From: a virus
DNA: 57,314 nucleotides
Direction: 5' to 3' (one strand)
IMG/VR virus record: IMGVR_UViG_3300020438_000044
Location: 1 to 57,314 of that record
Each line of letters opens with the position of its first letter. Within the stretch, counting starts at the first letter, position 1. The position numbers were made by a program, and so were the translations under genes. Shown here in pieces: positions 1-57,314 of this stretch. The notes beneath the pieces are model-generated. The model worked only from the letters and a program-made list of their open reading frames with translations. It ran no database searches and was not told the origin of the DNA.

Positions 1-284
1 TCTCCTTCGCCAAATATCTCCTCCAACATCGGCTTATCCCAAGACCATCGCTCTCCTCTTGCACACGATACTTGAAATCTTGACGTTGTTTTCGACTGCT
101 CGCCCTCTACCTCTGGAAATGCCAAAGCAATCTCGTTCTGGAGTTGTTGTATCCTATCAAGTTTGTTTGGTAAATCTAACTCTAACGTGTAGAGTTCATG
201 GCATAGAAGGTCTAAGTGTTCTGATGGGGTTTCATCAGAGGCTTTGGTTGTACTGCCAAAGCTATCCCAACTGTCTGACGACAT
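1..284 (-). CDS. N-terminal part of the 141-aa replication-operon protein (runs off left edge)
   Basis: This is the second, partial copy of the gene at 56859-57284. It starts at the ATG read leftwards from 284, with AAGGAG just upstream at 290-295, and runs off the window. Only about the first 94 residues are present. Compared with the complete copy it carries one amino-acid change (Lys12 to Thr) and six third-position differences. In a circular genome the two are one locus seen twice. The function is unknown; it is the first gene of the minus-strand replication operon, which fires away from the HTH gene at 391. Confidence 0.85.
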   Translation of the reverse strand, partial: MSSDSWDSFGSTTKASDETPSEHLDLLCHELYTLELDLPNKLDRIQQLQNEIALAFPEVEGEQSKTTSRFQVSCARGERWSWDKPMLEEIFGEG

Positions 285-314
285 ATGCTTCTCCTTTTTT
301 GTTTTGCATCAGCG
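1..314. repeat. Left copy of imperfect 314-bp terminal direct repeat
   Basis: Matches 57001-57314 over its whole length with seven substitutions, at 78, 99, 126, 138, 177, 250 and 255. The repeat begins and ends inside ordinary sequence (a coding region and half of an operator palindrome). It therefore looks like the overlap of a circular or circularly permuted assembly and not a dedicated packaging repeat. Six differences are third-position transitions in the minus-strand gene and one (250) is non-synonymous, Lys12 to Thr. Confidence 0.95.
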
Positions 315-329
315 ATTATCGAATGATGC
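306..329. promoter_or_regulatory. Palindromic operator candidate between divergent operons
   Basis: Nested dyad: outer arms GCATCA (306-311) and TGATGC (324-329), inner arms CGAT (313-316) and ATCG (318-321). It abuts the -35 box of the plus-strand promoter and lies 22 bases upstream of the minus-strand start at 284. A protein bound here could control both operons. The natural candidate is the small HTH protein encoded at 391. Seen: the dyad and its position. Inferred: the regulator. Confidence 0.5.
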
Positions 330-358
330 TTTACATAAACCAGAATGTAATATATAAG
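330..358 (+). promoter_or_regulatory. Sigma-70-like promoter for HTH/primase operon
   Basis: TTTACA (330-335), a 17-base spacer and TATAAG (353-358), followed by AAAGGAG and the ATG at 391. Five of six bases match consensus in each box. The minus-strand operon on the other side has only a weaker GATAAT-like -10 inside the palindrome. Confidence 0.5.
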
Positions 359-390
359 TTACACAAATGCAAGCATTAAAGGAGAAAAAA

Positions 391-609
391 ATGTATAAAA
401 TAAATTTTTCTAGGCTTATCAATGACTTCGGAGGAGCATCGACAGTGGCTAGGAAGATAAAAAAAGCTAGAACAATACCTTATCAATGGGTAAAGAAAGG
501 CAAATGTTCAACACAAGTTCTGGAGGAACTAAAAAATATAAACCCAACATGCAGTATAGACGATTACTTTGAGGAGGATAATAATGGGAAAGGAAAACGT
601 AAAGCTTAA
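391..609 (+). CDS. Small Cro/CI-like HTH DNA-binding protein
   Basis: 72 residues. The ATG at 391 is chosen over one at 367 because AAAGGAG (378-384) sits six bases before it. Residues 5-45 read as a compact helix-turn-helix of the Cro/CI/YdaS type: a conserved FGGASTVARKI helix pair followed by IPYQWVKKG, where an isoleucine-proline turn leads into a recognition helix. This pattern is known from phage Cro-like proteins that act on their own operator. It sits next to the palindrome at 306-329 and overlaps the primase gene, so it probably represses or balances the divergent early operons. Whether it acts as a Cro or as a lysogenic repressor cannot be told from the sequence. Confidence 0.7.
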   Translation: MYKINFSRLINDFGGASTVARKIKKARTIPYQWVKKGKCSTQVLEELKNINPTCSIDDYFEEDNNGKGKRKA

Positions 610-2485
610 ACACGCTTTAGAATACTTAGAAAGAGGTTGGTCTGTTATACCAATAAAACCTCAAGGCAAACGACCTGCTATCAAGTGGCTTGAATATCAA
701 AATCGTTTACCAACAGAAGACGAGGTTACTAATTGGTGGACTCAATGGGAAGACTATGACATCGCACTTGTAACTGGCGAAATCAGTGGCGTTGTTGTTG
801 TCGATTGTGATAATGACAACGCTTACAATGCTTCTCAAGAAGCTAACATGAAGACACCAATCAAGGTGAAGACCAAACGTGGCATTCACTTATACTTTGA
901 ACACCCAAAAGACGGCATACGCAGAGGTCCGAGAGCAGGTGTAAACAGCAGAGGTTCAGACTGGCCCATGATTAATGGCTTAGACTTTAGGGGAGACGGA
1001 AGTTATGCGTTGTTACCACCTTCTAAGAACTATACGTGGGACTATCCAGTAGACGTATTCGATTATGATGAGATGTTTGTCTGGAAAGATTGGAAGCCGT
1101 CTTTAAAAGAACGTATTAACGATGGTGACTTTCATTTTTCAAAGCTAGACTTGAGTTCTGTCAAACCATTTGACCCTAATGAGATGCTTTCTGAATGGGA
1201 TAGAACGGCTAAGTATGTAAAAGAAACCTATCCAACTTCAATGAAGATACCATCTGGCATGAGTAATGGTAGGAATGAACGTGTTATGCGTTACATATCT
1301 GAGTGTATACTGAATGGATACTTTGGCTCTGAGTTAAGAGTCCGTGGTCTTGCGTTTATGAATGAGTTCTTTTTTGAATCTTTAGATGAGCGAGAGTTTG
1401 AAGCAACTGTCTGTTCTATGGAGCAGTCGGAGAAACGTAACCACCCAGAAAGATTCGATGAAGATGGAAACTTTATTGGGCAACCAGTTACTGAGGAGTT
1501 CAAAGACCGACCCAGAAAACTTATCCAGATGAAAGATGCAGACCAACTTATGGAGGAGAGTGCAGGCAAGACGTACTTGATTGAACCTTGGCTTCCTAAG
1601 AATACAATCGTGCAAGTGTATGGTTACAGTGGACATGGTAAGTCTATGTTTGTTCAACATTGTATATCTGCGTTGTGTAGTGGTAGAAAATACTTTGGTT
1701 GTTTCGAATTAGGTAAGCCTGCGAGAGCGTTGTACTTGGATTTTGAAATGGGTATGTCAACAATAGCTAGACGTCTGATTGAAATGAGACAGATGCATGG
1801 AGATACGCAGGACAGATTAAATATCTGGACACCATTTGTAGACAAGAAAGAAATAGACCTAAAGAAAAGAGAGGGACTCGAAGAACTGCAAGCGTGGATA
1901 ACATTCTCAGACCCAGACGTAATCATAATAGACACAATCAGGTCAGCTTATCCTGGCTTAATGGAGAACTCGGCAGACGAATGGAGCAGGGTTAACCAGT
2001 TAGCAGTTAAACTCAGGAACTCAGGACTTGCCGTCATTATGATACACCATTCTAACAAGCCGTCTGAAGGTGGTCTGGGTAGAGAAGCAGGCTCGACTAA
2101 CCAGTTGACTGTACTGGAGACACAGATAAAAGTGACTCAGGTATACAAAGACGAAGACACAGCAAAGCAAAATGCGGCTATCTGGGACGGAAGTTATCAG
2201 CGACCAGTGTTTCCTTTACTGGAGAGCAAGCTACCGAAAGACTATAGATTATATATGGTCATGGAGATTAAGTATGGGAAGGTCAGAGAGTGGACAGACA
2301 TGCATGACAGAGTGCAATGGGTGGGGTTCGGTGGACACAACACGAAAGATGAGCGATGCGTTGTCGCAAGTCAGTCAACAAAACAGAGAGCGAAAGCTAT
2401 GGCACTTGAAGGCAGTGACCCTACACACATTTCGGAGACACTTCAAAGACCCTTACGTCTCATCAATGAGTGGCTAGAACTTTAG
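584..2485 (+). CDS. Primase-polymerase / RepA-like helicase fusion
   Basis: 633 residues. The ATG at 584 has GAGGAGG (571-577) six bases upstream; an in-frame TTG at 569 is less likely. The N-terminal third is a bifunctional primase-polymerase (PrimPol, PF09250-like) domain: an Asp74-Cys-Asp76 metal pair after a hydrophobic strand, His102 in a GIHLYF strand, and Asp134 in DFRGDGSYALLPPS. The C-terminal half is a RecA-fold hexameric helicase of the RepA/AAA_25 type: Walker A GYSGHGKS (347-354), Walker B VIIIDT (Asp450) and an HHSNK motif typical of this family. It should prime and unwind at the phage origin. No separate DNA polymerase is seen, so host polymerase is probably recruited. Confidence 0.9.
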   Translation: MGKENVKLKHALEYLERGWSVIPIKPQGKRPAIKWLEYQNRLPTEDEVTNWWTQWEDYDIALVTGEISGVVVVDCDNDNAYNASQEANMKTPIKVKTKRGIHLYFEHPKDGIRRGPRAGVNSRGSDWPMINGLDFRGDGSYALLPPSKNYTWDYPVDVFDYDEMFVWKDWKPSLKERINDGDFHFSKLDLSSVKPFDPNEMLSEWDRTAKYVKETYPTSMKIPSGMSNGRNERVMRYISECILNGYFGSELRVRGLAFMNEFFFESLDEREFEATVCSMEQSEKRNHPERFDEDGNFIGQPVTEEFKDRPRKLIQMKDADQLMEESAGKTYLIEPWLPKNTIVQVYGYSGHGKSMFVQHCISALCSGRKYFGCFELGKPARALYLDFEMGMSTIARRLIEMRQMHGDTQDRLNIWTPFVDKKEIDLKKREGLEELQAWITFSDPDVIIIDTIRSAYPGLMENSADEWSRVNQLAVKLRNSGLAVIMIHHSNKPSEGGLGREAGSTNQLTVLETQIKVTQVYKDEDTAKQNAAIWDGSYQRPVFPLLESKLPKDYRLYMVMEIKYGKVREWTDMHDRVQWVGFGGHNTKDERCVVASQSTKQRAKAMALEGSDPTHISETLQRPLRLINEWLEL

Positions 2486-2608
2486 TTTCTTTCCGTCTAT
2501 GTACACGGCAACAAGTTTTGCGTCAGGAAAATGAACTCTAACTTTGTCCATTAATTCAGCAATGTCTGGGTGTTTCTTACGATTTTCTTCGGCTTGTTGT
2601 TGTGTCAT
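2474..2608 (-). CDS. Possible 44-aa protein, antisense-convergent to primase
   Basis: An open frame of 44 codons from the ATG at 2608 to a TAG at 2474-2476, overlapping the primase stop by 12 bases. The peptide starts MTQQQAEENRKKHPDIAELM and continues with an alternating hydrophobic stretch (VRVHFPDAKLVAVYIDGKKLKF) that looks protein-like. There is no Shine-Dalgarno motif before it, and the start lies in the foot of the large hairpin at 2614-2701. It would be the only minus-strand gene between 285 and 4105. It could be real or chance. Confidence 0.4.
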   Translation of the reverse strand: MTQQQAEENRKKHPDIAELMDKVRVHFPDAKLVAVYIDGKKLKF

Positions 2609-2613
2609 TTATT

Positions 2614-2711
2614 TGTTACAACTACTTAAACTTCGTCTTATTGTTCCTTGTTTCCGTGGTTGGCTACGCCAAACCACGTAAGAACAAACGTAGTTGTAAC
2701 ATATTTTTTTT
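2614..2711 (+). terminator. Large nested hairpin followed by T8 (terminator or structured RNA)
   Basis: Outer stem TGTTACAACTAC (2614-2625) with GTAGTTGTAACA (2690-2701), middle stem TTGTTC (2641-2646) with GAACAA (2682-2687), inner stem CGTGGTT (2655-2661) with AACCACG (2672-2678), apical GGC/GCC, then eight T at 2704-2711. It ends the primase transcript on the plus strand. It is much larger than a normal intrinsic terminator, so part of it may have another role as an RNA. Confidence 0.6.
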
Positions 2712-2744
2712 GATTTGGCAATACCCCTATGTTATTTAATTTAT

Positions 2745-3041
2745 ATGCCAAGAAGAGTATATGTAGATGAAGAAAATATATCATGGCTTAAAGCTAACCA
2801 TAGCAGGTTAAGCCACAAAGAGCTTGCTTCCAGATTTAATTGTTGCGTAGACACAATAAAACGGATACTTGTAAGACATAACTTACAAGACTTTGACGGA
2901 GCTAAGTACCAAGTCAAGAGAGTCAGTGATGAAAAGACATGGACTCGACCATGCATGGACTGTGGAGACACACATGCTAGACCAAAGAACTGGTACTACT
3001 GCGTTAATTGTAGACGTGAAAGGGGATACGAAGAACTATGA
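2745..3041 (+). CDS. HTH protein with C-terminal zinc ribbon
   Basis: 98 residues from the ATG at 2745; no clear ribosome binding site, and the mRNA may be nearly leaderless. The N-terminus (about residues 8-45) is a helix-turn-helix resembling homing-nuclease and transposase HTHs (LSHKELASRFNCCVDTIKRIL). The C-terminus has a CMDC...CVNC zinc ribbon with 12 residues between the pairs. It overlaps the next gene by ATGA, so the two are translationally coupled. A DNA-binding regulator, or an accessory factor for the coupled nuclease, is the likely role. No closer identity is claimed. Confidence 0.65.
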   Translation: MPRRVYVDEENISWLKANHSRLSHKELASRFNCCVDTIKRILVRHNLQDFDGAKYQVKRVSDEKTWTRPCMDCGDTHARPKNWYYCVNCRRERGYEEL

Positions 3042-3427
3042 GTAAACAGAAAAGAAAAGGTGACACTTTCGAAAGAGAACTGGCAACGTACTTTAACGAG
3101 ACAGCAGACATGAACACAGCATATCGTGCGCCACTGTCTGGTGGAGGCAAGGTCAGTTCACATGGTGGAGCAGACTTAATCGGAGTGCCAGACCTATTTG
3201 TCGAAGCCAAGCGTGTAGAGCGTCTGAATTTTATGGACGCAATCAGACAGGCAGAAAGAAATTCACAGGAAACTAACAGCCCAGAGACGCCCATCGTTAT
3301 TAACAGACGAAACAGAATGACAACTGAAGAGAGCATTTGTTTCCTGCGACTAAAAGATTTTATGAAATATTACAACGCTTACCTACAACTAACTGGTAGA
3401 CAGAAAAGCAAAAATTCGGTAGCATAA
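3038..3427 (+). CDS. Small PD-(D/E)XK nuclease, Holliday-junction-resolvase-like
   Basis: 129 residues starting at the ATG of an ATGA overlap. The fold signature is complete: Glu12 in the first helix (KGDTFERELA), then Asp52 in GVPDLFVEAKR with Glu56 and Lys58, the D-X(n)-E-X-K core. The length and the early RAPLSGGGK segment match the small phage resolvase-like PD-(D/E)XK proteins found beside replication genes. It probably processes branched replication or recombination intermediates before packaging. It is coupled to the zinc-ribbon HTH protein upstream. Confidence 0.75.
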   Translation: MSKQKRKGDTFERELATYFNETADMNTAYRAPLSGGGKVSSHGGADLIGVPDLFVEAKRVERLNFMDAIRQAERNSQETNSPETPIVINRRNRMTTEESICFLRLKDFMKYYNAYLQLTGRQKSKNSVA

Positions 3428-3449
3428 ACGCATAACTAAGGAGAAGTGT

Positions 3450-3629
3450 ATGGCGTACTCAACTAACAAAGGACTCGTCTTCGGTGCAAGTAAGATGAAT
3501 GGCACAAAGAAAAATGCTTTTCAAGGTTTGCAATTTCGTAATCGTTCACAATTACCATCACAGTTTGGCTCAAGTCTTAACAAACAAAAAGTCAACGTCT
3601 TCGGTGGCAGACTAAGAAAGCAGGTGTAA
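3450..3629 (+). CDS. 59-aa basic protein of unknown function
   Basis: The ATG at 3450 follows AAGGAG (3438-3443). The 59-residue product is basic and rich in Gly, Asn, Gln and Ser, with two similar GLVFG and VNVFGG segments near its ends. It has no membrane segment and no motif I recognise. It lies in the plus-strand early operon between the nuclease and a Lys-rich micropeptide. Confidence 0.6.
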   Translation: MAYSTNKGLVFGASKMNGTKKNAFQGLQFRNRSQLPSQFGSSLNKQKVNVFGGRLRKQV

Positions 3630-3630
3630 C

Positions 3631-3687
3631 ATGCCAGGACCTATGAAGAAGGGTAAAAAGAAAAAGAAGAAGATAGTCTACAAGTAA
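3631..3687 (+). CDS. 18-aa lysine-rich micropeptide
   Basis: ATG at 3631, one base after the preceding TAA, reading MPGPMKKGKKKKKKIVYK. Such poly-lysine peptides are easily missed by annotation. Several longer Lys-tailed small proteins occur near the lysis genes of this same genome, which makes it more believable. A role in DNA or RNA binding is only a guess from charge. Confidence 0.4.
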   Translation: MPGPMKKGKKKKKKIVYK

Positions 3688-3710
3688 GACGACTGTCTAC
3701 CACAATTAGT

Positions 3711-3738
3711 ATACACTCTCCTTTGAAGGAGAGTGTAT
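3711..3738 (+). promoter_or_regulatory. 13-bp perfect hairpin enclosing a Shine-Dalgarno
   Basis: ATACACTCTCCTT (3711-3723) pairs with AAGGAGAGTGTAT (3726-3738). The 3' arm holds AAGGAG, eight bases before the in-frame ATC at 3740. There is no T-tract, so it is not an ordinary terminator. If folded it would hide the ribosome binding site of the next gene, which suggests translational control or an RNase processing site. Confidence 0.65.
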
Positions 3739-3739
3739 C

Positions 3740-4222
3740 ATCGAACCAATTAGTATAGCATTAGCCGCGTATTCGGCAATCAAGGCAGGCGTCTCGGCAG
3801 GACGTGAGATGCAAGACCTTGGCAAAGACATCGGAAAACTATTCGATGCCATTGACATTCTGCGTAACGACCACAACAAAAAAAAGAGTAGTCCATTTGC
3901 AGGCTCAGAGAATGAAGAGGCGATGGACACGTTCATCAACAAGAAAAAAGCTGAAGACTTGGAGAACGAACTGCGTCAGATAATCATGGAAACTAGGGGG
4001 TATGATGCTTGGCAAGAACTGCTCAAGCTACGTGCTGAAATCAGACGTAAAAGGAAAGAAGCCGAACGAGCAAGAATGCTCGCACGGCAGAAGTTGTGGG
4101 ATAATTTATGGTTGTACGGAGGTGTCTTTATTATCCTTGTTGGTATCTCCGTCATCTTGTTTTTTGTCGGCACTGCTCTCGTTGCCAGTGGCACTATCAA
4201 TAGTTGGCTCGGCAGAGGCTGA
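3740..4222 (+). CDS. Phage membrane-anchored protein with apparent ATC start
   Basis: About 160 residues. The first ATG in frame is at 3809, but the frame is open back to 3710 and encodes IEPISIALAAYSAIKAGVSA, which matches, as I remember it, the usual N-terminus of this marine-phage family. No ATG, GTG or TTG lies in that extension, while AAGGAG (3726-3731) is placed correctly for ATC at 3740. The middle is a charged coiled coil (KKAEDLENELRQIIMETRGYDAWQELLKLRAEIRRKRKEAERAR) and the C-terminus has one membrane helix. The function is unknown; homologues occur in T7-like and other marine podoviruses. The last 117 bases overlap the convergent gene at 4106. Confidence 0.7.
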   Translation: MEPISIALAAYSAIKAGVSAGREMQDLGKDIGKLFDAIDILRNDHNKKKSSPFAGSENEEAMDTFINKKKAEDLENELRQIIMETRGYDAWQELLKLRAEIRRKRKEAERARMLARQKLWDNLWLYGGVFIILVGISVILFFVGTALVASGTINSWLGRG

Positions 4223-4447
4223 CTTGCGTGGTACTAATCTTGCCAACGTCTCGAATGTCCACCCACTGTAGTTGAGTGAGTTCCTCAACAAGTCAAGCAC
4301 TTGCATGCCACCTTGTATGTTGTCTATGTTGTCGGCAAATAATACCTCCGTACCGATAAGCTTTCCGTCTTTCTCTACGAGGTACAACTTACCTACCTCA
4401 ATCGTGTTGGGTCTTTTCTCTTCGCCATTGGCTTTTTGTTCTGACAT
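4106..4447 (-). CDS. 113-aa protein of unknown function
   Basis: Starts at ATG 4447, one base from the integrase stop, with GGAGG-like pairing at 4451-4455 (read on the minus strand). Residues 15-75 form a compact mixed domain (IEVGKLYLVEKDGKLIGTEVLFADNID...). The last 35 residues are Asp/Asn/Lys/Ser-rich and probably disordered. That disordered tail is exactly the part that overlaps the membrane helix of the convergent plus-strand gene. It is the last gene of the long minus-strand operon. Confidence 0.65.
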   Translation of the reverse strand: MSEQKANGEEKRPNTIEVGKLYLVEKDGKLIGTEVLFADNIDNIQGGMQVLDLLRNSLNYSGWTFETLARLVPRKSASAEPTIDSATGNESSADKKQDDGDTNKDNKDTSVQP

Positions 4448-5446
4448 TTAGTCCTCCTTTGGTTTGTTAATCAGATTTACTGTATCATGTAAATGAGATG
4501 GTGCAAGATGCGAGTATCTCATTACCATGTCAAGAGAAGTGTGACCAAGTAAGTCAGCAACTGCTCTCAAGCTTGCGCCTTTCTGCACAAGATGTGATGC
4601 AAACGTGTGTCTGCAATCATGGGGTTTAAAGTCTTCAATGTCTGCCTTAGCACATGCTTCACTGAAATACTTGTAAAATATATATTTGTTCCAAGGGTTG
4701 TAGTCGTCTGACCTAAAAACAAAATCATCGTTACCCTTGAACTCACGGAAACCATAGTCACTAACGTAGTCCACAAAGTTAATCGGAACTTTACGTCTGA
4801 GTGTACGTCCACCCTTACGAGAGACGACAACAACGTGGTAAGATTCCAACTCTCTTGCTTGCAGGTTGAATGCCTCGCCAAGTCTGACACCAGTATAAAA
4901 CAAGAACCTCAGTATCGGTTGCAAACTATAGTGAGACAAAGCAATCAACTTGTCTCGCTCTCTCTCCGTCAGCCATCGTACTCGTGCATCATCAGACGTT
5001 GGTTGCTTCAGCCTATACGTTGGCACACTACGACCCATGTCATTGTTATAGTTAATCATCGACTTAATAGACGTCATCTCTCTCGAAACACTATTGTCTT
5101 TGTTGCCTCGTCCCTTGAAATAGTCCATCACCTCGGCTTGTTCCAACGAACAGAGTACTCTGTGACCAAACTCATTCTGAAACAGACGTAAGTTAACCAA
5201 GTCTGTGCTGCCTGGCATGCTGCTTCGGCTGCCCAGGTACAACTTTATTGCGTCTGCCACTGTCGTCTTCGTACCCATGTCAACTTTCTTACCTGCGTCA
5301 CGGAATATTTCTCGCATTCTTTCTTTGGCTAACGTCTTCTGTCCAACAGAATACCCAGTTGACTTACGGATACGATGGGTGTAGCCCATCGTATCTTTAA
5401 CAAATCCATGAGCATACAGATGTCCGTTCCTTTCAACTAACTTCAT
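4448..5446 (-). CDS. int: Tyrosine recombinase (integrase)
   Basis: 332 residues, full length. All catalytic residues are visible: Arg188 (TGVRLGEAF), Lys211 (SRKGG), His276 and Arg279 (PHDCRHTFASH), His302 (LGHTSLDMVMRYSHL) and the nucleophile Tyr311. The N-terminus has a short strand-rich arm-binding region and residues 60-140 are the SAM-like core-binding domain. It should integrate the phage DNA at an attP site, which I could not locate: there is no tRNA fragment next to the gene. It is the next-to-last gene of the minus-strand operon and overlaps the gene upstream by 14 bases. Confidence 0.93.
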   Translation of the reverse strand: MKLVERNGHLYAHGFVKDTMGYTHRIRKSTGYSVGQKTLAKERMREIFRDAGKKVDMGTKTTVADAIKLYLGSRSSMPGSTDLVNLRLFQNEFGHRVLCSLEQAEVMDYFKGRGNKDNSVSREMTSIKSMINYNNDMGRSVPTYRLKQPTSDDARVRWLTERERDKLIALSHYSLQPILRFLFYTGVRLGEAFNLQARELESYHVVVVSRKGGRTLRRKVPINFVDYVSDYGFREFKGNDDFVFRSDDYNPWNKYIFYKYFSEACAKADIEDFKPHDCRHTFASHLVQKGASLRAVADLLGHTSLDMVMRYSHLAPSHLHDTVNLINKPKED

Positions 5447-5651
5447 CTGTCTTCTCCTCTAGTATCTGTAATGCCTTTGTCTTCTGTCTTTTGTAGTATT
5501 CCAAAAGACTTTTACAATTCGCATCAAGTTCAAAAGTCTCAATGTAATCTATATGATTTTGAATTTCTTTGAGTGGCATATACTTACCAAACTTCCCTTT
5601 GTGTTGCTGTATTTTATTATGCGACACTCTTCTAAGATTTAACTTGTCCAT
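5433..5651 (-). CDS. 72-aa protein of unknown function, upstream of integrase
   Basis: A small basic, mainly helical protein starting MDKLNLRRVSHNKIQQ and ending in a coiled-coil-like stretch. It overlaps the integrase start by 14 bases, so the two are translationally coupled. A role as recombination directionality factor would fit the position, but nothing in the sequence shows it: no winged-helix or excisionase motif is evident. Confidence 0.6.
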   Translation of the reverse strand: MDKLNLRRVSHNKIQQHKGKFGKYMPLKEIQNHIDYIETFELDANCKSLLEYYKRQKTKALQILEEKTDEVS

Positions 5652-5652
5652 A

Positions 5653-7254
5653 TTATTTACCTCCCATTAGTTTGTATTCCTTGGTAATCGTACCAAGGTT
5701 CTTGTTACCTCTACCATGTTCCTTAACTCTTGTGGTAAATCCTTGTCTCTTAACAGAACCATCGTCATTATATAACGTCTTATACACTCTCGTATGTGCA
5801 TCAACCTCATGATACTTCTTCGGTGTACCAACACCACCTTGACCATTGCCATCAGTTCTGTAAAGATTGACACCCTCATCTTTCGGAAGGTTGACCTTGA
5901 GAACTACGTGGTCGTCCGATGGTATAGTCTCGCCACGTATCATAGTTCTTCTTCCCTTCGTCTCTCTAATCTCTTGAGTAATGTGTCGAGGATAGTTCCA
6001 TATATTCAACAACGACACAAGAAACCTTATGTCTCCCATAGCACCAAGCAATGAACTGAAGTCTGCCTTACTCTTCTGCACCTCATTCCTCACTGGGTCT
6101 ATGTCATGTCCAAGTCCTGCTTTCCACATGACGTGCTTTCTCAGCAGTTGCCAATCCTTATTGTGTTTCTTCTTGCTATTGTGGAAAGACCATATGTTTC
6201 CCCACAATGCTCTATCAACATTCAACGCAGACGGAATCGCTTTGTCTAACGACACATCGTGAGGATACAGTATCTCTTGCATTCTCTTCTTGAGGTCTTC
6301 CTCCTTCATGTACTTCTTACCATAAGTCGTCACATCGAATGGCGAATCTCTGTACTCCTTGATAACCTCATCATGGAAAGGCTCGGCAAAGTTCACGACC
6401 ATTCTCATGTCATGTATATAAACTTTGTTGTTCACATACTTAACTTTGTTGGCATCAATACCACTGTCAAACTCAGCATTGGTAAAGTATATAAAGCTAT
6501 CAAACGTATAAACGGAGTCGCCCAAATACATTCCATCTACGTCCTCGGTCTTGCGTATCCAATAACCAACAGACGGATTGACAATGGAAGACGTGACATC
6601 TCCATTGCTTATACCCCACTTGTCATCAAAGATTTTCTGTTGCCACCACTGCTTTGTTGGCTCGTTCCACTCAACGAAAAGGTTCTCAGATGGTGGCTCT
6701 GCATTACGTAAGGCAATCACTGCTTCCTCAGCCGTAAAGTTTGCACCTCTCCTTACAATGTCCTCCATCAAACTAGCATGAACAACTGCCTTCTTCGCCT
6801 TCATGAACTCCTTCTGATATTTCCTAATGGCTTTCTTACTCTGCTCATTGGCATCGTATATCTGCAACCCTTTGCTTGGTCGCTTGAAAGCATACGTCAC
6901 TTGCTCATGCAAGACTAGCTTGTTCATCTTGGACACAATTTTCTGCACAGTTCTCTCGTCTGCACCGACCTTGCCTTCTGAAAAACCTCTCGCTTTGTTG
7001 TAGGTTATCTTGCCCATCTGTATATCGTCCATCATTATATCTCTAAACGATGGTGGTTCATGCACCACTGGTGGCTCAATGTCAGACGACTTGAACTTGT
7101 GACCAGTGGCTTTGTCTCGTATCATGCTCTCCAAGAAAGGCATCATGTCTGCAAACTTTGGCATATCAAATAAGCCTACCCTCGCAGTAGACTTTTGAAG
7201 CTTTGGTGTCGCAGGCTTTACGAGTGTCCTTTTATTATGTGTCTTCTTTGGCAT
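5653..7254 (-). CDS. 533-aa protein of unknown function
   Basis: A large soluble protein with a basic N-terminus (MPKKTHNKRTLVKPATPK), an HTH-like stretch around residues 90-130 (TYNKARGFSEGKVGADERTVQKIVSKM) and a strand-rich middle. The C-terminal 90 residues carry a KYHEVDAHTRVYK segment followed by TTRVKEHGRGNKNLGTITKEYKL. The latter resembles a short His/Arg-rich domain I have seen in hypothetical proteins of alphaproteobacterial phages, but the function of that domain is not known to me. No enzyme motif is seen. It is the largest unknown of the minus-strand accessory operon. Confidence 0.75.
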   Translation of the reverse strand: MPKKTHNKRTLVKPATPKLQKSTARVGLFDMPKFADMMPFLESMIRDKATGHKFKSSDIEPPVVHEPPSFRDIMMDDIQMGKITYNKARGFSEGKVGADERTVQKIVSKMNKLVLHEQVTYAFKRPSKGLQIYDANEQSKKAIRKYQKEFMKAKKAVVHASLMEDIVRRGANFTAEEAVIALRNAEPPSENLFVEWNEPTKQWWQQKIFDDKWGISNGDVTSSIVNPSVGYWIRKTEDVDGMYLGDSVYTFDSFIYFTNAEFDSGIDANKVKYVNNKVYIHDMRMVVNFAEPFHDEVIKEYRDSPFDVTTYGKKYMKEEDLKKRMQEILYPHDVSLDKAIPSALNVDRALWGNIWSFHNSKKKHNKDWQLLRKHVMWKAGLGHDIDPVRNEVQKSKADFSSLLGAMGDIRFLVSLLNIWNYPRHITQEIRETKGRRTMIRGETIPSDDHVVLKVNLPKDEGVNLYRTDGNGQGGVGTPKKYHEVDAHTRVYKTLYNDDGSVKRQGFTTRVKEHGRGNKNLGTITKEYKLMGGK

Positions 7255-7471
7255 TTGCTCCTCCTATTATACCATAAAAATCTTTTTCAGTGAGTGGCGA
7301 CAAGTCTTCTGTACTCTCAAGACTTGTAACCATAGCGACAGACTCGTTGTAAGTCCTTGAGTTTTTCATCAAGTCCTTCGCCAACTTCTCTGCGTCTTCA
7401 TACCTTGGTGTGTATACCAAGACCTTCTCATAAGATGTTATCTCCATCTTTACTATCCAACCTTTACTCAT
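7235..7471 (-). CDS. 78-aa protein of unknown function
   Basis: The ATG at 7471 is preferred because GGAGGA precedes it; a longer reading to 7504 lacks this. The product is a small mixed alpha/beta protein (WIVKMEITSYEKVLVYTPRYEDAEKLAKDLM) of the kind that folds as a ferredoxin-like or KOW-sized domain. Its end overlaps the 533-aa gene by 20 bases. No homologue is recognised. Confidence 0.6.
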   Translation of the reverse strand: MSKGWIVKMEITSYEKVLVYTPRYEDAEKLAKDLMKNSRTYNESVAMVTSLESTEDLSPLTEKDFYGIIGGANAKEDT

Positions 7472-7679
7472 TGCTATCCTCCTTAGCTTGTATGGCGAAC
7501 CCATGATACATAATTTCGCCAGAGTGTATTATTGTTGATTCATCGTAACATATTACGCAGTTGAAATTCTCTTCTAAGACATCGTTCAAAGCACCAATCG
7601 TGCCTTCAAAGGCTAGTCCCTCGTCTACGTCTTGTACTTTAAATCCTATGTTGTCTTTTATAAATGCATGCTTACTCAT
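7464..7679 (-). CDS. 71-aa protein of unknown function
   Basis: A small acidic protein, MSKHAFIKDNIGFKVQDVDE at its start, with alternating hydrophobic strands in the middle. It overlaps both neighbours by eight bases, which marks a tightly coupled operon. No motif is recognised. Confidence 0.6.
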   Translation of the reverse strand: MSKHAFIKDNIGFKVQDVDEGLAFEGTIGALNDVLEENFNCVICYDESTIIHSGEIMYHGFAIQAKEDSNE

Positions 7680-8169
7680 TTTTTAACTTCCTTTCTGCTG
7701 CTGCCTCTACGTCTGCAAACGTATCGTACTCTCCAATCGGATTGAAAAACACGTCTACCTTGTAGCCAGTTTTGCTGTTTTCGATTTGATTTTTGTACTC
7801 ATGTGTGTAACCAACCACATAAGACTTTCTCTCAGGGTGGTTCGACTTGAACCCAAGCACACATAGTTTCTTCTCACTACATGGCTTGTCTGCATATAAC
7901 CAATCACCAACGATACGGAACATACCCTTCTTCGTGTAGTCAATCTCTTTGATTTCCTTTATCCAATACGAGTTATACTTTCGTCCCTTACTTGGATACT
8001 TGGATATACTACCTTTGATGGGTGTGCCTTTGGACACACCCCCACTCAACTCCTCTTGCGTAACAATGCCATCTTCTTTGGCTCTCTTCGCAACGATGAC
8101 CATGAACTCTTTCTTTTCGTCAACGTCTAGTATGTTGTACAAGTCGATAAGCTTTTCAATCACACTCAT
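7672..8169 (-). CDS. 165-aa protein of unknown function
   Basis: The N-terminal helix (MSVIEKLIDLYNILDVDEKKEFMVIVAKRAKE) and a linker lead into a strand-rich domain with Tyr/Lys-rich repeats, ending in a helical segment (FADVEAAAERKLKNE). It starts at 8169, sharing one base with the stop of the upstream gene. No catalytic motif or membrane helix is seen. It is part of the accessory operon between cobT and integrase. Confidence 0.6.
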   Translation of the reverse strand: MSVIEKLIDLYNILDVDEKKEFMVIVAKRAKEDGIVTQEELSGGVSKGTPIKGSISKYPSKGRKYNSYWIKEIKEIDYTKKGMFRIVGDWLYADKPCSEKKLCVLGFKSNHPERKSYVVGYTHEYKNQIENSKTGYKVDVFFNPIGEYDTFADVEAAAERKLKNE

Positions 8170-8738
8170 TACTTATCTCCCCTCGGTGGTTCGCCTTTCT
8201 CACACATATAGAAGTGAGAGAAATTTCCCTCTTCATTCATGTGAGAACATGAAAGTATCATCGACATTAACATCTCCTTGTTCTTGTCTTTGACACAACT
8301 CGCAGAATTGTATATCAAATCCATGCCTTCAAGCACGTCTCCAACATAGCGATACAAAACATCGACCATCTCTTTCATCAATGCCTCGTCTGCGAATGCC
8401 ATAGGTGGACACAAATGAGGTTGGAAAGCATACTTACCTGCAATCTCACGTAACTTCTCGTCCATCATCACTTTAGAAAATACAGATGGGGTCTTGACAG
8501 ACGGAAACCTTTTGCGATATTCTTCTCGTGACGTTGAAGTGTAACCATTTGCTCCTTTCTTTGTGTTAGACTTCCTCGATTGTGTGTACTGAAACAGAGA
8601 AGGGGTAGGATTAGAAATATTTTTTTCATTTGTTCCTCCCAAAACAGAAGCCTGCTCCTTCTCAACCACACCTAAGTCTTCTAGCTTTTTGTTCGCAATC
8701 TTCTGCGTTATGTTAGATTTTTCTTTCTTTAAAGTCAT
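8169..8738 (-). CDS. 189-aa protein of unknown function
   Basis: The N-terminal 75 residues are Ser/Asn/Lys-rich and probably disordered. Residues 80-189 are helical and contain three cysteines and several Met-rich helices (KEMVDVLYRYVGDVLEGMDLIYN). It overlaps the small gene upstream by 26 bases. No known domain is recognised. Confidence 0.6.
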   Translation of the reverse strand: MTLKKEKSNITQKIANKKLEDLGVVEKEQASVLGGTNEKNISNPTPSLFQYTQSRKSNTKKGANGYTSTSREEYRKRFPSVKTPSVFSKVMMDEKLREIAGKYAFQPHLCPPMAFADEALMKEMVDVLYRYVGDVLEGMDLIYNSASCVKDKNKEMLMSMILSCSHMNEEGNFSHFYMCEKGEPPRGDK

Positions 8739-8904
8739 TGTCGACCTCCTTACATATTGTTGAAATTTTATCGTAATTGTCTGACTTGAGCCTCGCTTTG
8801 TCTACTCGCTTGCCAACCTCAAACCAAAACCTAAACTGCATACCACGTGAGGGATACAACTTCAGCCAGTGATTATGTATTGTTACTGGTTTCATCATTC
8901 CCAT
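8713..8904 (-). CDS. 63-aa protein of unknown function
   Basis: Starts at 8904 in a TAATG overlap with the cobT stop, with GGAGG eight bases upstream inside cobT. The sequence is basic with aromatic strands (HNHWLKLYPSRGMQFRFWFEVGK) and a helical C-terminus. It is translationally coupled to cobT; the function is unknown. Confidence 0.6.
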   Translation of the reverse strand: MGMMKPVTIHNHWLKLYPSRGMQFRFWFEVGKRVDKARLKSDNYDKISTICKEVDNDFKERKI

Positions 8905-10790
8905 TATGCAGACCTCCTATTGATACCAACCTTCGTACCCAATAGCATTTGTGATAGCTCGCCCATCGCACTCTTGGCAAGCTCTTCTACAGTCTCCACT
9001 ACTACGTGGTTCGTGTAGTATCTCTTCACTGACTCATCACAGATGCCGATACCAACAACGTCTGTGTCTTTGTCAGCCTCAATGTTCTTGACAGTGCGTT
9101 CAAGATGTAACCTCAAGGACGTATCATAGTATGTGTCGCATGCAGGACTACCATCAGACAAGACGATTAACACTTTACGTTTCTCGTTCCTATCTTTAAG
9201 TCTGTCATATGCATACTGCACACTCTCGCCATCGACATTGTTGCCACCACTACACTGAGCAATCGTAGATATTGCACCCTTAGCCTCAAACAATCGCTCC
9301 TTGAAGTGCTTGAATATCCACATGTCAATGTTCTCCCAACGTGTATGCATACGTCTGTCTTCCCATTCTTTACTCCTTGATGGCTTGCCAGGCGTGTCTC
9401 CTCTACCACTATTGAACCCAAGTATCTCGTATGCAATACCAGTTCTGTCTACACATTCAGCAATCGCCATCGCACACATCATCGCAGTGTGAACCTTTCG
9501 ACCACCCATAGAACCACTCAAGTCAACAAGCATGGTCAACGCAGTATCCATCTCACGTCTATCAGCTTTCATCTTGAATACATTTGGCTTGCCGTTGAAC
9601 GCAGACGGAAACCTACGACTATCCAATCGTCCGTCCTCCTTGCCAAAGTCCCAATCTCTCTGCGACTTGGCGAACAATGCTCTCTCAATGGAACGTCTCA
9701 TCATGTTCACATCGCCTTGCATCATGTTCAACAACTGGTCGTAATGAGATGCTTGACCTTTCGCAAGTCTCAGATTGCCATACGAATACCGACCATACTT
9801 TCTCGCATCGTCAGTTCTGTGATGCCATCTGTCATGTGCAGTACTCTGTGCAGAGTATGAAGTACCTTTCTTCAAGTCACTGTGTTCTGATTGCGTTCTC
9901 TTCTTGACGTCATCAACTGCGTTCTTGTACTCAAACTCTTCACATACCTCGTCTTCCTCAAAGTCATTCGTGGAAGATTCGTTGCCACCTTGCTCGTTTG
10001 TGAACCTCTCGCTTGGCTTATCGCCCTTGCCTTCGTCCTCGCCATCTCCTTTCTTCTTGCCTTGGCTAACGTCTGAGTCTCCGTCTCCTTTCTTGCCTTT
10101 CTCGCCATCTCCTCCAGTGGGTGTGTCCTCTGGTGGTGGTGTCTTCTTGCGTGGTTCGATGTCACGTATCTCTTTCTCAATCTTCTTGGCAAGTGCAATC
10201 ACGTCCTTTGTATTCTTGCAATCGTCAATCTGCTTAGTCCATCTCTCCACCTTGGCTCTCACGTCTGCGTTTAACAAGTCCATGCACTCCTTGGCAAGGT
10301 TATCGCCATAGTCTTTGCGACCTTCCCATGTGATGGCAACTGGTGCAACCCATGTGAGATTGTCCATGTCTTCCTTGTCAAACCCACCAGTGTTTAATGC
10401 CTCCATGAAGTTGTCATTGACACAGTGAGACGTGGCAATGAGGTTCTGCTTTGAACCTGCATACTCGTCCATTACTTTCTTCTCCAAGTAAATGTCCTCA
10501 CATGCGTTCTGCAATGACATCAACAACTTGTTCCCCTTGTTATCCTTGGCGAACTTGTTGAGTTCTCTGAAGTTTGTGTGACGAATGTGACCACTCTCAT
10601 GGTCAACGTATCCACGCACGATAGATTGGTCATACGTACTTATGTCTTTCTCAAAGTCCATCGCTGGCAGTATGATGTTCTTCCCATCTGTGCAAGCATC
10701 TGTACCTTGGAACTCAACTGATACGTCTTCCTTCCTACCGAATACTGATGAGGTCTTGCGAACCTCGTGTTGAAATAAATCCGATTTCAT
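8904..10790 (-). CDS. cobT: CobT-like protein: HExxH motif plus VWA domain
   Basis: 628 residues, the usual size of CobT. Residues 64-68 are HESGH, a zincin-type HExxH followed by a conserved-looking IRHTNF. The middle (about 218-290) is a long Asp/Glu/Lys/Gly-rich low-complexity linker, as in CobT. The C-terminus is a von Willebrand A domain with an intact MIDAS: Asp423, Ser425 and Ser427 in VDLSGSM, later LSDGSP. In cobaltochelatase CobT pairs with CobS and CobN for cobalt insertion into the corrin ring. Here cobS is next door but no CobN is seen, so the pair may serve host CobN or may have been repurposed as a MoxR/VWA-like chaperone. The start has GGAGGACA before ATG. Confidence 0.82.
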   Translation of the reverse strand: MKSDLFQHEVRKTSSVFGRKEDVSVEFQGTDACTDGKNIILPAMDFEKDISTYDQSIVRGYVDHESGHIRHTNFRELNKFAKDNKGNKLLMSLQNACEDIYLEKKVMDEYAGSKQNLIATSHCVNDNFMEALNTGGFDKEDMDNLTWVAPVAITWEGRKDYGDNLAKECMDLLNADVRAKVERWTKQIDDCKNTKDVIALAKKIEKEIRDIEPRKKTPPPEDTPTGGDGEKGKKGDGDSDVSQGKKKGDGEDEGKGDKPSERFTNEQGGNESSTNDFEEDEVCEEFEYKNAVDDVKKRTQSEHSDLKKGTSYSAQSTAHDRWHHRTDDARKYGRYSYGNLRLAKGQASHYDQLLNMMQGDVNMMRRSIERALFAKSQRDWDFGKEDGRLDSRRFPSAFNGKPNVFKMKADRREMDTALTMLVDLSGSMGGRKVHTAMMCAMAIAECVDRTGIAYEILGFNSGRGDTPGKPSRSKEWEDRRMHTRWENIDMWIFKHFKERLFEAKGAISTIAQCSGGNNVDGESVQYAYDRLKDRNEKRKVLIVLSDGSPACDTYYDTSLRLHLERTVKNIEADKDTDVVGIGICDESVKRYYTNHVVVETVEELAKSAMGELSQMLLGTKVGINRRSA

Positions 10791-10800
10791 ATTGTCCTCC

Positions 10801-12816
10801 TTATGTAAAGATTCTGTTTACGATACCTTTGAGTACGGCTCTGTCTTGTTGCGTACATCTATCGAGTATCACTGCTTCAAGTGCCTCGTTAGTAGCATCT
10901 CTGCTATTGAAGAGGGTAGTAAATGCCACCATAGTGTCTGCAAGTGAAAGCATACCACGTGGTGATATTGGCTGAAGCACTTTCGATGTAGTAAATGCTT
11001 CAAGATGTTCCTCAACATACTTGTTGAGTTGGTCACGTTGCTCGTCTTTCAACGCAGGAACTTTGTTCTTAATGAGTTGGTCACGTTGAGCAATGTCAAG
11101 GTATGGCACACTGACCCATATGGTAAATCTGTCTATCATCGCCATACTCTGTGGTCTTGCTCCTTGATACATACCGAACTCATCGCCTTGACCTACTGTG
11201 TTACCAGTGGCAATCATTCTGAACTGTGGGTGTGGTTGAACGACACGTCCTCCGTCTTCTGTCAGCATCAATCCGTTACCCTCAAATGCTCTCTGCATCA
11301 CATAAGCAACGTCTGGTCTGATGAAGTCAATTTCGTCAAAGCAACCAATGCATGGTGTGGACATCATCTTTGGCAAGATACCCTCAACGAACTTGGACTC
11401 CGTAGCACCACTTGCACCAGTAGTCAGCACGTCTCTGCCAAGTAAGTCCATACGTGTGACCTCACTATCAAAGTTCACTCTCATGAATGGGAAGAGCAAT
11501 CTCGCACATATCTGCTCAACCAACGTGGTCTTGCCACTACCAGTGTGACCATGAATGTAGATACGTTGATTAGTAACCAACCCATGCAGAACTCTCAGCA
11601 AGCTTGATGGTCTGAACACATATCCGTGGTCAATCGCAGGGACGTAAGGGTGTGGACTATCCCATTCCCACACGAGAATGTCGAAGTCGAACATCTTTTT
11701 ACTCGAAGATGGAATGTCGAATACCTCATGTGCTTTCTTGGTCACTTGTTTGCCACTTGGTATCTCGCCACTCGCTTTGACCTCTGATGGTTTGACAGAC
11801 GTTACAGACATACGTGATAGTCTGCTCTCCATGTCTTTGAGTTGTGCCTCTATGTCATTCCTCACACGTTCACTCTCGTCAAAGTCTCTCGATAGTTGCT
11901 CAATGTTTGCCAACCCAACTGTCTTCAACGTCATGTTCACAAGGTTAAGGCTATCTTTACTCGCCTTCTTTACGATGTCAGACACAGAAGTACGTTTAGA
12001 TGTCGGCTCAGTTTTTAACCCAATAGGTGAACGCATTTGTGCAAGGTGGTAGACAACGTGAGTTACAATGCCATTGAATGGAACACCTTTCTCTGCGAGT
12101 TTCTCTGCTTGTCTCTCCCATTGACCATACTTGTCAGTGAAATCTCTAGCAACCAATGGCTCGTTCTCCATGAGAGCATCTAAGCCGTGCATCTTTGGCT
12201 CGAAGTCATTTGTGTCCCATGTATCGCCAAAGTTCTCGAACACCACTTTCATAGCCACTACGATGTCATTCGTCTCGACTTGGTAGTCTGTCAATAAGCA
12301 CGTCTTTGAGACAATGGCTAACATTGCAGATGCACCGAGTGCATTTGCATCAAAGCAATCAATCTCTTCGGCATCAATGGCAGTCCATGCAAGTGATGAC
12401 CTGCTTTTTGTCCCTGCTATCCAACGTAATCTTTCTTGGTGCAACTCGTCTGACACTTCTTTACCTCTGCCAAAGTCGTATCCACTGTGTGTCTTCGAGT
12501 TTGGAAAGCCATAACGAGTTGGGTCAAGTAGTGCATCAAGCACGTTACTGCAACCATAGTCGTTGAATACGATGTCAAACAACGCAGGAATTGAACAAGC
12601 CATGATGACACCACTCACAGTTGGTTTGTAGTCTGGCATTGTTGCGTGAGTACAACGTCTCTTTAGGTCTGCAATATCCACAGAGTTGTTTTTGTGAAAC
12701 TCTGCAAGTATTGGCGAAGCTAGGCTACGTAAGTGACTTCGCATTTTGCCATAGTCGTATTGGCTGAGGGTGTAAAGTTTGTCCCTCATGTGGTTTACTC
12801 TCTTCTCATCAATCAT
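10801..12816 (-). CDS. cobS: CobS-like AAA+ ATPase with long N-terminal extension
   Basis: 671 residues from ATG 12816, with AAGGAGGA at 12821-12828. The AAA+ core starts near residue 390: Walker A GHTGSGKT (Lys429), the CobS-like FPFMRVNFDSEVTRMDLLG stretch, Walker B CFDEIDF (Asp494, Glu495) and the GNTVGQGDEFGMYQG segment characteristic of CobS. Bacterial CobS is about 330 residues, so roughly the first 340 here are an extra helical region with a coiled coil around 310-360. In cobaltochelatase CobS hydrolyses ATP for CobN; phage CobS homologues are known from marine myoviruses. The gene has its own strong promoter and is followed within ten bases by cobT. Confidence 0.82.
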   Translation of the reverse strand: MIDEKRVNHMRDKLYTLSQYDYGKMRSHLRSLASPILAEFHKNNSVDIADLKRRCTHATMPDYKPTVSGVIMACSIPALFDIVFNDYGCSNVLDALLDPTRYGFPNSKTHSGYDFGRGKEVSDELHQERLRWIAGTKSRSSLAWTAIDAEEIDCFDANALGASAMLAIVSKTCLLTDYQVETNDIVVAMKVVFENFGDTWDTNDFEPKMHGLDALMENEPLVARDFTDKYGQWERQAEKLAEKGVPFNGIVTHVVYHLAQMRSPIGLKTEPTSKRTSVSDIVKKASKDSLNLVNMTLKTVGLANIEQLSRDFDESERVRNDIEAQLKDMESRLSRMSVTSVKPSEVKASGEIPSGKQVTKKAHEVFDIPSSSKKMFDFDILVWEWDSPHPYVPAIDHGYVFRPSSLLRVLHGLVTNQRIYIHGHTGSGKTTLVEQICARLLFPFMRVNFDSEVTRMDLLGRDVLTTGASGATESKFVEGILPKMMSTPCIGCFDEIDFIRPDVAYVMQRAFEGNGLMLTEDGGRVVQPHPQFRMIATGNTVGQGDEFGMYQGARPQSMAMIDRFTIWVSVPYLDIAQRDQLIKNKVPALKDEQRDQLNKYVEEHLEAFTTSKVLQPISPRGMLSLADTMVAFTTLFNSRDATNEALEAVILDRCTQQDRAVLKGIVNRIFT

Positions 12817-12841
12817 AAAGTCCTCCTTGTGTGTAATGATG

Positions 12842-12870
12842 ATTGTAATCAATGAATGACAGTTTGTCAA
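12842..12870 (-). promoter_or_regulatory. Near-consensus sigma-70 promoter for cobS operon
   Basis: On the minus strand: TTGACA (12870-12865), 17-base spacer, TACAAT (12847-12842). This is the best sigma-70 match I found in the window. The transcript would start near 12835 and reach the ATG at 12816 through a leader of about 20 bases that holds AAGGAGGA. The -35 box lies inside the dyad at 12857-12869. Confidence 0.75.
12857..12869. promoter_or_regulatory. Operator-like dyad over the cobS -35 box
   Basis: Perfect palindrome TGACAGTTTGTCA, that is TGACA-N3-TGTCA. A related copy, TGACA-N4-CTGTC, sits in the opposite orientation at 12908-12921. Two similar dyads about 50 bases apart, one of them covering a strong -35 box, look like binding sites for a repressor. 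The regulator is not identified. Confidence 0.5.
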
Positions 12871-12966
12871 CCCCCTATTGTGTCGTGATAAATAAATAAT
12901 GGAAAGTTGACAAAAACTGTCCCTCTATAATAAGTCCTTCGGACTAGGTGTGTGTGTGTCTGTGCG

Positions 12967-13458
12967 TTAGTTTAACCAATAAGGTTTTCTACTGTGTTTC
13001 CATCTCGCAAAGGAGAGTTTGTCTAGCTTGTAGAAGTCTCTGTACGCATTGATAGGATAGTCCTCGTCCGTCTTGATGGACTCATATTGTTGTCCAAAGC
13101 ATTGAGGGTGCTTTGTAATCTTGCCCTTTGGAATGTGATTCATTCCTCTCATGATTGCATGGAACGGCTTTCTTGCTCCGTGCATTCTTCGGTATCGCAC
13201 CTTGTATTCTAACAACATGCACCAATACAACATGAAAGCGAACTTGAAGTTTGCTCGTGTCTCCATGCACCATAAAGTGCATGGGTGTTTCTGATGTACT
13301 GGCTTGTACAAGTTGTTCTCAAAGGCGAACTCTGCGTTGTGATGCCACAGTGCAGTGCAAAGCATCTGTGCCTCTTCGAGTGGCATCTTCACAATGTGTT
13401 GGTCGCATAGAGATTCGGCTATGCTTTGTGGGTTACGTTCGATAAGGAATCGGTTCAT
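12967..13458 (-). CDS. Phage protein related to pyrimidine-dimer glycosylase family
   Basis: 163 residues. The layout matches a common phage family grouped with PF03013-like proteins: NPQSIAESLCDQHIVKMPLEEAQMLCTA at the start, then YKPVHQKHPCTLWCMETRANFKF, an EYKVRYRRMHG helix and a C-terminal AYRDFYKLDKLSFARWKHSRKPYW. This family is usually annotated as pyrimidine dimer DNA glycosylase or as hypothetical; the enzymatic role is not proven for the phage members. The gene overlaps the one upstream by four bases and precedes the promoter region of cobS. Confidence 0.65.
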   Translation of the reverse strand: MNRFLIERNPQSIAESLCDQHIVKMPLEEAQMLCTALWHHNAEFAFENNLYKPVHQKHPCTLWCMETRANFKFAFMLYWCMLLEYKVRYRRMHGARKPFHAIMRGMNHIPKGKITKHPQCFGQQYESIKTDEDYPINAYRDFYKLDKLSFARWKHSRKPYWLN

Positions 13459-13745
13459 GTATTGCTACCTTTCTTCCACTTGTCGAACACACCCTTGATG
13501 ATGTTGTCGTTGCCTTCGATGGCTTTCTTGATTTCGTCATCGCTCATTTCGATAGGAGTTGAGAACGTGACACCAATCGACTCTTCTGGCACGTCAAACA
13601 CCTCGTCTGTAATATCAGACGCAAAGTCTGTCTGGTTTGCCGTGATGTCGTTCATCAAGTCTGCGTTAGCATCTGCCTCGCTATCGGCTTCGATTATTGT
13701 CGTGTAGGTTGTCGTCTTCGACCATTCAAATGTGTATTTCGGCAT
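13455..13745 (-). CDS. 96-aa acidic protein of unknown function
   Basis: The ATG at 13745 follows GGAGGAAC and overlaps the upstream stop as TAATG; a longer reading to 13841 lacks these signals. The N-terminus MPKYTFEWSKTTTYTTIIEA is strand-rich, the rest is acidic and helical and ends in a basic WKKGS tail. It has no recognised motif. Confidence 0.6.
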   Translation of the reverse strand: MPKYTFEWSKTTTYTTIIEADSEADANADLMNDITANQTDFASDITDEVFDVPEESIGVTFSTPIEMSDDEIKKAIEGNDNIIKGVFDKWKKGSNT

Positions 13746-13936
13746 TAGTTCCTCCATGTACCAGTTGTTGTCTCGTAGGGAATGAAAGCACACGGCATCG
13801 TCTCCCACGTGCCGTTTGCAAAGTACTCTTTCGTGCCACAACCAACCATGAACTCAAGCAATATGAGCATGAAAAGATGTGCTATGAATATGATTGAGAT
13901 GAATACACCTATGGCTTTTAGTTTTGTGATAAACAT
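13745..13936 (-). CDS. 63-aa single-span membrane protein
   Basis: Residues 8-31 are a clear membrane helix (AIGVFISIIFIAHLFMLILLEFMVG) preceded by two lysines. The C-terminal 30 residues hold two cysteines and aromatic residues and would lie in the periplasm. Its stop overlaps the next start (TAATG). Early phage membrane proteins of this size often act in superinfection exclusion, but nothing here shows that. Confidence 0.55.
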   Translation of the reverse strand: MFITKLKAIGVFISIIFIAHLFMLILLEFMVGCGTKEYFANGTWETMPCAFIPYETTTGTWRN

Positions 13937-14085
13937 GTTGTCGCCTTTCGTTGTTGTCTGCGTTGTTGTCTACGTTCCAAGAGCCTAGCTTGTTTCTCGG
14001 CTCGTAGTAAAGCGATAATGTTGCCGTGGTTGTACTCACGTTCTATGAGCCGTTGTAGTCGATGTTGTCGATGTTGTTGTCGCAT
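13918..14085 (-). CDS. 55-aa Arg/Gln-rich protein
   Basis: The ATG at 14085 is chosen because GGAGG (14091-14095) sits five bases before it. The product is strongly basic and repetitive: MRQQHRQHRLQRLIERE and later LLERRQQRRQQRKA. It is probably a single long helix that binds nucleic acid. The repeat is also visible in the DNA as runs of GTTGT on the plus strand. It overlaps the membrane-protein gene by 19 bases. Confidence 0.5.
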   Translation of the reverse strand: MRQQHRQHRLQRLIEREYNHGNIIALLRAEKQARLLERRQQRRQQRKATTCLSQN

Positions 14086-14109
14086 ATTTACCTCCATGCG
14101 TCTGTGTGA

Positions 14110-14152
14110 AAAAAAAAGAAAAAAAAAGCAGAGACGCATTTGCGCCTCTGCT
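14110..14152 (-). terminator. Intrinsic terminator (minus strand)
   Basis: On the minus strand, AGCAGAG-G-CGCA (14152-14141) pairs with TGCG-T-CTCTGCT (14138-14127) apart from one C/A mismatch, followed by a nine-T run and, after one C, another T run. It stops transcription after the 14161-14460 gene, so the genes from 14085 downwards need read-through or another promoter. Confidence 0.8.
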
Positions 14153-14160
14153 CATGTTGG

Positions 14161-14460
14161 TTACTTCGCTTTCTTCATGAAAGCTTGAACGATTTCGACC
14201 AACTCAGCTTTGCTGAGTGATGCGATTGATTGGTCAACCTTCGGAGAAGCCTTTGGCTTTGCCTTAGCCTTCGGCTTGCCTTCGAGTTGGCTGAGAAACA
14301 GTGTCCACTGTTTGCCGTGAAAGGAATCGCCTTTCTTCGAAATCATGTGCTTGCAACGTGCGATGGCTTGTGCCTTCGTCTTCGTGCCTTGTTCGAGTGC
14401 ATCGACCCATTCCTTGCGACTCTGCACCTTTGGTGCTACGTGTGTTTCTTTTTTCGCCAT
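14161..14460 (-). CDS. 99-aa Lys/Ala-rich basic protein
   Basis: ATG 14460 with GGAGG nine bases upstream. The N-terminal 60 residues form a small helical domain (SRKEWVDALEQGTKTKAQAIARCKHMISKKG then QWTLFLSQLEG). A histone-H1-like linker KPKAKAKPKASPK follows, then a C-terminal helix (ASLSKAELVEIVQAFMKKAK). It is the first gene of the minus-strand block, set apart by a terminator, so it is probably made early and in quantity. A DNA-binding or host-takeover role is a guess. Confidence 0.6.
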   Translation of the reverse strand: MAKKETHVAPKVQSRKEWVDALEQGTKTKAQAIARCKHMISKKGDSFHGKQWTLFLSQLEGKPKAKAKPKASPKVDQSIASLSKAELVEIVQAFMKKAK

Positions 14461-14809
14461 GAGAACCTCCATTTGGCTGTTTGATTTCGACAACTATAAA
14501 GTCCTTCGGAGTGCGTACCTGTCTGTGTGTGTGAGGATTTTAACCCATTGTTTTGATTGACTTTGTGGTCTGCGAAGGTATTGTTTAGGCGTGTGTACGT
14601 TAATGTTTTGAAACGTGCAGACACATATACGAGGAAAATCCCCTTTTTTAGGGGATAAAAACGTAACAAATTCAACGCTTTAGCGTTACATGCGTCATAT
14701 GTGTGTCATGTATGTGTATACAGACGAGCTAGGGGGGGGTATGCCATCGAACGGCTTTTGGAAATTTGGAGAGTCACCTCCCCACCCCCACAACTTATCG
14801 GAGTAATTA
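14461..14809. other. Divergent intergenic region between early and late blocks
   Basis: 349 bases without a gene. It contains GTCCTTCGG-type and (GT)n elements at 14501-14535, also seen near cobS; a candidate late promoter at 14557-14584; a perfect 7-bp hairpin ATCCCCT/AGGGGAT (14638-14656); an AACGCT/AGCGTT dyad (14674-14687) within GTAAC/GTTAC; GTGT-rich sequence at 14697-14722; and a G8 run at 14731-14738. It probably carries the promoters of both the minus-strand gene at 14460 and the packaging operon. Confidence 0.6.
14557..14584 (+). promoter_or_regulatory. Candidate promoter for the late operon
   Basis: TTGACT (14557-14562), 16-base spacer, TATTGT (14579-14584). The match is moderate. 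It points at the terminase genes 225 bases downstream, across the hairpins at 14638-14687. Confidence 0.3.
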
Positions 14810-15271
14810 TTGAAAATGTCTGAAAACGTGGTACAAATAACTTGTAAGACATGTGGAAAGAAGTTTAACACTAGGAAATCACATGAATTTCGTAGAAAGT
14901 TCTGTTCACATGAGTGTAGAAAACTAGAAAAAGAAGTAAAACAAATGAAAGCAGTAGCAAAGAAGATAGATGAAGTTAAATTAAGTCCTGCTATGTCTGC
15001 AAACATACGTGGTGAGATAGCTTCATACGTTAAAGACCAAATAAATCTTGCACATACAGTAGTATTAGGTCATACAGAATGGAATCCTACCCAAGCTAGA
15101 GTGTTTGGAATGCTCTTGAACAAGGTAGTGCCAGACTTAAACGCTAATTTTGTACAGCATGAGGTCAACATGAAACAATTAACAGACTTATCTAGGGAAG
15201 AACTAGAGCAAATCGCTCAAGGTGTGTCTGAAATAGACGTTCAAGGAGAAACCATTGAAGATAACAAATAA
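14810..15271 (+). CDS. terS: Terminase small subunit candidate with zinc finger
   Basis: 153 residues from TTG 14810, six bases after CGGAG; an ATG at 14816 is the alternative but lies twelve bases from the ribosome site. The N-terminus has CKTC...CSHEC, a zinc finger of the type seen in HNH and DNA-binding proteins. The rest follows the pattern of small-terminase-like proteins: NPTQARVFGMLLNKVVPDLNA and then LTDLSREELEQIAQG. It should recognise phage DNA for packaging. The large subunit follows after one small gene. The N-terminal zinc finger is unusual for this group. Confidence 0.7.
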   Translation: MKMSENVVQITCKTCGKKFNTRKSHEFRRKFCSHECRKLEKEVKQMKAVAKKIDEVKLSPAMSANIRGEIASYVKDQINLAHTVVLGHTEWNPTQARVFGMLLNKVVPDLNANFVQHEVNMKQLTDLSREELEQIAQGVSEIDVQGETIEDNK

Positions 15272-15476
15272 ACAAAAGGACGCAAAGCCTTCTAATATAA
15301 CTTTACAGGACTTAGGCAAGGCAATGTCGCAGATAGACCTAAGCAATGTGCCACCAAACAAGATACAGAACGCAGTATTCGACCAATTCATGAGAGTAAT
15401 GCAAGACACAGTGCAGTGTGGCAAGACATCATACGAGATAAAGCAAAGCAGAAGGCTTAGAAACAGACTTGGCTAA
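15255..15476 (+). CDS. 73-aa protein between TerS and TerL
   Basis: The TTG start at 15255 is supported by AAGGAG (15243-15248) inside the end of terS. The product is a mainly helical, basic protein with a ...SQIDLSNVPPNKIQNAVFDQFMRVMQD... core and a C-terminal QSRRLRNRLG. It overlaps both terminase genes, so it is probably made in step with them. I do not recognise it; a packaging accessory role is inferred from position only. Confidence 0.65.
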   Translation: MKITNKQKDAKPSNITLQDLGKAMSQIDLSNVPPNKIQNAVFDQFMRVMQDTVQCGKTSYEIKQSRRLRNRLG

Positions 15477-17094
15477 ACTATCTCAGGCAGAAGTCGCCAA
15501 GTATCTACTAAAACTAAGGGATTCTCAGGAATCATTCATAGGTTTTGTACGTTTACAGTACCCAGAATGGGAACTTGCAGACTTCCAAGTAGAATTAATC
15601 AACACATTAGACAGATTAGAGAAAGGAACTCTAGGAAAGAACAACCTTCTCATTACTATGCCACCACGTCACGCCAAATCTACCTTTGGCACAGTCCTAT
15701 TCCCTTCATATTACATGGCTAAGAAGCCAAACAGGTTCACAATGTCCTGTTCCTACAACTCACAACTTGCCACAGACTTTGGCAGACAGATACGTGGGGT
15801 GGTAGAGCAGAAAAACATGAACCAAGCCTTCAAAGACTTTCACTTATCAAGAGATAGCCGTGCCGCAGACGTGTGGCGTACCGAAAGTGGTGGCGCATAC
15901 TTCGCTGTGGGTATCGGTGGTACAACATCTGGACGTCCTGCCAACTTATTAATAGTCGATGACCCAATCAAGTCTCGTGAAGAAGCAGAATCCATGACCC
16001 AACGCAACAAGACATGGAACTATTACACATCAGCACTGGCTACACGTCTTCAACCAGAAAGCGATGGGACTCCTCCACGCCAGATAATAATTTTAACACG
16101 TTGGCATGTGGACGACCTTGCAGGTCGCCTCATGCAGACCGAAGATTGGCAAGAAGGTAGGTGGGAACACGTCAACTTTCCTGCTATCAAAGAAGTAACG
16201 TCAGGTAAAATGAGCAGAAGAATGCTATCAGAAGACGACCCCAACTATCTAACTTCAGAACAGTATTCCAAAGTATCTCCTGCCAAAAGAAACATATCCA
16301 CAACTCAAGAAGAACCATTGTGGAAAGAAAGGTTTCCATTAGACGAACTCAAAAGACGTGAGCGTCTCAACCCACGTGAGTTTGCAAGTCTATACCAACA
16401 GATGCCATACGTAGAAGGTGGTAACTTAATCAAAACAGAATGGTGGCAAAAGTTTCCAGAAGGTCTAACCCCAGAAAACTTTACAAGCTTAGTCATTGGC
16501 GTAGACACAGCCTTCAAGAAGACAGAGACAGCAGACTACTCAGCAGCAGTAGTGGCAGGCATGGATAGAAACGGAGACATGTACATCATAGAAATAGTCC
16601 GTGGCAAGTACGACTTCCCAGAACTCAAGCAACGCCTCATACGCCTCAACAACAAGTGGAGAGGAAAAGGACTCCGTGGCTTATACATAGAAGACAAGGC
16701 ATCTGGTCAATCAATCATACAGGAACTCAAAAGAGAGAGTGGCATATCAATCATTCCATACAAAGTTGTACACGACAAGGTAGCAAGAGTGAACGCTATC
16801 CTCCCTCTCATAGAGGGAGGAAGAGTATACCTTCCACAGACAGCAGATTGGTTAGACTCATTCATAGACGAGACAGTTCAGTTCCCATCTGCCAATCATG
16901 ACGACCAAGTAGATGCCATGACAATAGCACTAGACACACTATCCAGAACCCATGTTGGCTCAGAAGCATGGGAACTTCAAGGCAGTATGTCATCACTCAA
17001 TAATGTTTCACGTGAAACATTGGGCAAGTCTCTATTAGACACAGCAACAAAAATTAAATCTAAATGGACAGGTTGGGGATTGCCGTCTAATTAA
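15469..17094 (+). CDS. terL: Terminase large subunit
   Basis: 541 residues from TTG 15469, overlapping the gene before by eight bases; the ribosome site is weak, so translation is probably coupled. The ATPase domain has Walker A MPPRHAKST (Lys70) and Walker B LLIVDDP (Asp164, Asp165). The RNase-H-like nuclease has GVDTAF (Asp346), IEDKASG (Glu408, Asp409) and HDDQVDAM (Asp479, Asp482). It pumps DNA into the prohead and cuts it. The C-terminal extension after residue 490 is variable, and its DNA contains a perfect parS palindrome encoding VSRET (513-517). Confidence 0.95.
   Translation: MAKLSQAEVAKYLLKLRDSQESFIGFVRLQYPEWELADFQVELINTLDRLEKGTLGKNNLLITMPPRHAKSTFGTVLFPSYYMAKKPNRFTMSCSYNSQLATDFGRQIRGVVEQKNMNQAFKDFHLSRDSRAADVWRTESGGAYFAVGIGGTTSGRPANLLIVDDPIKSREEAESMTQRNKTWNYYTSALATRLQPESDGTPPRQIIILTRWHVDDLAGRLMQTEDWQEGRWEHVNFPAIKEVTSGKMSRRMLSEDDPNYLTSEQYSKVSPAKRNISTTQEEPLWKERFPLDELKRRERLNPREFASLYQQMPYVEGGNLIKTEWWQKFPEGLTPENFTSLVIGVDTAFKKTETADYSAAVVAGMDRNGDMYIIEIVRGKYDFPELKQRLIRLNNKWRGKGLRGLYIEDKASGQSIIQELKRESGISIIPYKVVHDKVARVNAILPLIEGGRVYLPQTADWLDSFIDETVQFPSANHDDQVDAMTIALDTLSRTHVGSEAWELQGSMSSLNNVSRETLGKSLLDTATKIKSKWTGWGLPSN
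17002..17021. promoter_or_regulatory. parS: parS-like ParB-binding site inside terL
   Basis: A 20-bp perfect palindrome, AATGTTTCACGTGAAACATT. The inner 16 bases, TGTTTCACGTGAAACA (17004-17019), equal the widely conserved chromosomal parS consensus bound by ParB/Spo0J. By rough arithmetic, a given 16-mer is expected about 1 in 75,000 times in a genome this size. It lies in the variable C-terminal tail of terL, where codon choice is free to vary. No parA or parB gene is present, so the host ParB would be the reader. Confidence 0.8.
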
Positions 17095-17133
17095 TAGGAA
17101 GACAAATTAAAACTAAAAGAGTATACTTTTCAC

Positions 17134-19068
17134 ATGGCTGATAAAACTGAACCAAGAAATTATAGAAGTGCTGATTATGTTCCTCCTCATAATGATGGGG
17201 TTATAGTTGACCTATCCGAATTTGCAGAACGTATCGTAGCATATGATGACATCTCATCTGACCTAACCGAAGAACAGGAAAGAAAGATTGTAGACTATGT
17301 TAAGTCAATGACTGACATGTCCTACAACAAAATCAGAAACAGGTACGACCACTGGAAAGAAGCAGACAGAGCGCATGACGTCTACGTAAAGCCTGGCACA
17401 ACAGACTTCAGAGAGAAAGCAGTCATTGCAGATACTCGTGCAATAGCAGACACAGTATTAACATACCTCATGGCAGCACTGGGTGGACGTAACCCAATGT
17501 TCCAACTTGAAGGTCTAAACAGAAAGTCTCGACAAGCATCACTCATACTTGAACGTGTCTTACACCAACAGATGAGACGTACAGCAGGCGAAGCACGTCT
17601 TGCACAGATGCTACTCGACAGCATACGATATGGTTTCGCACCAACCAAAGTCGTATGGAACGCAAAGACAAATCAAAACCAGATGATTAACTTTGACCCA
17701 CGCAGAGTATTCCCAGACCCACGTGTCAACTTTGGCGATTGGGAAAACATGCAGTTCGTAGTATTTGCAGACTACGTATCGTACAACTCAATACTCTACA
17801 GTGGTCTATATCCAAAGCTACGTAAGTTCCCAGAATTACGTAAGAAGATGTCGCCACCAAGAAACGCATGGAACGCACATCACTGGCATAAGGAACAGGG
17901 CAGAGGACTTTCAATCGACCCTGCAACAGCCAACCAACGTGAGAGAAAAGACCACGCCTACTTTACACTGGGCGACTCACGTGTACTTGATGAAGCTTGG
18001 GTACGTTTATCTGGACATGAAATTGGAATACCAACCATAGACCAAATCTATCTGGTCATAACAATCCTAGACGAGAACGTAGTTATACGTTTCCAACTGA
18101 ACCCATACGGCAGACAGATGCCTGTAGTTATTGGTGGTCTTTACCAAGACTCCCACAAAACTTATGGGCAGTCTCTCTACGATTTAATTTTACCTATGCA
18201 CGATATAGCAACCTACTTATTGCGTAGCCGTATCGACAACATATCAGCAGCCCTTAACAATCTTATATTCGTTGACCCTACACAAGTGTCTGTACCAGAC
18301 CTTGTGGACAGAAATCCTTGGGGTGTCGTTCGAACTCTGCCAGGCTCTAAGCCAGGTGATGGCGTATTCATAGCGCAAGTTCCAGACGTCACACGTGGAC
18401 ACTTCAGCGATATAAGTGCTATGTCAGAACTCAAACAACGTGTATCAGCAGCGTCTGATGCACAACAAGGTATACCGACACCAGACGTTAGAACAGCCAC
18501 AGAGATACAACGTCTGACCCAACTCGGTTCACAGCGTCTAGGTGTACTAGCACGTATCATGTCAGCAACAACAATGCGTCCTATGGTTCGTATGATGGTT
18601 TCTAATATACAAGATGCCCTTGCTCTTTCTGGTTCTGTCAAGCTTGAGAAAGAAAACATGCCGTCACAATTAGAGGGTATGGTAGAAGATGGATACATGG
18701 ATTTTGATGTATCTAAAGACCTTCAAGGGGACATTGACTATCTAGTAATAGACGGCACTCTTCCCCTTGAACCCACACGCAACGCAGAAACCTGGATGAA
18801 CATGCTACAGATAATGAACCAGACAGGCTTAACAATGGAATACAATGCAGGACAAATCGCAGAGGAAGCCATACGTGCAATGGGAATAACAGACCTAGAC
18901 AGGTTCAGAGTAAACCAAGAGCAAATGAATAAACAAGGTCCGACCCCATCACAGCAAATGCAAATCATGGAGAAGATGCGTGGCGCATCTGTCAAGTCTG
19001 GCGAGGACGTCAACAGAGAAGTAGAACGTGGAAACCTCGTTCCAATGAGAGGTGGTCAAGGTGGATAG
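17134..19068 (+). CDS. Portal protein
   Basis: 644 residues, directly downstream of terL. The features fit podovirus-type portals: a helical N-terminal region with RNRYDHWKEADRAHD, then AVIADTRAIADTVLTYLMAALGG, a wing with FDPRRVFPDPRVNFGDWENM, and a stem/clip region (MPVVIGGLYQDSHKTYGQSLYDLILPMHDIATYLLRSRIDNISAAL) followed by a Gln/Thr-rich helix. Twelve copies form the DNA channel at one vertex. The C-terminus is Gln/Gly-rich and unstructured. No Shine-Dalgarno is obvious before the ATG. Confidence 0.85.
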   Translation: MADKTEPRNYRSADYVPPHNDGVIVDLSEFAERIVAYDDISSDLTEEQERKIVDYVKSMTDMSYNKIRNRYDHWKEADRAHDVYVKPGTTDFREKAVIADTRAIADTVLTYLMAALGGRNPMFQLEGLNRKSRQASLILERVLHQQMRRTAGEARLAQMLLDSIRYGFAPTKVVWNAKTNQNQMINFDPRRVFPDPRVNFGDWENMQFVVFADYVSYNSILYSGLYPKLRKFPELRKKMSPPRNAWNAHHWHKEQGRGLSIDPATANQRERKDHAYFTLGDSRVLDEAWVRLSGHEIGIPTIDQIYLVITILDENVVIRFQLNPYGRQMPVVIGGLYQDSHKTYGQSLYDLILPMHDIATYLLRSRIDNISAALNNLIFVDPTQVSVPDLVDRNPWGVVRTLPGSKPGDGVFIAQVPDVTRGHFSDISAMSELKQRVSAASDAQQGIPTPDVRTATEIQRLTQLGSQRLGVLARIMSATTMRPMVRMMVSNIQDALALSGSVKLEKENMPSQLEGMVEDGYMDFDVSKDLQGDIDYLVIDGTLPLEPTRNAETWMNMLQIMNQTGLTMEYNAGQIAEEAIRAMGITDLDRFRVNQEQMNKQGPTPSQQMQIMEKMRGASVKSGEDVNREVERGNLVPMRGGQGG

Positions 19069-19465
19069 TGACGTTATAAATTTTGTAGAAGAAAAATTTA
19101 AAATCTTCAAAGAAGAGATGCAAAAATCTTTTGACATCAATAACGAAATAATCAAGGAGAATAAAAGCCACATAGAACATTCTATATCACAAGGTCATCA
19201 AAGAGATATTCAAATTCAAAAAATAGAAGGAAGCATAGTTCAGTATGTAAATGAAACAAGAGAGACTTTAAAAAAAGAAATCAAAGAAGAAATCAAAGAA
19301 GAGGTTAATGAAATGTTTCAACAAATTAAAAGCACGATAGATGAATGTGTTGGCAAAATTAATGAGGTTGCATTGGAACAAAGCAAAGTAACCACAGCAG
19401 AAAAATATTCACTTACAAAATCAAAACTGATAAGATTGATGAAAGATATGGGATATTATAAATAA
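19061..19465 (+). CDS. 134-aa coiled-coil protein
   Basis: GTG start at 19061, eight bases after AGAGG, overlapping the portal stop. Almost the whole product is a long charged coiled coil (FVEEKFKIFKEEMQKSFDINNEI... ETLKKEIKEEIKEEVNEMFQQI). It shares one base with the fibre gene that follows (TAATG). Coupling to portal and fibre suggests a structural or fibre-linking role. The function is not known. Confidence 0.65.
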   Translation: MDSDVINFVEEKFKIFKEEMQKSFDINNEIIKENKSHIEHSISQGHQRDIQIQKIEGSIVQYVNETRETLKKEIKEEIKEEVNEMFQQIKSTIDECVGKINEVALEQSKVTTAEKYSLTKSKLIRLMKDMGYYK

Positions 19466-21810
19466 TGGCTATAACTAGACCTACTGGCGAACAACTTCGA
19501 TTTCTTTCTGCTAACACAGGCGAACACATTCTCGACACCTACATGGAAGCAGCAGAAATAGGTGGTCGCCAACTCTCTGACCTTCTTGATGACCTATTCG
19601 ACCCTGCTAACAGTGGTACATTCCGTTCAGAAAATTTTGAGTTTAGATACAATGAAACAACAAGCACCCTACAATTTAGAGCAGGCGTATTCTCAAACTC
19701 AAGTGCAAGCTTTGTAGACGTAACAAGTTTCTTTAGCGTAGAAGGAACATTCAGCACATCAACATCTTACAACAACTTTGACCTTGTAACTGTAGCCAAT
19801 AGTGACGTATACTTAGTACATGGTCTTTCATCACCTTCAACCTTCGGCTCGGAATCTGCATTCATCAGTTCGTCAAGCACGAAGAAAATTGTCGATGTAT
19901 CAGGAGCGCAAGTCCAAGCCGCAATCTCAAGCGACCACAGAGCAGACGCAGCCAAGTACGCAATCACAGCAGAAGACACCTCGTTCACCTTAACCAGTAC
20001 TAATGGTAGTACATCAGGTCTTTTCTCAGCACTTCATTATAATGCAAAGGCAAGTGCCAATGCAACAACAGCAACCACTCAGGCAGGTCTGGCAAGTGAC
20101 CAACGTGCAGACGCAGCCAAATACGCAGTAACTGCACACAACACAACATTCAGTTTAACATCTACGAATGGTGGAACATCTGGTCTTTACTCTTCCCTGC
20201 ATTACGCAACAGAATCATCTAACTCAGCAGCAACAGCGTCAGGTCACAAAGACACAGCATCAAACTTTGCAACTGCACCAACAGGAACTCTATCATCTGG
20301 TTCTGCAAAAGCTTGGGCATTAGGTGGTGGTGCATCTTTTACAATGGCAACAGCCATAGCAGGTTCTAACTTCTCGTCTAAATACTATGCAGACCAATCA
20401 AGCCAACATGCATCAACATCTTTAGGTCACGCAAACACATCAAGCACCCATAAGAATACAGCGTCTGACCATAAAGACGATGCAGGCAAATATGCAGTTA
20501 CAGCACATAATACTACATTCACATTGACATCTACAAATGGTGGCACGTCTGGATTATATTCTGCATTGCATTACGCAACAGAATCAGCCAACAGTGCAAC
20601 AGACTCAGCAACTGCTAAGACAGGAGCTGAAACTGCAAGAACTGGTGCAGAAACAGCCGAGACTGATGCACAGACAGCTCAAGCTGCCAGTGAGGCAGCT
20701 CGTGATGCAAGTGTCGTAGCAAAGACTGCATCTGAAACTGCTCGTGATGCGAGTGTTACAGCTAAGACTGCTAGTGAGACAGCTCGAGATGCTAGTGTTG
20801 TGGCAAAAAATTCTAGCGAAACAGCTCGAGATGCAAGTATAGCAGCTAAGAATTTGTCCGAAACTGCTAAAACTAACGCAGAGACTGCTGAAACAAATGC
20901 AGAGACAGCCGAAACTAACGCATCTGCCAGTGCAACAGCAGCAGCAAATAGTGCTACAGCCGCATCTAATACAGCCTCTACAATAGGCACTATAGATAGT
21001 TTATCTGATGTGACTATTACTTCAGTAGCTGATAATGAAGTAATAGCTTATGATAGTTCGTCATCAAAATTTATTAATCAAACAGCAGCCGAAGCAGGAA
21101 TAGCAACTACTGCTTATACTGATACTGCTATTAGTAATCTTGTAGATAGTTCACCTGCAGCTCTAAATACACTTAATGAATTAGCATCAGCTCTTGGTGA
21201 TGATGCAAACTTCTCAACTACAGTTACTAATTCAATCGCTACTAAGATGCCATTAGCAGGTGGCACATTTACTGGTGATGTAACTATAAGCTCTGGAACA
21301 AGTGGAGATGCTGTTTTAACAATAGAAGCTGACACTGATAATAATGATGAAAATGACCACCCAGAAATACTTTTTAAACAAGATGGTGGAATACCAGAGG
21401 GTGGGATTAAATTAGCAAATAATAAAACAGCCGTGTGGAATAGTGTTAGTACAGGTGGTGGCTTATCATTTAGAACTGGTACTGCTGATACTGGTTATAG
21501 CAATGCCACTGAAAGAATGGAAATTTCATCAATAGGAGACATAACATTAAAAGGAGCAAGCCATGATGTTGTTTGGGATACTTCAGAAAATTCTTTAGAG
21601 TTTGCTGATAATGCTAAAATTACATTTGGAAATACTCCTGACACTACAATATCAAGAGCAAGTGCTGGAGTAGTCAATATAAATTCAAATGCAATATTAA
21701 CTTCAGCAACTGGTGCTGCTATATCTCATACTCAAGCCTCTTCAACAATAACTGACTTTGCCTCGGCAGCAAGTGCTGAAGCAATCCCATTTGCAATCGC
21801 ATTAGGATAA
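19465..21810 (+). CDS. Tail fibre protein with repeated KYA/YYA modules
   Basis: 781 residues. Residues 1-110 form an N-terminal attachment-like domain (ILDTYMEAAEIGGRQLSDLLDDLF... LQFRAGVFS) that resembles the start of the 519-aa protein at 32509. Residues 150-380 repeat a unit SDxRADAAKYAVTAHNTTFxL-TSTNGGTSGLYSxLHYATES three times, and KYYADQSS segments also occur. Residues 390-500 are a long Ala/Thr/Glu/Ser coiled coil (ETARDASVVAKTAS repeats). The C-terminal part has TFTGDVTISSG and a VVWDTSENSLEFADNAKITFG block shared with the 677-aa fibre. It should bind the host surface. Codon use turns clearly more GAT/ACT/AAT-rich after about 21000. Confidence 0.8.
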   Translation: MAITRPTGEQLRFLSANTGEHILDTYMEAAEIGGRQLSDLLDDLFDPANSGTFRSENFEFRYNETTSTLQFRAGVFSNSSASFVDVTSFFSVEGTFSTSTSYNNFDLVTVANSDVYLVHGLSSPSTFGSESAFISSSSTKKIVDVSGAQVQAAISSDHRADAAKYAITAEDTSFTLTSTNGSTSGLFSALHYNAKASANATTATTQAGLASDQRADAAKYAVTAHNTTFSLTSTNGGTSGLYSSLHYATESSNSAATASGHKDTASNFATAPTGTLSSGSAKAWALGGGASFTMATAIAGSNFSSKYYADQSSQHASTSLGHANTSSTHKNTASDHKDDAGKYAVTAHNTTFTLTSTNGGTSGLYSALHYATESANSATDSATAKTGAETARTGAETAETDAQTAQAASEAARDASVVAKTASETARDASVTAKTASETARDASVVAKNSSETARDASIAAKNLSETAKTNAETAETNAETAETNASASATAAANSATAASNTASTIGTIDSLSDVTITSVADNEVIAYDSSSSKFINQTAAEAGIATTAYTDTAISNLVDSSPAALNTLNELASALGDDANFSTTVTNSIATKMPLAGGTFTGDVTISSGTSGDAVLTIEADTDNNDENDHPEILFKQDGGIPEGGIKLANNKTAVWNSVSTGGGLSFRTGTADTGYSNATERMEISSIGDITLKGASHDVVWDTSENSLEFADNAKITFGNTPDTTISRASAGVVNINSNAILTSATGAAISHTQASSTITDFASAASAEAIPFAIALG

Positions 21811-21814
21811 TAAT

Positions 21815-22138
21815 ATGCCAAATAACTTTAAATTAAAAACTGCTCAAACTACTGCTTCTTTAGTAACCATGTACACAGCCACAAGTGTCACAACAACAGT
21901 CATTGGAATGACAATGGCTAACATTAGTGCAAGTTCGGTTACTGCAAGTGTAAAGATTGTAAAAGATGGTGGAACAGATATTTACATTATCAAAGATGCA
22001 CCCATAGCTGTTGGCAGTTCGCTAGTTGTAGTAGGTGGAAATCAAAAAGTAGTCTTAGAAGCTGACGATGCAATTCAAATTGTTTCAAGTGTAACAGCTA
22101 CTGTTGAGGTCAGTTTATCTATATTGGAGATGAGCTAA
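21815..22138 (+). CDS. 107-aa small beta-rich virion protein
   Basis: Starts MPNNFKLKTAQTTASLVTMY and is mostly Thr/Ser/Val beta strands (TSVTTTVIGMTMANISASSVTASVKIVKDGGTDIYIIKD). This pattern is common among small proteins encoded between fibre genes in marine phages, thought to be jelly-roll or Ig-like tail parts. It lies four bases after the fibre stop and one base before the next start. The structural role is inferred from place and composition. Confidence 0.65.
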   Translation: MPNNFKLKTAQTTASLVTMYTATSVTTTVIGMTMANISASSVTASVKIVKDGGTDIYIIKDAPIAVGSSLVVVGGNQKVVLEADDAIQIVSSVTATVEVSLSILEMS

Positions 22139-22139
22139 T

Positions 22140-22814
22140 ATGTCTTACATAGGTCAAAATACAAATAATTCTAATTTTCCAATAGATGTAGCACAACAAT
22201 CAGATTTATTAAACGATGACAATCAACATAAAAAACTACTCAGTACAATAGATGCAGCAGGAGTAGCTAATCCTATATTTTCATCTTCAGTTATTACTGA
22301 TGATTATGATTATTATGATGTTTATGTGTACGATGTAAAAGTTACTTCAAATTCAAGTAATGCATCAAATTATATTTGGTGCAGATTTAATCAAAGTGGA
22401 TCAGAAGTAACTGGTACAAAGTACATGACCAGAGGTTATCATATAGGTATGAAAAGAGGTGACACTTGGGAAACTGGTGGTTGGGCGTATACTCAACAAT
22501 ATCAAATTTATTTAGTTGGTGCTAATCAAACTGATATTGCTCTTGGTGTAGATTCACAAGCTACATTTCATGCTTGGTATAGGTTTTACAATCTGCGTAG
22601 CACAACAACTTACAAAGGTGTTAGAGAATTAGATGCTCAGTATTGGAGTTTCGATGATAATTATGGTTCACCATATTATGTACACCCATTTGGATTTTTA
22701 GATGATGGTACTTCAACTTCATACGATACAAAAGTTGATGGCATAAAATTTGGAGTTGGTTATGGAAGTCCTTTTACTCAAGGTACATTCAAATTGTATG
22801 GGTGGAAAAAATAA
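22140..22814 (+). CDS. Receptor-binding/tail-tip protein
   Basis: 224 residues, beginning MSYIGQNTNNSNF like the 677-aa fibre (MSYIGRSSDGF). The body is Tyr/Trp/Asp-rich beta sandwich and ends GTFKLYGWKK, an ending typical of phage tail-tip adhesins in marine metagenomes. It is followed at once by a chaperone gene, the usual adhesin-chaperone pairing. It probably contacts the receptor directly. Confidence 0.65.
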   Translation: MSYIGQNTNNSNFPIDVAQQSDLLNDDNQHKKLLSTIDAAGVANPIFSSSVITDDYDYYDVYVYDVKVTSNSSNASNYIWCRFNQSGSEVTGTKYMTRGYHIGMKRGDTWETGGWAYTQQYQIYLVGANQTDIALGVDSQATFHAWYRFYNLRSTTTYKGVRELDAQYWSFDDNYGSPYYVHPFGFLDDGTSTSYDTKVDGIKFGVGYGSPFTQGTFKLYGWKK

Positions 22815-23107
22815 TGAGTGAAACAATATACAAAAGTGTTGATGGTGTTAAAATTCCTCTTTCAGAAGAAGAATTAGCACAAAGAGAAATAGATATAAAA
22901 AATGATCTAGATAATTTACCGATGTTTAAATTGGAAGCTTTAAGACAGGATAGAACACCTCTGTTAGAAGAAGCTGATTATAAGATAAATACTCTTGTCG
23001 ATAATGGTGCAGATGCAACTGCTTGGAGAAAGTATAGGCAAGAATTAAGAGATATTACCAATACGTCTGATTTAGATAATGTTACTTTTCCAACTAAACC
23101 AAGTTAA
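22814..23107 (+). CDS. Tail fibre assembly chaperone-like protein
   Basis: 97 residues from the ATG of a TAATG overlap (MSETIYK...). The C-terminal half has the Phage_tail_APC pattern: LEALRQDRTPLLEEADYKINTL, then ATAWRKYRQELRDITN. Such proteins help fold or trimerise the adhesin encoded just upstream. The N-terminal half probably recognises its partner. Confidence 0.7.
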   Translation: MSETIYKSVDGVKIPLSEEELAQREIDIKNDLDNLPMFKLEALRQDRTPLLEEADYKINTLVDNGADATAWRKYRQELRDITNTSDLDNVTFPTKPS

Positions 23108-23126
23108 AAGATAAGGAAAAATTAAA

Positions 23127-25160
23127 ATGAGTTACATAGGCAGAAGCTCTGACGGCTTTGGATTACTAAATAAATATCGCTGGGTTGCATCAGGTGGTGA
23201 GACTTCTATTGCTTCTACGCTTACAGACAGCAACAATAAGCAATTAAGATTTACCGATAAAAACTTAGTTACCTTATTTAAAAATGGAACAAAATTAGAC
23301 CAAACAGCCTACAATTTAAACACTGCAAATACTATTAGTGGATTAACTGCACTGTCAGCAAGTGATATTATTGAAGCTCATGTTTTCGATACTTTTTCTA
23401 TAGCAACTTTTAATACTGTTCCGACTAGTGGTGGTACTTTTACTGGTGCTGTAAACGTAAGTGGAGCTGTTACAGCTACTTCATTTTCTGGTGATGGTAG
23501 TTCTTTAACAAATCTTCCAGTTACTGGTATGCCTACTACTGGTGGTACTTTTACTAATGATGTAGTTTTTGCAACTAACACTGAATTAAAGTTTGGTAAT
23601 AGTGCAAATTTTAAGATAACCAGTAATAATACTGATGGGTCTATACTAAATTATACTGGCGATATAAAAATTGAACAGTATGCAAATGATAAAGATATAA
23701 TTCTTTCTTCTGATAATTCGTCTGGTGGTCTTGCAGAGTATATAAAGTGTGATGGTAGTACTGGTAATGTATATTTATATAACTATGGTAACTGGAGGTT
23801 TAATACCAATTCTAGTGGAGTATATGTAAATGGTGTTGCTACACTCGATGGTGACGTAACTTTTACTGGTGCTAACTATAACGTAATATGGGATAAATCA
23901 GATAATAGATTAGAAGTTGCAGATGAAGCTAAAATTTCATTTGGGAGTAGTAATGATTTAGAAATATGGCATACAAACAGTGGTAGTAATTCCCTTATTA
24001 ATGCCTATAATGGTGATTTATATATTCAAAGTCTTACAGCTGATAAAGATATACTTATACGTGCTGATGATGGGTCTGGGGGAACTTCAACTTGGATTAA
24101 GTTAGATGGTGGCACTGGCGAAATAGATATTACTGCTCCTGGGGTAGTCGATATTAATTCATCTCTTGGTGATATAAATATTGGTGCTGTAGGTGGAAAT
24201 ACTATAATTTCTGGTGATACAGGTAATATGACTCTCACTAATAATGGAACTGGTGATATATCATTAGGTAATTTTAAGTTTGATAGCGACCAAACAGTTG
24301 GTTCTGGTCAAGATAATTATGTATTAACTTATGATAATTCTACTGCAAAGATTAGTTTAGAAGCTGCATCTGGTGGGGGTATGCCTACCACTGGTGGTAC
24401 TTTCACAGGAGATGTGACTTTTTCTGGCGATAATTATAATGTCTTTTGGGATAAATCTTTAGATGATTTAAGATTTGCACATGGTGCTTCTATAGACTTA
24501 CAGACGACTTCTGGTGGTGCTGGTTTAAGATTTTATCGAAATTCTGACCACTCCTATATTATGAATTACGATGGTTCTTTTAATATATTCCAAGGTGATG
24601 CTGATAAAGATGTAATTATATATGCTGATGATAGTACTGGTGGTTTTGCTAAGTACATTCAAGCTGACGGAAGTAGTGGTGAAACACAGTTATTTCACTA
24701 TGGCTCAGAGAAACTTGCAACCAAATCTACAGGAGTAGCTATTACTGGAGTATTAACACTTGGTGGTTCATTAGATGTTAATGGTAATGAAATAAGTTCT
24801 GCTTCTAATAATAATGTTGTCGTAAATCCAAATGGTTCTGGTGTAATTCAGTTAAATGCTTCTACTACTTTACAAGATGGTTCACACAATTTTGATGTAG
24901 CAAGTCACGATGGAACAAATGGATTGTTATTAGGTGGTACTCTTGTTACTTCAAGTGCAGCTGAACTAAATAAATTAGATGGAACTTCTGTAACTTCAAC
25001 AGAACTAGATAAGTTAAATGGTTATACTGGTACTACAGCAGAACTTAATCTTTTAGATTTAGGCACAGACCAACACTTAGGTATATTTAAAATATCTACT
25101 TCTGTTCCTTCTAGTGCAAGTGACTTTACTGGAAATACTAAAATAATAATGGTGTACTAA
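23127..25160 (+). CDS. Tail fibre protein with three beta-repeat blocks
   Basis: 677 residues. The N-terminus MSYIGRSSDGFGLLNKYRWVASGGETS is a typical attachment domain of marine phage fibres. The body repeats a unit: TGGTFTGxVTFSGxNYNVxWDKS, a LRFAHGA/LEVADEA-type strand, a DKDIIIxADDSSGG block and a YIKxDGSTG block, about three times. The C-terminal 100 residues hold LNKLDGTSVTSTELDKLNGYTGTTAELNLLD repeats, a triple-helix-like fibre motif. Its DNA is GAT/GGT/ACT-rich and unlike the capsid genes. Confidence 0.8.
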   Translation: MSYIGRSSDGFGLLNKYRWVASGGETSIASTLTDSNNKQLRFTDKNLVTLFKNGTKLDQTAYNLNTANTISGLTALSASDIIEAHVFDTFSIATFNTVPTSGGTFTGAVNVSGAVTATSFSGDGSSLTNLPVTGMPTTGGTFTNDVVFATNTELKFGNSANFKITSNNTDGSILNYTGDIKIEQYANDKDIILSSDNSSGGLAEYIKCDGSTGNVYLYNYGNWRFNTNSSGVYVNGVATLDGDVTFTGANYNVIWDKSDNRLEVADEAKISFGSSNDLEIWHTNSGSNSLINAYNGDLYIQSLTADKDILIRADDGSGGTSTWIKLDGGTGEIDITAPGVVDINSSLGDINIGAVGGNTIISGDTGNMTLTNNGTGDISLGNFKFDSDQTVGSGQDNYVLTYDNSTAKISLEAASGGGMPTTGGTFTGDVTFSGDNYNVFWDKSLDDLRFAHGASIDLQTTSGGAGLRFYRNSDHSYIMNYDGSFNIFQGDADKDVIIYADDSTGGFAKYIQADGSSGETQLFHYGSEKLATKSTGVAITGVLTLGGSLDVNGNEISSASNNNVVVNPNGSGVIQLNASTTLQDGSHNFDVASHDGTNGLLLGGTLVTSSAAELNKLDGTSVTSTELDKLNGYTGTTAELNLLDLGTDQHLGIFKISTSVPSSASDFTGNTKIIMVY

Positions 25161-26587
25161 TGGTTCTGTCTGTACTTGATGGTTCAACAATAAGAACACC
25201 ACATAATATTTATGTATTAGATGGTTCTACTGTAAGAAGAGTAAGACAGATAAGAGCATTAGATGGCTCAACATTAAGACACCCATTTACTAAAACAGAC
25301 TTCTTTGATTTTTCTGGTACAGCTAACACACTAAATGCAGCAACAGCAGAAGTTTATACTTACACTATAGGCAATTCGACTAATAGTGGAACTCAAACAA
25401 TTTATACTGGATATCAAAGTCAACATACTGGTACACAAAATCAAACAAATAGTTATAACTGGTATTTTGGTGCAGGAAATCCAGGCTCTTCTAATGGCAC
25501 AAGTTGGACAAGAGTATTCGGAAGTCAAACACAAGGTAGATATTTAACTGGTATAAATTACTGGCCCAACGCAAGTTCAATTAGCATGAATTATACAGTA
25601 GGTGGTTATGTATATTATGCTGCTAATTTTTGTTTTGGTAACGTTGGTGTTTATAGCAGTAATGCAAATATTGCTGGTGGTGCTAACAACTGGACAACTT
25701 ATACACACTTTGTTGGTCCTACAACTTGGTCAACTAAATATCATGAACCACATGGAGGTCCATCTGTATCAGGTGGAACATCAGGTGCAAGTCCACAATA
25801 CTCATTAGTTTCTGGTTCTACTGGTGGATATGGTTATTACGGAGGAAGTTACTCTTTTAATAATAGTTCATCTGCTGGTGTAGGTGTAAGAGTTTATGCA
25901 TCTTTCTATGCAGGCTATGGTTCATCTATGCAAAGTAACGGATATATAAATGTTAATATGGTTGGCACACAATATTATACCTACTACTTAAATGGTGTTA
26001 ACCAGTCATCAACTACTGTAAATTTAGGTGCGTCATATTCTATTAGTGGTGCTGGATTTAGTGGTAGTGGTACATTTACCAATTCGAATACTGCTAGTAC
26101 ACACGCAAACACTTTGAAAGCAGGACTATCAAGTATGTTACCTAGTGGTTGGTCTGTTTTCAGAAGTGGCAATACTGTAACAGTAACTGCTCCAGCTAGT
26201 TCTGGAAATGTAAACGATATGTCAATAAGTATTTCTAATGGGAGTGGTGTTAATACTGGAACAAATCCAAGTCCAGGCAATTCTTCTATTGTAAGACCAG
26301 CATCAAATGTTAGTGGCAGTGGTTCTACAACTCAAGGTGTAAATCAAACTGGTAACTTAACTACTGCTACAGTAACAAGTGGTGGTAATTCAACTTCTGT
26401 GAACTTATCAAATGGTGCAAGTACAGATACAGCAGGAAGTGAGATAGCAAGTGCAATGAATGGTTTAGCTGATACTACTGCAACCTATGATAGTGGAACA
26501 AATAGAATGACAGTAGTTGCTCCTGGTGATACATCTGTTTCATTAAGTAATCCTAATTCTTTAAGTGTATCGAAAGTGAGTTTATAA
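25160..26587 (+). CDS. Ser/Gly/Tyr-rich tail protein with LDGST repeats
   Basis: 475 residues. The first 40 hold three short repeats: VLDGSTIR, VLDGSTVRRVRQI and ALDGSTLRHP. A long Ser/Gly/Asn/Tyr-rich beta region follows (QSQHTGTQNQTNSYNWYFGAGNPGSSNG and similar), and two Ig-like or FTT-type repeats lie near the end (GASYSISGAGFSGSGTFTNSN and NLTTATVTSGGNSTSVNLSNGAS). The start shares one base with the fibre stop. It is likely a tail-tip or fibre-associated adhesin; the composition suggests secreted-protein-like beta solenoids. Confidence 0.65.
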   Translation: MVLSVLDGSTIRTPHNIYVLDGSTVRRVRQIRALDGSTLRHPFTKTDFFDFSGTANTLNAATAEVYTYTIGNSTNSGTQTIYTGYQSQHTGTQNQTNSYNWYFGAGNPGSSNGTSWTRVFGSQTQGRYLTGINYWPNASSISMNYTVGGYVYYAANFCFGNVGVYSSNANIAGGANNWTTYTHFVGPTTWSTKYHEPHGGPSVSGGTSGASPQYSLVSGSTGGYGYYGGSYSFNNSSSAGVGVRVYASFYAGYGSSMQSNGYINVNMVGTQYYTYYLNGVNQSSTTVNLGASYSISGAGFSGSGTFTNSNTASTHANTLKAGLSSMLPSGWSVFRSGNTVTVTAPASSGNVNDMSISISNGSGVNTGTNPSPGNSSIVRPASNVSGSGSTTQGVNQTGNLTTATVTSGGNSTSVNLSNGASTDTAGSEIASAMNGLADTTATYDSGTNRMTVVAPGDTSVSLSNPNSLSVSKVSL

Positions 26588-26787
26588 TGGCAAGAACTTG
26601 TGAATGTGGTGAAGACACAGATGCTTTATATTATTACAAATCTACTGTTGAAGGTAAGTTTGATATATGGAGTGAAGTAAAATATGATACAGACCCAGAC
26701 GGATATAAATATGACCCAATACCTTGTGGTATAAATTGTAAGAATTGGGAGAACTTTGTTGTCAAAGAGGAAGGTGTACCTTACTAA
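26587..26787 (+). CDS. 66-aa cysteine-containing protein
   Basis: Starts MARTCECGEDTDALYYYKST, with four cysteines arranged CxC and CGINC, and is rich in Tyr/Asp. It could bind a metal or form disulfides. It is coupled by TAATG on both sides. The function is unknown; the position at the end of the fibre cassette suggests a tail part. Confidence 0.6.
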   Translation: MARTCECGEDTDALYYYKSTVEGKFDIWSEVKYDTDPDGYKYDPIPCGINCKNWENFVVKEEGVPY

Positions 26788-26981
26788 TGAAACAATCTGT
26801 TGAACCAACATTAAAAGTTCAAATGAATCTGGAAGCACATGAACGTGAGTGTGCTGTTAGATACCAAGCCGTTCAAGATAAACTTGATAGCCTTGATAAA
26901 CGTATGTGGAGACTAGAAGGTATGCAAGCTGTCACAACTTTATCTATTCTTGGACTTGTAATTTCAATCGTTTTAACTTAG
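26787..26981 (+). CDS. 64-aa coiled coil with C-terminal membrane helix
   Basis: The ATG at 26787 overlaps the previous stop. Residues 12-42 are a coiled coil (NLEAHERECAVRYQAVQDKLDSLDKRMWRLEG) and residues 45-64 a membrane helix (AVTTLSILGLVISIVLT). This layout is like XhlA-type holin accessory proteins, but the lysis genes are 23 kb away. It may anchor something at the membrane instead. Confidence 0.55.
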   Translation: MKQSVEPTLKVQMNLEAHERECAVRYQAVQDKLDSLDKRMWRLEGMQAVTTLSILGLVISIVLT

Positions 26982-26990
26982 GAGTATACC

Positions 26991-27116
26991 ATGGGTATGC
27001 AATTAGATACTAAAAAAGTAATAACAAAACCAATCCCTAGTAAAGTAAAAGCTTTTAGGGCAGGTAAACCTATTCTTAGAAAAAGTAAGAAGATGGGTAA
27101 ACGTCAGGGAAAATAA
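26991..27116 (+). CDS. 41-aa basic protein
   Basis: ATG 26991 preceded by AGGAG. The peptide starts MGMQLDTKKVITKPIPSKVK and ends KKMGKRQGK; it has many lysines and no cysteine. It is one of several Lys-rich microproteins in this genome. Its stop touches the TTG start of the next gene. Confidence 0.5.
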   Translation: MGMQLDTKKVITKPIPSKVKAFRAGKPILRKSKKMGKRQGK

Positions 27117-27404
27117 TTGTCGTCTAAGTCAAGATTACAAAATCTTTCTAAACTTACAGAGTCTACTGGTTGGAAACAAATAGTAGCAGTAATGGAAGAA
27201 GAAATCGTTAAGTCTGCTATGAGTATAGCTGAAAGTCCTAAGATGGATTTAGAAGAAATTAACTTCAGACGAGGCGCAATATGGGCAGCAAAACAATTAC
27301 TCGAAATGCCCAATCGTTTAAAAATACGCTATGAGAATGAAATTGCGTTAGAAAAGGTAGACGAAAATAAAAAAAAGAGTAATATAGATATAACTGAAAC
27401 TTAA
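27117..27404 (+). CDS. 95-aa helical protein before scaffold gene
   Basis: TTG start directly after the preceding TAA. The sequence is almost all helix: RLQNLSKLTESTGWKQIVAVMEEEIVKSAM, then FRRGAIWAAKQLLEMPNRLKIRYENE. Similar small proteins often sit just upstream of scaffolds in marine podoviruses and are of unknown function. A morphogenesis role is inferred from position. Confidence 0.6.
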   Translation: MSSKSRLQNLSKLTESTGWKQIVAVMEEEIVKSAMSIAESPKMDLEEINFRRGAIWAAKQLLEMPNRLKIRYENEIALEKVDENKKKSNIDITET

Positions 27405-27435
27405 TCTTCGCTACGGCTGAGAAAGGAAAAACCAA

Positions 27436-28536
27436 ATGGCTACACAACAACAAGACCCTCAAATGGCAGCAGACGCAATCAATCGTATTGCTTCAAACCA
27501 GTTGGGCGTTCCAACGCAACAGGCGCAAACACAACAACCTGCTCCTCCTGCATCACAACCACAAGCACCTAAAGCACCACCTAAAGACTCTGCCGCTGAA
27601 CAAGCCGCTTCTAAAGGTTCGCCTGATACTGAAGGCGATAAGATGTCTGCTGAGGCAATCATCTATGAAATAGACTTTGGTGACATGGATAAAGAAGGCA
27701 ACAAGAAAAAAAGAGAACTTACGCCTAATCAAATTAAATCTACATTCGAAAGGTATTCGGCACTTAATCACAAGAATGCAGTATATAAACCAATCACAGA
27801 CGTTATTGACCAATATATGAGAACTAATCCTGGTGTATCAACAAAACAAATAGCAGAACAACTGGCAAATATTTCAAAGGCAGGCGAGTCAAATCCCACA
27901 ATGGGAAATACAAAAGGTGACAAGCCAGGCGTTTATGAAAAAGACACTGCTCTTAAATCTGGTGATGTAGAAGCGTCTCTCAAGAAATGGGAAGAAGACA
28001 ACGCAGTAACTCTACCACCTGGCTTTAGAGACATGATGAACATGTCTGCACAAGGCAATAGTAATGTTGGTGCTATGCAACAAGAACTTGCACAGGTAAA
28101 AAACATGTTACGTCAAGTCGTAGCACAGAGTGCAGGTATGGCAGACGCAGCAAAAGCAGGTTTCCAAACTGGTGAAAACGCACAAATATCAGCAGCTAAA
28201 CAAACAATAGCAAATAATTTAGACAGAGTTCAACAAGCTTTAGGTCTGGCAGACGGAGACGCACAAGAGTTTCAGATGTTTGCAGCAGAACGTGGATATA
28301 CAATGGAAGACTTTGCAGACCCACAGCTTACAATTAAAGTAATGACAGATTACAAAAATAACAAATCATCGCCAGAGATGGCTAGACTTAGAGACATCAT
28401 GGGCAAAAGACAAGCGTTTACTGGTAGCGTAGGTCAAACTGCCAATGCAGATGTTGGTGCAGGAGCATCAGAACAATCATCTCCCTCTACCTTTGATAGA
28501 TTTACAAATAATGTAATGACTCAAAAAGGTTACTAA
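27436..28536 (+). CDS. Capsid scaffolding protein candidate
   Basis: 366 residues directly upstream of the major capsid gene. Residues 20-70 are Gln/Pro/Ala-rich and disordered, the middle is acidic and helical, and the C-terminal half is rich in Gln/Ala/Met helices (QQELAQVKNMLRQVVAQSAGMADAAKAG) with a final basic-aromatic tail. This is the usual build of phage scaffolds. The gene ends at a strong terminator, so scaffold and capsid can be made in different amounts. No protease motif is seen. Confidence 0.7.
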   Translation: MATQQQDPQMAADAINRIASNQLGVPTQQAQTQQPAPPASQPQAPKAPPKDSAAEQAASKGSPDTEGDKMSAEAIIYEIDFGDMDKEGNKKKRELTPNQIKSTFERYSALNHKNAVYKPITDVIDQYMRTNPGVSTKQIAEQLANISKAGESNPTMGNTKGDKPGVYEKDTALKSGDVEASLKKWEEDNAVTLPPGFRDMMNMSAQGNSNVGAMQQELAQVKNMLRQVVAQSAGMADAAKAGFQTGENAQISAAKQTIANNLDRVQQALGLADGDAQEFQMFAAERGYTMEDFADPQLTIKVMTDYKNNKSSPEMARLRDIMGKRQAFTGSVGQTANADVGAGASEQSSPSTFDRFTNNVMTQKGY

Positions 28537-28549
28537 TTACCAAAAACTT

Positions 28550-28588
28550 ACCCCCTAGTTAAGGCATTTTCTAGGGGGTCTTTTTTTA
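28550..28588 (+). terminator. Intrinsic terminator after scaffold
   Basis: ACCCCCTAG (28550-28558) pairs with CTAGGGGGT (28571-28579) in a perfect 9-bp stem, followed by a C and eight T. It separates the scaffold transcript from the capsid gene. Confidence 0.9.
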
Positions 28589-28723
28589 TAAGGGTAGACA
28601 GACTTATTATTATTAGTTAATACTATATATATGCGCTACGGCTCATATATATAAGAGATTAACGATGGACTTCCGTGAACCTCGCTTAAAATTTTAATTT
28701 TGTTTTTTTAAGGAGAAACTACA
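28589..28723 (+). promoter_or_regulatory. Capsid gene leader with AT-rich hairpin
   Basis: 135 bases between the terminator and the capsid start. TATATATATG (28624-28633) pairs with CATATATATA (28644-28653); the ten-base loop is CGCTACGGCT, which also occurs at 27409-27418 before the scaffold gene. AAGGAG precedes the ATG. A promoter must lie here, since the terminator is immediately upstream, but I see no clear sigma-70 pair. Confidence 0.5.
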
Positions 28724-29920
28724 ATGGCCCCTATTCAAGGCATGAGAGGGACAGGCGAGTTCGGTTCAGACTTCCGTCCTAAAAACTACAGAGAGTTATT
28801 CACTCTTTTAGAACCAAATGGTAATGCACCATTAAACGCTATGTTAGCTATGGGTTCATCAGAACCAACAGACGACCCTGAGTATAAAAACTTCAGAGAC
28901 GAGTTGCCTGATAGAGTTATCACAGTTAACGGAGCAGTAAACTCAACGTCTACAGCATCAATAACAATAGATGCAGCAGACGACAACAAGTTTGCAATTA
29001 AAGGTGCAATCGTTATAAACCAAACTACTGGTGAAGTTATGCATGTTACTGCTGATACAACAGCAACAACTCTTGCTGTTACTCGTAACATCGGAGGCAC
29101 TTCTCACCAGATTGCAGATAATGCAGTCCTGTTTGTAGCAGGCTTTGCGGCAGCTGAAGGTGCAACATCACCAACAGCAATCACATTTGATGCTACAGTA
29201 ACCAACAACTTCACTCAGATTTTTAGAACTGCTTTCCAAGTATCAAATACTTTGGCAAGTACCTACCTAAGAACTGGTGATAAGATGGACGAATCAATGA
29301 CTAAGGCATTAAAATTACATATGTCTGACATTGAAAGAGCTATGTTCTTCGGTAATAAAAACGAAGCAAGTGGTTCAACTGCAAGTCCAACTAGATACAC
29401 AGGTGGTTTAACTAACTCACTAACTAACGTGGTAGACTTGGCAACAAGTAACGCTACCTATGGTAGTAGTGCTGCAAACAATATGACTGAAGACGGCTTA
29501 GATAAGCTTTTGATTTCTACTATATTTAAATATGGTTCAAAGCAAAAGATAGCCTTTGTCGGTGAAACATGTGCAGCTTTATTACAAAAAATAGGTAAAG
29601 CACGTTGGCAACCAACAGCGATAGAAGGTAGCTATGGCATCAACCTAACACAATACAGCACTTTCGCAGGTGACTTGATGGTACACTTACACCCACAGTT
29701 CCGTCAGTTAGCTCATATGAAAACTGCAATGGTTATTGTTGATTTCCCATATCTTGTTTATCGTTACCTAGAAGGTCGTGACACTCAACTTTTAGAAAAT
29801 CGACAAGCAGTAGATGCTGACTCTATGAAGAGTGAATATCTAACTGAGTGTGGATTAGAACTTCTACAAGATAAAGTTCATGGTTATGTTAAAAACTGGG
29901 CAGGCGTAGCCGCATCTTAG
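28724..29920 (+). CDS. Major capsid protein (SU10/DUF5309-like)
   Basis: 398 residues, HK97-fold type. The N-terminal arm leads into RELFTLLEPNGNAPLNAMLAM, and a Thr/Ala-rich insertion of beta repeats occupies residues 75-145. Then come FTQIFRTAFQVSNTLASTYLR, MDESMTKALKLHMSDIERAMFFG and a C-terminal domain with DLMVHLHPQFRQLAHMKTAMVIVDF. These segments match the SU10-type capsid family (PF17236). AAGGAG lies eight bases before the ATG. It is isolated between two terminators, consistent with a dedicated strong transcript. Confidence 0.88.
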   Translation: MAPIQGMRGTGEFGSDFRPKNYRELFTLLEPNGNAPLNAMLAMGSSEPTDDPEYKNFRDELPDRVITVNGAVNSTSTASITIDAADDNKFAIKGAIVINQTTGEVMHVTADTTATTLAVTRNIGGTSHQIADNAVLFVAGFAAAEGATSPTAITFDATVTNNFTQIFRTAFQVSNTLASTYLRTGDKMDESMTKALKLHMSDIERAMFFGNKNEASGSTASPTRYTGGLTNSLTNVVDLATSNATYGSSAANNMTEDGLDKLLISTIFKYGSKQKIAFVGETCAALLQKIGKARWQPTAIEGSYGINLTQYSTFAGDLMVHLHPQFRQLAHMKTAMVIVDFPYLVYRYLEGRDTQLLENRQAVDADSMKSEYLTECGLELLQDKVHGYVKNWAGVAAS

Positions 29921-29941
29921 GAGATTGATTTTCCTCAATGT

Positions 29942-29980
29942 AAAAAGGGAGCATTTTATGTTCCCTTTTTATGTTTTTTT
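29942..29980 (+). terminator. Intrinsic terminator after capsid gene
   Basis: AAAAAGGGA (29942-29950) pairs with TCCCTTTTT (29962-29970), extended by three inner pairs, followed by ATG and seven T. A perfect TATAAT follows at 29985-29990 but has no -35 partner at the right distance. Confidence 0.88.
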
Positions 29981-30055
29981 AGGGTATAATCATACATAAG
30001 GATATAAAACTACCCACCTGGTGGTCTTTATACGAAGACATTTTTGGAGAGATAC

Positions 30056-30346
30056 ATGGCAGAATCAAGTAAAACTAAAAAAGTTAGAGCTAGAAACGCA
30101 GATGGCACACTCAAGTCAGATGACAAAAGTACACCGAATGTAAACGAAGCATGGGTACAACCAACTGCTTCTACTGTAATTTATGAAAGCAAAGAAAAAG
30201 AACCTTACATGTTTGAATGTGCAGACATTAGAAGCACAAGAAATACAATCTCTGGCTTATGCGAATGGGAAGTTGAAAAATCAGACACTGAGAGATTTGA
30301 AAAACACCACTTCTTTTTAAACGGCAGAGTAAGAAGAAAGGCTTAA
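30056..30346 (+). CDS. 96-aa protein after capsid gene
   Basis: The ATG at 30056 lies after GGAGAG. The N-terminus is basic (MAESSKTKKVRARNADGTLK); the rest is a strand-rich domain with two cysteines (PYMFECADIRSTRNTISGLCEWEVEKSD) ending in HHFFLNGRVRRKA. A small protein at this place is usually a head decoration or head-completion factor. I do not recognise the family. Confidence 0.6.
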   Translation: MAESSKTKKVRARNADGTLKSDDKSTPNVNEAWVQPTASTVIYESKEKEPYMFECADIRSTRNTISGLCEWEVEKSDTERFEKHHFFLNGRVRRKA

Positions 30347-30349
30347 CAT

Positions 30350-30988
30350 ATGGCACTTTACCTACCAGACGGAAGAGTATGGACAGGCGACACGCATACT
30401 ATGACAGACGGAAGTGTTATGTCTGGAGCTACCCATACATCTGAAAGTCAAAAACTTTCTACTGAAAAAAGTAATTCTAACCCCCACATAAAATCTGGCT
30501 ACTCGCCTCTAAGAACTTTGTGCATGTCTGCACTAAGAAGATACGGAGAGTTTTCACCAGGCACTGTGGACGGAGACGTGCTTCTCATGTTTATAGAATT
30601 TGCAAACATGGTTATAGACGATATAAGAATGCACCCTTACGCACCAACAAAGAATGACACAGACAGTTCTGGTTCAAATATTGTTGTTCCAGTAACATTT
30701 GACTATTACGAAAGTCTTGATGATGTAAGAGAAGTTGATGATGTTATTATTGTGCAAGGTATTCTTTATCATTATGCAGTACAACAAGGCAGTGAAAAGA
30801 TACAGTTCTATATGCCTATGTACCACAGAACTTTAAATCAGCAGTTATGGAGACGACTTAACGGATATACAATTAGGTACAAAGAAAAAACTAATTACGA
30901 TAGGTCAGAGCCTTACGCAAATCTTGAATTACTTAATAGGAACAATAGCGGCACAACAAGTACATCATATACTGGCAGTTCCAGTTAG
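30350..30988 (+). CDS. Head-tail adaptor (P22 gp4-like) candidate
   Basis: 212 residues. The N-terminus has a repeated-looking DGRVWTGDTHTMTDGSVMSGATHTSES segment found in phage head-tail proteins. The core is helical: SPLRTLCMSALRRYGEFSPG, DVLLMFIEFANMVIDDIRMHP and VQGILYHYAVQQGSEKIQFYMPMYHRTLNQQLWRRLNG. Placed between capsid and a P22 gp10-like protein, it fits the tail accessory ring that binds portal. The C-terminus is Ser/Thr-rich and flexible. Confidence 0.65.
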   Translation: MALYLPDGRVWTGDTHTMTDGSVMSGATHTSESQKLSTEKSNSNPHIKSGYSPLRTLCMSALRRYGEFSPGTVDGDVLLMFIEFANMVIDDIRMHPYAPTKNDTDSSGSNIVVPVTFDYYESLDDVREVDDVIIVQGILYHYAVQQGSEKIQFYMPMYHRTLNQQLWRRLNGYTIRYKEKTNYDRSEPYANLELLNRNNSGTTSTSYTGSSS

Positions 30989-30995
30989 GAGTTAA

Positions 30996-32507
30996 ATGAC
31001 AAGTCCTGTTAAATCACCAAGTGGAGTAAGGGTCAAAAGTTACCCTTACGAAGACTTTCAAGGATTAGATACTTCTCGTGATGTTACTTCTTTAGATACT
31101 GGTAAACAACAACATCTTGCAAAGCTTACCAACGCCACATGTGATTGGCGTGGTCAGATAGTAAGAGAGCCGTCTGCCAAGTTTAGAAAAGGAACTTTTC
31201 CTGTAAATCACGTTAGATACTTCAACACAACAGAAGCTTTTTTTGTAGAACAGACAGGTTCTGGTATTACATTTAAGTCTGAACGTGACCATGTTTTAGA
31301 AGACGTACACCCAACGTCTGCAATAGTATCGACAACAATTTTTAATCAAAAAGTACAAATTTCTTGCAGACAGCGACCAATGTATATGTACGATGGAACA
31401 ATATTTAAACGAAACCAATCAAAAGCCATTAACGATTTAAAGCCTGCATTCTGCACGTCTATACAAAGACGTCTGGTGGTAGCAGGCATTAATGGCAAAG
31501 AAACAGAAGTCCATTTTTCTCGTGTTGACCAAGATGAGATTTTTCCTGATGACGAACAAGATACAAGTACAAACGTGTTACGTGCAGGCTTTATTGACAT
31601 AGCAAATCTACTTGGTTCAGCAGACAAGATAACAGGGCTAGGTACATTCGAACAAAATAGACTTGTCGTCTTTACAAGTGACAAGGCTGTTATCTATAAG
31701 ATAGACCCTAGCATAAGCAACTGGTTATTAGATGACAATGCATACGTCAACATTGGTTGCGTAAGCCATAATACAATACAAAACGCAGGAACAGATTTAC
31801 TATTCTGCTCTCGCTCTGGCATACACTCTGTTAAAAGGTCAGAGGATAATGGGCTTCTGGTTTATTCGTACAGTCTTTCAGATAAAGTAGACATATTGTA
31901 CAGAGAACTTTTTAATTCATGTCCAAACCCAGAACTTATCAGTGCTGTCTTTGACCAAGACTCAGCACAGTATCATGTATTTTTTCCACAGTCTGGTGAT
32001 TTTTTATGTAAAAGACTTACATTATCTATGAACCCAGAAGGTGGTCAGGCACAACCTAAGTACAGTCAAGGTGATTTTTTAAATGCTAGATGTGGAGATT
32101 TTTTAAACGGCAAGCTTTTATACGGAACAACTGGTGGAATACATGAAGTTTTACAACCAGAACAAATAGATAAAGACGCTGTAACACCAAATATAGGTAT
32201 AACAACACCCTTACTTTGGCACGGAAGTTTAGAAGAAACAAAAGAAACACATAGCGTAGTAATACAAGCAGCAGGAAAAGGCATTATAAATGTAGATGCA
32301 CAAGACTTACACGGCAGAACAATAGGTTCATTAGTTATAGAAGTTGATGACACATCGGACGACAACTACTTCCAAGATGTGCCATTATCTAAACAATACG
32401 AAAGAAGTTGGAAACATAGATACAAAGCCGCACAGTATAGAATAACGACTACTGGTGGCGAAGGTTTATTAAGAGTTATAGGATTTGCAGTAACTGTGAG
32501 GGCATAA
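30996..32507 (+). CDS. Packaged-DNA stabilisation / tail hub protein (P22 gp10-like)
   Basis: 503 residues of mostly beta strands in propeller-like order: NATCDWRGQIVREPSAKF, VAGINGKETEVHFSRVDQDEIFP, LGTFEQNRLVVFTSDKAVIYKI, NTIQNAGTDLLFCSRSGIHSVKR and YHVFFPQSGD. This arrangement of blades is known from P22 gp10-type proteins that plug the portal and carry the tailspikes. It is followed by a fibre gene, as expected for a hub. The assignment is by pattern and place. Confidence 0.7.
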   Translation: MTSPVKSPSGVRVKSYPYEDFQGLDTSRDVTSLDTGKQQHLAKLTNATCDWRGQIVREPSAKFRKGTFPVNHVRYFNTTEAFFVEQTGSGITFKSERDHVLEDVHPTSAIVSTTIFNQKVQISCRQRPMYMYDGTIFKRNQSKAINDLKPAFCTSIQRRLVVAGINGKETEVHFSRVDQDEIFPDDEQDTSTNVLRAGFIDIANLLGSADKITGLGTFEQNRLVVFTSDKAVIYKIDPSISNWLLDDNAYVNIGCVSHNTIQNAGTDLLFCSRSGIHSVKRSEDNGLLVYSYSLSDKVDILYRELFNSCPNPELISAVFDQDSAQYHVFFPQSGDFLCKRLTLSMNPEGGQAQPKYSQGDFLNARCGDFLNGKLLYGTTGGIHEVLQPEQIDKDAVTPNIGITTPLLWHGSLEETKETHSVVIQAAGKGIINVDAQDLHGRTIGSLVIEVDDTSDDNYFQDVPLSKQYERSWKHRYKAAQYRITTTGGEGLLRVIGFAVTVRA

Positions 32508-32508
32508 A

Positions 32509-34068
32509 ATGGTTAGATTAAGACAACAATATCCACAAAACTATGGTTCAAGTGGCAATATAAATACTGAGTTTGAAAATCTTACTCGTTATTTAAATTC
32601 AGCAGAGCTTGGAGATAACACTGTTGGAGAGCTACTAGCTAAAATTTTTGATACAGGAGGAAACTGGACAGGTCCTGTTGAGATGAGATTAGATTCAAGC
32701 TCTGGTCTACAATACAGAGTTGGCTCGTACACAGACGCAAATACTGGGTGGCTAACACTTGCTACATTGGCAAATATAAAAGGTGCAGACGGCTCAACAG
32801 CAGGTACAGTTGGCGCACCTATTTTTCACGCAAGGCAAGACACAACTATCTCAGGAACTCCAACAGTTGTAGATTACGCTCACAATAGTACAGACGAACT
32901 TGTTGTGTATAGGGAGGGAAAATTACAACAGCCAGGTGGAAGCAATGACTATACTTCAAGCCCAACTGCTGGCACATCAAGTAATGGCGCAGTTACTTTT
33001 ACTGGTGCTTTAACTAATGGCGATAAAATAACTATATATAAAGTTCGTTCATCAGCGATAACAGGATACGTAAGACAAGACACTACAGTGTCAGGTTCGC
33101 CAACACAGGCTTTTATTTTTACCCATAATGAAAACCAAGAACTTAAAGTTTGGAGAAATGGTTTGCTTCAAAGAGGAGGGGGTAATGATTATACTTCAAG
33201 TTCTGCTACTAACACAGTTACATTTGCTAGTGCGTTACCTGTTAATGACCTTGTAACTATTATTACAGTTGAAAACACATCAGAAAATGCTGTGACAGGT
33301 CTTCTTATGGAATCAACTTATGCTGATACAGCAACAGGATTACTATTATTTAATAAAATAGGAATAGCTGATGGTGCAATAGCACAGGCAAAAGTATCTG
33401 GTCTTGCAACAGGATTAGCCGCAAAAGCAAAGATAACAGTTGCAAGCTCTACACCATCAAGTCCTGCAACTGGTGATTTGTTTCTTGATACATCGCAGAC
33501 ACCTAACATTCTAAAGTTTTATGATGGCACTCAATTCTTGCAGACGTCTCCAGAAAGTTCTTTGCCTACGTTTGCTGCATCTGACGCAGGAAAGTTTGTC
33601 CAAGTTAATGGAACAGGGACAGCACTTGTATATGGTGCTGTAGATTTAAGTAGTGTTATAGCTACAACTCAAAAGGGAGCAGCGAGTGGAGTGGCTACAT
33701 TAGATAGTGGTGGTCGTCTGCCTTCTACACAGTTGCCTACATCACTAGCAACAAATAGTTACTACCATACTATTGCAACTCCTTCTAATACAACGACTAC
33801 AATAAAAAGAGTATTTAAAGAGAAGATACAAATAAATGGTCTGTCAGTTTTTACAGCTTCTGGAACAATATCACTACAGTTGGCTGTAAATGGTGTTGGT
33901 CAAGGAAGCACATACTCTGTATCATCAACTAATCAAGATGTAACATTATCGACAGCAATAGAAGTTGATGCAACATCAGCAAGCAAATCAATACAATTTA
34001 TAACAACAAACAATAGTAGTGCTTCTGGACTTGAACTAACAGTAGCAGTAAGTATAGTATCGACTTAA
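32509..34068 (+). CDS. Tail fibre / tail protein
   Basis: 519 residues. Residues 20-90 (LTRYLNSAELGDNTVGELLAKIFDTGGNWTGPVEMRL... LQYRVGSY) parallel the start of the 781-aa fibre, so both probably dock on the same tail part. Residues 105-260 hold two copies of an RQDTTxSGxPT... F/YAHN... ELxVxRxGxLQ ... NDYTSS beta domain. Then come a DGAIAQAKVSG trimerisation-like region, a SSTPSSPATGDLFLDTSQTPNILKFYDG module and a C-terminal beta domain. Confidence 0.75.
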   Translation: MVRLRQQYPQNYGSSGNINTEFENLTRYLNSAELGDNTVGELLAKIFDTGGNWTGPVEMRLDSSSGLQYRVGSYTDANTGWLTLATLANIKGADGSTAGTVGAPIFHARQDTTISGTPTVVDYAHNSTDELVVYREGKLQQPGGSNDYTSSPTAGTSSNGAVTFTGALTNGDKITIYKVRSSAITGYVRQDTTVSGSPTQAFIFTHNENQELKVWRNGLLQRGGGNDYTSSSATNTVTFASALPVNDLVTIITVENTSENAVTGLLMESTYADTATGLLLFNKIGIADGAIAQAKVSGLATGLAAKAKITVASSTPSSPATGDLFLDTSQTPNILKFYDGTQFLQTSPESSLPTFAASDAGKFVQVNGTGTALVYGAVDLSSVIATTQKGAASGVATLDSGGRLPSTQLPTSLATNSYYHTIATPSNTTTTIKRVFKEKIQINGLSVFTASGTISLQLAVNGVGQGSTYSVSSTNQDVTLSTAIEVDATSASKSIQFITTNNSSASGLELTVAVSIVST

Positions 34069-34478
34069 TGAAAGTAAAGGTAATAACTGATGAACCAAAA
34101 AGAGTTACCGAATGGGCTTCAAAGTATCTTGAAAACCAACCGAGTTTTGATTCGACACAAGCATTTGGCTTTGAACTCAAAGGTAAACTTATTGGAGCAG
34201 TCGTCTTTACAGACTACAGTAAGAATGACATTCATGTATCAGTTGTCTCAAAAAATCCTATTTTGTGGCAAAGACGCTATCTTAAAGTTATGTATGACTA
34301 TGTATGGAATCAATGTGGCTGTTTACGAATATCTGCAATGGCTAGTGAAGTTAATCATAAATCAAGGAAACTTCTTGAAAAACTTGGGTTCAAAGAAGAA
34401 GGCAGACTTAGAAACTTTCACGGAGAGCATGATGGAATCGTTTATGGGCAGTTACGTTCAGAATGTAAATGGATATAA
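34068..34478 (+). CDS. GNAT-family N-acetyltransferase
   Basis: 136 residues from the ATG sharing one base with the fibre stop. The GNAT pattern is clear: a FGFELKGKLIGAVVFTDYS strand pair, a CoA-binding turn region around WQRRYLKVMYDYVW and the C-terminal VNHKSRKLLEKLGFKEEGRLRNF motif typical of RimJ/RimL-like enzymes. It could acetylate a virion or host protein. The position between tail and ejection genes suggests a virion substrate, but the substrate is unknown. Confidence 0.8.
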   Translation: MKVKVITDEPKRVTEWASKYLENQPSFDSTQAFGFELKGKLIGAVVFTDYSKNDIHVSVVSKNPILWQRRYLKVMYDYVWNQCGCLRISAMASEVNHKSRKLLEKLGFKEEGRLRNFHGEHDGIVYGQLRSECKWI

Positions 34479-34492
34479 TAGGAGAATTTTAA

Positions 34493-36355
34493 ATGGCTAA
34501 AAATAGCGGCACTCCAATACCACCAGATTATACTGTTCAAAAAGGTGAGATTGCAAAAGCTACAGCAGAAGAATACAAAAAGAAAGCAGACGCATATAAT
34601 CAGTCTGTAGCAGATTATAATACTCAGTTAGGTGGATTTTCTACAAACTTAGGAAACATGAGTTCAAATCTTGCAGGTACAAGCTTTGTAGATTTTTATG
34701 ACGACCCCACTACTTCTATGAACGAAAATAAGTACAATCAATACTCTACAGATTTAAGAGGATACCAAACTGGTTTAAACCAGATGGGTATTTTTGATAC
34801 AGATAAACCAACATTTGCAAAAACAATCGACACTGAGTATGGAACAGTTACTATCAATGACATTCCAACATTAGATAAAGTAAACAATAATCTTTACAAT
34901 CAATTAGTTGGCTCTGCATCAAATCAGTTAGGTCAACTTGGCACTATGAAATCTCAAAGAGATGCAGAAGAAAAACGTATCCAAGATTTTAGAAACCAAT
35001 TACTAGGAGACTTGTCATTAGGAAGCACAGGCTTAAACCAACTAGGCATTGCAGACGAAAGAGGAATGAACCAGTTAGAAAGAGAGCTTGCACAACTTGA
35101 AGCAAGAAAAACTGGCTTTAGTTCATCTATCCTAGACCAAATGCTACCTACTGGCTTTGGAACTTTTGATACTCAAAAAGGAGTTTTAACAACAGGTCTT
35201 ACAGATTTAAGAAACCAAAGACAAGCAGAGCTTGATAGAATATCTCAATACGAAACAGATTTACTTTCTAATGTAGACGATTACAGAAATCGTTTTGGTG
35301 ACATGACTATCAGAGACGAAACAGGAATGCAGACATTACAAGACGAAATTGCTGATTTACAAAGAGGTGCAGGAAGATTTTCTAGTGAGCTTGGGTTTGA
35401 CTTTGGCGATGAGCTTGCAGAACTTAGTGGCGTTTCAAGAGATGTAAACAGGCTATCAGATGATAGAGCAAAAGAACTTGATAGAATACAAGGCTTTGAG
35501 TCAAATCTTCTTGATACAGCAAGAGGCATCGAATCAGCAGCAGAAACTGGTAGCATCTACAACGCAAACAACTTAAATGCTATTTCAGATGCTATAAGAG
35601 ATTTAGAAGAAGACAGGAAAGGGTTTACTTCCGAACTTGATTTTGATTTTAGTAATGTAGACAACCCACTCAACCAAGGAAGAACTGCATTAGAAAACTT
35701 GCAATCAGAAAGACAGACAGCACTAGACGACATATTAAATAATGTAACAGGTTTCGGTCCTGCATTAGAAGGTCTTGAACTGTCAGACGAAACAGGTATC
35801 AGAGACGTACAGTCAAACCTAAGAGAACAAAGAGGTGCTTTATCAGAGTTTACAGGTGGTAGAGTAGACGACATCAAAGCACAAATTGCTACAGGTCTTA
35901 CAAGTGTCGATGAAAAACTTTCTGAGCTTAGTACTAAAAGAAGCGAAATAGAAACTCAGGCACAAGAACTAAGAGATAAAATACTTAACTCTCAGTATTA
36001 TGGCACATCAGATTTGTCAGACCCTAATGCAGAGCTTACAGCTATGCAAGACCAAGTAGATTTATTTAACGCACAGCAAGCACTAGATGAGATAGATGCA
36101 ATTAGTAATGAGTTAAACTCTCAGCAGTACAGACTTGAGCAAGACGAAAGAAATGTACAAGCAAGAAAAGACAAGGAAATGCAAGACATCATAGCTTTGA
36201 TGGGCGAATCAGGAGTTGCTCAATTCCCAGAATACGCATTGCAAGACCCAATTTCTTTACAAAGGTATATGGCAATGCTGAACGATGAGGAAGAGTATGG
36301 TCAGTCAGGTGTTCCTGCGGCATCAACTTTTAGTCAAAATGTTATAAGGGCATAA
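34493..36355 (+). CDS. Internal virion/ejection protein with four ~82-aa repeats
   Basis: 620 residues, nearly all helical. Four tandem units start near nucleotides 34958, 35218, 35464 and 35708. Each has an xRxxELDRIxxFExxLL head, an RDETGMxxLxxEIxDLxxxxxxF middle and an SSELxFDF-type tail. Repeats of this kind suggest a long rod or a repeated ring contact. As the first of four large genes after the tail module it probably belongs to the ejectosome. No enzyme motif is seen. Confidence 0.65.
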   Translation: MAKNSGTPIPPDYTVQKGEIAKATAEEYKKKADAYNQSVADYNTQLGGFSTNLGNMSSNLAGTSFVDFYDDPTTSMNENKYNQYSTDLRGYQTGLNQMGIFDTDKPTFAKTIDTEYGTVTINDIPTLDKVNNNLYNQLVGSASNQLGQLGTMKSQRDAEEKRIQDFRNQLLGDLSLGSTGLNQLGIADERGMNQLERELAQLEARKTGFSSSILDQMLPTGFGTFDTQKGVLTTGLTDLRNQRQAELDRISQYETDLLSNVDDYRNRFGDMTIRDETGMQTLQDEIADLQRGAGRFSSELGFDFGDELAELSGVSRDVNRLSDDRAKELDRIQGFESNLLDTARGIESAAETGSIYNANNLNAISDAIRDLEEDRKGFTSELDFDFSNVDNPLNQGRTALENLQSERQTALDDILNNVTGFGPALEGLELSDETGIRDVQSNLREQRGALSEFTGGRVDDIKAQIATGLTSVDEKLSELSTKRSEIETQAQELRDKILNSQYYGTSDLSDPNAELTAMQDQVDLFNAQQALDEIDAISNELNSQQYRLEQDERNVQARKDKEMQDIIALMGESGVAQFPEYALQDPISLQRYMAMLNDEEEYGQSGVPAASTFSQNVIRA

Positions 36356-36358
36356 ATT

Positions 36359-37876
36359 ATGGGTTTTGGTTTACAACTATTAGGTCTGGGCATGTCAGGC
36401 ATCGGAATGATGCAACAAAACAAACGTGCCAAAGAAGCTCAAAGACTTCAAGAGTATATGTTTCGAGAACAGATGGACCTTCAAAGAGCTAACTTTGGGT
36501 TAGCTCAAGATGCATTTAGACAGAACACAGAAGAGAATGCATACAGAAGACAGATAGAGCAACTCAATAGGTTGATGGCTCAAGAAGAAAGACAGTACCA
36601 AATAAATGAGCTTGAGAAAAACAAACAAATACTTCTCGAAGAAAGACGAGCAGTAATAGAAAGACAGATAAAAGAAGACAAAGAAGCAGCCAAGCTCGCC
36701 GCTTTTAGAATGGAAAGACTTCTTAAAAACGAAGCGTTATCAGAACAGGAAAGAGCGTTTGCAATACAAGAGTTAAGAGAAGCACAGCGTATAGCACAGG
36801 GAGAAGCAGACGAAGACAAGAGAAGATTTTTAGAAGCACAGGAACTTAAAAAGATAGAGCGTGATTTCCAGATGCAAGAATACCAAGAAGCAAAAGCTTT
36901 GGCTGAAGGAGAGAAGGCAGAGCAGATGGCTTTCCGTGATAGAATAATGAACAACATAGATGGTCTTAGAACTGCACTTAGCGAAACTGCATCTAATCTT
37001 GGAGACGTTCCAGAAATACAAAGAATTACCCAAGGTGATATAAACGCAGAAACAGACAGACGTACTAAAGCTTATCAAAGCGATATAGACAGAGCAGCAG
37101 AAGCAGTTGCGTCTGTTAATGAAGCTGACTTAATGAGAGGTGGCATTGACAGAAGTTCTACAGCAACTGATGCTCGTGGCGAAATAGCAAGAAGAATTGC
37201 AGACGAATATCAAGGTGCAAGAATGAGAGCAGGTGATGATGCTCTATCATACATAACTGGTCAGAACCAAGCTCTTAACGCAAACCTAGAAGCTATACTT
37301 GGCAGACGTGGTGCAATACTAGACGAGACTGCAAGAATAGGTGGTGTAGGTATAGACCAGATGATGAATATGCAAAACATGCCATCAAGTCTTGGTGTTT
37401 ATAATATGGCAACCTCTGCTCCAAGTGCAGTTTACGACAGAACTGGCTTATCAGCAGGAAACTATCAGTCTCCTGTAAATATAGGTTCTGCAATTTACGG
37501 AGGCATGAACCCTATATCAAGCATAGCACAATATAGAAACTTACCATCTATGGTAAACAACGCAGGAATGAATGTTAAGTCTGCTGCCACAGGTCCAATA
37601 GCAATCAACGTACCTAATGCAAGTACTTACATGAGCAATGCAAATAACATTGGTCAAAATTTATTAACAGGTGCTACCTCAAGTTACAACAATGCCTTAA
37701 CAAGTTTAGCAAATGCAAGCTCTGGTTTTGGAATGGACTTACAAAAATTAGGTGCTGATTCTTACTATAGACAAGACGAAGGTGGCAATTATTTTGGTAA
37801 AAGATTTGATGATTATATATACAGTGGAATGGATAAGGCAGGTCAATTTTTAGGTGGATTATTTAATAGGGGTTAA
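36359..37876 (+). CDS. Internal virion protein, N-terminal membrane helix and long coiled coil
   Basis: 505 residues. MGFGLQLLGLGMSGIGMM is a short hydrophobic N-terminus. Residues 20-200 are one continuous Arg/Glu/Gln-rich coiled coil (KNKQILLEERRAVIERQIKED and similar), and the C-terminal half is Asn/Ser/Ala-rich. This layout resembles T7 gp14-like ejection proteins that insert into the outer membrane. It is four bases from each neighbour. Confidence 0.65.
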   Translation: MGFGLQLLGLGMSGIGMMQQNKRAKEAQRLQEYMFREQMDLQRANFGLAQDAFRQNTEENAYRRQIEQLNRLMAQEERQYQINELEKNKQILLEERRAVIERQIKEDKEAAKLAAFRMERLLKNEALSEQERAFAIQELREAQRIAQGEADEDKRRFLEAQELKKIERDFQMQEYQEAKALAEGEKAEQMAFRDRIMNNIDGLRTALSETASNLGDVPEIQRITQGDINAETDRRTKAYQSDIDRAAEAVASVNEADLMRGGIDRSSTATDARGEIARRIADEYQGARMRAGDDALSYITGQNQALNANLEAILGRRGAILDETARIGGVGIDQMMNMQNMPSSLGVYNMATSAPSAVYDRTGLSAGNYQSPVNIGSAIYGGMNPISSIAQYRNLPSMVNNAGMNVKSAATGPIAINVPNASTYMSNANNIGQNLLTGATSSYNNALTSLANASSGFGMDLQKLGADSYYRQDEGGNYFGKRFDDYIYSGMDKAGQFLGGLFNRG

Positions 37877-37879
37877 TGA

Positions 37880-40345
37880 ATGGTAGACTTTAGTGCAATG
37901 TCAGGTGGCTTCCGTAAATCTATGGAAGACGACAGGGCAACAAGAAAAGACATAGCAAATACATTTGCACAGTTTAGAAAAGATAATCCTTTTGCTACTC
38001 TAGAAGACATGCAAGACCAGATAAACATATTAAGTGGTGGGCGTAACTATCTTAAAGCAGGTCTTCCTAGTTCTAACGTCTTACAAGGTATTGCAACTTC
38101 TAATCAAGAAAATAAAGCACAAGCTGACCTTCAAAAAGAAATAAAAAACTTTGGGGAAATAAACGAAATTGAAGAAGTAATTCGAAAAAATGCTGAAAAA
38201 TATTTAACATCAGCTTTATTTGATGTTAATATTTTAGGTCAAACAGATGACAATGTGTTAAATAAATTAAATGAATTTAAAGATGACTACATAAAAACAC
38301 TTCCAGAAAACATAGCCACAAAACTTGATACAAACATGGAACAGCTTATCGGCTCTGTCTTTACAAGAGACAACGCTACTAAAATAAGAACAAAATCCAT
38401 TGATGAAAAGATGCCTAAAGCAAAAGAAATAATACTTGATTTATTTAAAAAGAAACGTGGTGAAGGAAATAATAATTATGATTTAACTCAAGCAGAAGCT
38501 AATAGGCTAATGAGAGAAACTGGTATTCCAGGCAATGTCCTTTCTGATTTAACTGAATCTATGACGGCAGAATTTAAATTAAATTTAACAAAAGAAAGTA
38601 ATCAATTTATTGCTCAAATAGAACCAATAATTACTACAAACATTCAGCAATACGAAAGTGAATGGCAAAATGGTAACAAAGACAAAGATGATATAAAAGC
38701 TTTAATTAAAACAAATTTAAAATTACAAGCAAAAAATCAAGGAGTTACAATAGAGGATACCCAAATAGATTTTTTAACTGATGGTATACTTTCTAAAGTA
38801 ACTGCAGCGTGGGACAATGGGAAAAGACAAAGATTAAATGAAGAAGATAATTTCATATCTCGAAAAAGAGAAGCAATATTAAAGAGCGTAAATGATTCAC
38901 TGCAAAGTGGTCAAGGAGCCGCTTTTGATGCTTTTGAAGGAGGTGGTATAGATAAATTAAAAGCATATGTACAATCCATTATAGATTCTGAATTAGATGC
39001 AAAAACAGTAGATGGTCTTTTTGGCACAGGTTCAAAAGACGCTGTATCTGCAAGACTTATGAACGAACTTACAAAACAATTAGATTCGGCAGGAGTAGCT
39101 GTTCTTGATGCACAAAAAAAAGCTTTTAAAACTCAACGTGAAAAGCAAGCAGGGATTGCTTTAAAAACAATTAATGAAGAAAAAGCATTAAGTGAAAAAC
39201 TAGGTACAAAATATTTTGGTAAGAACCAAGGCAATTATGCCTTTACTCAAATGGCAAATGGTCAGTTAGCAGGAGGTGCGGCAGAAATAGCTTTAAATAG
39301 ATTATCGTCTAAGTATTATATTACAGATGGTATGGTTGATTTCTTTATGACTGCTTTATCACAATATACACCTAGTGACCCTGACAAAAAAGTATTACCA
39401 GGAGAGATAGAAGATTATTTTATAAGTGTTGGTGGTAAAAATTTACAGACTTGGGCAGATAGAACAAAAGATATGACTAGCGCATTTGAAGGTGGTACTC
39501 CAGAAAGAATAATGACGTTTACCTCTTGGAAAAATCAATTTGAACAAGACGCTAACAATGCAATGGAACAAATAAATAAAAACATTGACGAACTAAGTTC
39601 AGTAATAACAGGTGGTAATGTAGACGAATTAACTTTGCCTAAATTAAATATGGTACTTTCACAAATAAATTCTGTTATGAATGAAGTTCAAACAGGAACA
39701 AATCAAGCAGGACAGACACAAACGATATGGGTGCAAGACGGACAGGAAGACCAATGGAATTGGGACCAATCAGATATTATGAAGTTTGGGTTGCTAGATA
39801 AATTAGAAGCAATGAAAGAACAAGTATCTGAATTAAAAGACAACCAAGCTGTTACAGGTTTTACAAAGACTAACGCAAAAAAAGAGATGGAATACGACCA
39901 AGATGTTCAAACAATACTATCTCAAAGTGGTAGCGCACAAGATAAAAGGGGAAAAATGCAACAAGTGTTTCAAGACAGAGCATTACAACTTATTCAAGCT
40001 ATGCAACAAGAAAGAAAAACATCTCTTACAACACCTACTTATGATAAAACATATGCTTACAAAGCTTTTAATGAAGACTTTTGGGGAGGTCTTGAATGGC
40101 TAAGAGATATATTAGGCGTTGCAACTAGACAAGAAAATTATAAAGACCCTTGGGACGGATATGAAACTTTAGGAGATTTAAAAATAGTCGATGATTTTTT
40201 AGCAAACCCCAAATCAATGTGGCTATTAACTCAGAATACTACTAGAATGCAAGAATTTATAAAAGACCCAATAGAATATATTAATTCAACAAAACAAGCA
40301 GGAAGCACAAGAACAATAGATATATTTAATCAAGCATTTAAATAA
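37880..40345 (+). CDS. Internal virion protein, 821 aa
   Basis: A long, soluble, mainly helical protein starting MVDFSAMSGGFRKSMEDDRATRKDIANTFAQ. It has many Lys/Asn/Glu-rich helices and no membrane segment. Its size and place between a gp14-like protein and the 3183-aa protein fit a T7 gp15-like ejection component that lines the periplasmic tunnel. Its DNA is more AT-rich than the neighbouring genes. No catalytic motif is seen. Confidence 0.65.
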   Translation: MVDFSAMSGGFRKSMEDDRATRKDIANTFAQFRKDNPFATLEDMQDQINILSGGRNYLKAGLPSSNVLQGIATSNQENKAQADLQKEIKNFGEINEIEEVIRKNAEKYLTSALFDVNILGQTDDNVLNKLNEFKDDYIKTLPENIATKLDTNMEQLIGSVFTRDNATKIRTKSIDEKMPKAKEIILDLFKKKRGEGNNNYDLTQAEANRLMRETGIPGNVLSDLTESMTAEFKLNLTKESNQFIAQIEPIITTNIQQYESEWQNGNKDKDDIKALIKTNLKLQAKNQGVTIEDTQIDFLTDGILSKVTAAWDNGKRQRLNEEDNFISRKREAILKSVNDSLQSGQGAAFDAFEGGGIDKLKAYVQSIIDSELDAKTVDGLFGTGSKDAVSARLMNELTKQLDSAGVAVLDAQKKAFKTQREKQAGIALKTINEEKALSEKLGTKYFGKNQGNYAFTQMANGQLAGGAAEIALNRLSSKYYITDGMVDFFMTALSQYTPSDPDKKVLPGEIEDYFISVGGKNLQTWADRTKDMTSAFEGGTPERIMTFTSWKNQFEQDANNAMEQINKNIDELSSVITGGNVDELTLPKLNMVLSQINSVMNEVQTGTNQAGQTQTIWVQDGQEDQWNWDQSDIMKFGLLDKLEAMKEQVSELKDNQAVTGFTKTNAKKEMEYDQDVQTILSQSGSAQDKRGKMQQVFQDRALQLIQAMQQERKTSLTTPTYDKTYAYKAFNEDFWGGLEWLRDILGVATRQENYKDPWDGYETLGDLKIVDDFLANPKSMWLLTQNTTRMQEFIKDPIEYINSTKQAGSTRTIDIFNQAFK

Positions 40346-40370
40346 ACCATAACGGATACTGGAGTACCAA

Positions 40371-43300
40371 ATGGCAGCGAATTTATACAATCAACGTAAC
40401 TTTAAAAATATAGACTTTAGTCTTGATAATGTTTCGATACCTCAAGACCAAGCAGATTATACATCATCTGTAAATCCAACAAAGATACTTAAAGACCCAC
40501 GTTTTCTTCAAGACCTTAGAGATTACTATGAAGAGAAAGAAGGGTATCCAGTAGGTTGGTCAGACGAAGCTTTAGTGGAAGCTTTTTATGGCGACTCAAC
40601 TTGGAGAGAACTCAATACAGTTTCTGCTATAGGTGGTGCATTCGAACCTTGGGGAATGGGAACTGAATCCAGAGAACGTGCAAAAAGAATTGAGTCCGTC
40701 TGGAAACAGCTACCTATGTTTTGGCAGGAAGGTGGAAGAGGAGCCGCAACTGCTCTTCCAGACATTGCAGGCGCATTAATAGCAGACCCACTTAACCTAA
40801 TCCCAGTAGGAGCCGCGGCTAATACAGCAAAGGCTGCAATTATTGGTGGTAAGACTGTTGCAGGTGCAGTCGCACGAGGTGCAGGAAAAGCCGCACTTTA
40901 CGAAGGTGGTATTGCAGGCGCACAAGAAGGCATTGTAAATGCATCTACGCAAGCAAGAGATATACAACTTGGTTTACGAGATGGGTTTAGTAAAACTGAA
41001 CTTGGTTTAGCTACAGGTTTAGGAGTAGGGCTAGGTGGTGTAGTGGGTGGTGGATTAGGTATTCCGTCTGCATTAGCAGGAGCAGCAGTAGGTAGGAACG
41101 TAGTCAATGACTTATTGGCTAAAGGTTTAACAAGAGAACAGATAGCCGCTTTACCTAAAGAATCTTTAGCAGGATACCAAGAAGTATCTGGCATACTAGG
41201 CGCACCACAACAGGCAGACGAAGTTGTTACAGAAACAGCAGAAGAAACAGTACCATCTCCGATAACTATTGACGAATTAATTGCGAAGCAAGAAGAAAAA
41301 ATAACTATCTATAAAGCAAGTGGTGCAGAAGTTGACGAAGAAGAAACATTCTTAGTTTTATTACAAGAAGCCAAAAAATTTGACGAAGTTATTAAACCTA
41401 ACACAGAAGAACTTATAACAAGTTTACAAAAGAAAGGTCCTAGAGGGGTCACAAAAGCAAGAGAAATGCAAAGGTGGCTCAATGAAGTAACCAGAGTAGT
41501 AGAAAATATTAGAAAAGAAGATGGTTCTGACTTTGATGGCGACCTTGACCAAATACTCGCATATCTAAGAGAAAATCCTTATGGTAAGAAACTTGAGCAA
41601 ATAGCATCAGACGATGTTATTCCTGTGACACCAGGTGGTCAGGCAGGCAGACCACGAGGAGACGTAGAATTACAGGGACAACAGGGAGACGCACAGGGAC
41701 AACAGGCACAGCCGCAGACGAATGCTGATACAATAGCAGACGAAGTTATTTCTGAAGCAGAAGCAGCCGATGCTGCTCTTCCTATGGAACAGGAAGTTAT
41801 AGATTACCTTAGAAAGAATGGAATTGAGCCAGACCAAGTTACTCCTAAAAAAGGAGAAACGACAGTCAGCATGAAAAGAGCGCAAAATGTTGTTACTTAT
41901 AGAAAAAGAAAAGCAAAAAACCAAGACCCTACTGTAGAAAGTTCTGAGCAACAAGAGTTTGATAGTTTAGTAAAAGACCTTAGAGCAAAAACAGGGATAG
42001 AAGTAGACGAGCCAACTAGAGTATCTTTGGCTAGAGCTTTTGAGGAAGAAAAAGGTTTAAATAAAAACACTGTTAAGATTGATATTGATGACCTTGCTGA
42101 TGACATGCTTCCAGAAAGAGATTGGATTGCAGACGAGCAACTTAATCCAGATGAAATAAAACAATACAAAAAGATTTTACAAAGATTTAAGAACCAAGCA
42201 GCGAAAGCACCAGAAGACTCTCCACTTAAAATTACAAAGGTAGTGGAAGCAAAAGCAAGAATGGCTTTTAGAAATCAAAGAACAAACATACCAGGCAAAG
42301 CAAGAACTACTGGTGAGTCAATAGAAAGAGCAGGACAAAACGTAGGAGCAGGCAGAGAAGAGTCTGGAAAGATACAAGGAATACTTAAAAAAGGCGAGAC
42401 TATTGGCAGAAGACCTGGCAGAGCAGATAACACTAAATACGCAGACAGAGAAACTGCTTATCTTAAATCTAAAGAAGCAAGAAGAGACTCACCAAACAGG
42501 CTTGTAGCTTTTTATGCAAATCAAAAAACTATGGCAATAGATGAGAATGGTGTAGAAGCACGTGCGCCTATAGGTGCTAAGTTATATGCAGACGGATACA
42601 CAAGAAAAGTATTCTTAAACAAAGAAGCCGCTTTTAAAAGGACAGGATTAAACGCTCCAGACGGAGAAGACACAGCTAGTTTAATTGGTCAAGCTACAAA
42701 AGAAGTTAAAAAAGATAAGCTACCACAAAAACTTACCTCATCAGAAGCAGTTCAAGAGGCTATAGAAAGTGGAGATGCAAAGGAACTATTAAGAGTTATA
42801 CGTGCAGTATCTAATGATACAGTTGATGACCTTCCTGTTAATCAAAGCACAATACAAACTCCAGACTCAGACGTTGCTCCTGTTACTAGAGGCGACAAAA
42901 GACTTATTGTACAAAACAAAAATAATCCTGATGACGTCAGGATTATTTCTAAAAAGCAAGTTGCTGACGGCAAAGGCATTGAAGCAATCATTGGTCAAAA
43001 AGGTGGAGTTGCTTCAGACCCAAGTAACTGGACTGTTAAATATGCTCCTGCCGATACAAAAGTATTTGGAAGAAAACTTAGAGAGTTGTTTGATAGTTTA
43101 CCAGACGAAAAAAACGCAACTGGTGCTGGTAGTAGAGTTGAAGCAGGTGGTGCTACAGGCATAGGTGAGCCTATAGATATAAAAGAAGCATTAAATTTAA
43201 GAACTAGACTAACAGATGAAGACCTTCAAATACTAGGTAGGTTTAAAATTCTAAACAAAAGTTTAAATCCTATGGGTGGTGGCGAAGAAATGTTTGGAGA

Positions 43301-46300
43301 GCTTCCTGCTAGTATTGGGACATCAGTAGTTGATATTGATTATAAGTCTGTTAGAGAAGCGATGCTTTTTTTAAGCATGCAAGCTAAATGGTCTAAAACA
43401 AGGAATGCTCACAAAGAAGTGATAGAGGTATTTAAAGGTCTTATGGATTTAGAAAATAGACTTCTGCCACCAGAAGGCTTTATTGATACTGAAGCAAATA
43501 GATTTGCAACAATTAATAATTTAGAAAAAATATTCTCAGGATATAGCTCAGACGAAATATCAGCAGCTAGAAAATTATTACAAAATCTTGGTGGCGACCC
43601 ATTTATAGGTCCAAGAATAACAAGTATGGGTTCAAATAATTACTATGTAAATAGAGGTTTCTTAGAAGGTCAACCAGAAGGCGTTCCTTCTATAAACATA
43701 GCGCAACCAAGTACTATAGGAGCAGGAAGCGTTCCAATGAACGCAAGGCTTCTACACGAAACAGCACATTGGGCTTTTGATAATATTCTTACAAGTAAAG
43801 ATAAGCTTGAGTTCTTAGAAAAGATGACAGAGTATTACACAGGAAAAGTTGTTGGTGGTGATGGCATACTAAACACAAGGAAGCTAGATGAAGGTTCTTA
43901 CACTAGCCCACTTAAAGAAGAGTTAGCTTCAGACCCAGAAGCAATGGTGTTTGCAAATGCCCTTGAAGGTCCTGGCGAATTTTTTGCAAATCAATTTAGT
44001 GCATGGGCAGGCAGACAAGATGGTCTTGTAATAAAAGACGAGGGATTTTGGAAAAGAATTGCAGGTTATCTCAAAGGAACATTTGATAGATTCTTTTACA
44101 AGACACCAATAGACCCAGAGCTAGAGCCATTCTTTTTAAAGATACTTCCAAACAAAGACGAGATTGGAAAGAGAAGTTTAGGTACACATAAACCTACTAC
44201 AAAAGCAGGCAAAGCAGCAGAAGAAAAACATAATCAAGTAATGCAGATTGTAACTAGGTTACAAGAATTTACAGAAATATACCCATTAGGAACTATGAGT
44301 TCAGAAGGATTTGTAAATCAATTTACTGAAGACCTCTGGTTTCTAGCTAATATAGTTTACAACAAAAAGAAGTCTGGTGAGTTTAAAATGATAAGCCCTT
44401 ATGCTAGAAGGCTTATTAAAGAAAGACTTAAAGACGTAAACGAAATATTTAAAAACGCAAACTCAAGAGGCGAAGATATAAATTGGGTATCATTGGCTAA
44501 TGAGATTGGCAATGCCACTGAAGCAGGAAATGCAGGTGTATCAATCATTGACCCTGCAAAAATGGATACAGTTGCACAGCATCTTACAGAGTTATATTGG
44601 CATGGATACCAAGGTCCAAACTTTAAAGGTGGCGACAGGTTTGCAGTAAGAGACGCAGACGGAAATGTAACTGGCTATAACTATGGCAAGATAAAAGACC
44701 TAGAAAGAACATCAATGACTCGTATGTTTGATTTTGTTCTTGATAGTCTTGAAAGAAACTTTTCAAAAGTTGAAGATACAAACAAGGTAATGAGAAACAC
44801 TCATACAGAACAACCAGACCTTATTGTTTCTAAAAAGAAATCTGAAAGAGGAGCAGGAAAACAGTCTAACTCAACTAAAAGAATATTAAATAAAGAAGAA
44901 GCTGACTACAATGAGACTATTGATACTGCAAAAAAAGAATTTAAAAGTAAAAAGAAAACTCCTAAAGAAAATGCCAAGGTCAATACATCAAGTGCAGGAG
45001 AATTAACAACTAAAACACTACCACAGTTACAAAAAATGTTGCGTGAGCATAGTGGTACAGACTACGGAAGGCAAATAGCAGAACACGTAGTACGTAAACT
45101 TAAAACATCTACAATGTCAGAGAAGGCTTTTGGTAAAAAGATACCTAGAGAATACGTTGAGATGAGCAAGTTTGAACTTGAAGCAGTATTAAATGATGCA
45201 AACTCAAAAGGCGATACAAAAGCTAGAGACTTTGCAGCTAGAGAAATACAAAGACGAGCTAGTAAAAGGGCATCAAAAAAGAAAGGCATGGATACATCAA
45301 AGCATGTTGGCATGATAGCTAGGTCAAATAAAATTGATAACACAATTAAAATAGAAATAGACGATTCTAATGGTATACAAAATTCTGATGGCATACCTGC
45401 AAACGCAAGACCAATGGTTAAAGAAATACTGTCTTACGTTACACATCGTGACCCAGAGAGAGAAATAGCGGCTCGTTCAATTATATACAGAATGCTTAAC
45501 ATAATGGGTAAAGTCTCAAGAAAAGACAGATTTTCAAATCCTATTTTATCAAAAGATATAGCAAAAATTATAGGTAGAGATTACCTTCTAAGAGGTACAG
45601 ACGAATTTTCTGATTTTAAAGGCTCAGATTTTTCTATACTTAGAACATTTGCAAGAACTCTAGGTCAAGAACTTAATGGAGTTCCTGGCGATGAGACAGT
45701 AAGGTTCTTGTCTGGCATGACTCTAAGAGCATCAATGACAAGAGATGAGCTTGACAAAGTAACATTTGCTTTTAACCAACTGACTCCAGACAGACAGAAT
45801 AAAATCATGGACACATATAAAAGAGGAGGTGGTACAAGCCTTGTAGCATCAGGTGCGCCAGACGAACTTGTTCATGAATACGCAATGATTGATTGGTTAG
45901 CAGGTAACTTCCAGAAGATTTACTCATCAGCAGACGATAGAACTTTAATGAACCTTACAGACGAAATGCTTATGGGTGTGGCTTCTAAGCTAGACCAAAG
46001 GTTTACAGAAGGAGATGTGTTTGGAACAGTTACTCAAATGTATCATAGAAATATGGAAGAAGTTGCTTACGTAATAAATGGTCTTGTTAAAAATGATGAG
46101 TTCAAAGATAAATACTTTGGATTAACTAGACTATATGGAGACATGTTTATAAGAAACAGAAGAGGGGGACTGACTTTTCCGATTATGGATAATGAAGTCG
46201 TGCATTCATCACAAGCAGCAGACGCAGGAAGGTCTGCTTGGAAAAATGCTACACAAGAAGAAAGAGTTAAGATTGTAAACTTTACTAAGAATGGTGTAGG

Positions 46301-49300
46301 TCACAACAGAATTGATGGTGAGCCAGTAGTTTTTTATCATGGCACACCAAATGGCAAAGCACTAAACGGAACTGATACTGGTACAGTTATGAACCTAAGT
46401 TCTTCAAATTCTTTATATGGTAGAGGTATTTATCTGACAAAGAACCCAGTGGTAGCTGAAGAGAGTTACGCAAGAAAACAAACTAAAGAGTCACTTAATG
46501 TACAGATTGAAAGGCTTGCAATAAGTCAAGAAGGCAAAGACGAATTAGAAGATATTGCATACGAGCTTGCTCAAGTTAGAGGTAAAATATCTCTTCTTAA
46601 AAGACAAAACGCAAAATTTGTTGATGCTGATGAAAATGGAAACGCAGATGAGTTACAAAGTTTTATAGAAACAGTTATTTTAGAAGACGAATTAAGAGTT
46701 TTAACTGCACAAGAAAAAGGAAAAGTTGCCCTTCTTGAAAGGTCAGGCATTACTCTTGACCCATATGTAATGCCTTCGTATGTTCAGCTTAGAAACCCAT
46801 TAGATTTTAGAGAGAATACAAGATACTCTGTTGATGACAGAATATTCCCTACAATATCTGAAGGTATTTATGCTCATCTAAGAAACTCAGGAGAAAGTGA
46901 TGCAGATATTCTTGATGCATTTGTTGATATGGAACAAGCTCTTGAAGGAAAAGAATTTATAACTGGCGTTGAATTGTATGAGTCTTTTGGCAGGCTTATG
47001 AATAAATTTTCTAGCACAAAGGCAGAGGCAAAAGATGCATTAACAGACGTTTTCCAAGAATTAGGGCATGATGGTCTTACTGTTAGTCATACTAATACAG
47101 TAACAGATGTTTCAGATGTAAATATAGGCAATCCAATTTACCATGAAGGTGTGGTTTTATTTAAACCAAATCAAATTAAACACGTTAGAGCTAAAAACTT
47201 TGATGCTGAGTCAGGTCAAGTGTTTAATATTGAATTAGGTGGAGGTGTTCCAGAGGGTACAAATGGTTCTATAATTATGGCTTCAATAGACGACCCATCA
47301 TTAAAAGTAGGAGATATATCAACAGGTAAGTTTGGAGAACTGTTAGAAATAGACGGCAAGTCCAGAACATTTACAGGTGTTGCGTCTTCAATGATTAAGA
47401 AAAGACCACACAACGAAGCAGAGGTAGAGGTAATTAGAAATTCTTCTGCTCCTACATGGTTTCAATCTCAGTCAGATAGACTAAATAAGATAGGTGCTAG
47501 ATGGTTAGGCAACTGGTACAAGAACCACTTTACAGAAATATCTGAAAAGTTTGCAGGTAAGTTCATGCCTATAAATAATTTAATGAGAGACTTGCCAGAC
47601 AGTGATGGTAGCCTAAGACGTTGGTTCAGAAAATCAACAGGTAGCGTCATGCAAAGTCAACCAGAAAGCTATGGAAAAATAGTCAGAGCTTTAAGACGTG
47701 ATGTAAATAGTAGGCAGTACAAGGCTCTTAATCCACAAGAAAGAGCAGTAGTAGACAAGATAAGACAAACACTTGATGCAGAACGTGTGGCATTAAAAGC
47801 GTCTGGTTTCCATGTTGGTTACAGGAAAAACTATTTACCACAGGTTTGGAATCAAAATTCTATACGAAAAAACAAAGACGAGTTCTTGCAAGGTATGGAA
47901 GAATACTATGTTAGAGAACAGGCTAGTCTAGGAAAAACGCCAGCAGACGGAGAGTCAAAAAAGTTTGCAGAGCAAATATATTTAAGACTGACAGAGGACG
48001 CAGCAGAAGATGGCGTCTTTCTTCCACACAAAGACATACGTGGTCTTTCTAAAAATCCTGGCAATGACAGTGTAGACTTCTCAAGAGTTCTTAACATTGG
48101 AGATTATCCAGAGTCACTTAATGCAATGGAGAAATTTTTAGAGAACGACCTTGATGCCATACTTGTTAAGTATCTTGAAGGTAGCACAAGAAGATTGGTA
48201 CACTCAGACAAGATGGGCGTTAATACACACGCTGTTAGCGATTACATATTGGCTTCAAACGAAGGAGCAGATGGTATTGCAAAACTTCTTTCAACATCAA
48301 AAGTATTTAAAAAGAATATTAGAGGAATGTCAGAAGACGGAAATGTAGTTGAGTCAGTTCTTACTGATACAATTAGAATGCCTTTTGAAGGAAACCAATT
48401 TAGAGCAAAACAATTTGCAGATGAACTTATTAAAGTTCATACACAAAGTGGTTCATCAGCAGCCAGAAAAATGATTTATGACTTGTACCCAAAGATGAGC
48501 GTGACATACAAAAGACGTGCTGATGCAATTATAGGAGCATTAGATGACTTTAAAGGTCAGTCTGGCTCAATAGCATACGAAAGCGAGAAGTTCATTGACA
48601 ATGCTATGAGAGTAGCAATGAAGAAGCCATTGAGTGGTAGCAAGTCTTTGATGGAAGCATCTAAGTTTATACGAACTGTAAACAACGTAACACTACTTGG
48701 CTTTACCACACTCACATCATTAGGTGATGTGGTGCTACCAATCATAAGGTCTGGCTCTTTCTCAAGTTGGGCTAGTGGTGTTGGTAAATGGGCTACTGAC
48801 CCAGATTACAGACGTATGCTTAACAACGTAGGTGTTGCAATGGAAAACATTGTGCATGAAAGAATGGTTCATATGTATGGTGCGCCAGACAATAAGCTTT
48901 CACATGCTTTCTTTAGTGCAACATTGCTTACTCCTTGGACAGACTTACAAAGAAAGATTGCAGGAGCTACAGGACTAGAAGCATTAAAGACAATGCAACA
49001 ACAGGCAACAAGACACCATAAAGCAGGAACTCCTTACTCGCAACAGAATGCTAAATATAAAACAGCACATAGGTTCTTAGTAAGATATGGATTAGAAGAG
49101 TACTTACCAAGAAAAAATAAAGCAGATGTAAGCTTAACTGATGATGCCGTCTTGAATAACGATAAGGTTAGAATGGCTATCATTAAATTTGCAGACGAGA
49201 GTATCTTCCAACCTAATCCAAATGACGTTCCATTATGGGCGCAGACACCTATAGGACAGCTTGTATTTCAGTTGAAATCTTTTCCACTTATGATGTCAAG

Positions 49301-49922
49301 AATGGGTGCTTACGTTCTGCAAGAAGCAAATCAAGGAAACTTAAAACCATTGATTTCATTAGCACTTCTCGGACCTACATTTGGTATGGCAACATTATCT
49401 GCCAAAGATATTATACAATCTCGTGGTGGAGAAGATGGTACAAGTCCAGAGCTTAGAAAAAGAAACATAGCAAAAGCACTTGGCTATGATTCAAAGACAC
49501 ATGGTGAAGATTACAATGACTTCTTGGGTTGGTACTTAGAGGGCATGATGATTATGGGTGGCTTTGGATTGATGGGAGACGTACTTCATTCTGTAACATC
49601 TCAAGTGGACAATGGTGCATATGGTCAAAACAGAATATGGTCTTCACTCCTCGGACCTTCCTATGGTCTGGGTAACGCAGCGATTACAGGAGCAGCAGGA
49701 ATACAAGACGCAGTTATTGGTGGAGACAACAGCAATGCTAAAGAGAGGTCTGCATGGAGAGAACTTGCAACTAGAATACCAATACTTGGTGGCATGAGAA
49801 ATCTTAGAGAAGGTATTGTAGACACTATGGCAGGAGAGCAAGGTGGAAAGAGTTCTTCTGAACCAGGTTGGGGTGATGCAAAGTGGACATCAAAAAGTAA
49901 TAAGTCAGGTTGGGGTGCATGA
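40371..49922 (+). CDS. Giant ejection/polyvalent protein with zincin and ADP-ribosyltransferase-like domains
   Basis: 3183 residues, one sixth of the genome. Residues 118-170 and 209-243 are Gly/Ala-rich hydrophobic segments that could cross the cell envelope. Residues 1129-1133 are HETAH, with Glu1203 in GEFFANQFSAW as third ligand: a gluzincin-like metallopeptidase. Residues about 1980-2275 match the ART-PolyVal layout: FYHGTP (His1990), YGRGIYLT (Tyr2021), VQLRNPLDF, LGHDGLTV and a final VVLFKPNQIKHVRA. The C-terminus has further hydrophobic helices (about 2990-3075). No lytic transglycosylase motif is obvious. It is probably ejected ahead of the DNA and carries effectors into the cell, as proposed for polyvalent proteins. 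Confidence 0.8.
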   Translation: MAANLYNQRNFKNIDFSLDNVSIPQDQADYTSSVNPTKILKDPRFLQDLRDYYEEKEGYPVGWSDEALVEAFYGDSTWRELNTVSAIGGAFEPWGMGTESRERAKRIESVWKQLPMFWQEGGRGAATALPDIAGALIADPLNLIPVGAAANTAKAAIIGGKTVAGAVARGAGKAALYEGGIAGAQEGIVNASTQARDIQLGLRDGFSKTELGLATGLGVGLGGVVGGGLGIPSALAGAAVGRNVVNDLLAKGLTREQIAALPKESLAGYQEVSGILGAPQQADEVVTETAEETVPSPITIDELIAKQEEKITIYKASGAEVDEEETFLVLLQEAKKFDEVIKPNTEELITSLQKKGPRGVTKAREMQRWLNEVTRVVENIRKEDGSDFDGDLDQILAYLRENPYGKKLEQIASDDVIPVTPGGQAGRPRGDVELQGQQGDAQGQQAQPQTNADTIADEVISEAEAADAALPMEQEVIDYLRKNGIEPDQVTPKKGETTVSMKRAQNVVTYRKRKAKNQDPTVESSEQQEFDSLVKDLRAKTGIEVDEPTRVSLARAFEEEKGLNKNTVKIDIDDLADDMLPERDWIADEQLNPDEIKQYKKILQRFKNQAAKAPEDSPLKITKVVEAKARMAFRNQRTNIPGKARTTGESIERAGQNVGAGREESGKIQGILKKGETIGRRPGRADNTKYADRETAYLKSKEARRDSPNRLVAFYANQKTMAIDENGVEARAPIGAKLYADGYTRKVFLNKEAAFKRTGLNAPDGEDTASLIGQATKEVKKDKLPQKLTSSEAVQEAIESGDAKELLRVIRAVSNDTVDDLPVNQSTIQTPDSDVAPVTRGDKRLIVQNKNNPDDVRIISKKQVADGKGIEAIIGQKGGVASDPSNWTVKYAPADTKVFGRKLRELFDSLPDEKNATGAGSRVEAGGATGIGEPIDIKEALNLRTRLTDEDLQILGRFKILNKSLNPMGGGEEMFGELPASIGTSVVDIDYKSVREAMLFLSMQAKWSKTRNAHKEVIEVFKGLMDLENRLLPPEGFIDTEANRFATINNLEKIFSGYSSDEISAARKLLQNLGGDPFIGPRITSMGSNNYYVNRGFLEGQPEGVPSINIAQPSTIGAGSVPMNARLLHETAHWAFDNILTSKDKLEFLEKMTEYYTGKVVGGDGILNTRKLDEGSYTSPLKEELASDPEAMVFANALEGPGEFFANQFSAWAGRQDGLVIKDEGFWKRIAGYLKGTFDRFFYKTPIDPELEPFFLKILPNKDEIGKRSLGTHKPTTKAGKAAEEKHNQVMQIVTRLQEFTEIYPLGTMSSEGFVNQFTEDLWFLANIVYNKKKSGEFKMISPYARRLIKERLKDVNEIFKNANSRGEDINWVSLANEIGNATEAGNAGVSIIDPAKMDTVAQHLTELYWHGYQGPNFKGGDRFAVRDADGNVTGYNYGKIKDLERTSMTRMFDFVLDSLERNFSKVEDTNKVMRNTHTEQPDLIVSKKKSERGAGKQSNSTKRILNKEEADYNETIDTAKKEFKSKKKTPKENAKVNTSSAGELTTKTLPQLQKMLREHSGTDYGRQIAEHVVRKLKTSTMSEKAFGKKIPREYVEMSKFELEAVLNDANSKGDTKARDFAAREIQRRASKRASKKKGMDTSKHVGMIARSNKIDNTIKIEIDDSNGIQNSDGIPANARPMVKEILSYVTHRDPEREIAARSIIYRMLNIMGKVSRKDRFSNPILSKDIAKIIGRDYLLRGTDEFSDFKGSDFSILRTFARTLGQELNGVPGDETVRFLSGMTLRASMTRDELDKVTFAFNQLTPDRQNKIMDTYKRGGGTSLVASGAPDELVHEYAMIDWLAGNFQKIYSSADDRTLMNLTDEMLMGVASKLDQRFTEGDVFGTVTQMYHRNMEEVAYVINGLVKNDEFKDKYFGLTRLYGDMFIRNRRGGLTFPIMDNEVVHSSQAADAGRSAWKNATQEERVKIVNFTKNGVGHNRIDGEPVVFYHGTPNGKALNGTDTGTVMNLSSSNSLYGRGIYLTKNPVVAEESYARKQTKESLNVQIERLAISQEGKDELEDIAYELAQVRGKISLLKRQNAKFVDADENGNADELQSFIETVILEDELRVLTAQEKGKVALLERSGITLDPYVMPSYVQLRNPLDFRENTRYSVDDRIFPTISEGIYAHLRNSGESDADILDAFVDMEQALEGKEFITGVELYESFGRLMNKFSSTKAEAKDALTDVFQELGHDGLTVSHTNTVTDVSDVNIGNPIYHEGVVLFKPNQIKHVRAKNFDAESGQVFNIELGGGVPEGTNGSIIMASIDDPSLKVGDISTGKFGELLEIDGKSRTFTGVASSMIKKRPHNEAEVEVIRNSSAPTWFQSQSDRLNKIGARWLGNWYKNHFTEISEKFAGKFMPINNLMRDLPDSDGSLRRWFRKSTGSVMQSQPESYGKIVRALRRDVNSRQYKALNPQERAVVDKIRQTLDAERVALKASGFHVGYRKNYLPQVWNQNSIRKNKDEFLQGMEEYYVREQASLGKTPADGESKKFAEQIYLRLTEDAAEDGVFLPHKDIRGLSKNPGNDSVDFSRVLNIGDYPESLNAMEKFLENDLDAILVKYLEGSTRRLVHSDKMGVNTHAVSDYILASNEGADGIAKLLSTSKVFKKNIRGMSEDGNVVESVLTDTIRMPFEGNQFRAKQFADELIKVHTQSGSSAARKMIYDLYPKMSVTYKRRADAIIGALDDFKGQSGSIAYESEKFIDNAMRVAMKKPLSGSKSLMEASKFIRTVNNVTLLGFTTLTSLGDVVLPIIRSGSFSSWASGVGKWATDPDYRRMLNNVGVAMENIVHERMVHMYGAPDNKLSHAFFSATLLTPWTDLQRKIAGATGLEALKTMQQQATRHHKAGTPYSQQNAKYKTAHRFLVRYGLEEYLPRKNKADVSLTDDAVLNNDKVRMAIIKFADESIFQPNPNDVPLWAQTPIGQLVFQLKSFPLMMSRMGAYVLQEANQGNLKPLISLALLGPTFGMATLSAKDIIQSRGGEDGTSPELRKRNIAKALGYDSKTHGEDYNDFLGWYLEGMMIMGGFGLMGDVLHSVTSQVDNGAYGQNRIWSSLLGPSYGLGNAAITGAAGIQDAVIGGDNSNAKERSAWRELATRIPILGGMRNLREGIVDTMAGEQGGKSSSEPGWGDAKWTSKSNKSGWGA

Positions 49923-50248
49923 GCAAGAAGCTACAAAAAGGCAGTCAATACGAACAGTTTGATTTAGATGGTGATGGTGTGGTTACAGACAAAGAACTAG
50001 CACAGTCTGAACATATGATACGTCTTGAGAACTCTGATAAGATGCAAGACCAACAGCGTATGTTATGTTGGGTATCGTCTATCTCGTCTATAATATTAAT
50101 AGCATTGGTCATGTCACCTGTAATACCGAATGCAAGAGTTGAGATGGTTACTGCTTTACTTTCTACTTATGTTATAGCAAACTTAGGTATAGTTGCTACC
50201 TTTATGGGTACGACAGCTTTTACGAGGTCGAAAGAAAATGGTAAATGA
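49919..50248 (+). CDS. EF-hand membrane protein, holin-like
   Basis: 109 residues from an ATGA overlap with the giant gene. Residues 15-26 are a canonical calcium-binding EF-hand loop, DLDGDGVVTDKE. Two membrane helices follow (about 49-70 and 76-101), and the C-terminus is basic. Size, topology and position at the head of the lysis region suggest a holin, possibly gated by calcium. A single EF-hand normally needs a partner, so dimerisation is likely. The function is inferred. Confidence 0.65.
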   Translation: MSKKLQKGSQYEQFDLDGDGVVTDKELAQSEHMIRLENSDKMQDQQRMLCWVSSISSIILIALVMSPVIPNARVEMVTALLSTYVIANLGIVATFMGTTAFTRSKENGK

Positions 50249-50424
50249 TATGGCTATTAGTAGTTATTTTACACGGAACGGAGATACAAGAAGATGTCTA
50301 CTTCAATGATTTGGATACGTGCCTTAGATATGCAAAACAAATTAGAAATCAAAACACCCACCAACAGACAGCGTTTAGCAGAGTGTATGTTACAACTTAT
50401 TGCATACCTCAGAAGGAGAAATAA
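50245..50424 (+). CDS. 59-aa small protein with hydrophobic N-terminus
   Basis: The start at 50245 overlaps the previous stop (ATGA). The sequence begins MIWLLVVILHGTEIQEDVYF and continues NDLDTCLRYAKQIRNQN... VYVTTYCIP. Two cysteines flank a helix. I recall this as a widespread unnamed family of marine phages; the N-terminus looks like a signal peptide or short anchor, so an exported disulfide protein is likely. It is coupled to the holin-like gene. Confidence 0.65.
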   Translation: MIWLLVVILHGTEIQEDVYFNDLDTCLRYAKQIRNQNTHQQTAFSRVYVTTYCIPQKEK

Positions 50425-50426
50425 AC

Positions 50427-50573
50427 ATGGCGAATAAAAGAGGAAGACCACCTAAGTCTACACCTTTAGGAATGAAGGTAGTAGGAAAAAAAAAGTCACT
50501 ATGGGATATAGTAGAATGGCTTAAAGGAACAGCGAAAAGAAAAAGTTTTTTTGATTGGTTATTAAGAAAGTAA
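50427..50573 (+). CDS. 48-aa basic protein with AT-hook-like motif
   Basis: ATG 50427 after AAGGAG. The start, MANKRGRPPKSTPLGMKVVG, contains RGRP flanked by Lys/Pro, the core of an AT-hook that binds the minor groove of AT-rich DNA. The C-terminus is amphipathic (WDIVEWLKGTAKRKSFFDWLLRK). It may bind DNA or membrane; the function is not known. Confidence 0.55.
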   Translation: MANKRGRPPKSTPLGMKVVGKKKSLWDIVEWLKGTAKRKSFFDWLLRK

Positions 50574-50577
50574 TATA

Positions 50578-50748
50578 ATGGCAGCGAAAACAAAAAGCAA
50601 AGGCAAGAAAGACGCCTGTTATCACAAGGTCAAGAGAAGTTATTCCGTCTGGCCCTCAGCGTATGCGTCTGGTGCTTTAGTAAAATGTAGAAAGGTTGGC
50701 GCAGCCAACTGGGGTAACAGTAAGAAGAAGAAAAAGAAAAGAGCATAA
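50578..50748 (+). CDS. 56-aa Cys/Lys-rich marine phage protein
   Basis: The core DACYHKVKRSYSVWPSAYAS followed by GALVKCRKVGAANWGN and a KKKKKKRA tail is a pattern I recognise as very common and highly conserved in marine phages; its role is not established. The two cysteines and aromatic residues are the constant part. It shares its last base with the AspH-like gene. Confidence 0.7.
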   Translation: MAAKTKSKGKKDACYHKVKRSYSVWPSAYASGALVKCRKVGAANWGNSKKKKKKRA

Positions 50749-51488
50749 TGTTTAATAAAATTAAATTATTATTAACTGACCAGTATTATTTGCAAGAATC
50801 TTTGCAAAAGTTTTTCCAGAACAAGTTTAAATCTAACTCTTCCATAGGAGACAAGCCTTTCTTTAGTAATAAAAGTCTTAGTGCAACTCCAGACTTAGAG
50901 AAAAATTTTACAGATATTCGAGACGAGGCAACAGAAGTACTGAAAAGGTATGATGAGATTGTACCTTTTCAAACGATAAGTCCTGACCAGACGTTTCTAT
51001 CTAACGATGACAGATGGAAAATGTTTTATCTCAAAGCCGTAAACATTAAATTTGAAAAAAACCTAGCTATGATGCCAAAGACTAAAGCTTTATTAGAGCG
51101 TAATCCAAATATTATATCTGCTTATCTTTCTATTCTTGGTCCTAGAAAACATTTACCTCCACATTGTGGACCTTGGGCAGGGGTACTTCGAGCGCATCTT
51201 GGTCTAATTATACCAGACATTAAAAAATGTTTTATTCGTGTGGCAAATAAAAAATACTATTGGAAGAATGGTGAAGTAGTTTTCTTTGACGACACATATG
51301 AGCATGAAGCTTTTAACAATACAGACAAAATACGTGTAGTTTTGTTTATGGACATACTTAGACCAATGAAGTTTCCTTTTAATCTTATAAATAAATTTCT
51401 TATTTTCATTATTCGTTTTTTACCTTACGTAAAAATTCCATTGCAACGTCACAGAGATTGGGAAAAAGTATTTCATAGAGGGTTATAA
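50748..51488 (+). CDS. Aspartyl/asparaginyl beta-hydroxylase-like oxygenase (AspH/LpxO family)
   Basis: 246 residues. The double-stranded beta-helix Fe(II)/2-oxoglutarate signature is intact: LPPHCGPWAGVLRAHLGLIIP (His139 and Arg148), then EVVFFDDTYEHEAFNNT (His186) and KIRVVLFMDILRP (Arg196 for 2-oxoglutarate). Bacterial relatives include LpxO, which hydroxylates lipid A. The C-terminal FPFNLINKFLIFIIRFLPYV is hydrophobic and could hold the enzyme at the membrane. It may modify host lipid A or a protein. It lies amid tiny structural-type genes, so it may be a late-acquired cargo gene. Confidence 0.82.
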   Translation: MFNKIKLLLTDQYYLQESLQKFFQNKFKSNSSIGDKPFFSNKSLSATPDLEKNFTDIRDEATEVLKRYDEIVPFQTISPDQTFLSNDDRWKMFYLKAVNIKFEKNLAMMPKTKALLERNPNIISAYLSILGPRKHLPPHCGPWAGVLRAHLGLIIPDIKKCFIRVANKKYYWKNGEVVFFDDTYEHEAFNNTDKIRVVLFMDILRPMKFPFNLINKFLIFIIRFLPYVKIPLQRHRDWEKVFHRGL

Positions 51489-51709
51489 TGGCAAGCGATA
51501 GTTTACATAAATGGTTTAAAAGAAACAACGGCAAGGGTTGGATAGACTGTAAAACTGGTAAGCCTTGTGGAAGAAAGTCAGCAAAGGGTAAATCAAAAAG
51601 ACCATACCCTGCTTGCAGACCAACGAAAGCACAATGCACATCAGCATCTAAGAAGAAGACGAGTTCAAAAAGAATTAGTTGGAAAAAGAAAAAGAAGAGG
51701 GCAGCGTAA
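51488..51709 (+). CDS. 73-aa Cys/Lys-rich protein (DUF5872-like)
   Basis: The sequence LHKWFKRNNGKGWIDCKTGKPCGRKS... KRPYPACRPTKAQC has four cysteines in a CKTGKPC and ACRPTKAQC frame and a basic KKKKKRAA tail. This is a widespread family in marine phages and algal viruses, of unknown function; the cysteines could bind zinc. It is coupled to both neighbours by TAATG. Confidence 0.7.
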   Translation: MASDSLHKWFKRNNGKGWIDCKTGKPCGRKSAKGKSKRPYPACRPTKAQCTSASKKKTSSKRISWKKKKKRAA

Positions 51710-51966
51710 TGGGTAAGAAAGCACCAAAGCTTAACAAGAAAAAGATGCCATGTAACAAACCTAAGAGACAAGTCTCTGGTGGCAAGAAGTTTGTAGTTAA
51801 AGCATGTGCAAACGGAGTGGAAAAGATAATAAGATTTGGAGACGCCAACATGACTATAAAAAAGAGTCAGCCTGGCAGACGTAAAAACTTCAGAGCAAGG
51901 CATAGATGTGATAGCAAGCCACCATCTAAGCTAACTGCTAGGTATTGGTCTTGCAAGAAATGGTAG
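51709..51966 (+). CDS. 85-aa Cys/Lys-rich marine phage protein
   Basis: Starts MGKKAPKLNKKKMPCNKPKR at 51709, in a TAATG overlap. The conserved part is KKFVVKACANGVEKIIRFGD followed by ANMTIKKSQPGRRKNFRARHRCDS and ARYWSCKKW. I recognise the family (DUF5754-like) as common in marine phages and giant viruses; it is usually unnamed. Four cysteines and strong basic charge suggest nucleic-acid or zinc binding. Confidence 0.7.
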   Translation: MGKKAPKLNKKKMPCNKPKRQVSGGKKFVVKACANGVEKIIRFGDANMTIKKSQPGRRKNFRARHRCDSKPPSKLTARYWSCKKW

Positions 51967-51970
51967 GGTT

Positions 51971-52093
51971 ATGCATAGTATAGGTAAAAAAGTAATTGTT
52001 ATTGGCAACAAAACAAAAACTGGCAACATGCAACATACAAACTGTCCTTGTGTTGTAAACAGAACAAGCAAGAAAAAAACTAAAAAGGCATGA
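51971..52093 (+). CDS. 40-aa Lys-rich protein with CPC motif
   Basis: ATG 51971; the sequence begins MHSIGKKVIVIGNKTKTGN, then MQHTNCPCVVNRTSKKKTKKA. It has one CPC and a basic tail like its neighbours. Its stop overlaps the next start (ATGA). No function is known. Confidence 0.5.
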   Translation: MHSIGKKVIVIGNKTKTGNMQHTNCPCVVNRTSKKKTKKA

Positions 52094-52290
52094 TGGAACA
52101 AACAATCAGTGATGTTGAAAATTTAACTAAGACAGTTAATTTCAACGAAGGTGGTGGCAGTGATGTCGAGGCAGGCATACAGTTCATATACCATATGAGA
52201 GAACATCTAGTAGATATAGGTATAGCAACTGTATATGGGTTGGCAGTCTACGCATTGTTCCTATGGATTACAAAAAAAATTAAGGAGTAA
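52090..52290 (+). CDS. 66-aa membrane protein, possible holin component
   Basis: Starts at ATG 52090 in an ATGA overlap, with a second ATG at 52093. The acidic N-terminal half is followed by one membrane helix (VDIGIATVYGLAVYALFLWI) and a KKIKE tail. Three bases separate it from the 3TM-holin-like gene, so it may be part of the lysis cassette. Confidence 0.6.
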   Translation: MMEQTISDVENLTKTVNFNEGGGSDVEAGIQFIYHMREHLVDIGIATVYGLAVYALFLWITKKIKE

Positions 52291-52293
52291 AGA

Positions 52294-52698
52294 ATGTTAC
52301 AAGCTATCTTAGGTCCGATAAGTTCCCTTGCAGGAACTTGGTTAGAGGGCAAAGTAAGTAAGTCAAAAGCAGAGTCAGAAGTTAAAGTAGCAAGAGCTAA
52401 AGCCGAAGCGAAAGTTTTCGAGACAGAAGCCACGTCTGCCATGCTTAATGAGAGGTCATTGACAGACCAGATGGGTGATAGTTGGAAAGACGAAGCGTGG
52501 TCACTTTGGTTTATAGCAGTATTAACTTGCTGTTTTTTGCCGTGGACACAAGAGTATGTGAAGGAAGGCTTCATATTCCTAGACTTACACACACCAAATT
52601 GGTTTCATAACATGTTATATATAGTGATAGGCAGCTCATTTGGGTATCGCTTTGGTAAACAAGGTCTGCAAATCATGAGTAAAAGGAGTTCAAAATGA
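52294..52698 (+). CDS. Holin (3TM GTA-holin-like)
   Basis: 134 residues. The N-terminus MLQAILGPISSLAGTWLEG leads to an Ala/Glu/Lys coiled coil (KAESEVKVARAKAEAKVFETEA). WKDEAWSLWFIAVLTCCFLPW then starts a membrane helix, and a second lies at FHNMLYIVIGSSFGYRFG. This is the pattern of GTA_holin_3TM-type proteins. The lysozyme gene overlaps its end by four bases, which supports a lysis role. Confidence 0.72.
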   Translation: MLQAILGPISSLAGTWLEGKVSKSKAESEVKVARAKAEAKVFETEATSAMLNERSLTDQMGDSWKDEAWSLWFIAVLTCCFLPWTQEYVKEGFIFLDLHTPNWFHNMLYIVIGSSFGYRFGKQGLQIMSKRSSK

Positions 52699-53135
52699 AC
52701 ATAAACTTATTACGTGAAGAATTATCTGAAGACGAAGGCATCAAGTACGAAACATATTTAGACCACCTTGGCTTGAAGACATGTGGTGTGGGACATTTAT
52801 GCAGAGAACATGAGCCTGAGTTTGACGAACCTTTAGGAACTAAAGTATCTGAAGACAGAGTTAACGAATTGTTTGACCAAGACATCAAGATAACCATTGA
52901 TGATTGCAGGAAAGTCTATGATGATTGGGATAATATGCCTGAGCAAGCAAAAAGAATATGTGCAAATATGATGTACAATCTCGGCTATCCTCGTTATAGC
53001 AAATTCAAAAAGAAAATCCAGGCTGTGAAAGACGGAGATTGGTTCGAAGCGTCTGTCCAAATGCAGCAAAGTAGGTGGTATAATCAAGTTCCAAATAGAG
53101 CGAAGCGTTTAATTGAGCGTATGAAATCTATTTAA
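52695..53135 (+). CDS. T4-type lysozyme (GH24 endolysin)
   Basis: 146 residues. The catalytic triad of T4 lysozyme is present: Glu14 (EDEGIKYETYLD), Asp23 and Thr29 in DHLGLKTCGVGHL. The helical C-terminal lobe has MPEQAKRICANMMYNLGYPRYSKFKK and WYNQVPNRAKRLIERM. No signal peptide is seen, so a holin must give it access to the cell wall. The last eight bases overlap the convergent methyltransferase gene. Confidence 0.92.
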   Translation: MNINLLREELSEDEGIKYETYLDHLGLKTCGVGHLCREHEPEFDEPLGTKVSEDRVNELFDQDIKITIDDCRKVYDDWDNMPEQAKRICANMMYNLGYPRYSKFKKKIQAVKDGDWFEASVQMQQSRWYNQVPNRAKRLIERMKSI

Positions 53136-54216
53136 TGTTTACGTCTGTAAATAACGGAGCGTCATTCATCACACGTTTATTGGCTATATCTATATAGTCT
53201 TTATTCAATTCAATAATCTGGGCATTCCTACCAAGTCTGTCTGCTACAAGTCCAGTAGTGCCAGACCCTCCGAAAGGGTCTAGCACTGTTCCGTCTTCTG
53301 GACAGCCTGCCTTCACACAAGGTTCTATAAGTTCTGTAGGAAAGACAGCAAAGTGTGCTTCCCTATATGGCTTAGTAGTAACTGTCCAAACAGACCTCTT
53401 GTTTTTTGTTTCGTAAGATTTTTCAAGACCACTATGTGGTTGCAACCCAGTACCCTCATTGTGATACTTGCCATTTACTCTGTCTCTTGTACCCCAATCA
53501 GTTGCCTTCTCTTTGATTGCCTCATTGTCGTAGTAGTAATTCTTATTCTTACTAAACAAAAATATATATTCGTGTGACTTGGTGCATCTATCCTTCACAC
53601 TCTCTGGCATTGGGTTGGGTTTGTGCCATATGATGTCTTGTCTCAAATACCAACCATCGTCTTGCAATGCAAACGCAACTCTCCAAGGTATACCAATCAA
53701 GTCTTTCTGTTTTAATCCTTCTATTCTATTGGCTCTGTGTGGACTTGACTCTGGAAAATCCTGCCTTGTGTTGGCAACTGTTTGCTTCACTTGCTTTCCG
53801 TCTGCTCTATAATTGTAATAGGAGTCGCCAAGATTTAACCAAAGAGTTCCGTCATCTCGCAACACTCTTCTAACTTCACGAAAGACTTGCACTAAATTAT
53901 TCACAAATTGTGATGGTGTTTCTTCTAATCCTAACTGAGAGTCTTTTCTTACTGCACCACACTTAGGACACTTACTTCTATATATTGCATCGCCTACAAC
54001 ATTACCTTGTTCATGCATGGCTTTGTGTCCAGTGACAGTATCCTTAGATATTTTTGTGGTTCTCATGTGAGGACAGTTAGGGTCGCCACCTTCCCAAGTA
54101 CCAGTTTGATAGTCCCTCAACCCCCAGTAAGGGGGTGAGGTGACACAACAATTTACTGATTTATCGGATAAATTTTTTAGAACGTCTCTGCAATCACCAA
54201 TATGAATATCAATCAT
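53128..54216 (-). CDS. DNA methyltransferase (TSPPY class, N4-cytosine or N6-adenine)
   Basis: 362 residues. Residues 26-31 are TSPPYW, the catalytic motif of amino-methyltransferases in the order with the SAM motif at the C-terminus (LDPFGGSGTTGLVADRLGRNAQIIEL). An inserted zinc-finger-like segment (CPHM...SKCPKCG) lies around residues 50-90. There is no restriction gene nearby, so it is an orphan enzyme, probably used to protect phage DNA. It is the last gene of the minus-strand replication operon and converges on lysozyme. Confidence 0.9.
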   Translation of the reverse strand: MIDIHIGDCRDVLKNLSDKSVNCCVTSPPYWGLRDYQTGTWEGGDPNCPHMRTTKISKDTVTGHKAMHEQGNVVGDAIYRSKCPKCGAVRKDSQLGLEETPSQFVNNLVQVFREVRRVLRDDGTLWLNLGDSYYNYRADGKQVKQTVANTRQDFPESSPHRANRIEGLKQKDLIGIPWRVAFALQDDGWYLRQDIIWHKPNPMPESVKDRCTKSHEYIFLFSKNKNYYYDNEAIKEKATDWGTRDRVNGKYHNEGTGLQPHSGLEKSYETKNKRSVWTVTTKPYREAHFAVFPTELIEPCVKAGCPEDGTVLDPFGGSGTTGLVADRLGRNAQIIELNKDYIDIANKRVMNDAPLFTDVNIK

Positions 54217-54424
54217 AGTACGGCTCTTTGTACTCAGACAAAGGCTTTTTAGTTTTCATAGTATAAAGCACACGTTTTGCTTGGTTAAAACTTAATGTAA
54301 ATCTATTAGCCGTGTCTTGTATTGTATGGTTCTTATCATGGTTATGCTTCTTTCTACTCTGCATTTCCTTGTGAAAAAGTTTTACCTGAGCTAAAAAATC
54401 GTCTGTGTATCTTGCGTTAGTCAT
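54209..54424 (-). CDS. 71-aa small HTH-like protein
   Basis: Starts MTNARYTDDFLAQVKLFHKE; the middle NHTIQDTANRFTLSFNQAKRVLY could be a helix-turn-helix. It is basic and ends in Tyr-rich residues. It overlaps both neighbours by eight bases. It may be a small DNA-binding partner of the methyltransferase, but no identity is claimed. Confidence 0.55.
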   Translation of the reverse strand: MTNARYTDDFLAQVKLFHKEMQSRKKHNHDKNHTIQDTANRFTLSFNQAKRVLYTMKTKKPLSEYKEPYYD

Positions 54425-54680
54425 TTGTTATCTCTCCATATAAAGCACTGTATCCTATTATATCTGTAACACTATCGGAATGTTTTGGTGTTTCGATTAG
54501 ACGTGCTAACTTAACAGCAATCATACATTTATAAACATCTTGTGGTGTCAGTTCTTTTTCTAACAAAACAGACCATAGCTTTGCTATCCTTGTGTGGTTT
54601 GTTAGGGCATCTCCATATATCTTGGCTCTGTCTTTGGCTATAAGTTTCCTAGCCTTGTCTAATATCTTGTCTCGTTTCAT
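54417..54680 (-). CDS. 87-aa DUF6378-like phage protein
   Basis: The pattern AKDRAKIYGDALTNHTRIAKLWS... LTPQDVYKCMIAVKLARLIETPKHSDSVTDIIGYSALY is typical of a phage family called DUF6378. It is all-helical and conserved around YGD, KLARL and DSxxDxxGY, which recall all-alpha NTP pyrophosphatases, but this link is only a suspicion. The start overlaps the nuclease stop (ATGA). Confidence 0.65.
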   Translation of the reverse strand: MKRDKILDKARKLIAKDRAKIYGDALTNHTRIAKLWSVLLEKELTPQDVYKCMIAVKLARLIETPKHSDSVTDIIGYSALYGEITND

Positions 54681-55495
54681 TGCTCCCTCTTTAATGGTTT
54701 ATATACTGTGTACGAAGAACAAACTTTCTTAGCTTCTGAGTCTGTCTTTATGCAAGTCCACCCTCCCTGATGGTTTGCTTCTGCAAATTGACAAGTAGTA
54801 CATGACACTGGTACTGGTGCATTGTGCCAACAAACTGATTTTTTAAAACAACCTCTACATCTCCAATCAGTTTCGTCTGTAGCTAACTTCTTTGCTTTAT
54901 TCTCTATAACATCTTCTATTCTTTTCTTTATGTATGCGACTTCAAACTCGTCTTGACTTACAATCTGAGCATGGTACTCGCTAGTATTTTTATTTATGGC
55001 AATAAAAAAACTTTCTTCAAACCCAGACATAGCCATCATCATCTGTAACTGTGAGAAATATTTGGGGTGAGAAACTCTCACTCCGTCTTTCATAAACTTC
55101 TTAAAGTTCGCATCGTTCATAGATTTTATTTCAAGAACTCTTAGTATGCCATCTTCTGTTTCTATATGTCCGTCCATATGACAGACGACATGACCACCTA
55201 ACTGTTCGTATGTATGTTGTCTTCCAGTAAGACCATCAACTTCCCATACTCTTACGTCAGCTTTTTCTTTTATATCTTTAACAACTATGTCTTCTAGTAT
55301 ATGACCAAGCTTGAATATTCTTTTTAGCTTTGGCTCTGCTACATCATTTGGGAAACCTCTCAAAGAGTATGCTTGGTAGGCATCGCACTGAGTGCCAATG
55401 CCAGATGCACCTATGTAGTCTCTTGCTCTTTCCTTGGGTTGTTTCCTATACCCTTCGTCTATAGCTTTGATTACATCATCTGCACTTTTAATCAT
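54677..55495 (-). CDS. PD-(D/E)XK nuclease, Cas4/RecB-like, with Cys cluster
   Basis: 272 residues. Core residues: His65 with Glu68 (LGHILEDI), Asp108 (CHMDGHIE), Glu122 and Lys124 (LEIKSM). Cys37 together with CRGCFKKSVC near residues 213-222 could hold an iron-sulfur cluster as in Cas4 and AddB-type nucleases. A second C-terminal Cys group (CTTC...C...C) would be a separate zinc site. It probably makes 3' or 5' single strands for the Sak4/SSB annealing system encoded upstream. Confidence 0.8.
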   Translation of the reverse strand: MIKSADDVIKAIDEGYRKQPKERARDYIGASGIGTQCDAYQAYSLRGFPNDVAEPKLKRIFKLGHILEDIVVKDIKEKADVRVWEVDGLTGRQHTYEQLGGHVVCHMDGHIETEDGILRVLEIKSMNDANFKKFMKDGVRVSHPKYFSQLQMMMAMSGFEESFFIAINKNTSEYHAQIVSQDEFEVAYIKKRIEDVIENKAKKLATDETDWRCRGCFKKSVCWHNAPVPVSCTTCQFAEANHQGGWTCIKTDSEAKKVCSSYTVYKPLKREQ

Positions 55496-55586
55496 AATAA
55501 ATCCTATGGTGAGAGGTACTTGGCATTATCATTAAATATTGGTATTCATTTTTAAATAAGTATTAAGTTAAAAAGAAACCAAGCAC

Positions 55587-55634
55587 CCCTCATAGTTGGG
55601 TGAGGGAGGCTGGCACCCCTGCGCACCTCCCTCA
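55587..55634 (-). promoter_or_regulatory. Mutually exclusive hairpins between SSB and nuclease genes
   Basis: One 9-bp stem pairs TGAGGGAGG (55601-55609) with CCTCCCTCA (55626-55634). A competing stem pairs the same TGAGGG (55601-55606) with CCCTCA (55587-55592). The octamer GCACCCCT occurs at 55583-55590 and 55613-55620. The choice between stems could control read-through or translation of the nuclease gene. The whole 149-base gap (55496-55644) holds no gene; the stretch up to 55580 is AT-rich. Confidence 0.5.
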
Positions 55635-55644
55635 TATTCCATTA

Positions 55645-56112
55645 CTAAAATGGAATCTCATCGTCAAGTTCACCACCACCACTTGGTGCTTTACCATCGG
55701 CTAGTTCTTTATACACCTTAACTTCCGTTTGTTCTCTTGTCTTACCATCGTCCCCAGTAAATGGCTTACCATTACCAACAACAATATTAAGTTCAAGGTT
55801 CTTCAACGAAGCCACGTCTTTCGGCTTGTCTGGGTTAGGGTGTTTAGCCGCTAACAGTAGAGACTTGAGTTGTCTTTTACCAATGTCAACTGCTTGTGGG
55901 TTGCTATTCACAAGATTAAAATTTGAATTGATGTCGCCAACTTCAGTGACACCTTTAAAATTAACTTGTAAATACTTACCACCTGACGAACTATCTTTCA
56001 TAATTGCATCAGTTATTTTTACATGATGTTCGCCTTTAGGCAACCTCACATAGTTACTGCTTGATTCTACTTTACTTAAATCAAGATTACCAAAACCATT
56101 CCAATCAGCCAT
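55645..56112 (-). CDS. SSB-like single-strand DNA-binding protein
   Basis: 155 residues. Starts MADWNGFGNLDLSKVESSSN; the body is strand-rich (YVRLPKGEHHVKITDAIMKD... KYLQVNFKGVTEVGD) like DUF669-type phage SSB proteins. It ends with GGGELDDEIPF, the acidic-hydrophobic tip used by SSB to call replication and recombination partners. It sits between the Sak4-like ATPase and the nuclease and overlaps the former by eight bases. Confidence 0.75.
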   Translation of the reverse strand: MADWNGFGNLDLSKVESSSNYVRLPKGEHHVKITDAIMKDSSSGGKYLQVNFKGVTEVGDINSNFNLVNSNPQAVDIGKRQLKSLLLAAKHPNPDKPKDVASLKNLELNIVVGNGKPFTGDDGKTREQTEVKVYKELADGKAPSGGGELDDEIPF

Positions 56113-56866
56113 TTTGTTTACCTCCTTCGCTCATTCTATTTAGTAGTTCTGTTACATCGTTTACTTCTTCAAAGGCTTTCAACGTGCCAAGTGGGTCACG
56201 AACTTTACCATGCCAACCACTTACCTCGTCTGTTACTATATACCTTTTGACTTTTGGTATGCCTTTATCATTAGTTTCTGTCTTCCTTACACCACACATA
56301 ACGTGGTCAAACAAGGCAGGAACATGTTTACTAACGGCAGTACCCTTAACTAAGGGCCAATATTGTGTCACATCATTTGCGTCTTTCTCTTCTTTGGCAA
56401 GACACGTAATGTAAACATGGTATGGTAAATCCCTTATCCATTTGAGAGAGCCAAGCATTAGTCTGCTATAGTCTCCCCACAATGCGAACCCATTACTAGA
56501 GTTCTCATGTTGCTTCTCAAGATGTTCAATCAATCTCTCAGATAATTCTGTCAAGCTATCAATAGCTATCCATTTATATCCTGCTTCTTTAAACTCTTTT
56601 GATTGTAGCATCTTAACAATACCAGTAAATGAATAGTCTCCATTCTCTGGGTCATGGTTTCCGTCCCAAGAAGTGAACGGAAGGTAATCAATAGAAATGT
56701 CTTCAACAGATTTTAGTCCTGCTTCGCCAGATAATATTATACCTTTACCATATCTTTTTTGGAAGTAACGACACTGAAATGTTTTGCCGTATCCGTGGTG
56801 TGCATATAACAATAACTTAACTGCTCCACCTTTTTGAATGTCAGAAGTTTTCATTACGTTAAACAT
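56105..56866 (-). CDS. Sak4-like RecA-fold ATPase (single-strand annealing)
   Basis: 253 residues from ATG 56866; a second ATG at 56854 is possible. Walker A YAHHGYGKT (Lys28), Walker B WIAIDSLTEL and a following helix-rich part with YHVYITCLAKEEKD match AAA_24/Sak4 phage proteins, which act with SSB in homologous recombination. Coupled upstream and downstream by short overlaps. With the SSB-like protein and Cas4-like nuclease it forms a recombination-replication set. Confidence 0.8.
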   Translation of the reverse strand: MFNVMKTSDIQKGGAVKLLLYAHHGYGKTFQCRYFQKRYGKGIILSGEAGLKSVEDISIDYLPFTSWDGNHDPENGDYSFTGIVKMLQSKEFKEAGYKWIAIDSLTELSERLIEHLEKQHENSSNGFALWGDYSRLMLGSLKWIRDLPYHVYITCLAKEEKDANDVTQYWPLVKGTAVSKHVPALFDHVMCGVRKTETNDKGIPKVKRYIVTDEVSGWHGKVRDPLGTLKAFEEVNDVTELLNRMSEGGKQNG

Positions 56867-57284
56867 TTTGCACCACCTTTATCTTTGCTCTGTCAAGCTT
56901 CCTTGTTAAGGCAGGCTTCAGATTGTTTTGGTCTGTATTAGGTAGCTTTTTAAACTTCCTTTTGTCAACGGATAAACTTCTTGTAACGTACTCTGGCAAA
57001 TCTCCTTCGCCAAATATCTCCTCCAACATCGGCTTATCCCAAGACCATCGCTCTCCTCTTGCACACGATACTTGAAACCTTGACGTTGTTTTCGACTGTT
57101 CGCCCTCTACCTCTGGAAATGCCAAGGCAATCTCGTTTTGGAGTTGTTGTATCCTATCAAGTTTGTTTGGTAAATCCAACTCTAACGTGTAGAGTTCATG
57201 GCATAGAAGGTCTAAGTGTTCTGATGGGGTTTCATCAGAGGCTTTGGTTTTACTACCAAAGCTATCCCAACTGTCTGACGACAT
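56859..57284 (-). CDS. 141-aa protein, first gene of the replication operon
   Basis: The ATG at 57284 follows AAGGAG. The N-terminus is Ser/Asp-rich, then a coiled coil (LDLLCHELYTLELDLPNKLDRIQQLQNEIALAF), and the C-terminus is basic (DRAKIKVVQ). I do not recognise it. In phage operons a protein in this place next to Sak4 is often a recombination accessory. It lies partly in the terminal repeat; the other copy (1-284) differs at Lys12. Confidence 0.8.
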   Translation of the reverse strand: MSSDSWDSFGSKTKASDETPSEHLDLLCHELYTLELDLPNKLDRIQQLQNEIALAFPEVEGEQSKTTSRFQVSCARGERWSWDKPMLEEIFGEGDLPEYVTRSLSVDKRKFKKLPNTDQNNLKPALTRKLDRAKIKVVQNV

Positions 57285-57314
57285 ATGCTTCTCCTTTTTT
57301 GTTTTGCATCAGCG
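57001..57314. repeat. Right copy of imperfect 314-bp terminal direct repeat
   Basis: Matches 1-314 with seven mismatches. It ends inside the palindrome whose full form is at 306-329. It shows that the contig wraps round, with a unique length of 57,000 bases. Confidence 0.95.

Follow-up and report, generated by a model that had tools for sequence, protein, structure and literature searches.

Phage genome and parS site

The DNA analysed in this study, referred to as the window, is the complete virus record IMGVR_UViG_3300020438_000044 (57,314 bases). Its two ends consist of 314-bp direct terminal repeats (97.8% identical), indicating a terminally redundant genome. The features needed for the following analysis are:

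4448..5446, minus strand: tyrosine-type integrase gene (PHROG 1, E 9e-50)
15469..17094, plus strand: terminase large subunit gene (terL), whose product shares 74% identity with TerL of Roseobacter phage CRP-810
17002..17021, no strand assigned: parS palindrome AATGTTTCACGTGAAACATT, core 16-mer at 17004-17019, identified by exact match and a chance estimate
17134..19068, plus strand: portal protein gene (PHROG 1216), starting approximately 115 bp past parS
22081..22096, plus strand: weak parS-like sequence TGTTTCAAGTGTAACA with 2 mismatches, the second-best match in the window

PHROGs also assigned a primase-polymerase, portal, major head protein, and integrase; combined, the TerL, portal, capsid, primase-polymerase, and integrase sequences identify the window as a CRP-810-type phage, with direct comparison to CRP-810 for TerL only. 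Integrative lysogeny is expected from the integrase, and no tRNA was detected in the window as a candidate attP. A domain search of the genome found neither ParB_N (PF02195) nor HTH_ParB (PF17762), bearing out the original prediction that the phage lacks parB. No ParA was seen among the matches of approximately 50 ORFs in general PHROGs and Pfam scans. Elsewhere in the genome, adjoining CobT-like (PF11775) and AAA/CobS-like genes (8904-12870, minus strand) possibly form a MoxR-VWA type pair rather than serving cobalamin synthesis, and a phage-borne Aspartyl/asparaginyl beta-hydroxylase domain (PF05118) is encoded at 50748-51488 (plus strand).

The inner 16-mer of the palindrome, TGTTTCACGTGAAACA (17004-17019), agrees with the parS consensus at 16 of 16 positions with zero mismatches, and the window contains no other perfect palindrome of at least 16 bp. 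The original description of a perfect 20-bp palindrome with a consensus parS interior, the only such site and located in a variable part of terL, was confirmed in each respect: the next-best match has two mismatches, and the site lies in frame within the variable C-terminal tail of terL, past the conserved nuclease part, where the translation reads ...NN-VSRET-LGK.... The weaker sequence at 22081-22096 is found in the near-identical genomes L123 and L124, is missing from relatives L125-L127, and is probably a chance resemblance.

For the exact site, the chance expectation is 1.1e-5 to 4.0e-5 copies in the window under Markov models of order 0-3. With the phage's own codon usage, the probability that the peptide NVSRET is spelled as an exact parS is 0.004, and when 22 large genes were shuffled synonymously 2000 times, an exact parS turned up in 11 of the shuffles. 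The site could nevertheless be a coding accident, arising where VSRET is encoded in a protein tail that tolerates change, and passed on to close relatives; an expectation of only about 1e-5 copies per genome speaks against this explanation, which was further weighed with the relatives of the phage.

Conservation and recurrence among relatives

Two contigs (L123 and L124) are near-identical to the window. In three further close relatives, L125, L126, and L127 (TerL approximately 95-96%; DNA approximately 92% for L125 and L126), the 18-bp core ATGTTTCACGTGAAACAT is unchanged, and the bases just outside it differ on both sides. Loss or alteration of the palindrome in close relatives had been named in advance as an outcome contradicting the original prediction; the site is exact in all three, a weak test when taken alone. 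According to a synonymous-conservation test on close relatives, the five parS codons would be expected to remain unchanged by chance with a P of about 0.34-0.37, and the conservation in L125-L127 is therefore no proof of constraint by itself. The test was set aside as evidence because its outcome, despite agreeing with constraint, is not significant and is compatible with drift.

This statistical weakness of the VSRET-codon conservation is in line with a coding accident, as is the lack of the site in most members of the CRP-810-type family. In relatives with a TerL identity of approximately 75%, both parS and the VSRET peptide are absent from terL; CRP-810 and G013 contain no parS even with up to 2 mismatches allowed, and no parS was found in 31 more contigs of the family, most of them fragments. 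A coding accident does not readily account for G009 (55.8 kb, TerL 74%), which holds a second, independent perfect copy at 34286, midway along a virion gene of 9.6 kb and 3193 codons and again read in the VSRET frame, as in the window terL. Two relatives of G009 (L329 and L330) retain this copy exactly, and two others (L327 and L328) carry the variant TGTTTCACGTGGAACA, which has 1 mismatch through a Glu-to-Gly change and also occurs in other phages examined. The window homolog of the G009 virion gene is a late-region gene of 3183 codons at 40371-49922 (plus strand).

Two or more lineages of the CRP-810 family have parS, at unrelated positions, which points to separate gains. The initial emphasis on a site hidden within terL proved not to be essential, as relatives at approximately 75% have no terL site, CRP-810 has no site at all, and the parS of G009 lies in a different gene; the terL position was accordingly rejected as an essential feature.

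parS upstream of terL in L030-type phages

A second set of 80 marine relatives was picked by the L030 TerL alone, and its members are mutually related rather than independent events. Exact parS is present in 41 of these 80 relatives and, in 39 of the 41, precedes the aligned start of terL by 109-143 bp, whereas none of 40 distant composition-matched palindromes was found in the set. The L030-type parS is often accompanied by a second palindrome, TGTTCCACGTGGAACA, at a distance of 23-24 bp. In L251-L263, the two palindromes (TGTTTCACGTGAAACA and TGTTCCACGTGGAACA) lie as a pair approximately 119 and 143 bp ahead of terL, with their order swapped between relatives, and the two-palindrome segment is wholly missing in other relatives, as if inserted as a unit. 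The phage contigs L018 (2657-3444) and L045 (10535-11462) each have five exact parS sites ahead of terL and lack a ParB_N domain.

A site approximately 110-145 bp ahead of terL, with conserved sequence before it and the start codon after it, and sometimes paired, would be suited to local gene control, with ParB nucleated at parS repressing or timing late genes (terL, portal) and thereby tying packaging to the host cell cycle. Pseudomonas ParB is reported to repress promoters that adjoin parS3 and parS4 (PMC5521831). However, the exact site is missing from about half of the L030-type genomes, the window parS is found at the end of terL within a rightward series of genes, and the G009 parS is situated mid-way in its virion gene, which together make gene control a quite unlikely explanation.

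Lone parS sites across other phages

In IMG/VR, the exact 16-mer was found in at least 120 contigs, whereas two control palindromes with the same base composition occurred in 33 and 31. Among the matches listed, a relative of the window TerL was present on 34 of the 120 parS contigs and on 0 of 33 control contigs, a co-occurrence that partly reflects which phages are sampled. A search of 50,697 GenBank phage records with an 18-mer and two control palindromes returned 315 records with parS, many of them near-copies, versus 5 and 0 for the controls. Therefore, lone parS sites are enriched over controls in phages generally. With the phage-wide enrichment well above controls added to the G009 copy and the low expected count, a coding accident is considered improbable.

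The hosts of the GenBank carriers include Listeria, Microbacterium, Arthrobacter, Gordonia, Bacillus, Lactobacillus, Ruegeria, and others, and microviruses also carry parS. No enterobacterial phage appeared in 60 evenly spread rows of the parS carriers, though the collection contains many phages of this kind. Many phages with a lone parS are generally regarded as strictly lytic. ParB_N was absent from all 40 parS-bearing viral contigs tested and from 9 of 10 parS-bearing phage records tested; the one tested record with the domain is Microbacterium phage KaiHaiDragon (49017-49274).

Since one marine phage group often has parS near terL, the palindrome might also be the target of a phage packaging or regulatory protein whose motif happens to coincide with parS. 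This would have to account for a motif equal to the host parS at all 16 bp and for its recurrence in unrelated phages (Listeria, Gordonia, Bacillus, microviruses) in other genes and positions, and the marine phages tested have no ParB_N or HTH_ParB protein; such a target is, of the explanations weighed here, highly improbable.

parS in the likely host family

Rhodobacteraceae were chosen as comparison hosts because CRP-810 infects a roseobacter. The exact 16-mer is present in 55 of 61 Rhodobacteraceae genomes, usually as two copies approximately 1.9 kb apart, and a reversed control 16-mer is present in 0 of 61. In the genomes of L331 and L374, parB is located approximately 1.2-1.5 kb away from the nearest exact 16-mer. 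The identity of the phage 16-mer with the Rhodobacteraceae site indicates that the phage carries the form that such hosts use. No integrated, parS-bearing relative of the phage was found in a search of 84,980 genomes for prophages, in which the nearest match was a 21-kb stretch without parS in Poseidonocella sp. HB161398 (TerL 55%).

Proposed role of the site

Combined, these results suggest that host ParB very probably targets the palindrome. This reading is supported chiefly by parS having recurred independently in other phages, which is stronger evidence than the conservation within terL. The preferred interpretation, in which we place about even confidence, is that a genuine parS centromere site has been taken up by a temperate alphaproteobacterial phage without parB and recruits host ParB, most likely to the benefit of retaining and sharing out unintegrated or stalled phage DNA.

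ParB loads at parS as a CTP clamp. During infection or after excision, host ParB-CTP would load at 17004-17019, its clamp would close, and ParB would then spread across the terL/portal region. The phage genome could thus be handled as an origin-proximal replicon by host ParA, together with SMC or polar anchors, so that unintegrated or stalled phage DNA would be kept on the nucleoid or origin region and split between daughter cells. Binding, spreading, and benefit are all predicted here from sequence. In Caulobacter, ParB spreads approximately 2 kb from one parS site (PMC5815017), a range that would include the start of the portal gene. The same figure is a counterpoint to the proposed role, as one site per genome would form only a small ParB zone. 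Another awkward point concerns the integrated prophage, as extra chromosomal parS sites distant from ori lower fitness in Caulobacter (PMC5815017).

The earlier reading of the site was upheld in its core, namely a consensus parS on a phage without its own ParB and hence a very probable target of host ParB, and was not upheld in its suggestion of a plasmid-like prophage. The latter is unlikely, as many carriers are lytic and the window encodes a tyrosine integrase; CRP-810, moreover, integrates at tRNA-Thr (PMC11288001).

The varying position of the site among relatives favors an effect on the whole genome, either placing and inheriting phage DNA or drawing off ParB, over the control of a single gene. 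Of these two, we favor positioning and inheritance during unintegrated or stalled infection first and ParB titration next. As a decoy, dozens of replicated phage parS copies would draw ParB off the approximately two chromosomal sites of the host and block segregation or division. A single site would suffice for this purpose once the phage copy number climbs, and its position would be irrelevant, as is seen from its location in terL (window), in a giant virion gene (G009), and between genes in others. A lone parS is also carried by Listeria phage P100 and by DSS3P8, both of which we take to be strictly lytic. Furthermore, SGI1 parS copies destabilize a competing IncC plasmid (PMC10954446). A decoy might, however, be expected to multiply its sites, yet 103 of the 120 parS loci among the matches listed have a single site and a few have 3-5, leaving titration rather unlikely as the main explanation.

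Comparison with known systems

Among the papers searched for phage parS without parAB, only the phi29 and SGI1 cases and no survey of lone parS sites were found, a result that does not by itself establish novelty. One phage-defence paper from 2026 was rejected as a precedent because its parS belongs to an engineered lambda-parS reporter. The likely alphaproteobacterial hosts of the window phage do not form spores. Phage phi29 uses host Spo0J for spore entrapment (Meijer et al. 2005, cited in PMC9437464). The window phage resembles the phi29 group in its predicted reliance on a host ParB homolog without parAB of its own; it differs in encoding an integrase, whereas phi29 is virulent and uses Spo0J for spore entry. 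Within the phi29 group, phage B103 carries an exact parS plus a copy with 1 mismatch and has no ParB_N.

SGI1 hijacks the ParABS system of the IncC plasmid by means of parS mimics; as proposed for the window phage, it is a mobile element with parS only that borrows the ParAB of another replicon, thereby gaining stability (PMC10954446). The borrower in that case is an integrative mobilizable element and the lender a plasmid, whereas the presumed donor for the window phage is the host chromosome. As in a hijacked ParABS system, the window phage has parS without parB, and the same 16-mer lies close to parB in its likely host family. CRP-810 belongs to the same family (TerL 74%) with a similar gene set and an integrase, and differs in having no parS within 2 mismatches; parS and ParB are unmentioned in the paper describing it (PMC11288001). 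Phage-plasmids with parABS (P1-type, some actinophages) share the centromere site on a phage genome and differ in encoding their own ParA and ParB, none of which were found in the window phage. The window parS thus seems to act in the manner of phi29 and SGI1, with the difference of being found in a temperate marine phage and, apparently, in many unrelated phages.

The same lone site in many unrelated phages suggests that host segregation machinery is being borrowed. We consider it fairly probable that a lone consensus parS recruiting host ParB is a general strategy that lytic and temperate phages have repeatedly gained where the host has chromosomal ParABS (Alphaproteobacteria, Actinobacteria, Firmicutes, with their microviruses included) and that is largely missing from phages of enterobacteria, which lack chromosomal ParABS. 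If host ParB binds, many phages would steer chromosome segregation with 16 bases and no gene, through an element that is invisible to gene-based annotation. This would widen the phi29/sporulation case to abundant ocean phages and make the placing and keeping of an infecting genome in slow-growing cells testable. The site is small enough to be removed by synonymous changes. Isolates whose hosts are known are available, such as DSS3P8 on Ruegeria pomeroyi DSS-3, a phage with three exact parS sites. Cultured and quite different phages with an exact parS and without ParB_N include Bacillus phage B103 (L417), Butyrivibrio virus Arian (L418), DSS3P8 (L415), and Spiroplasma phage 4 (L423).
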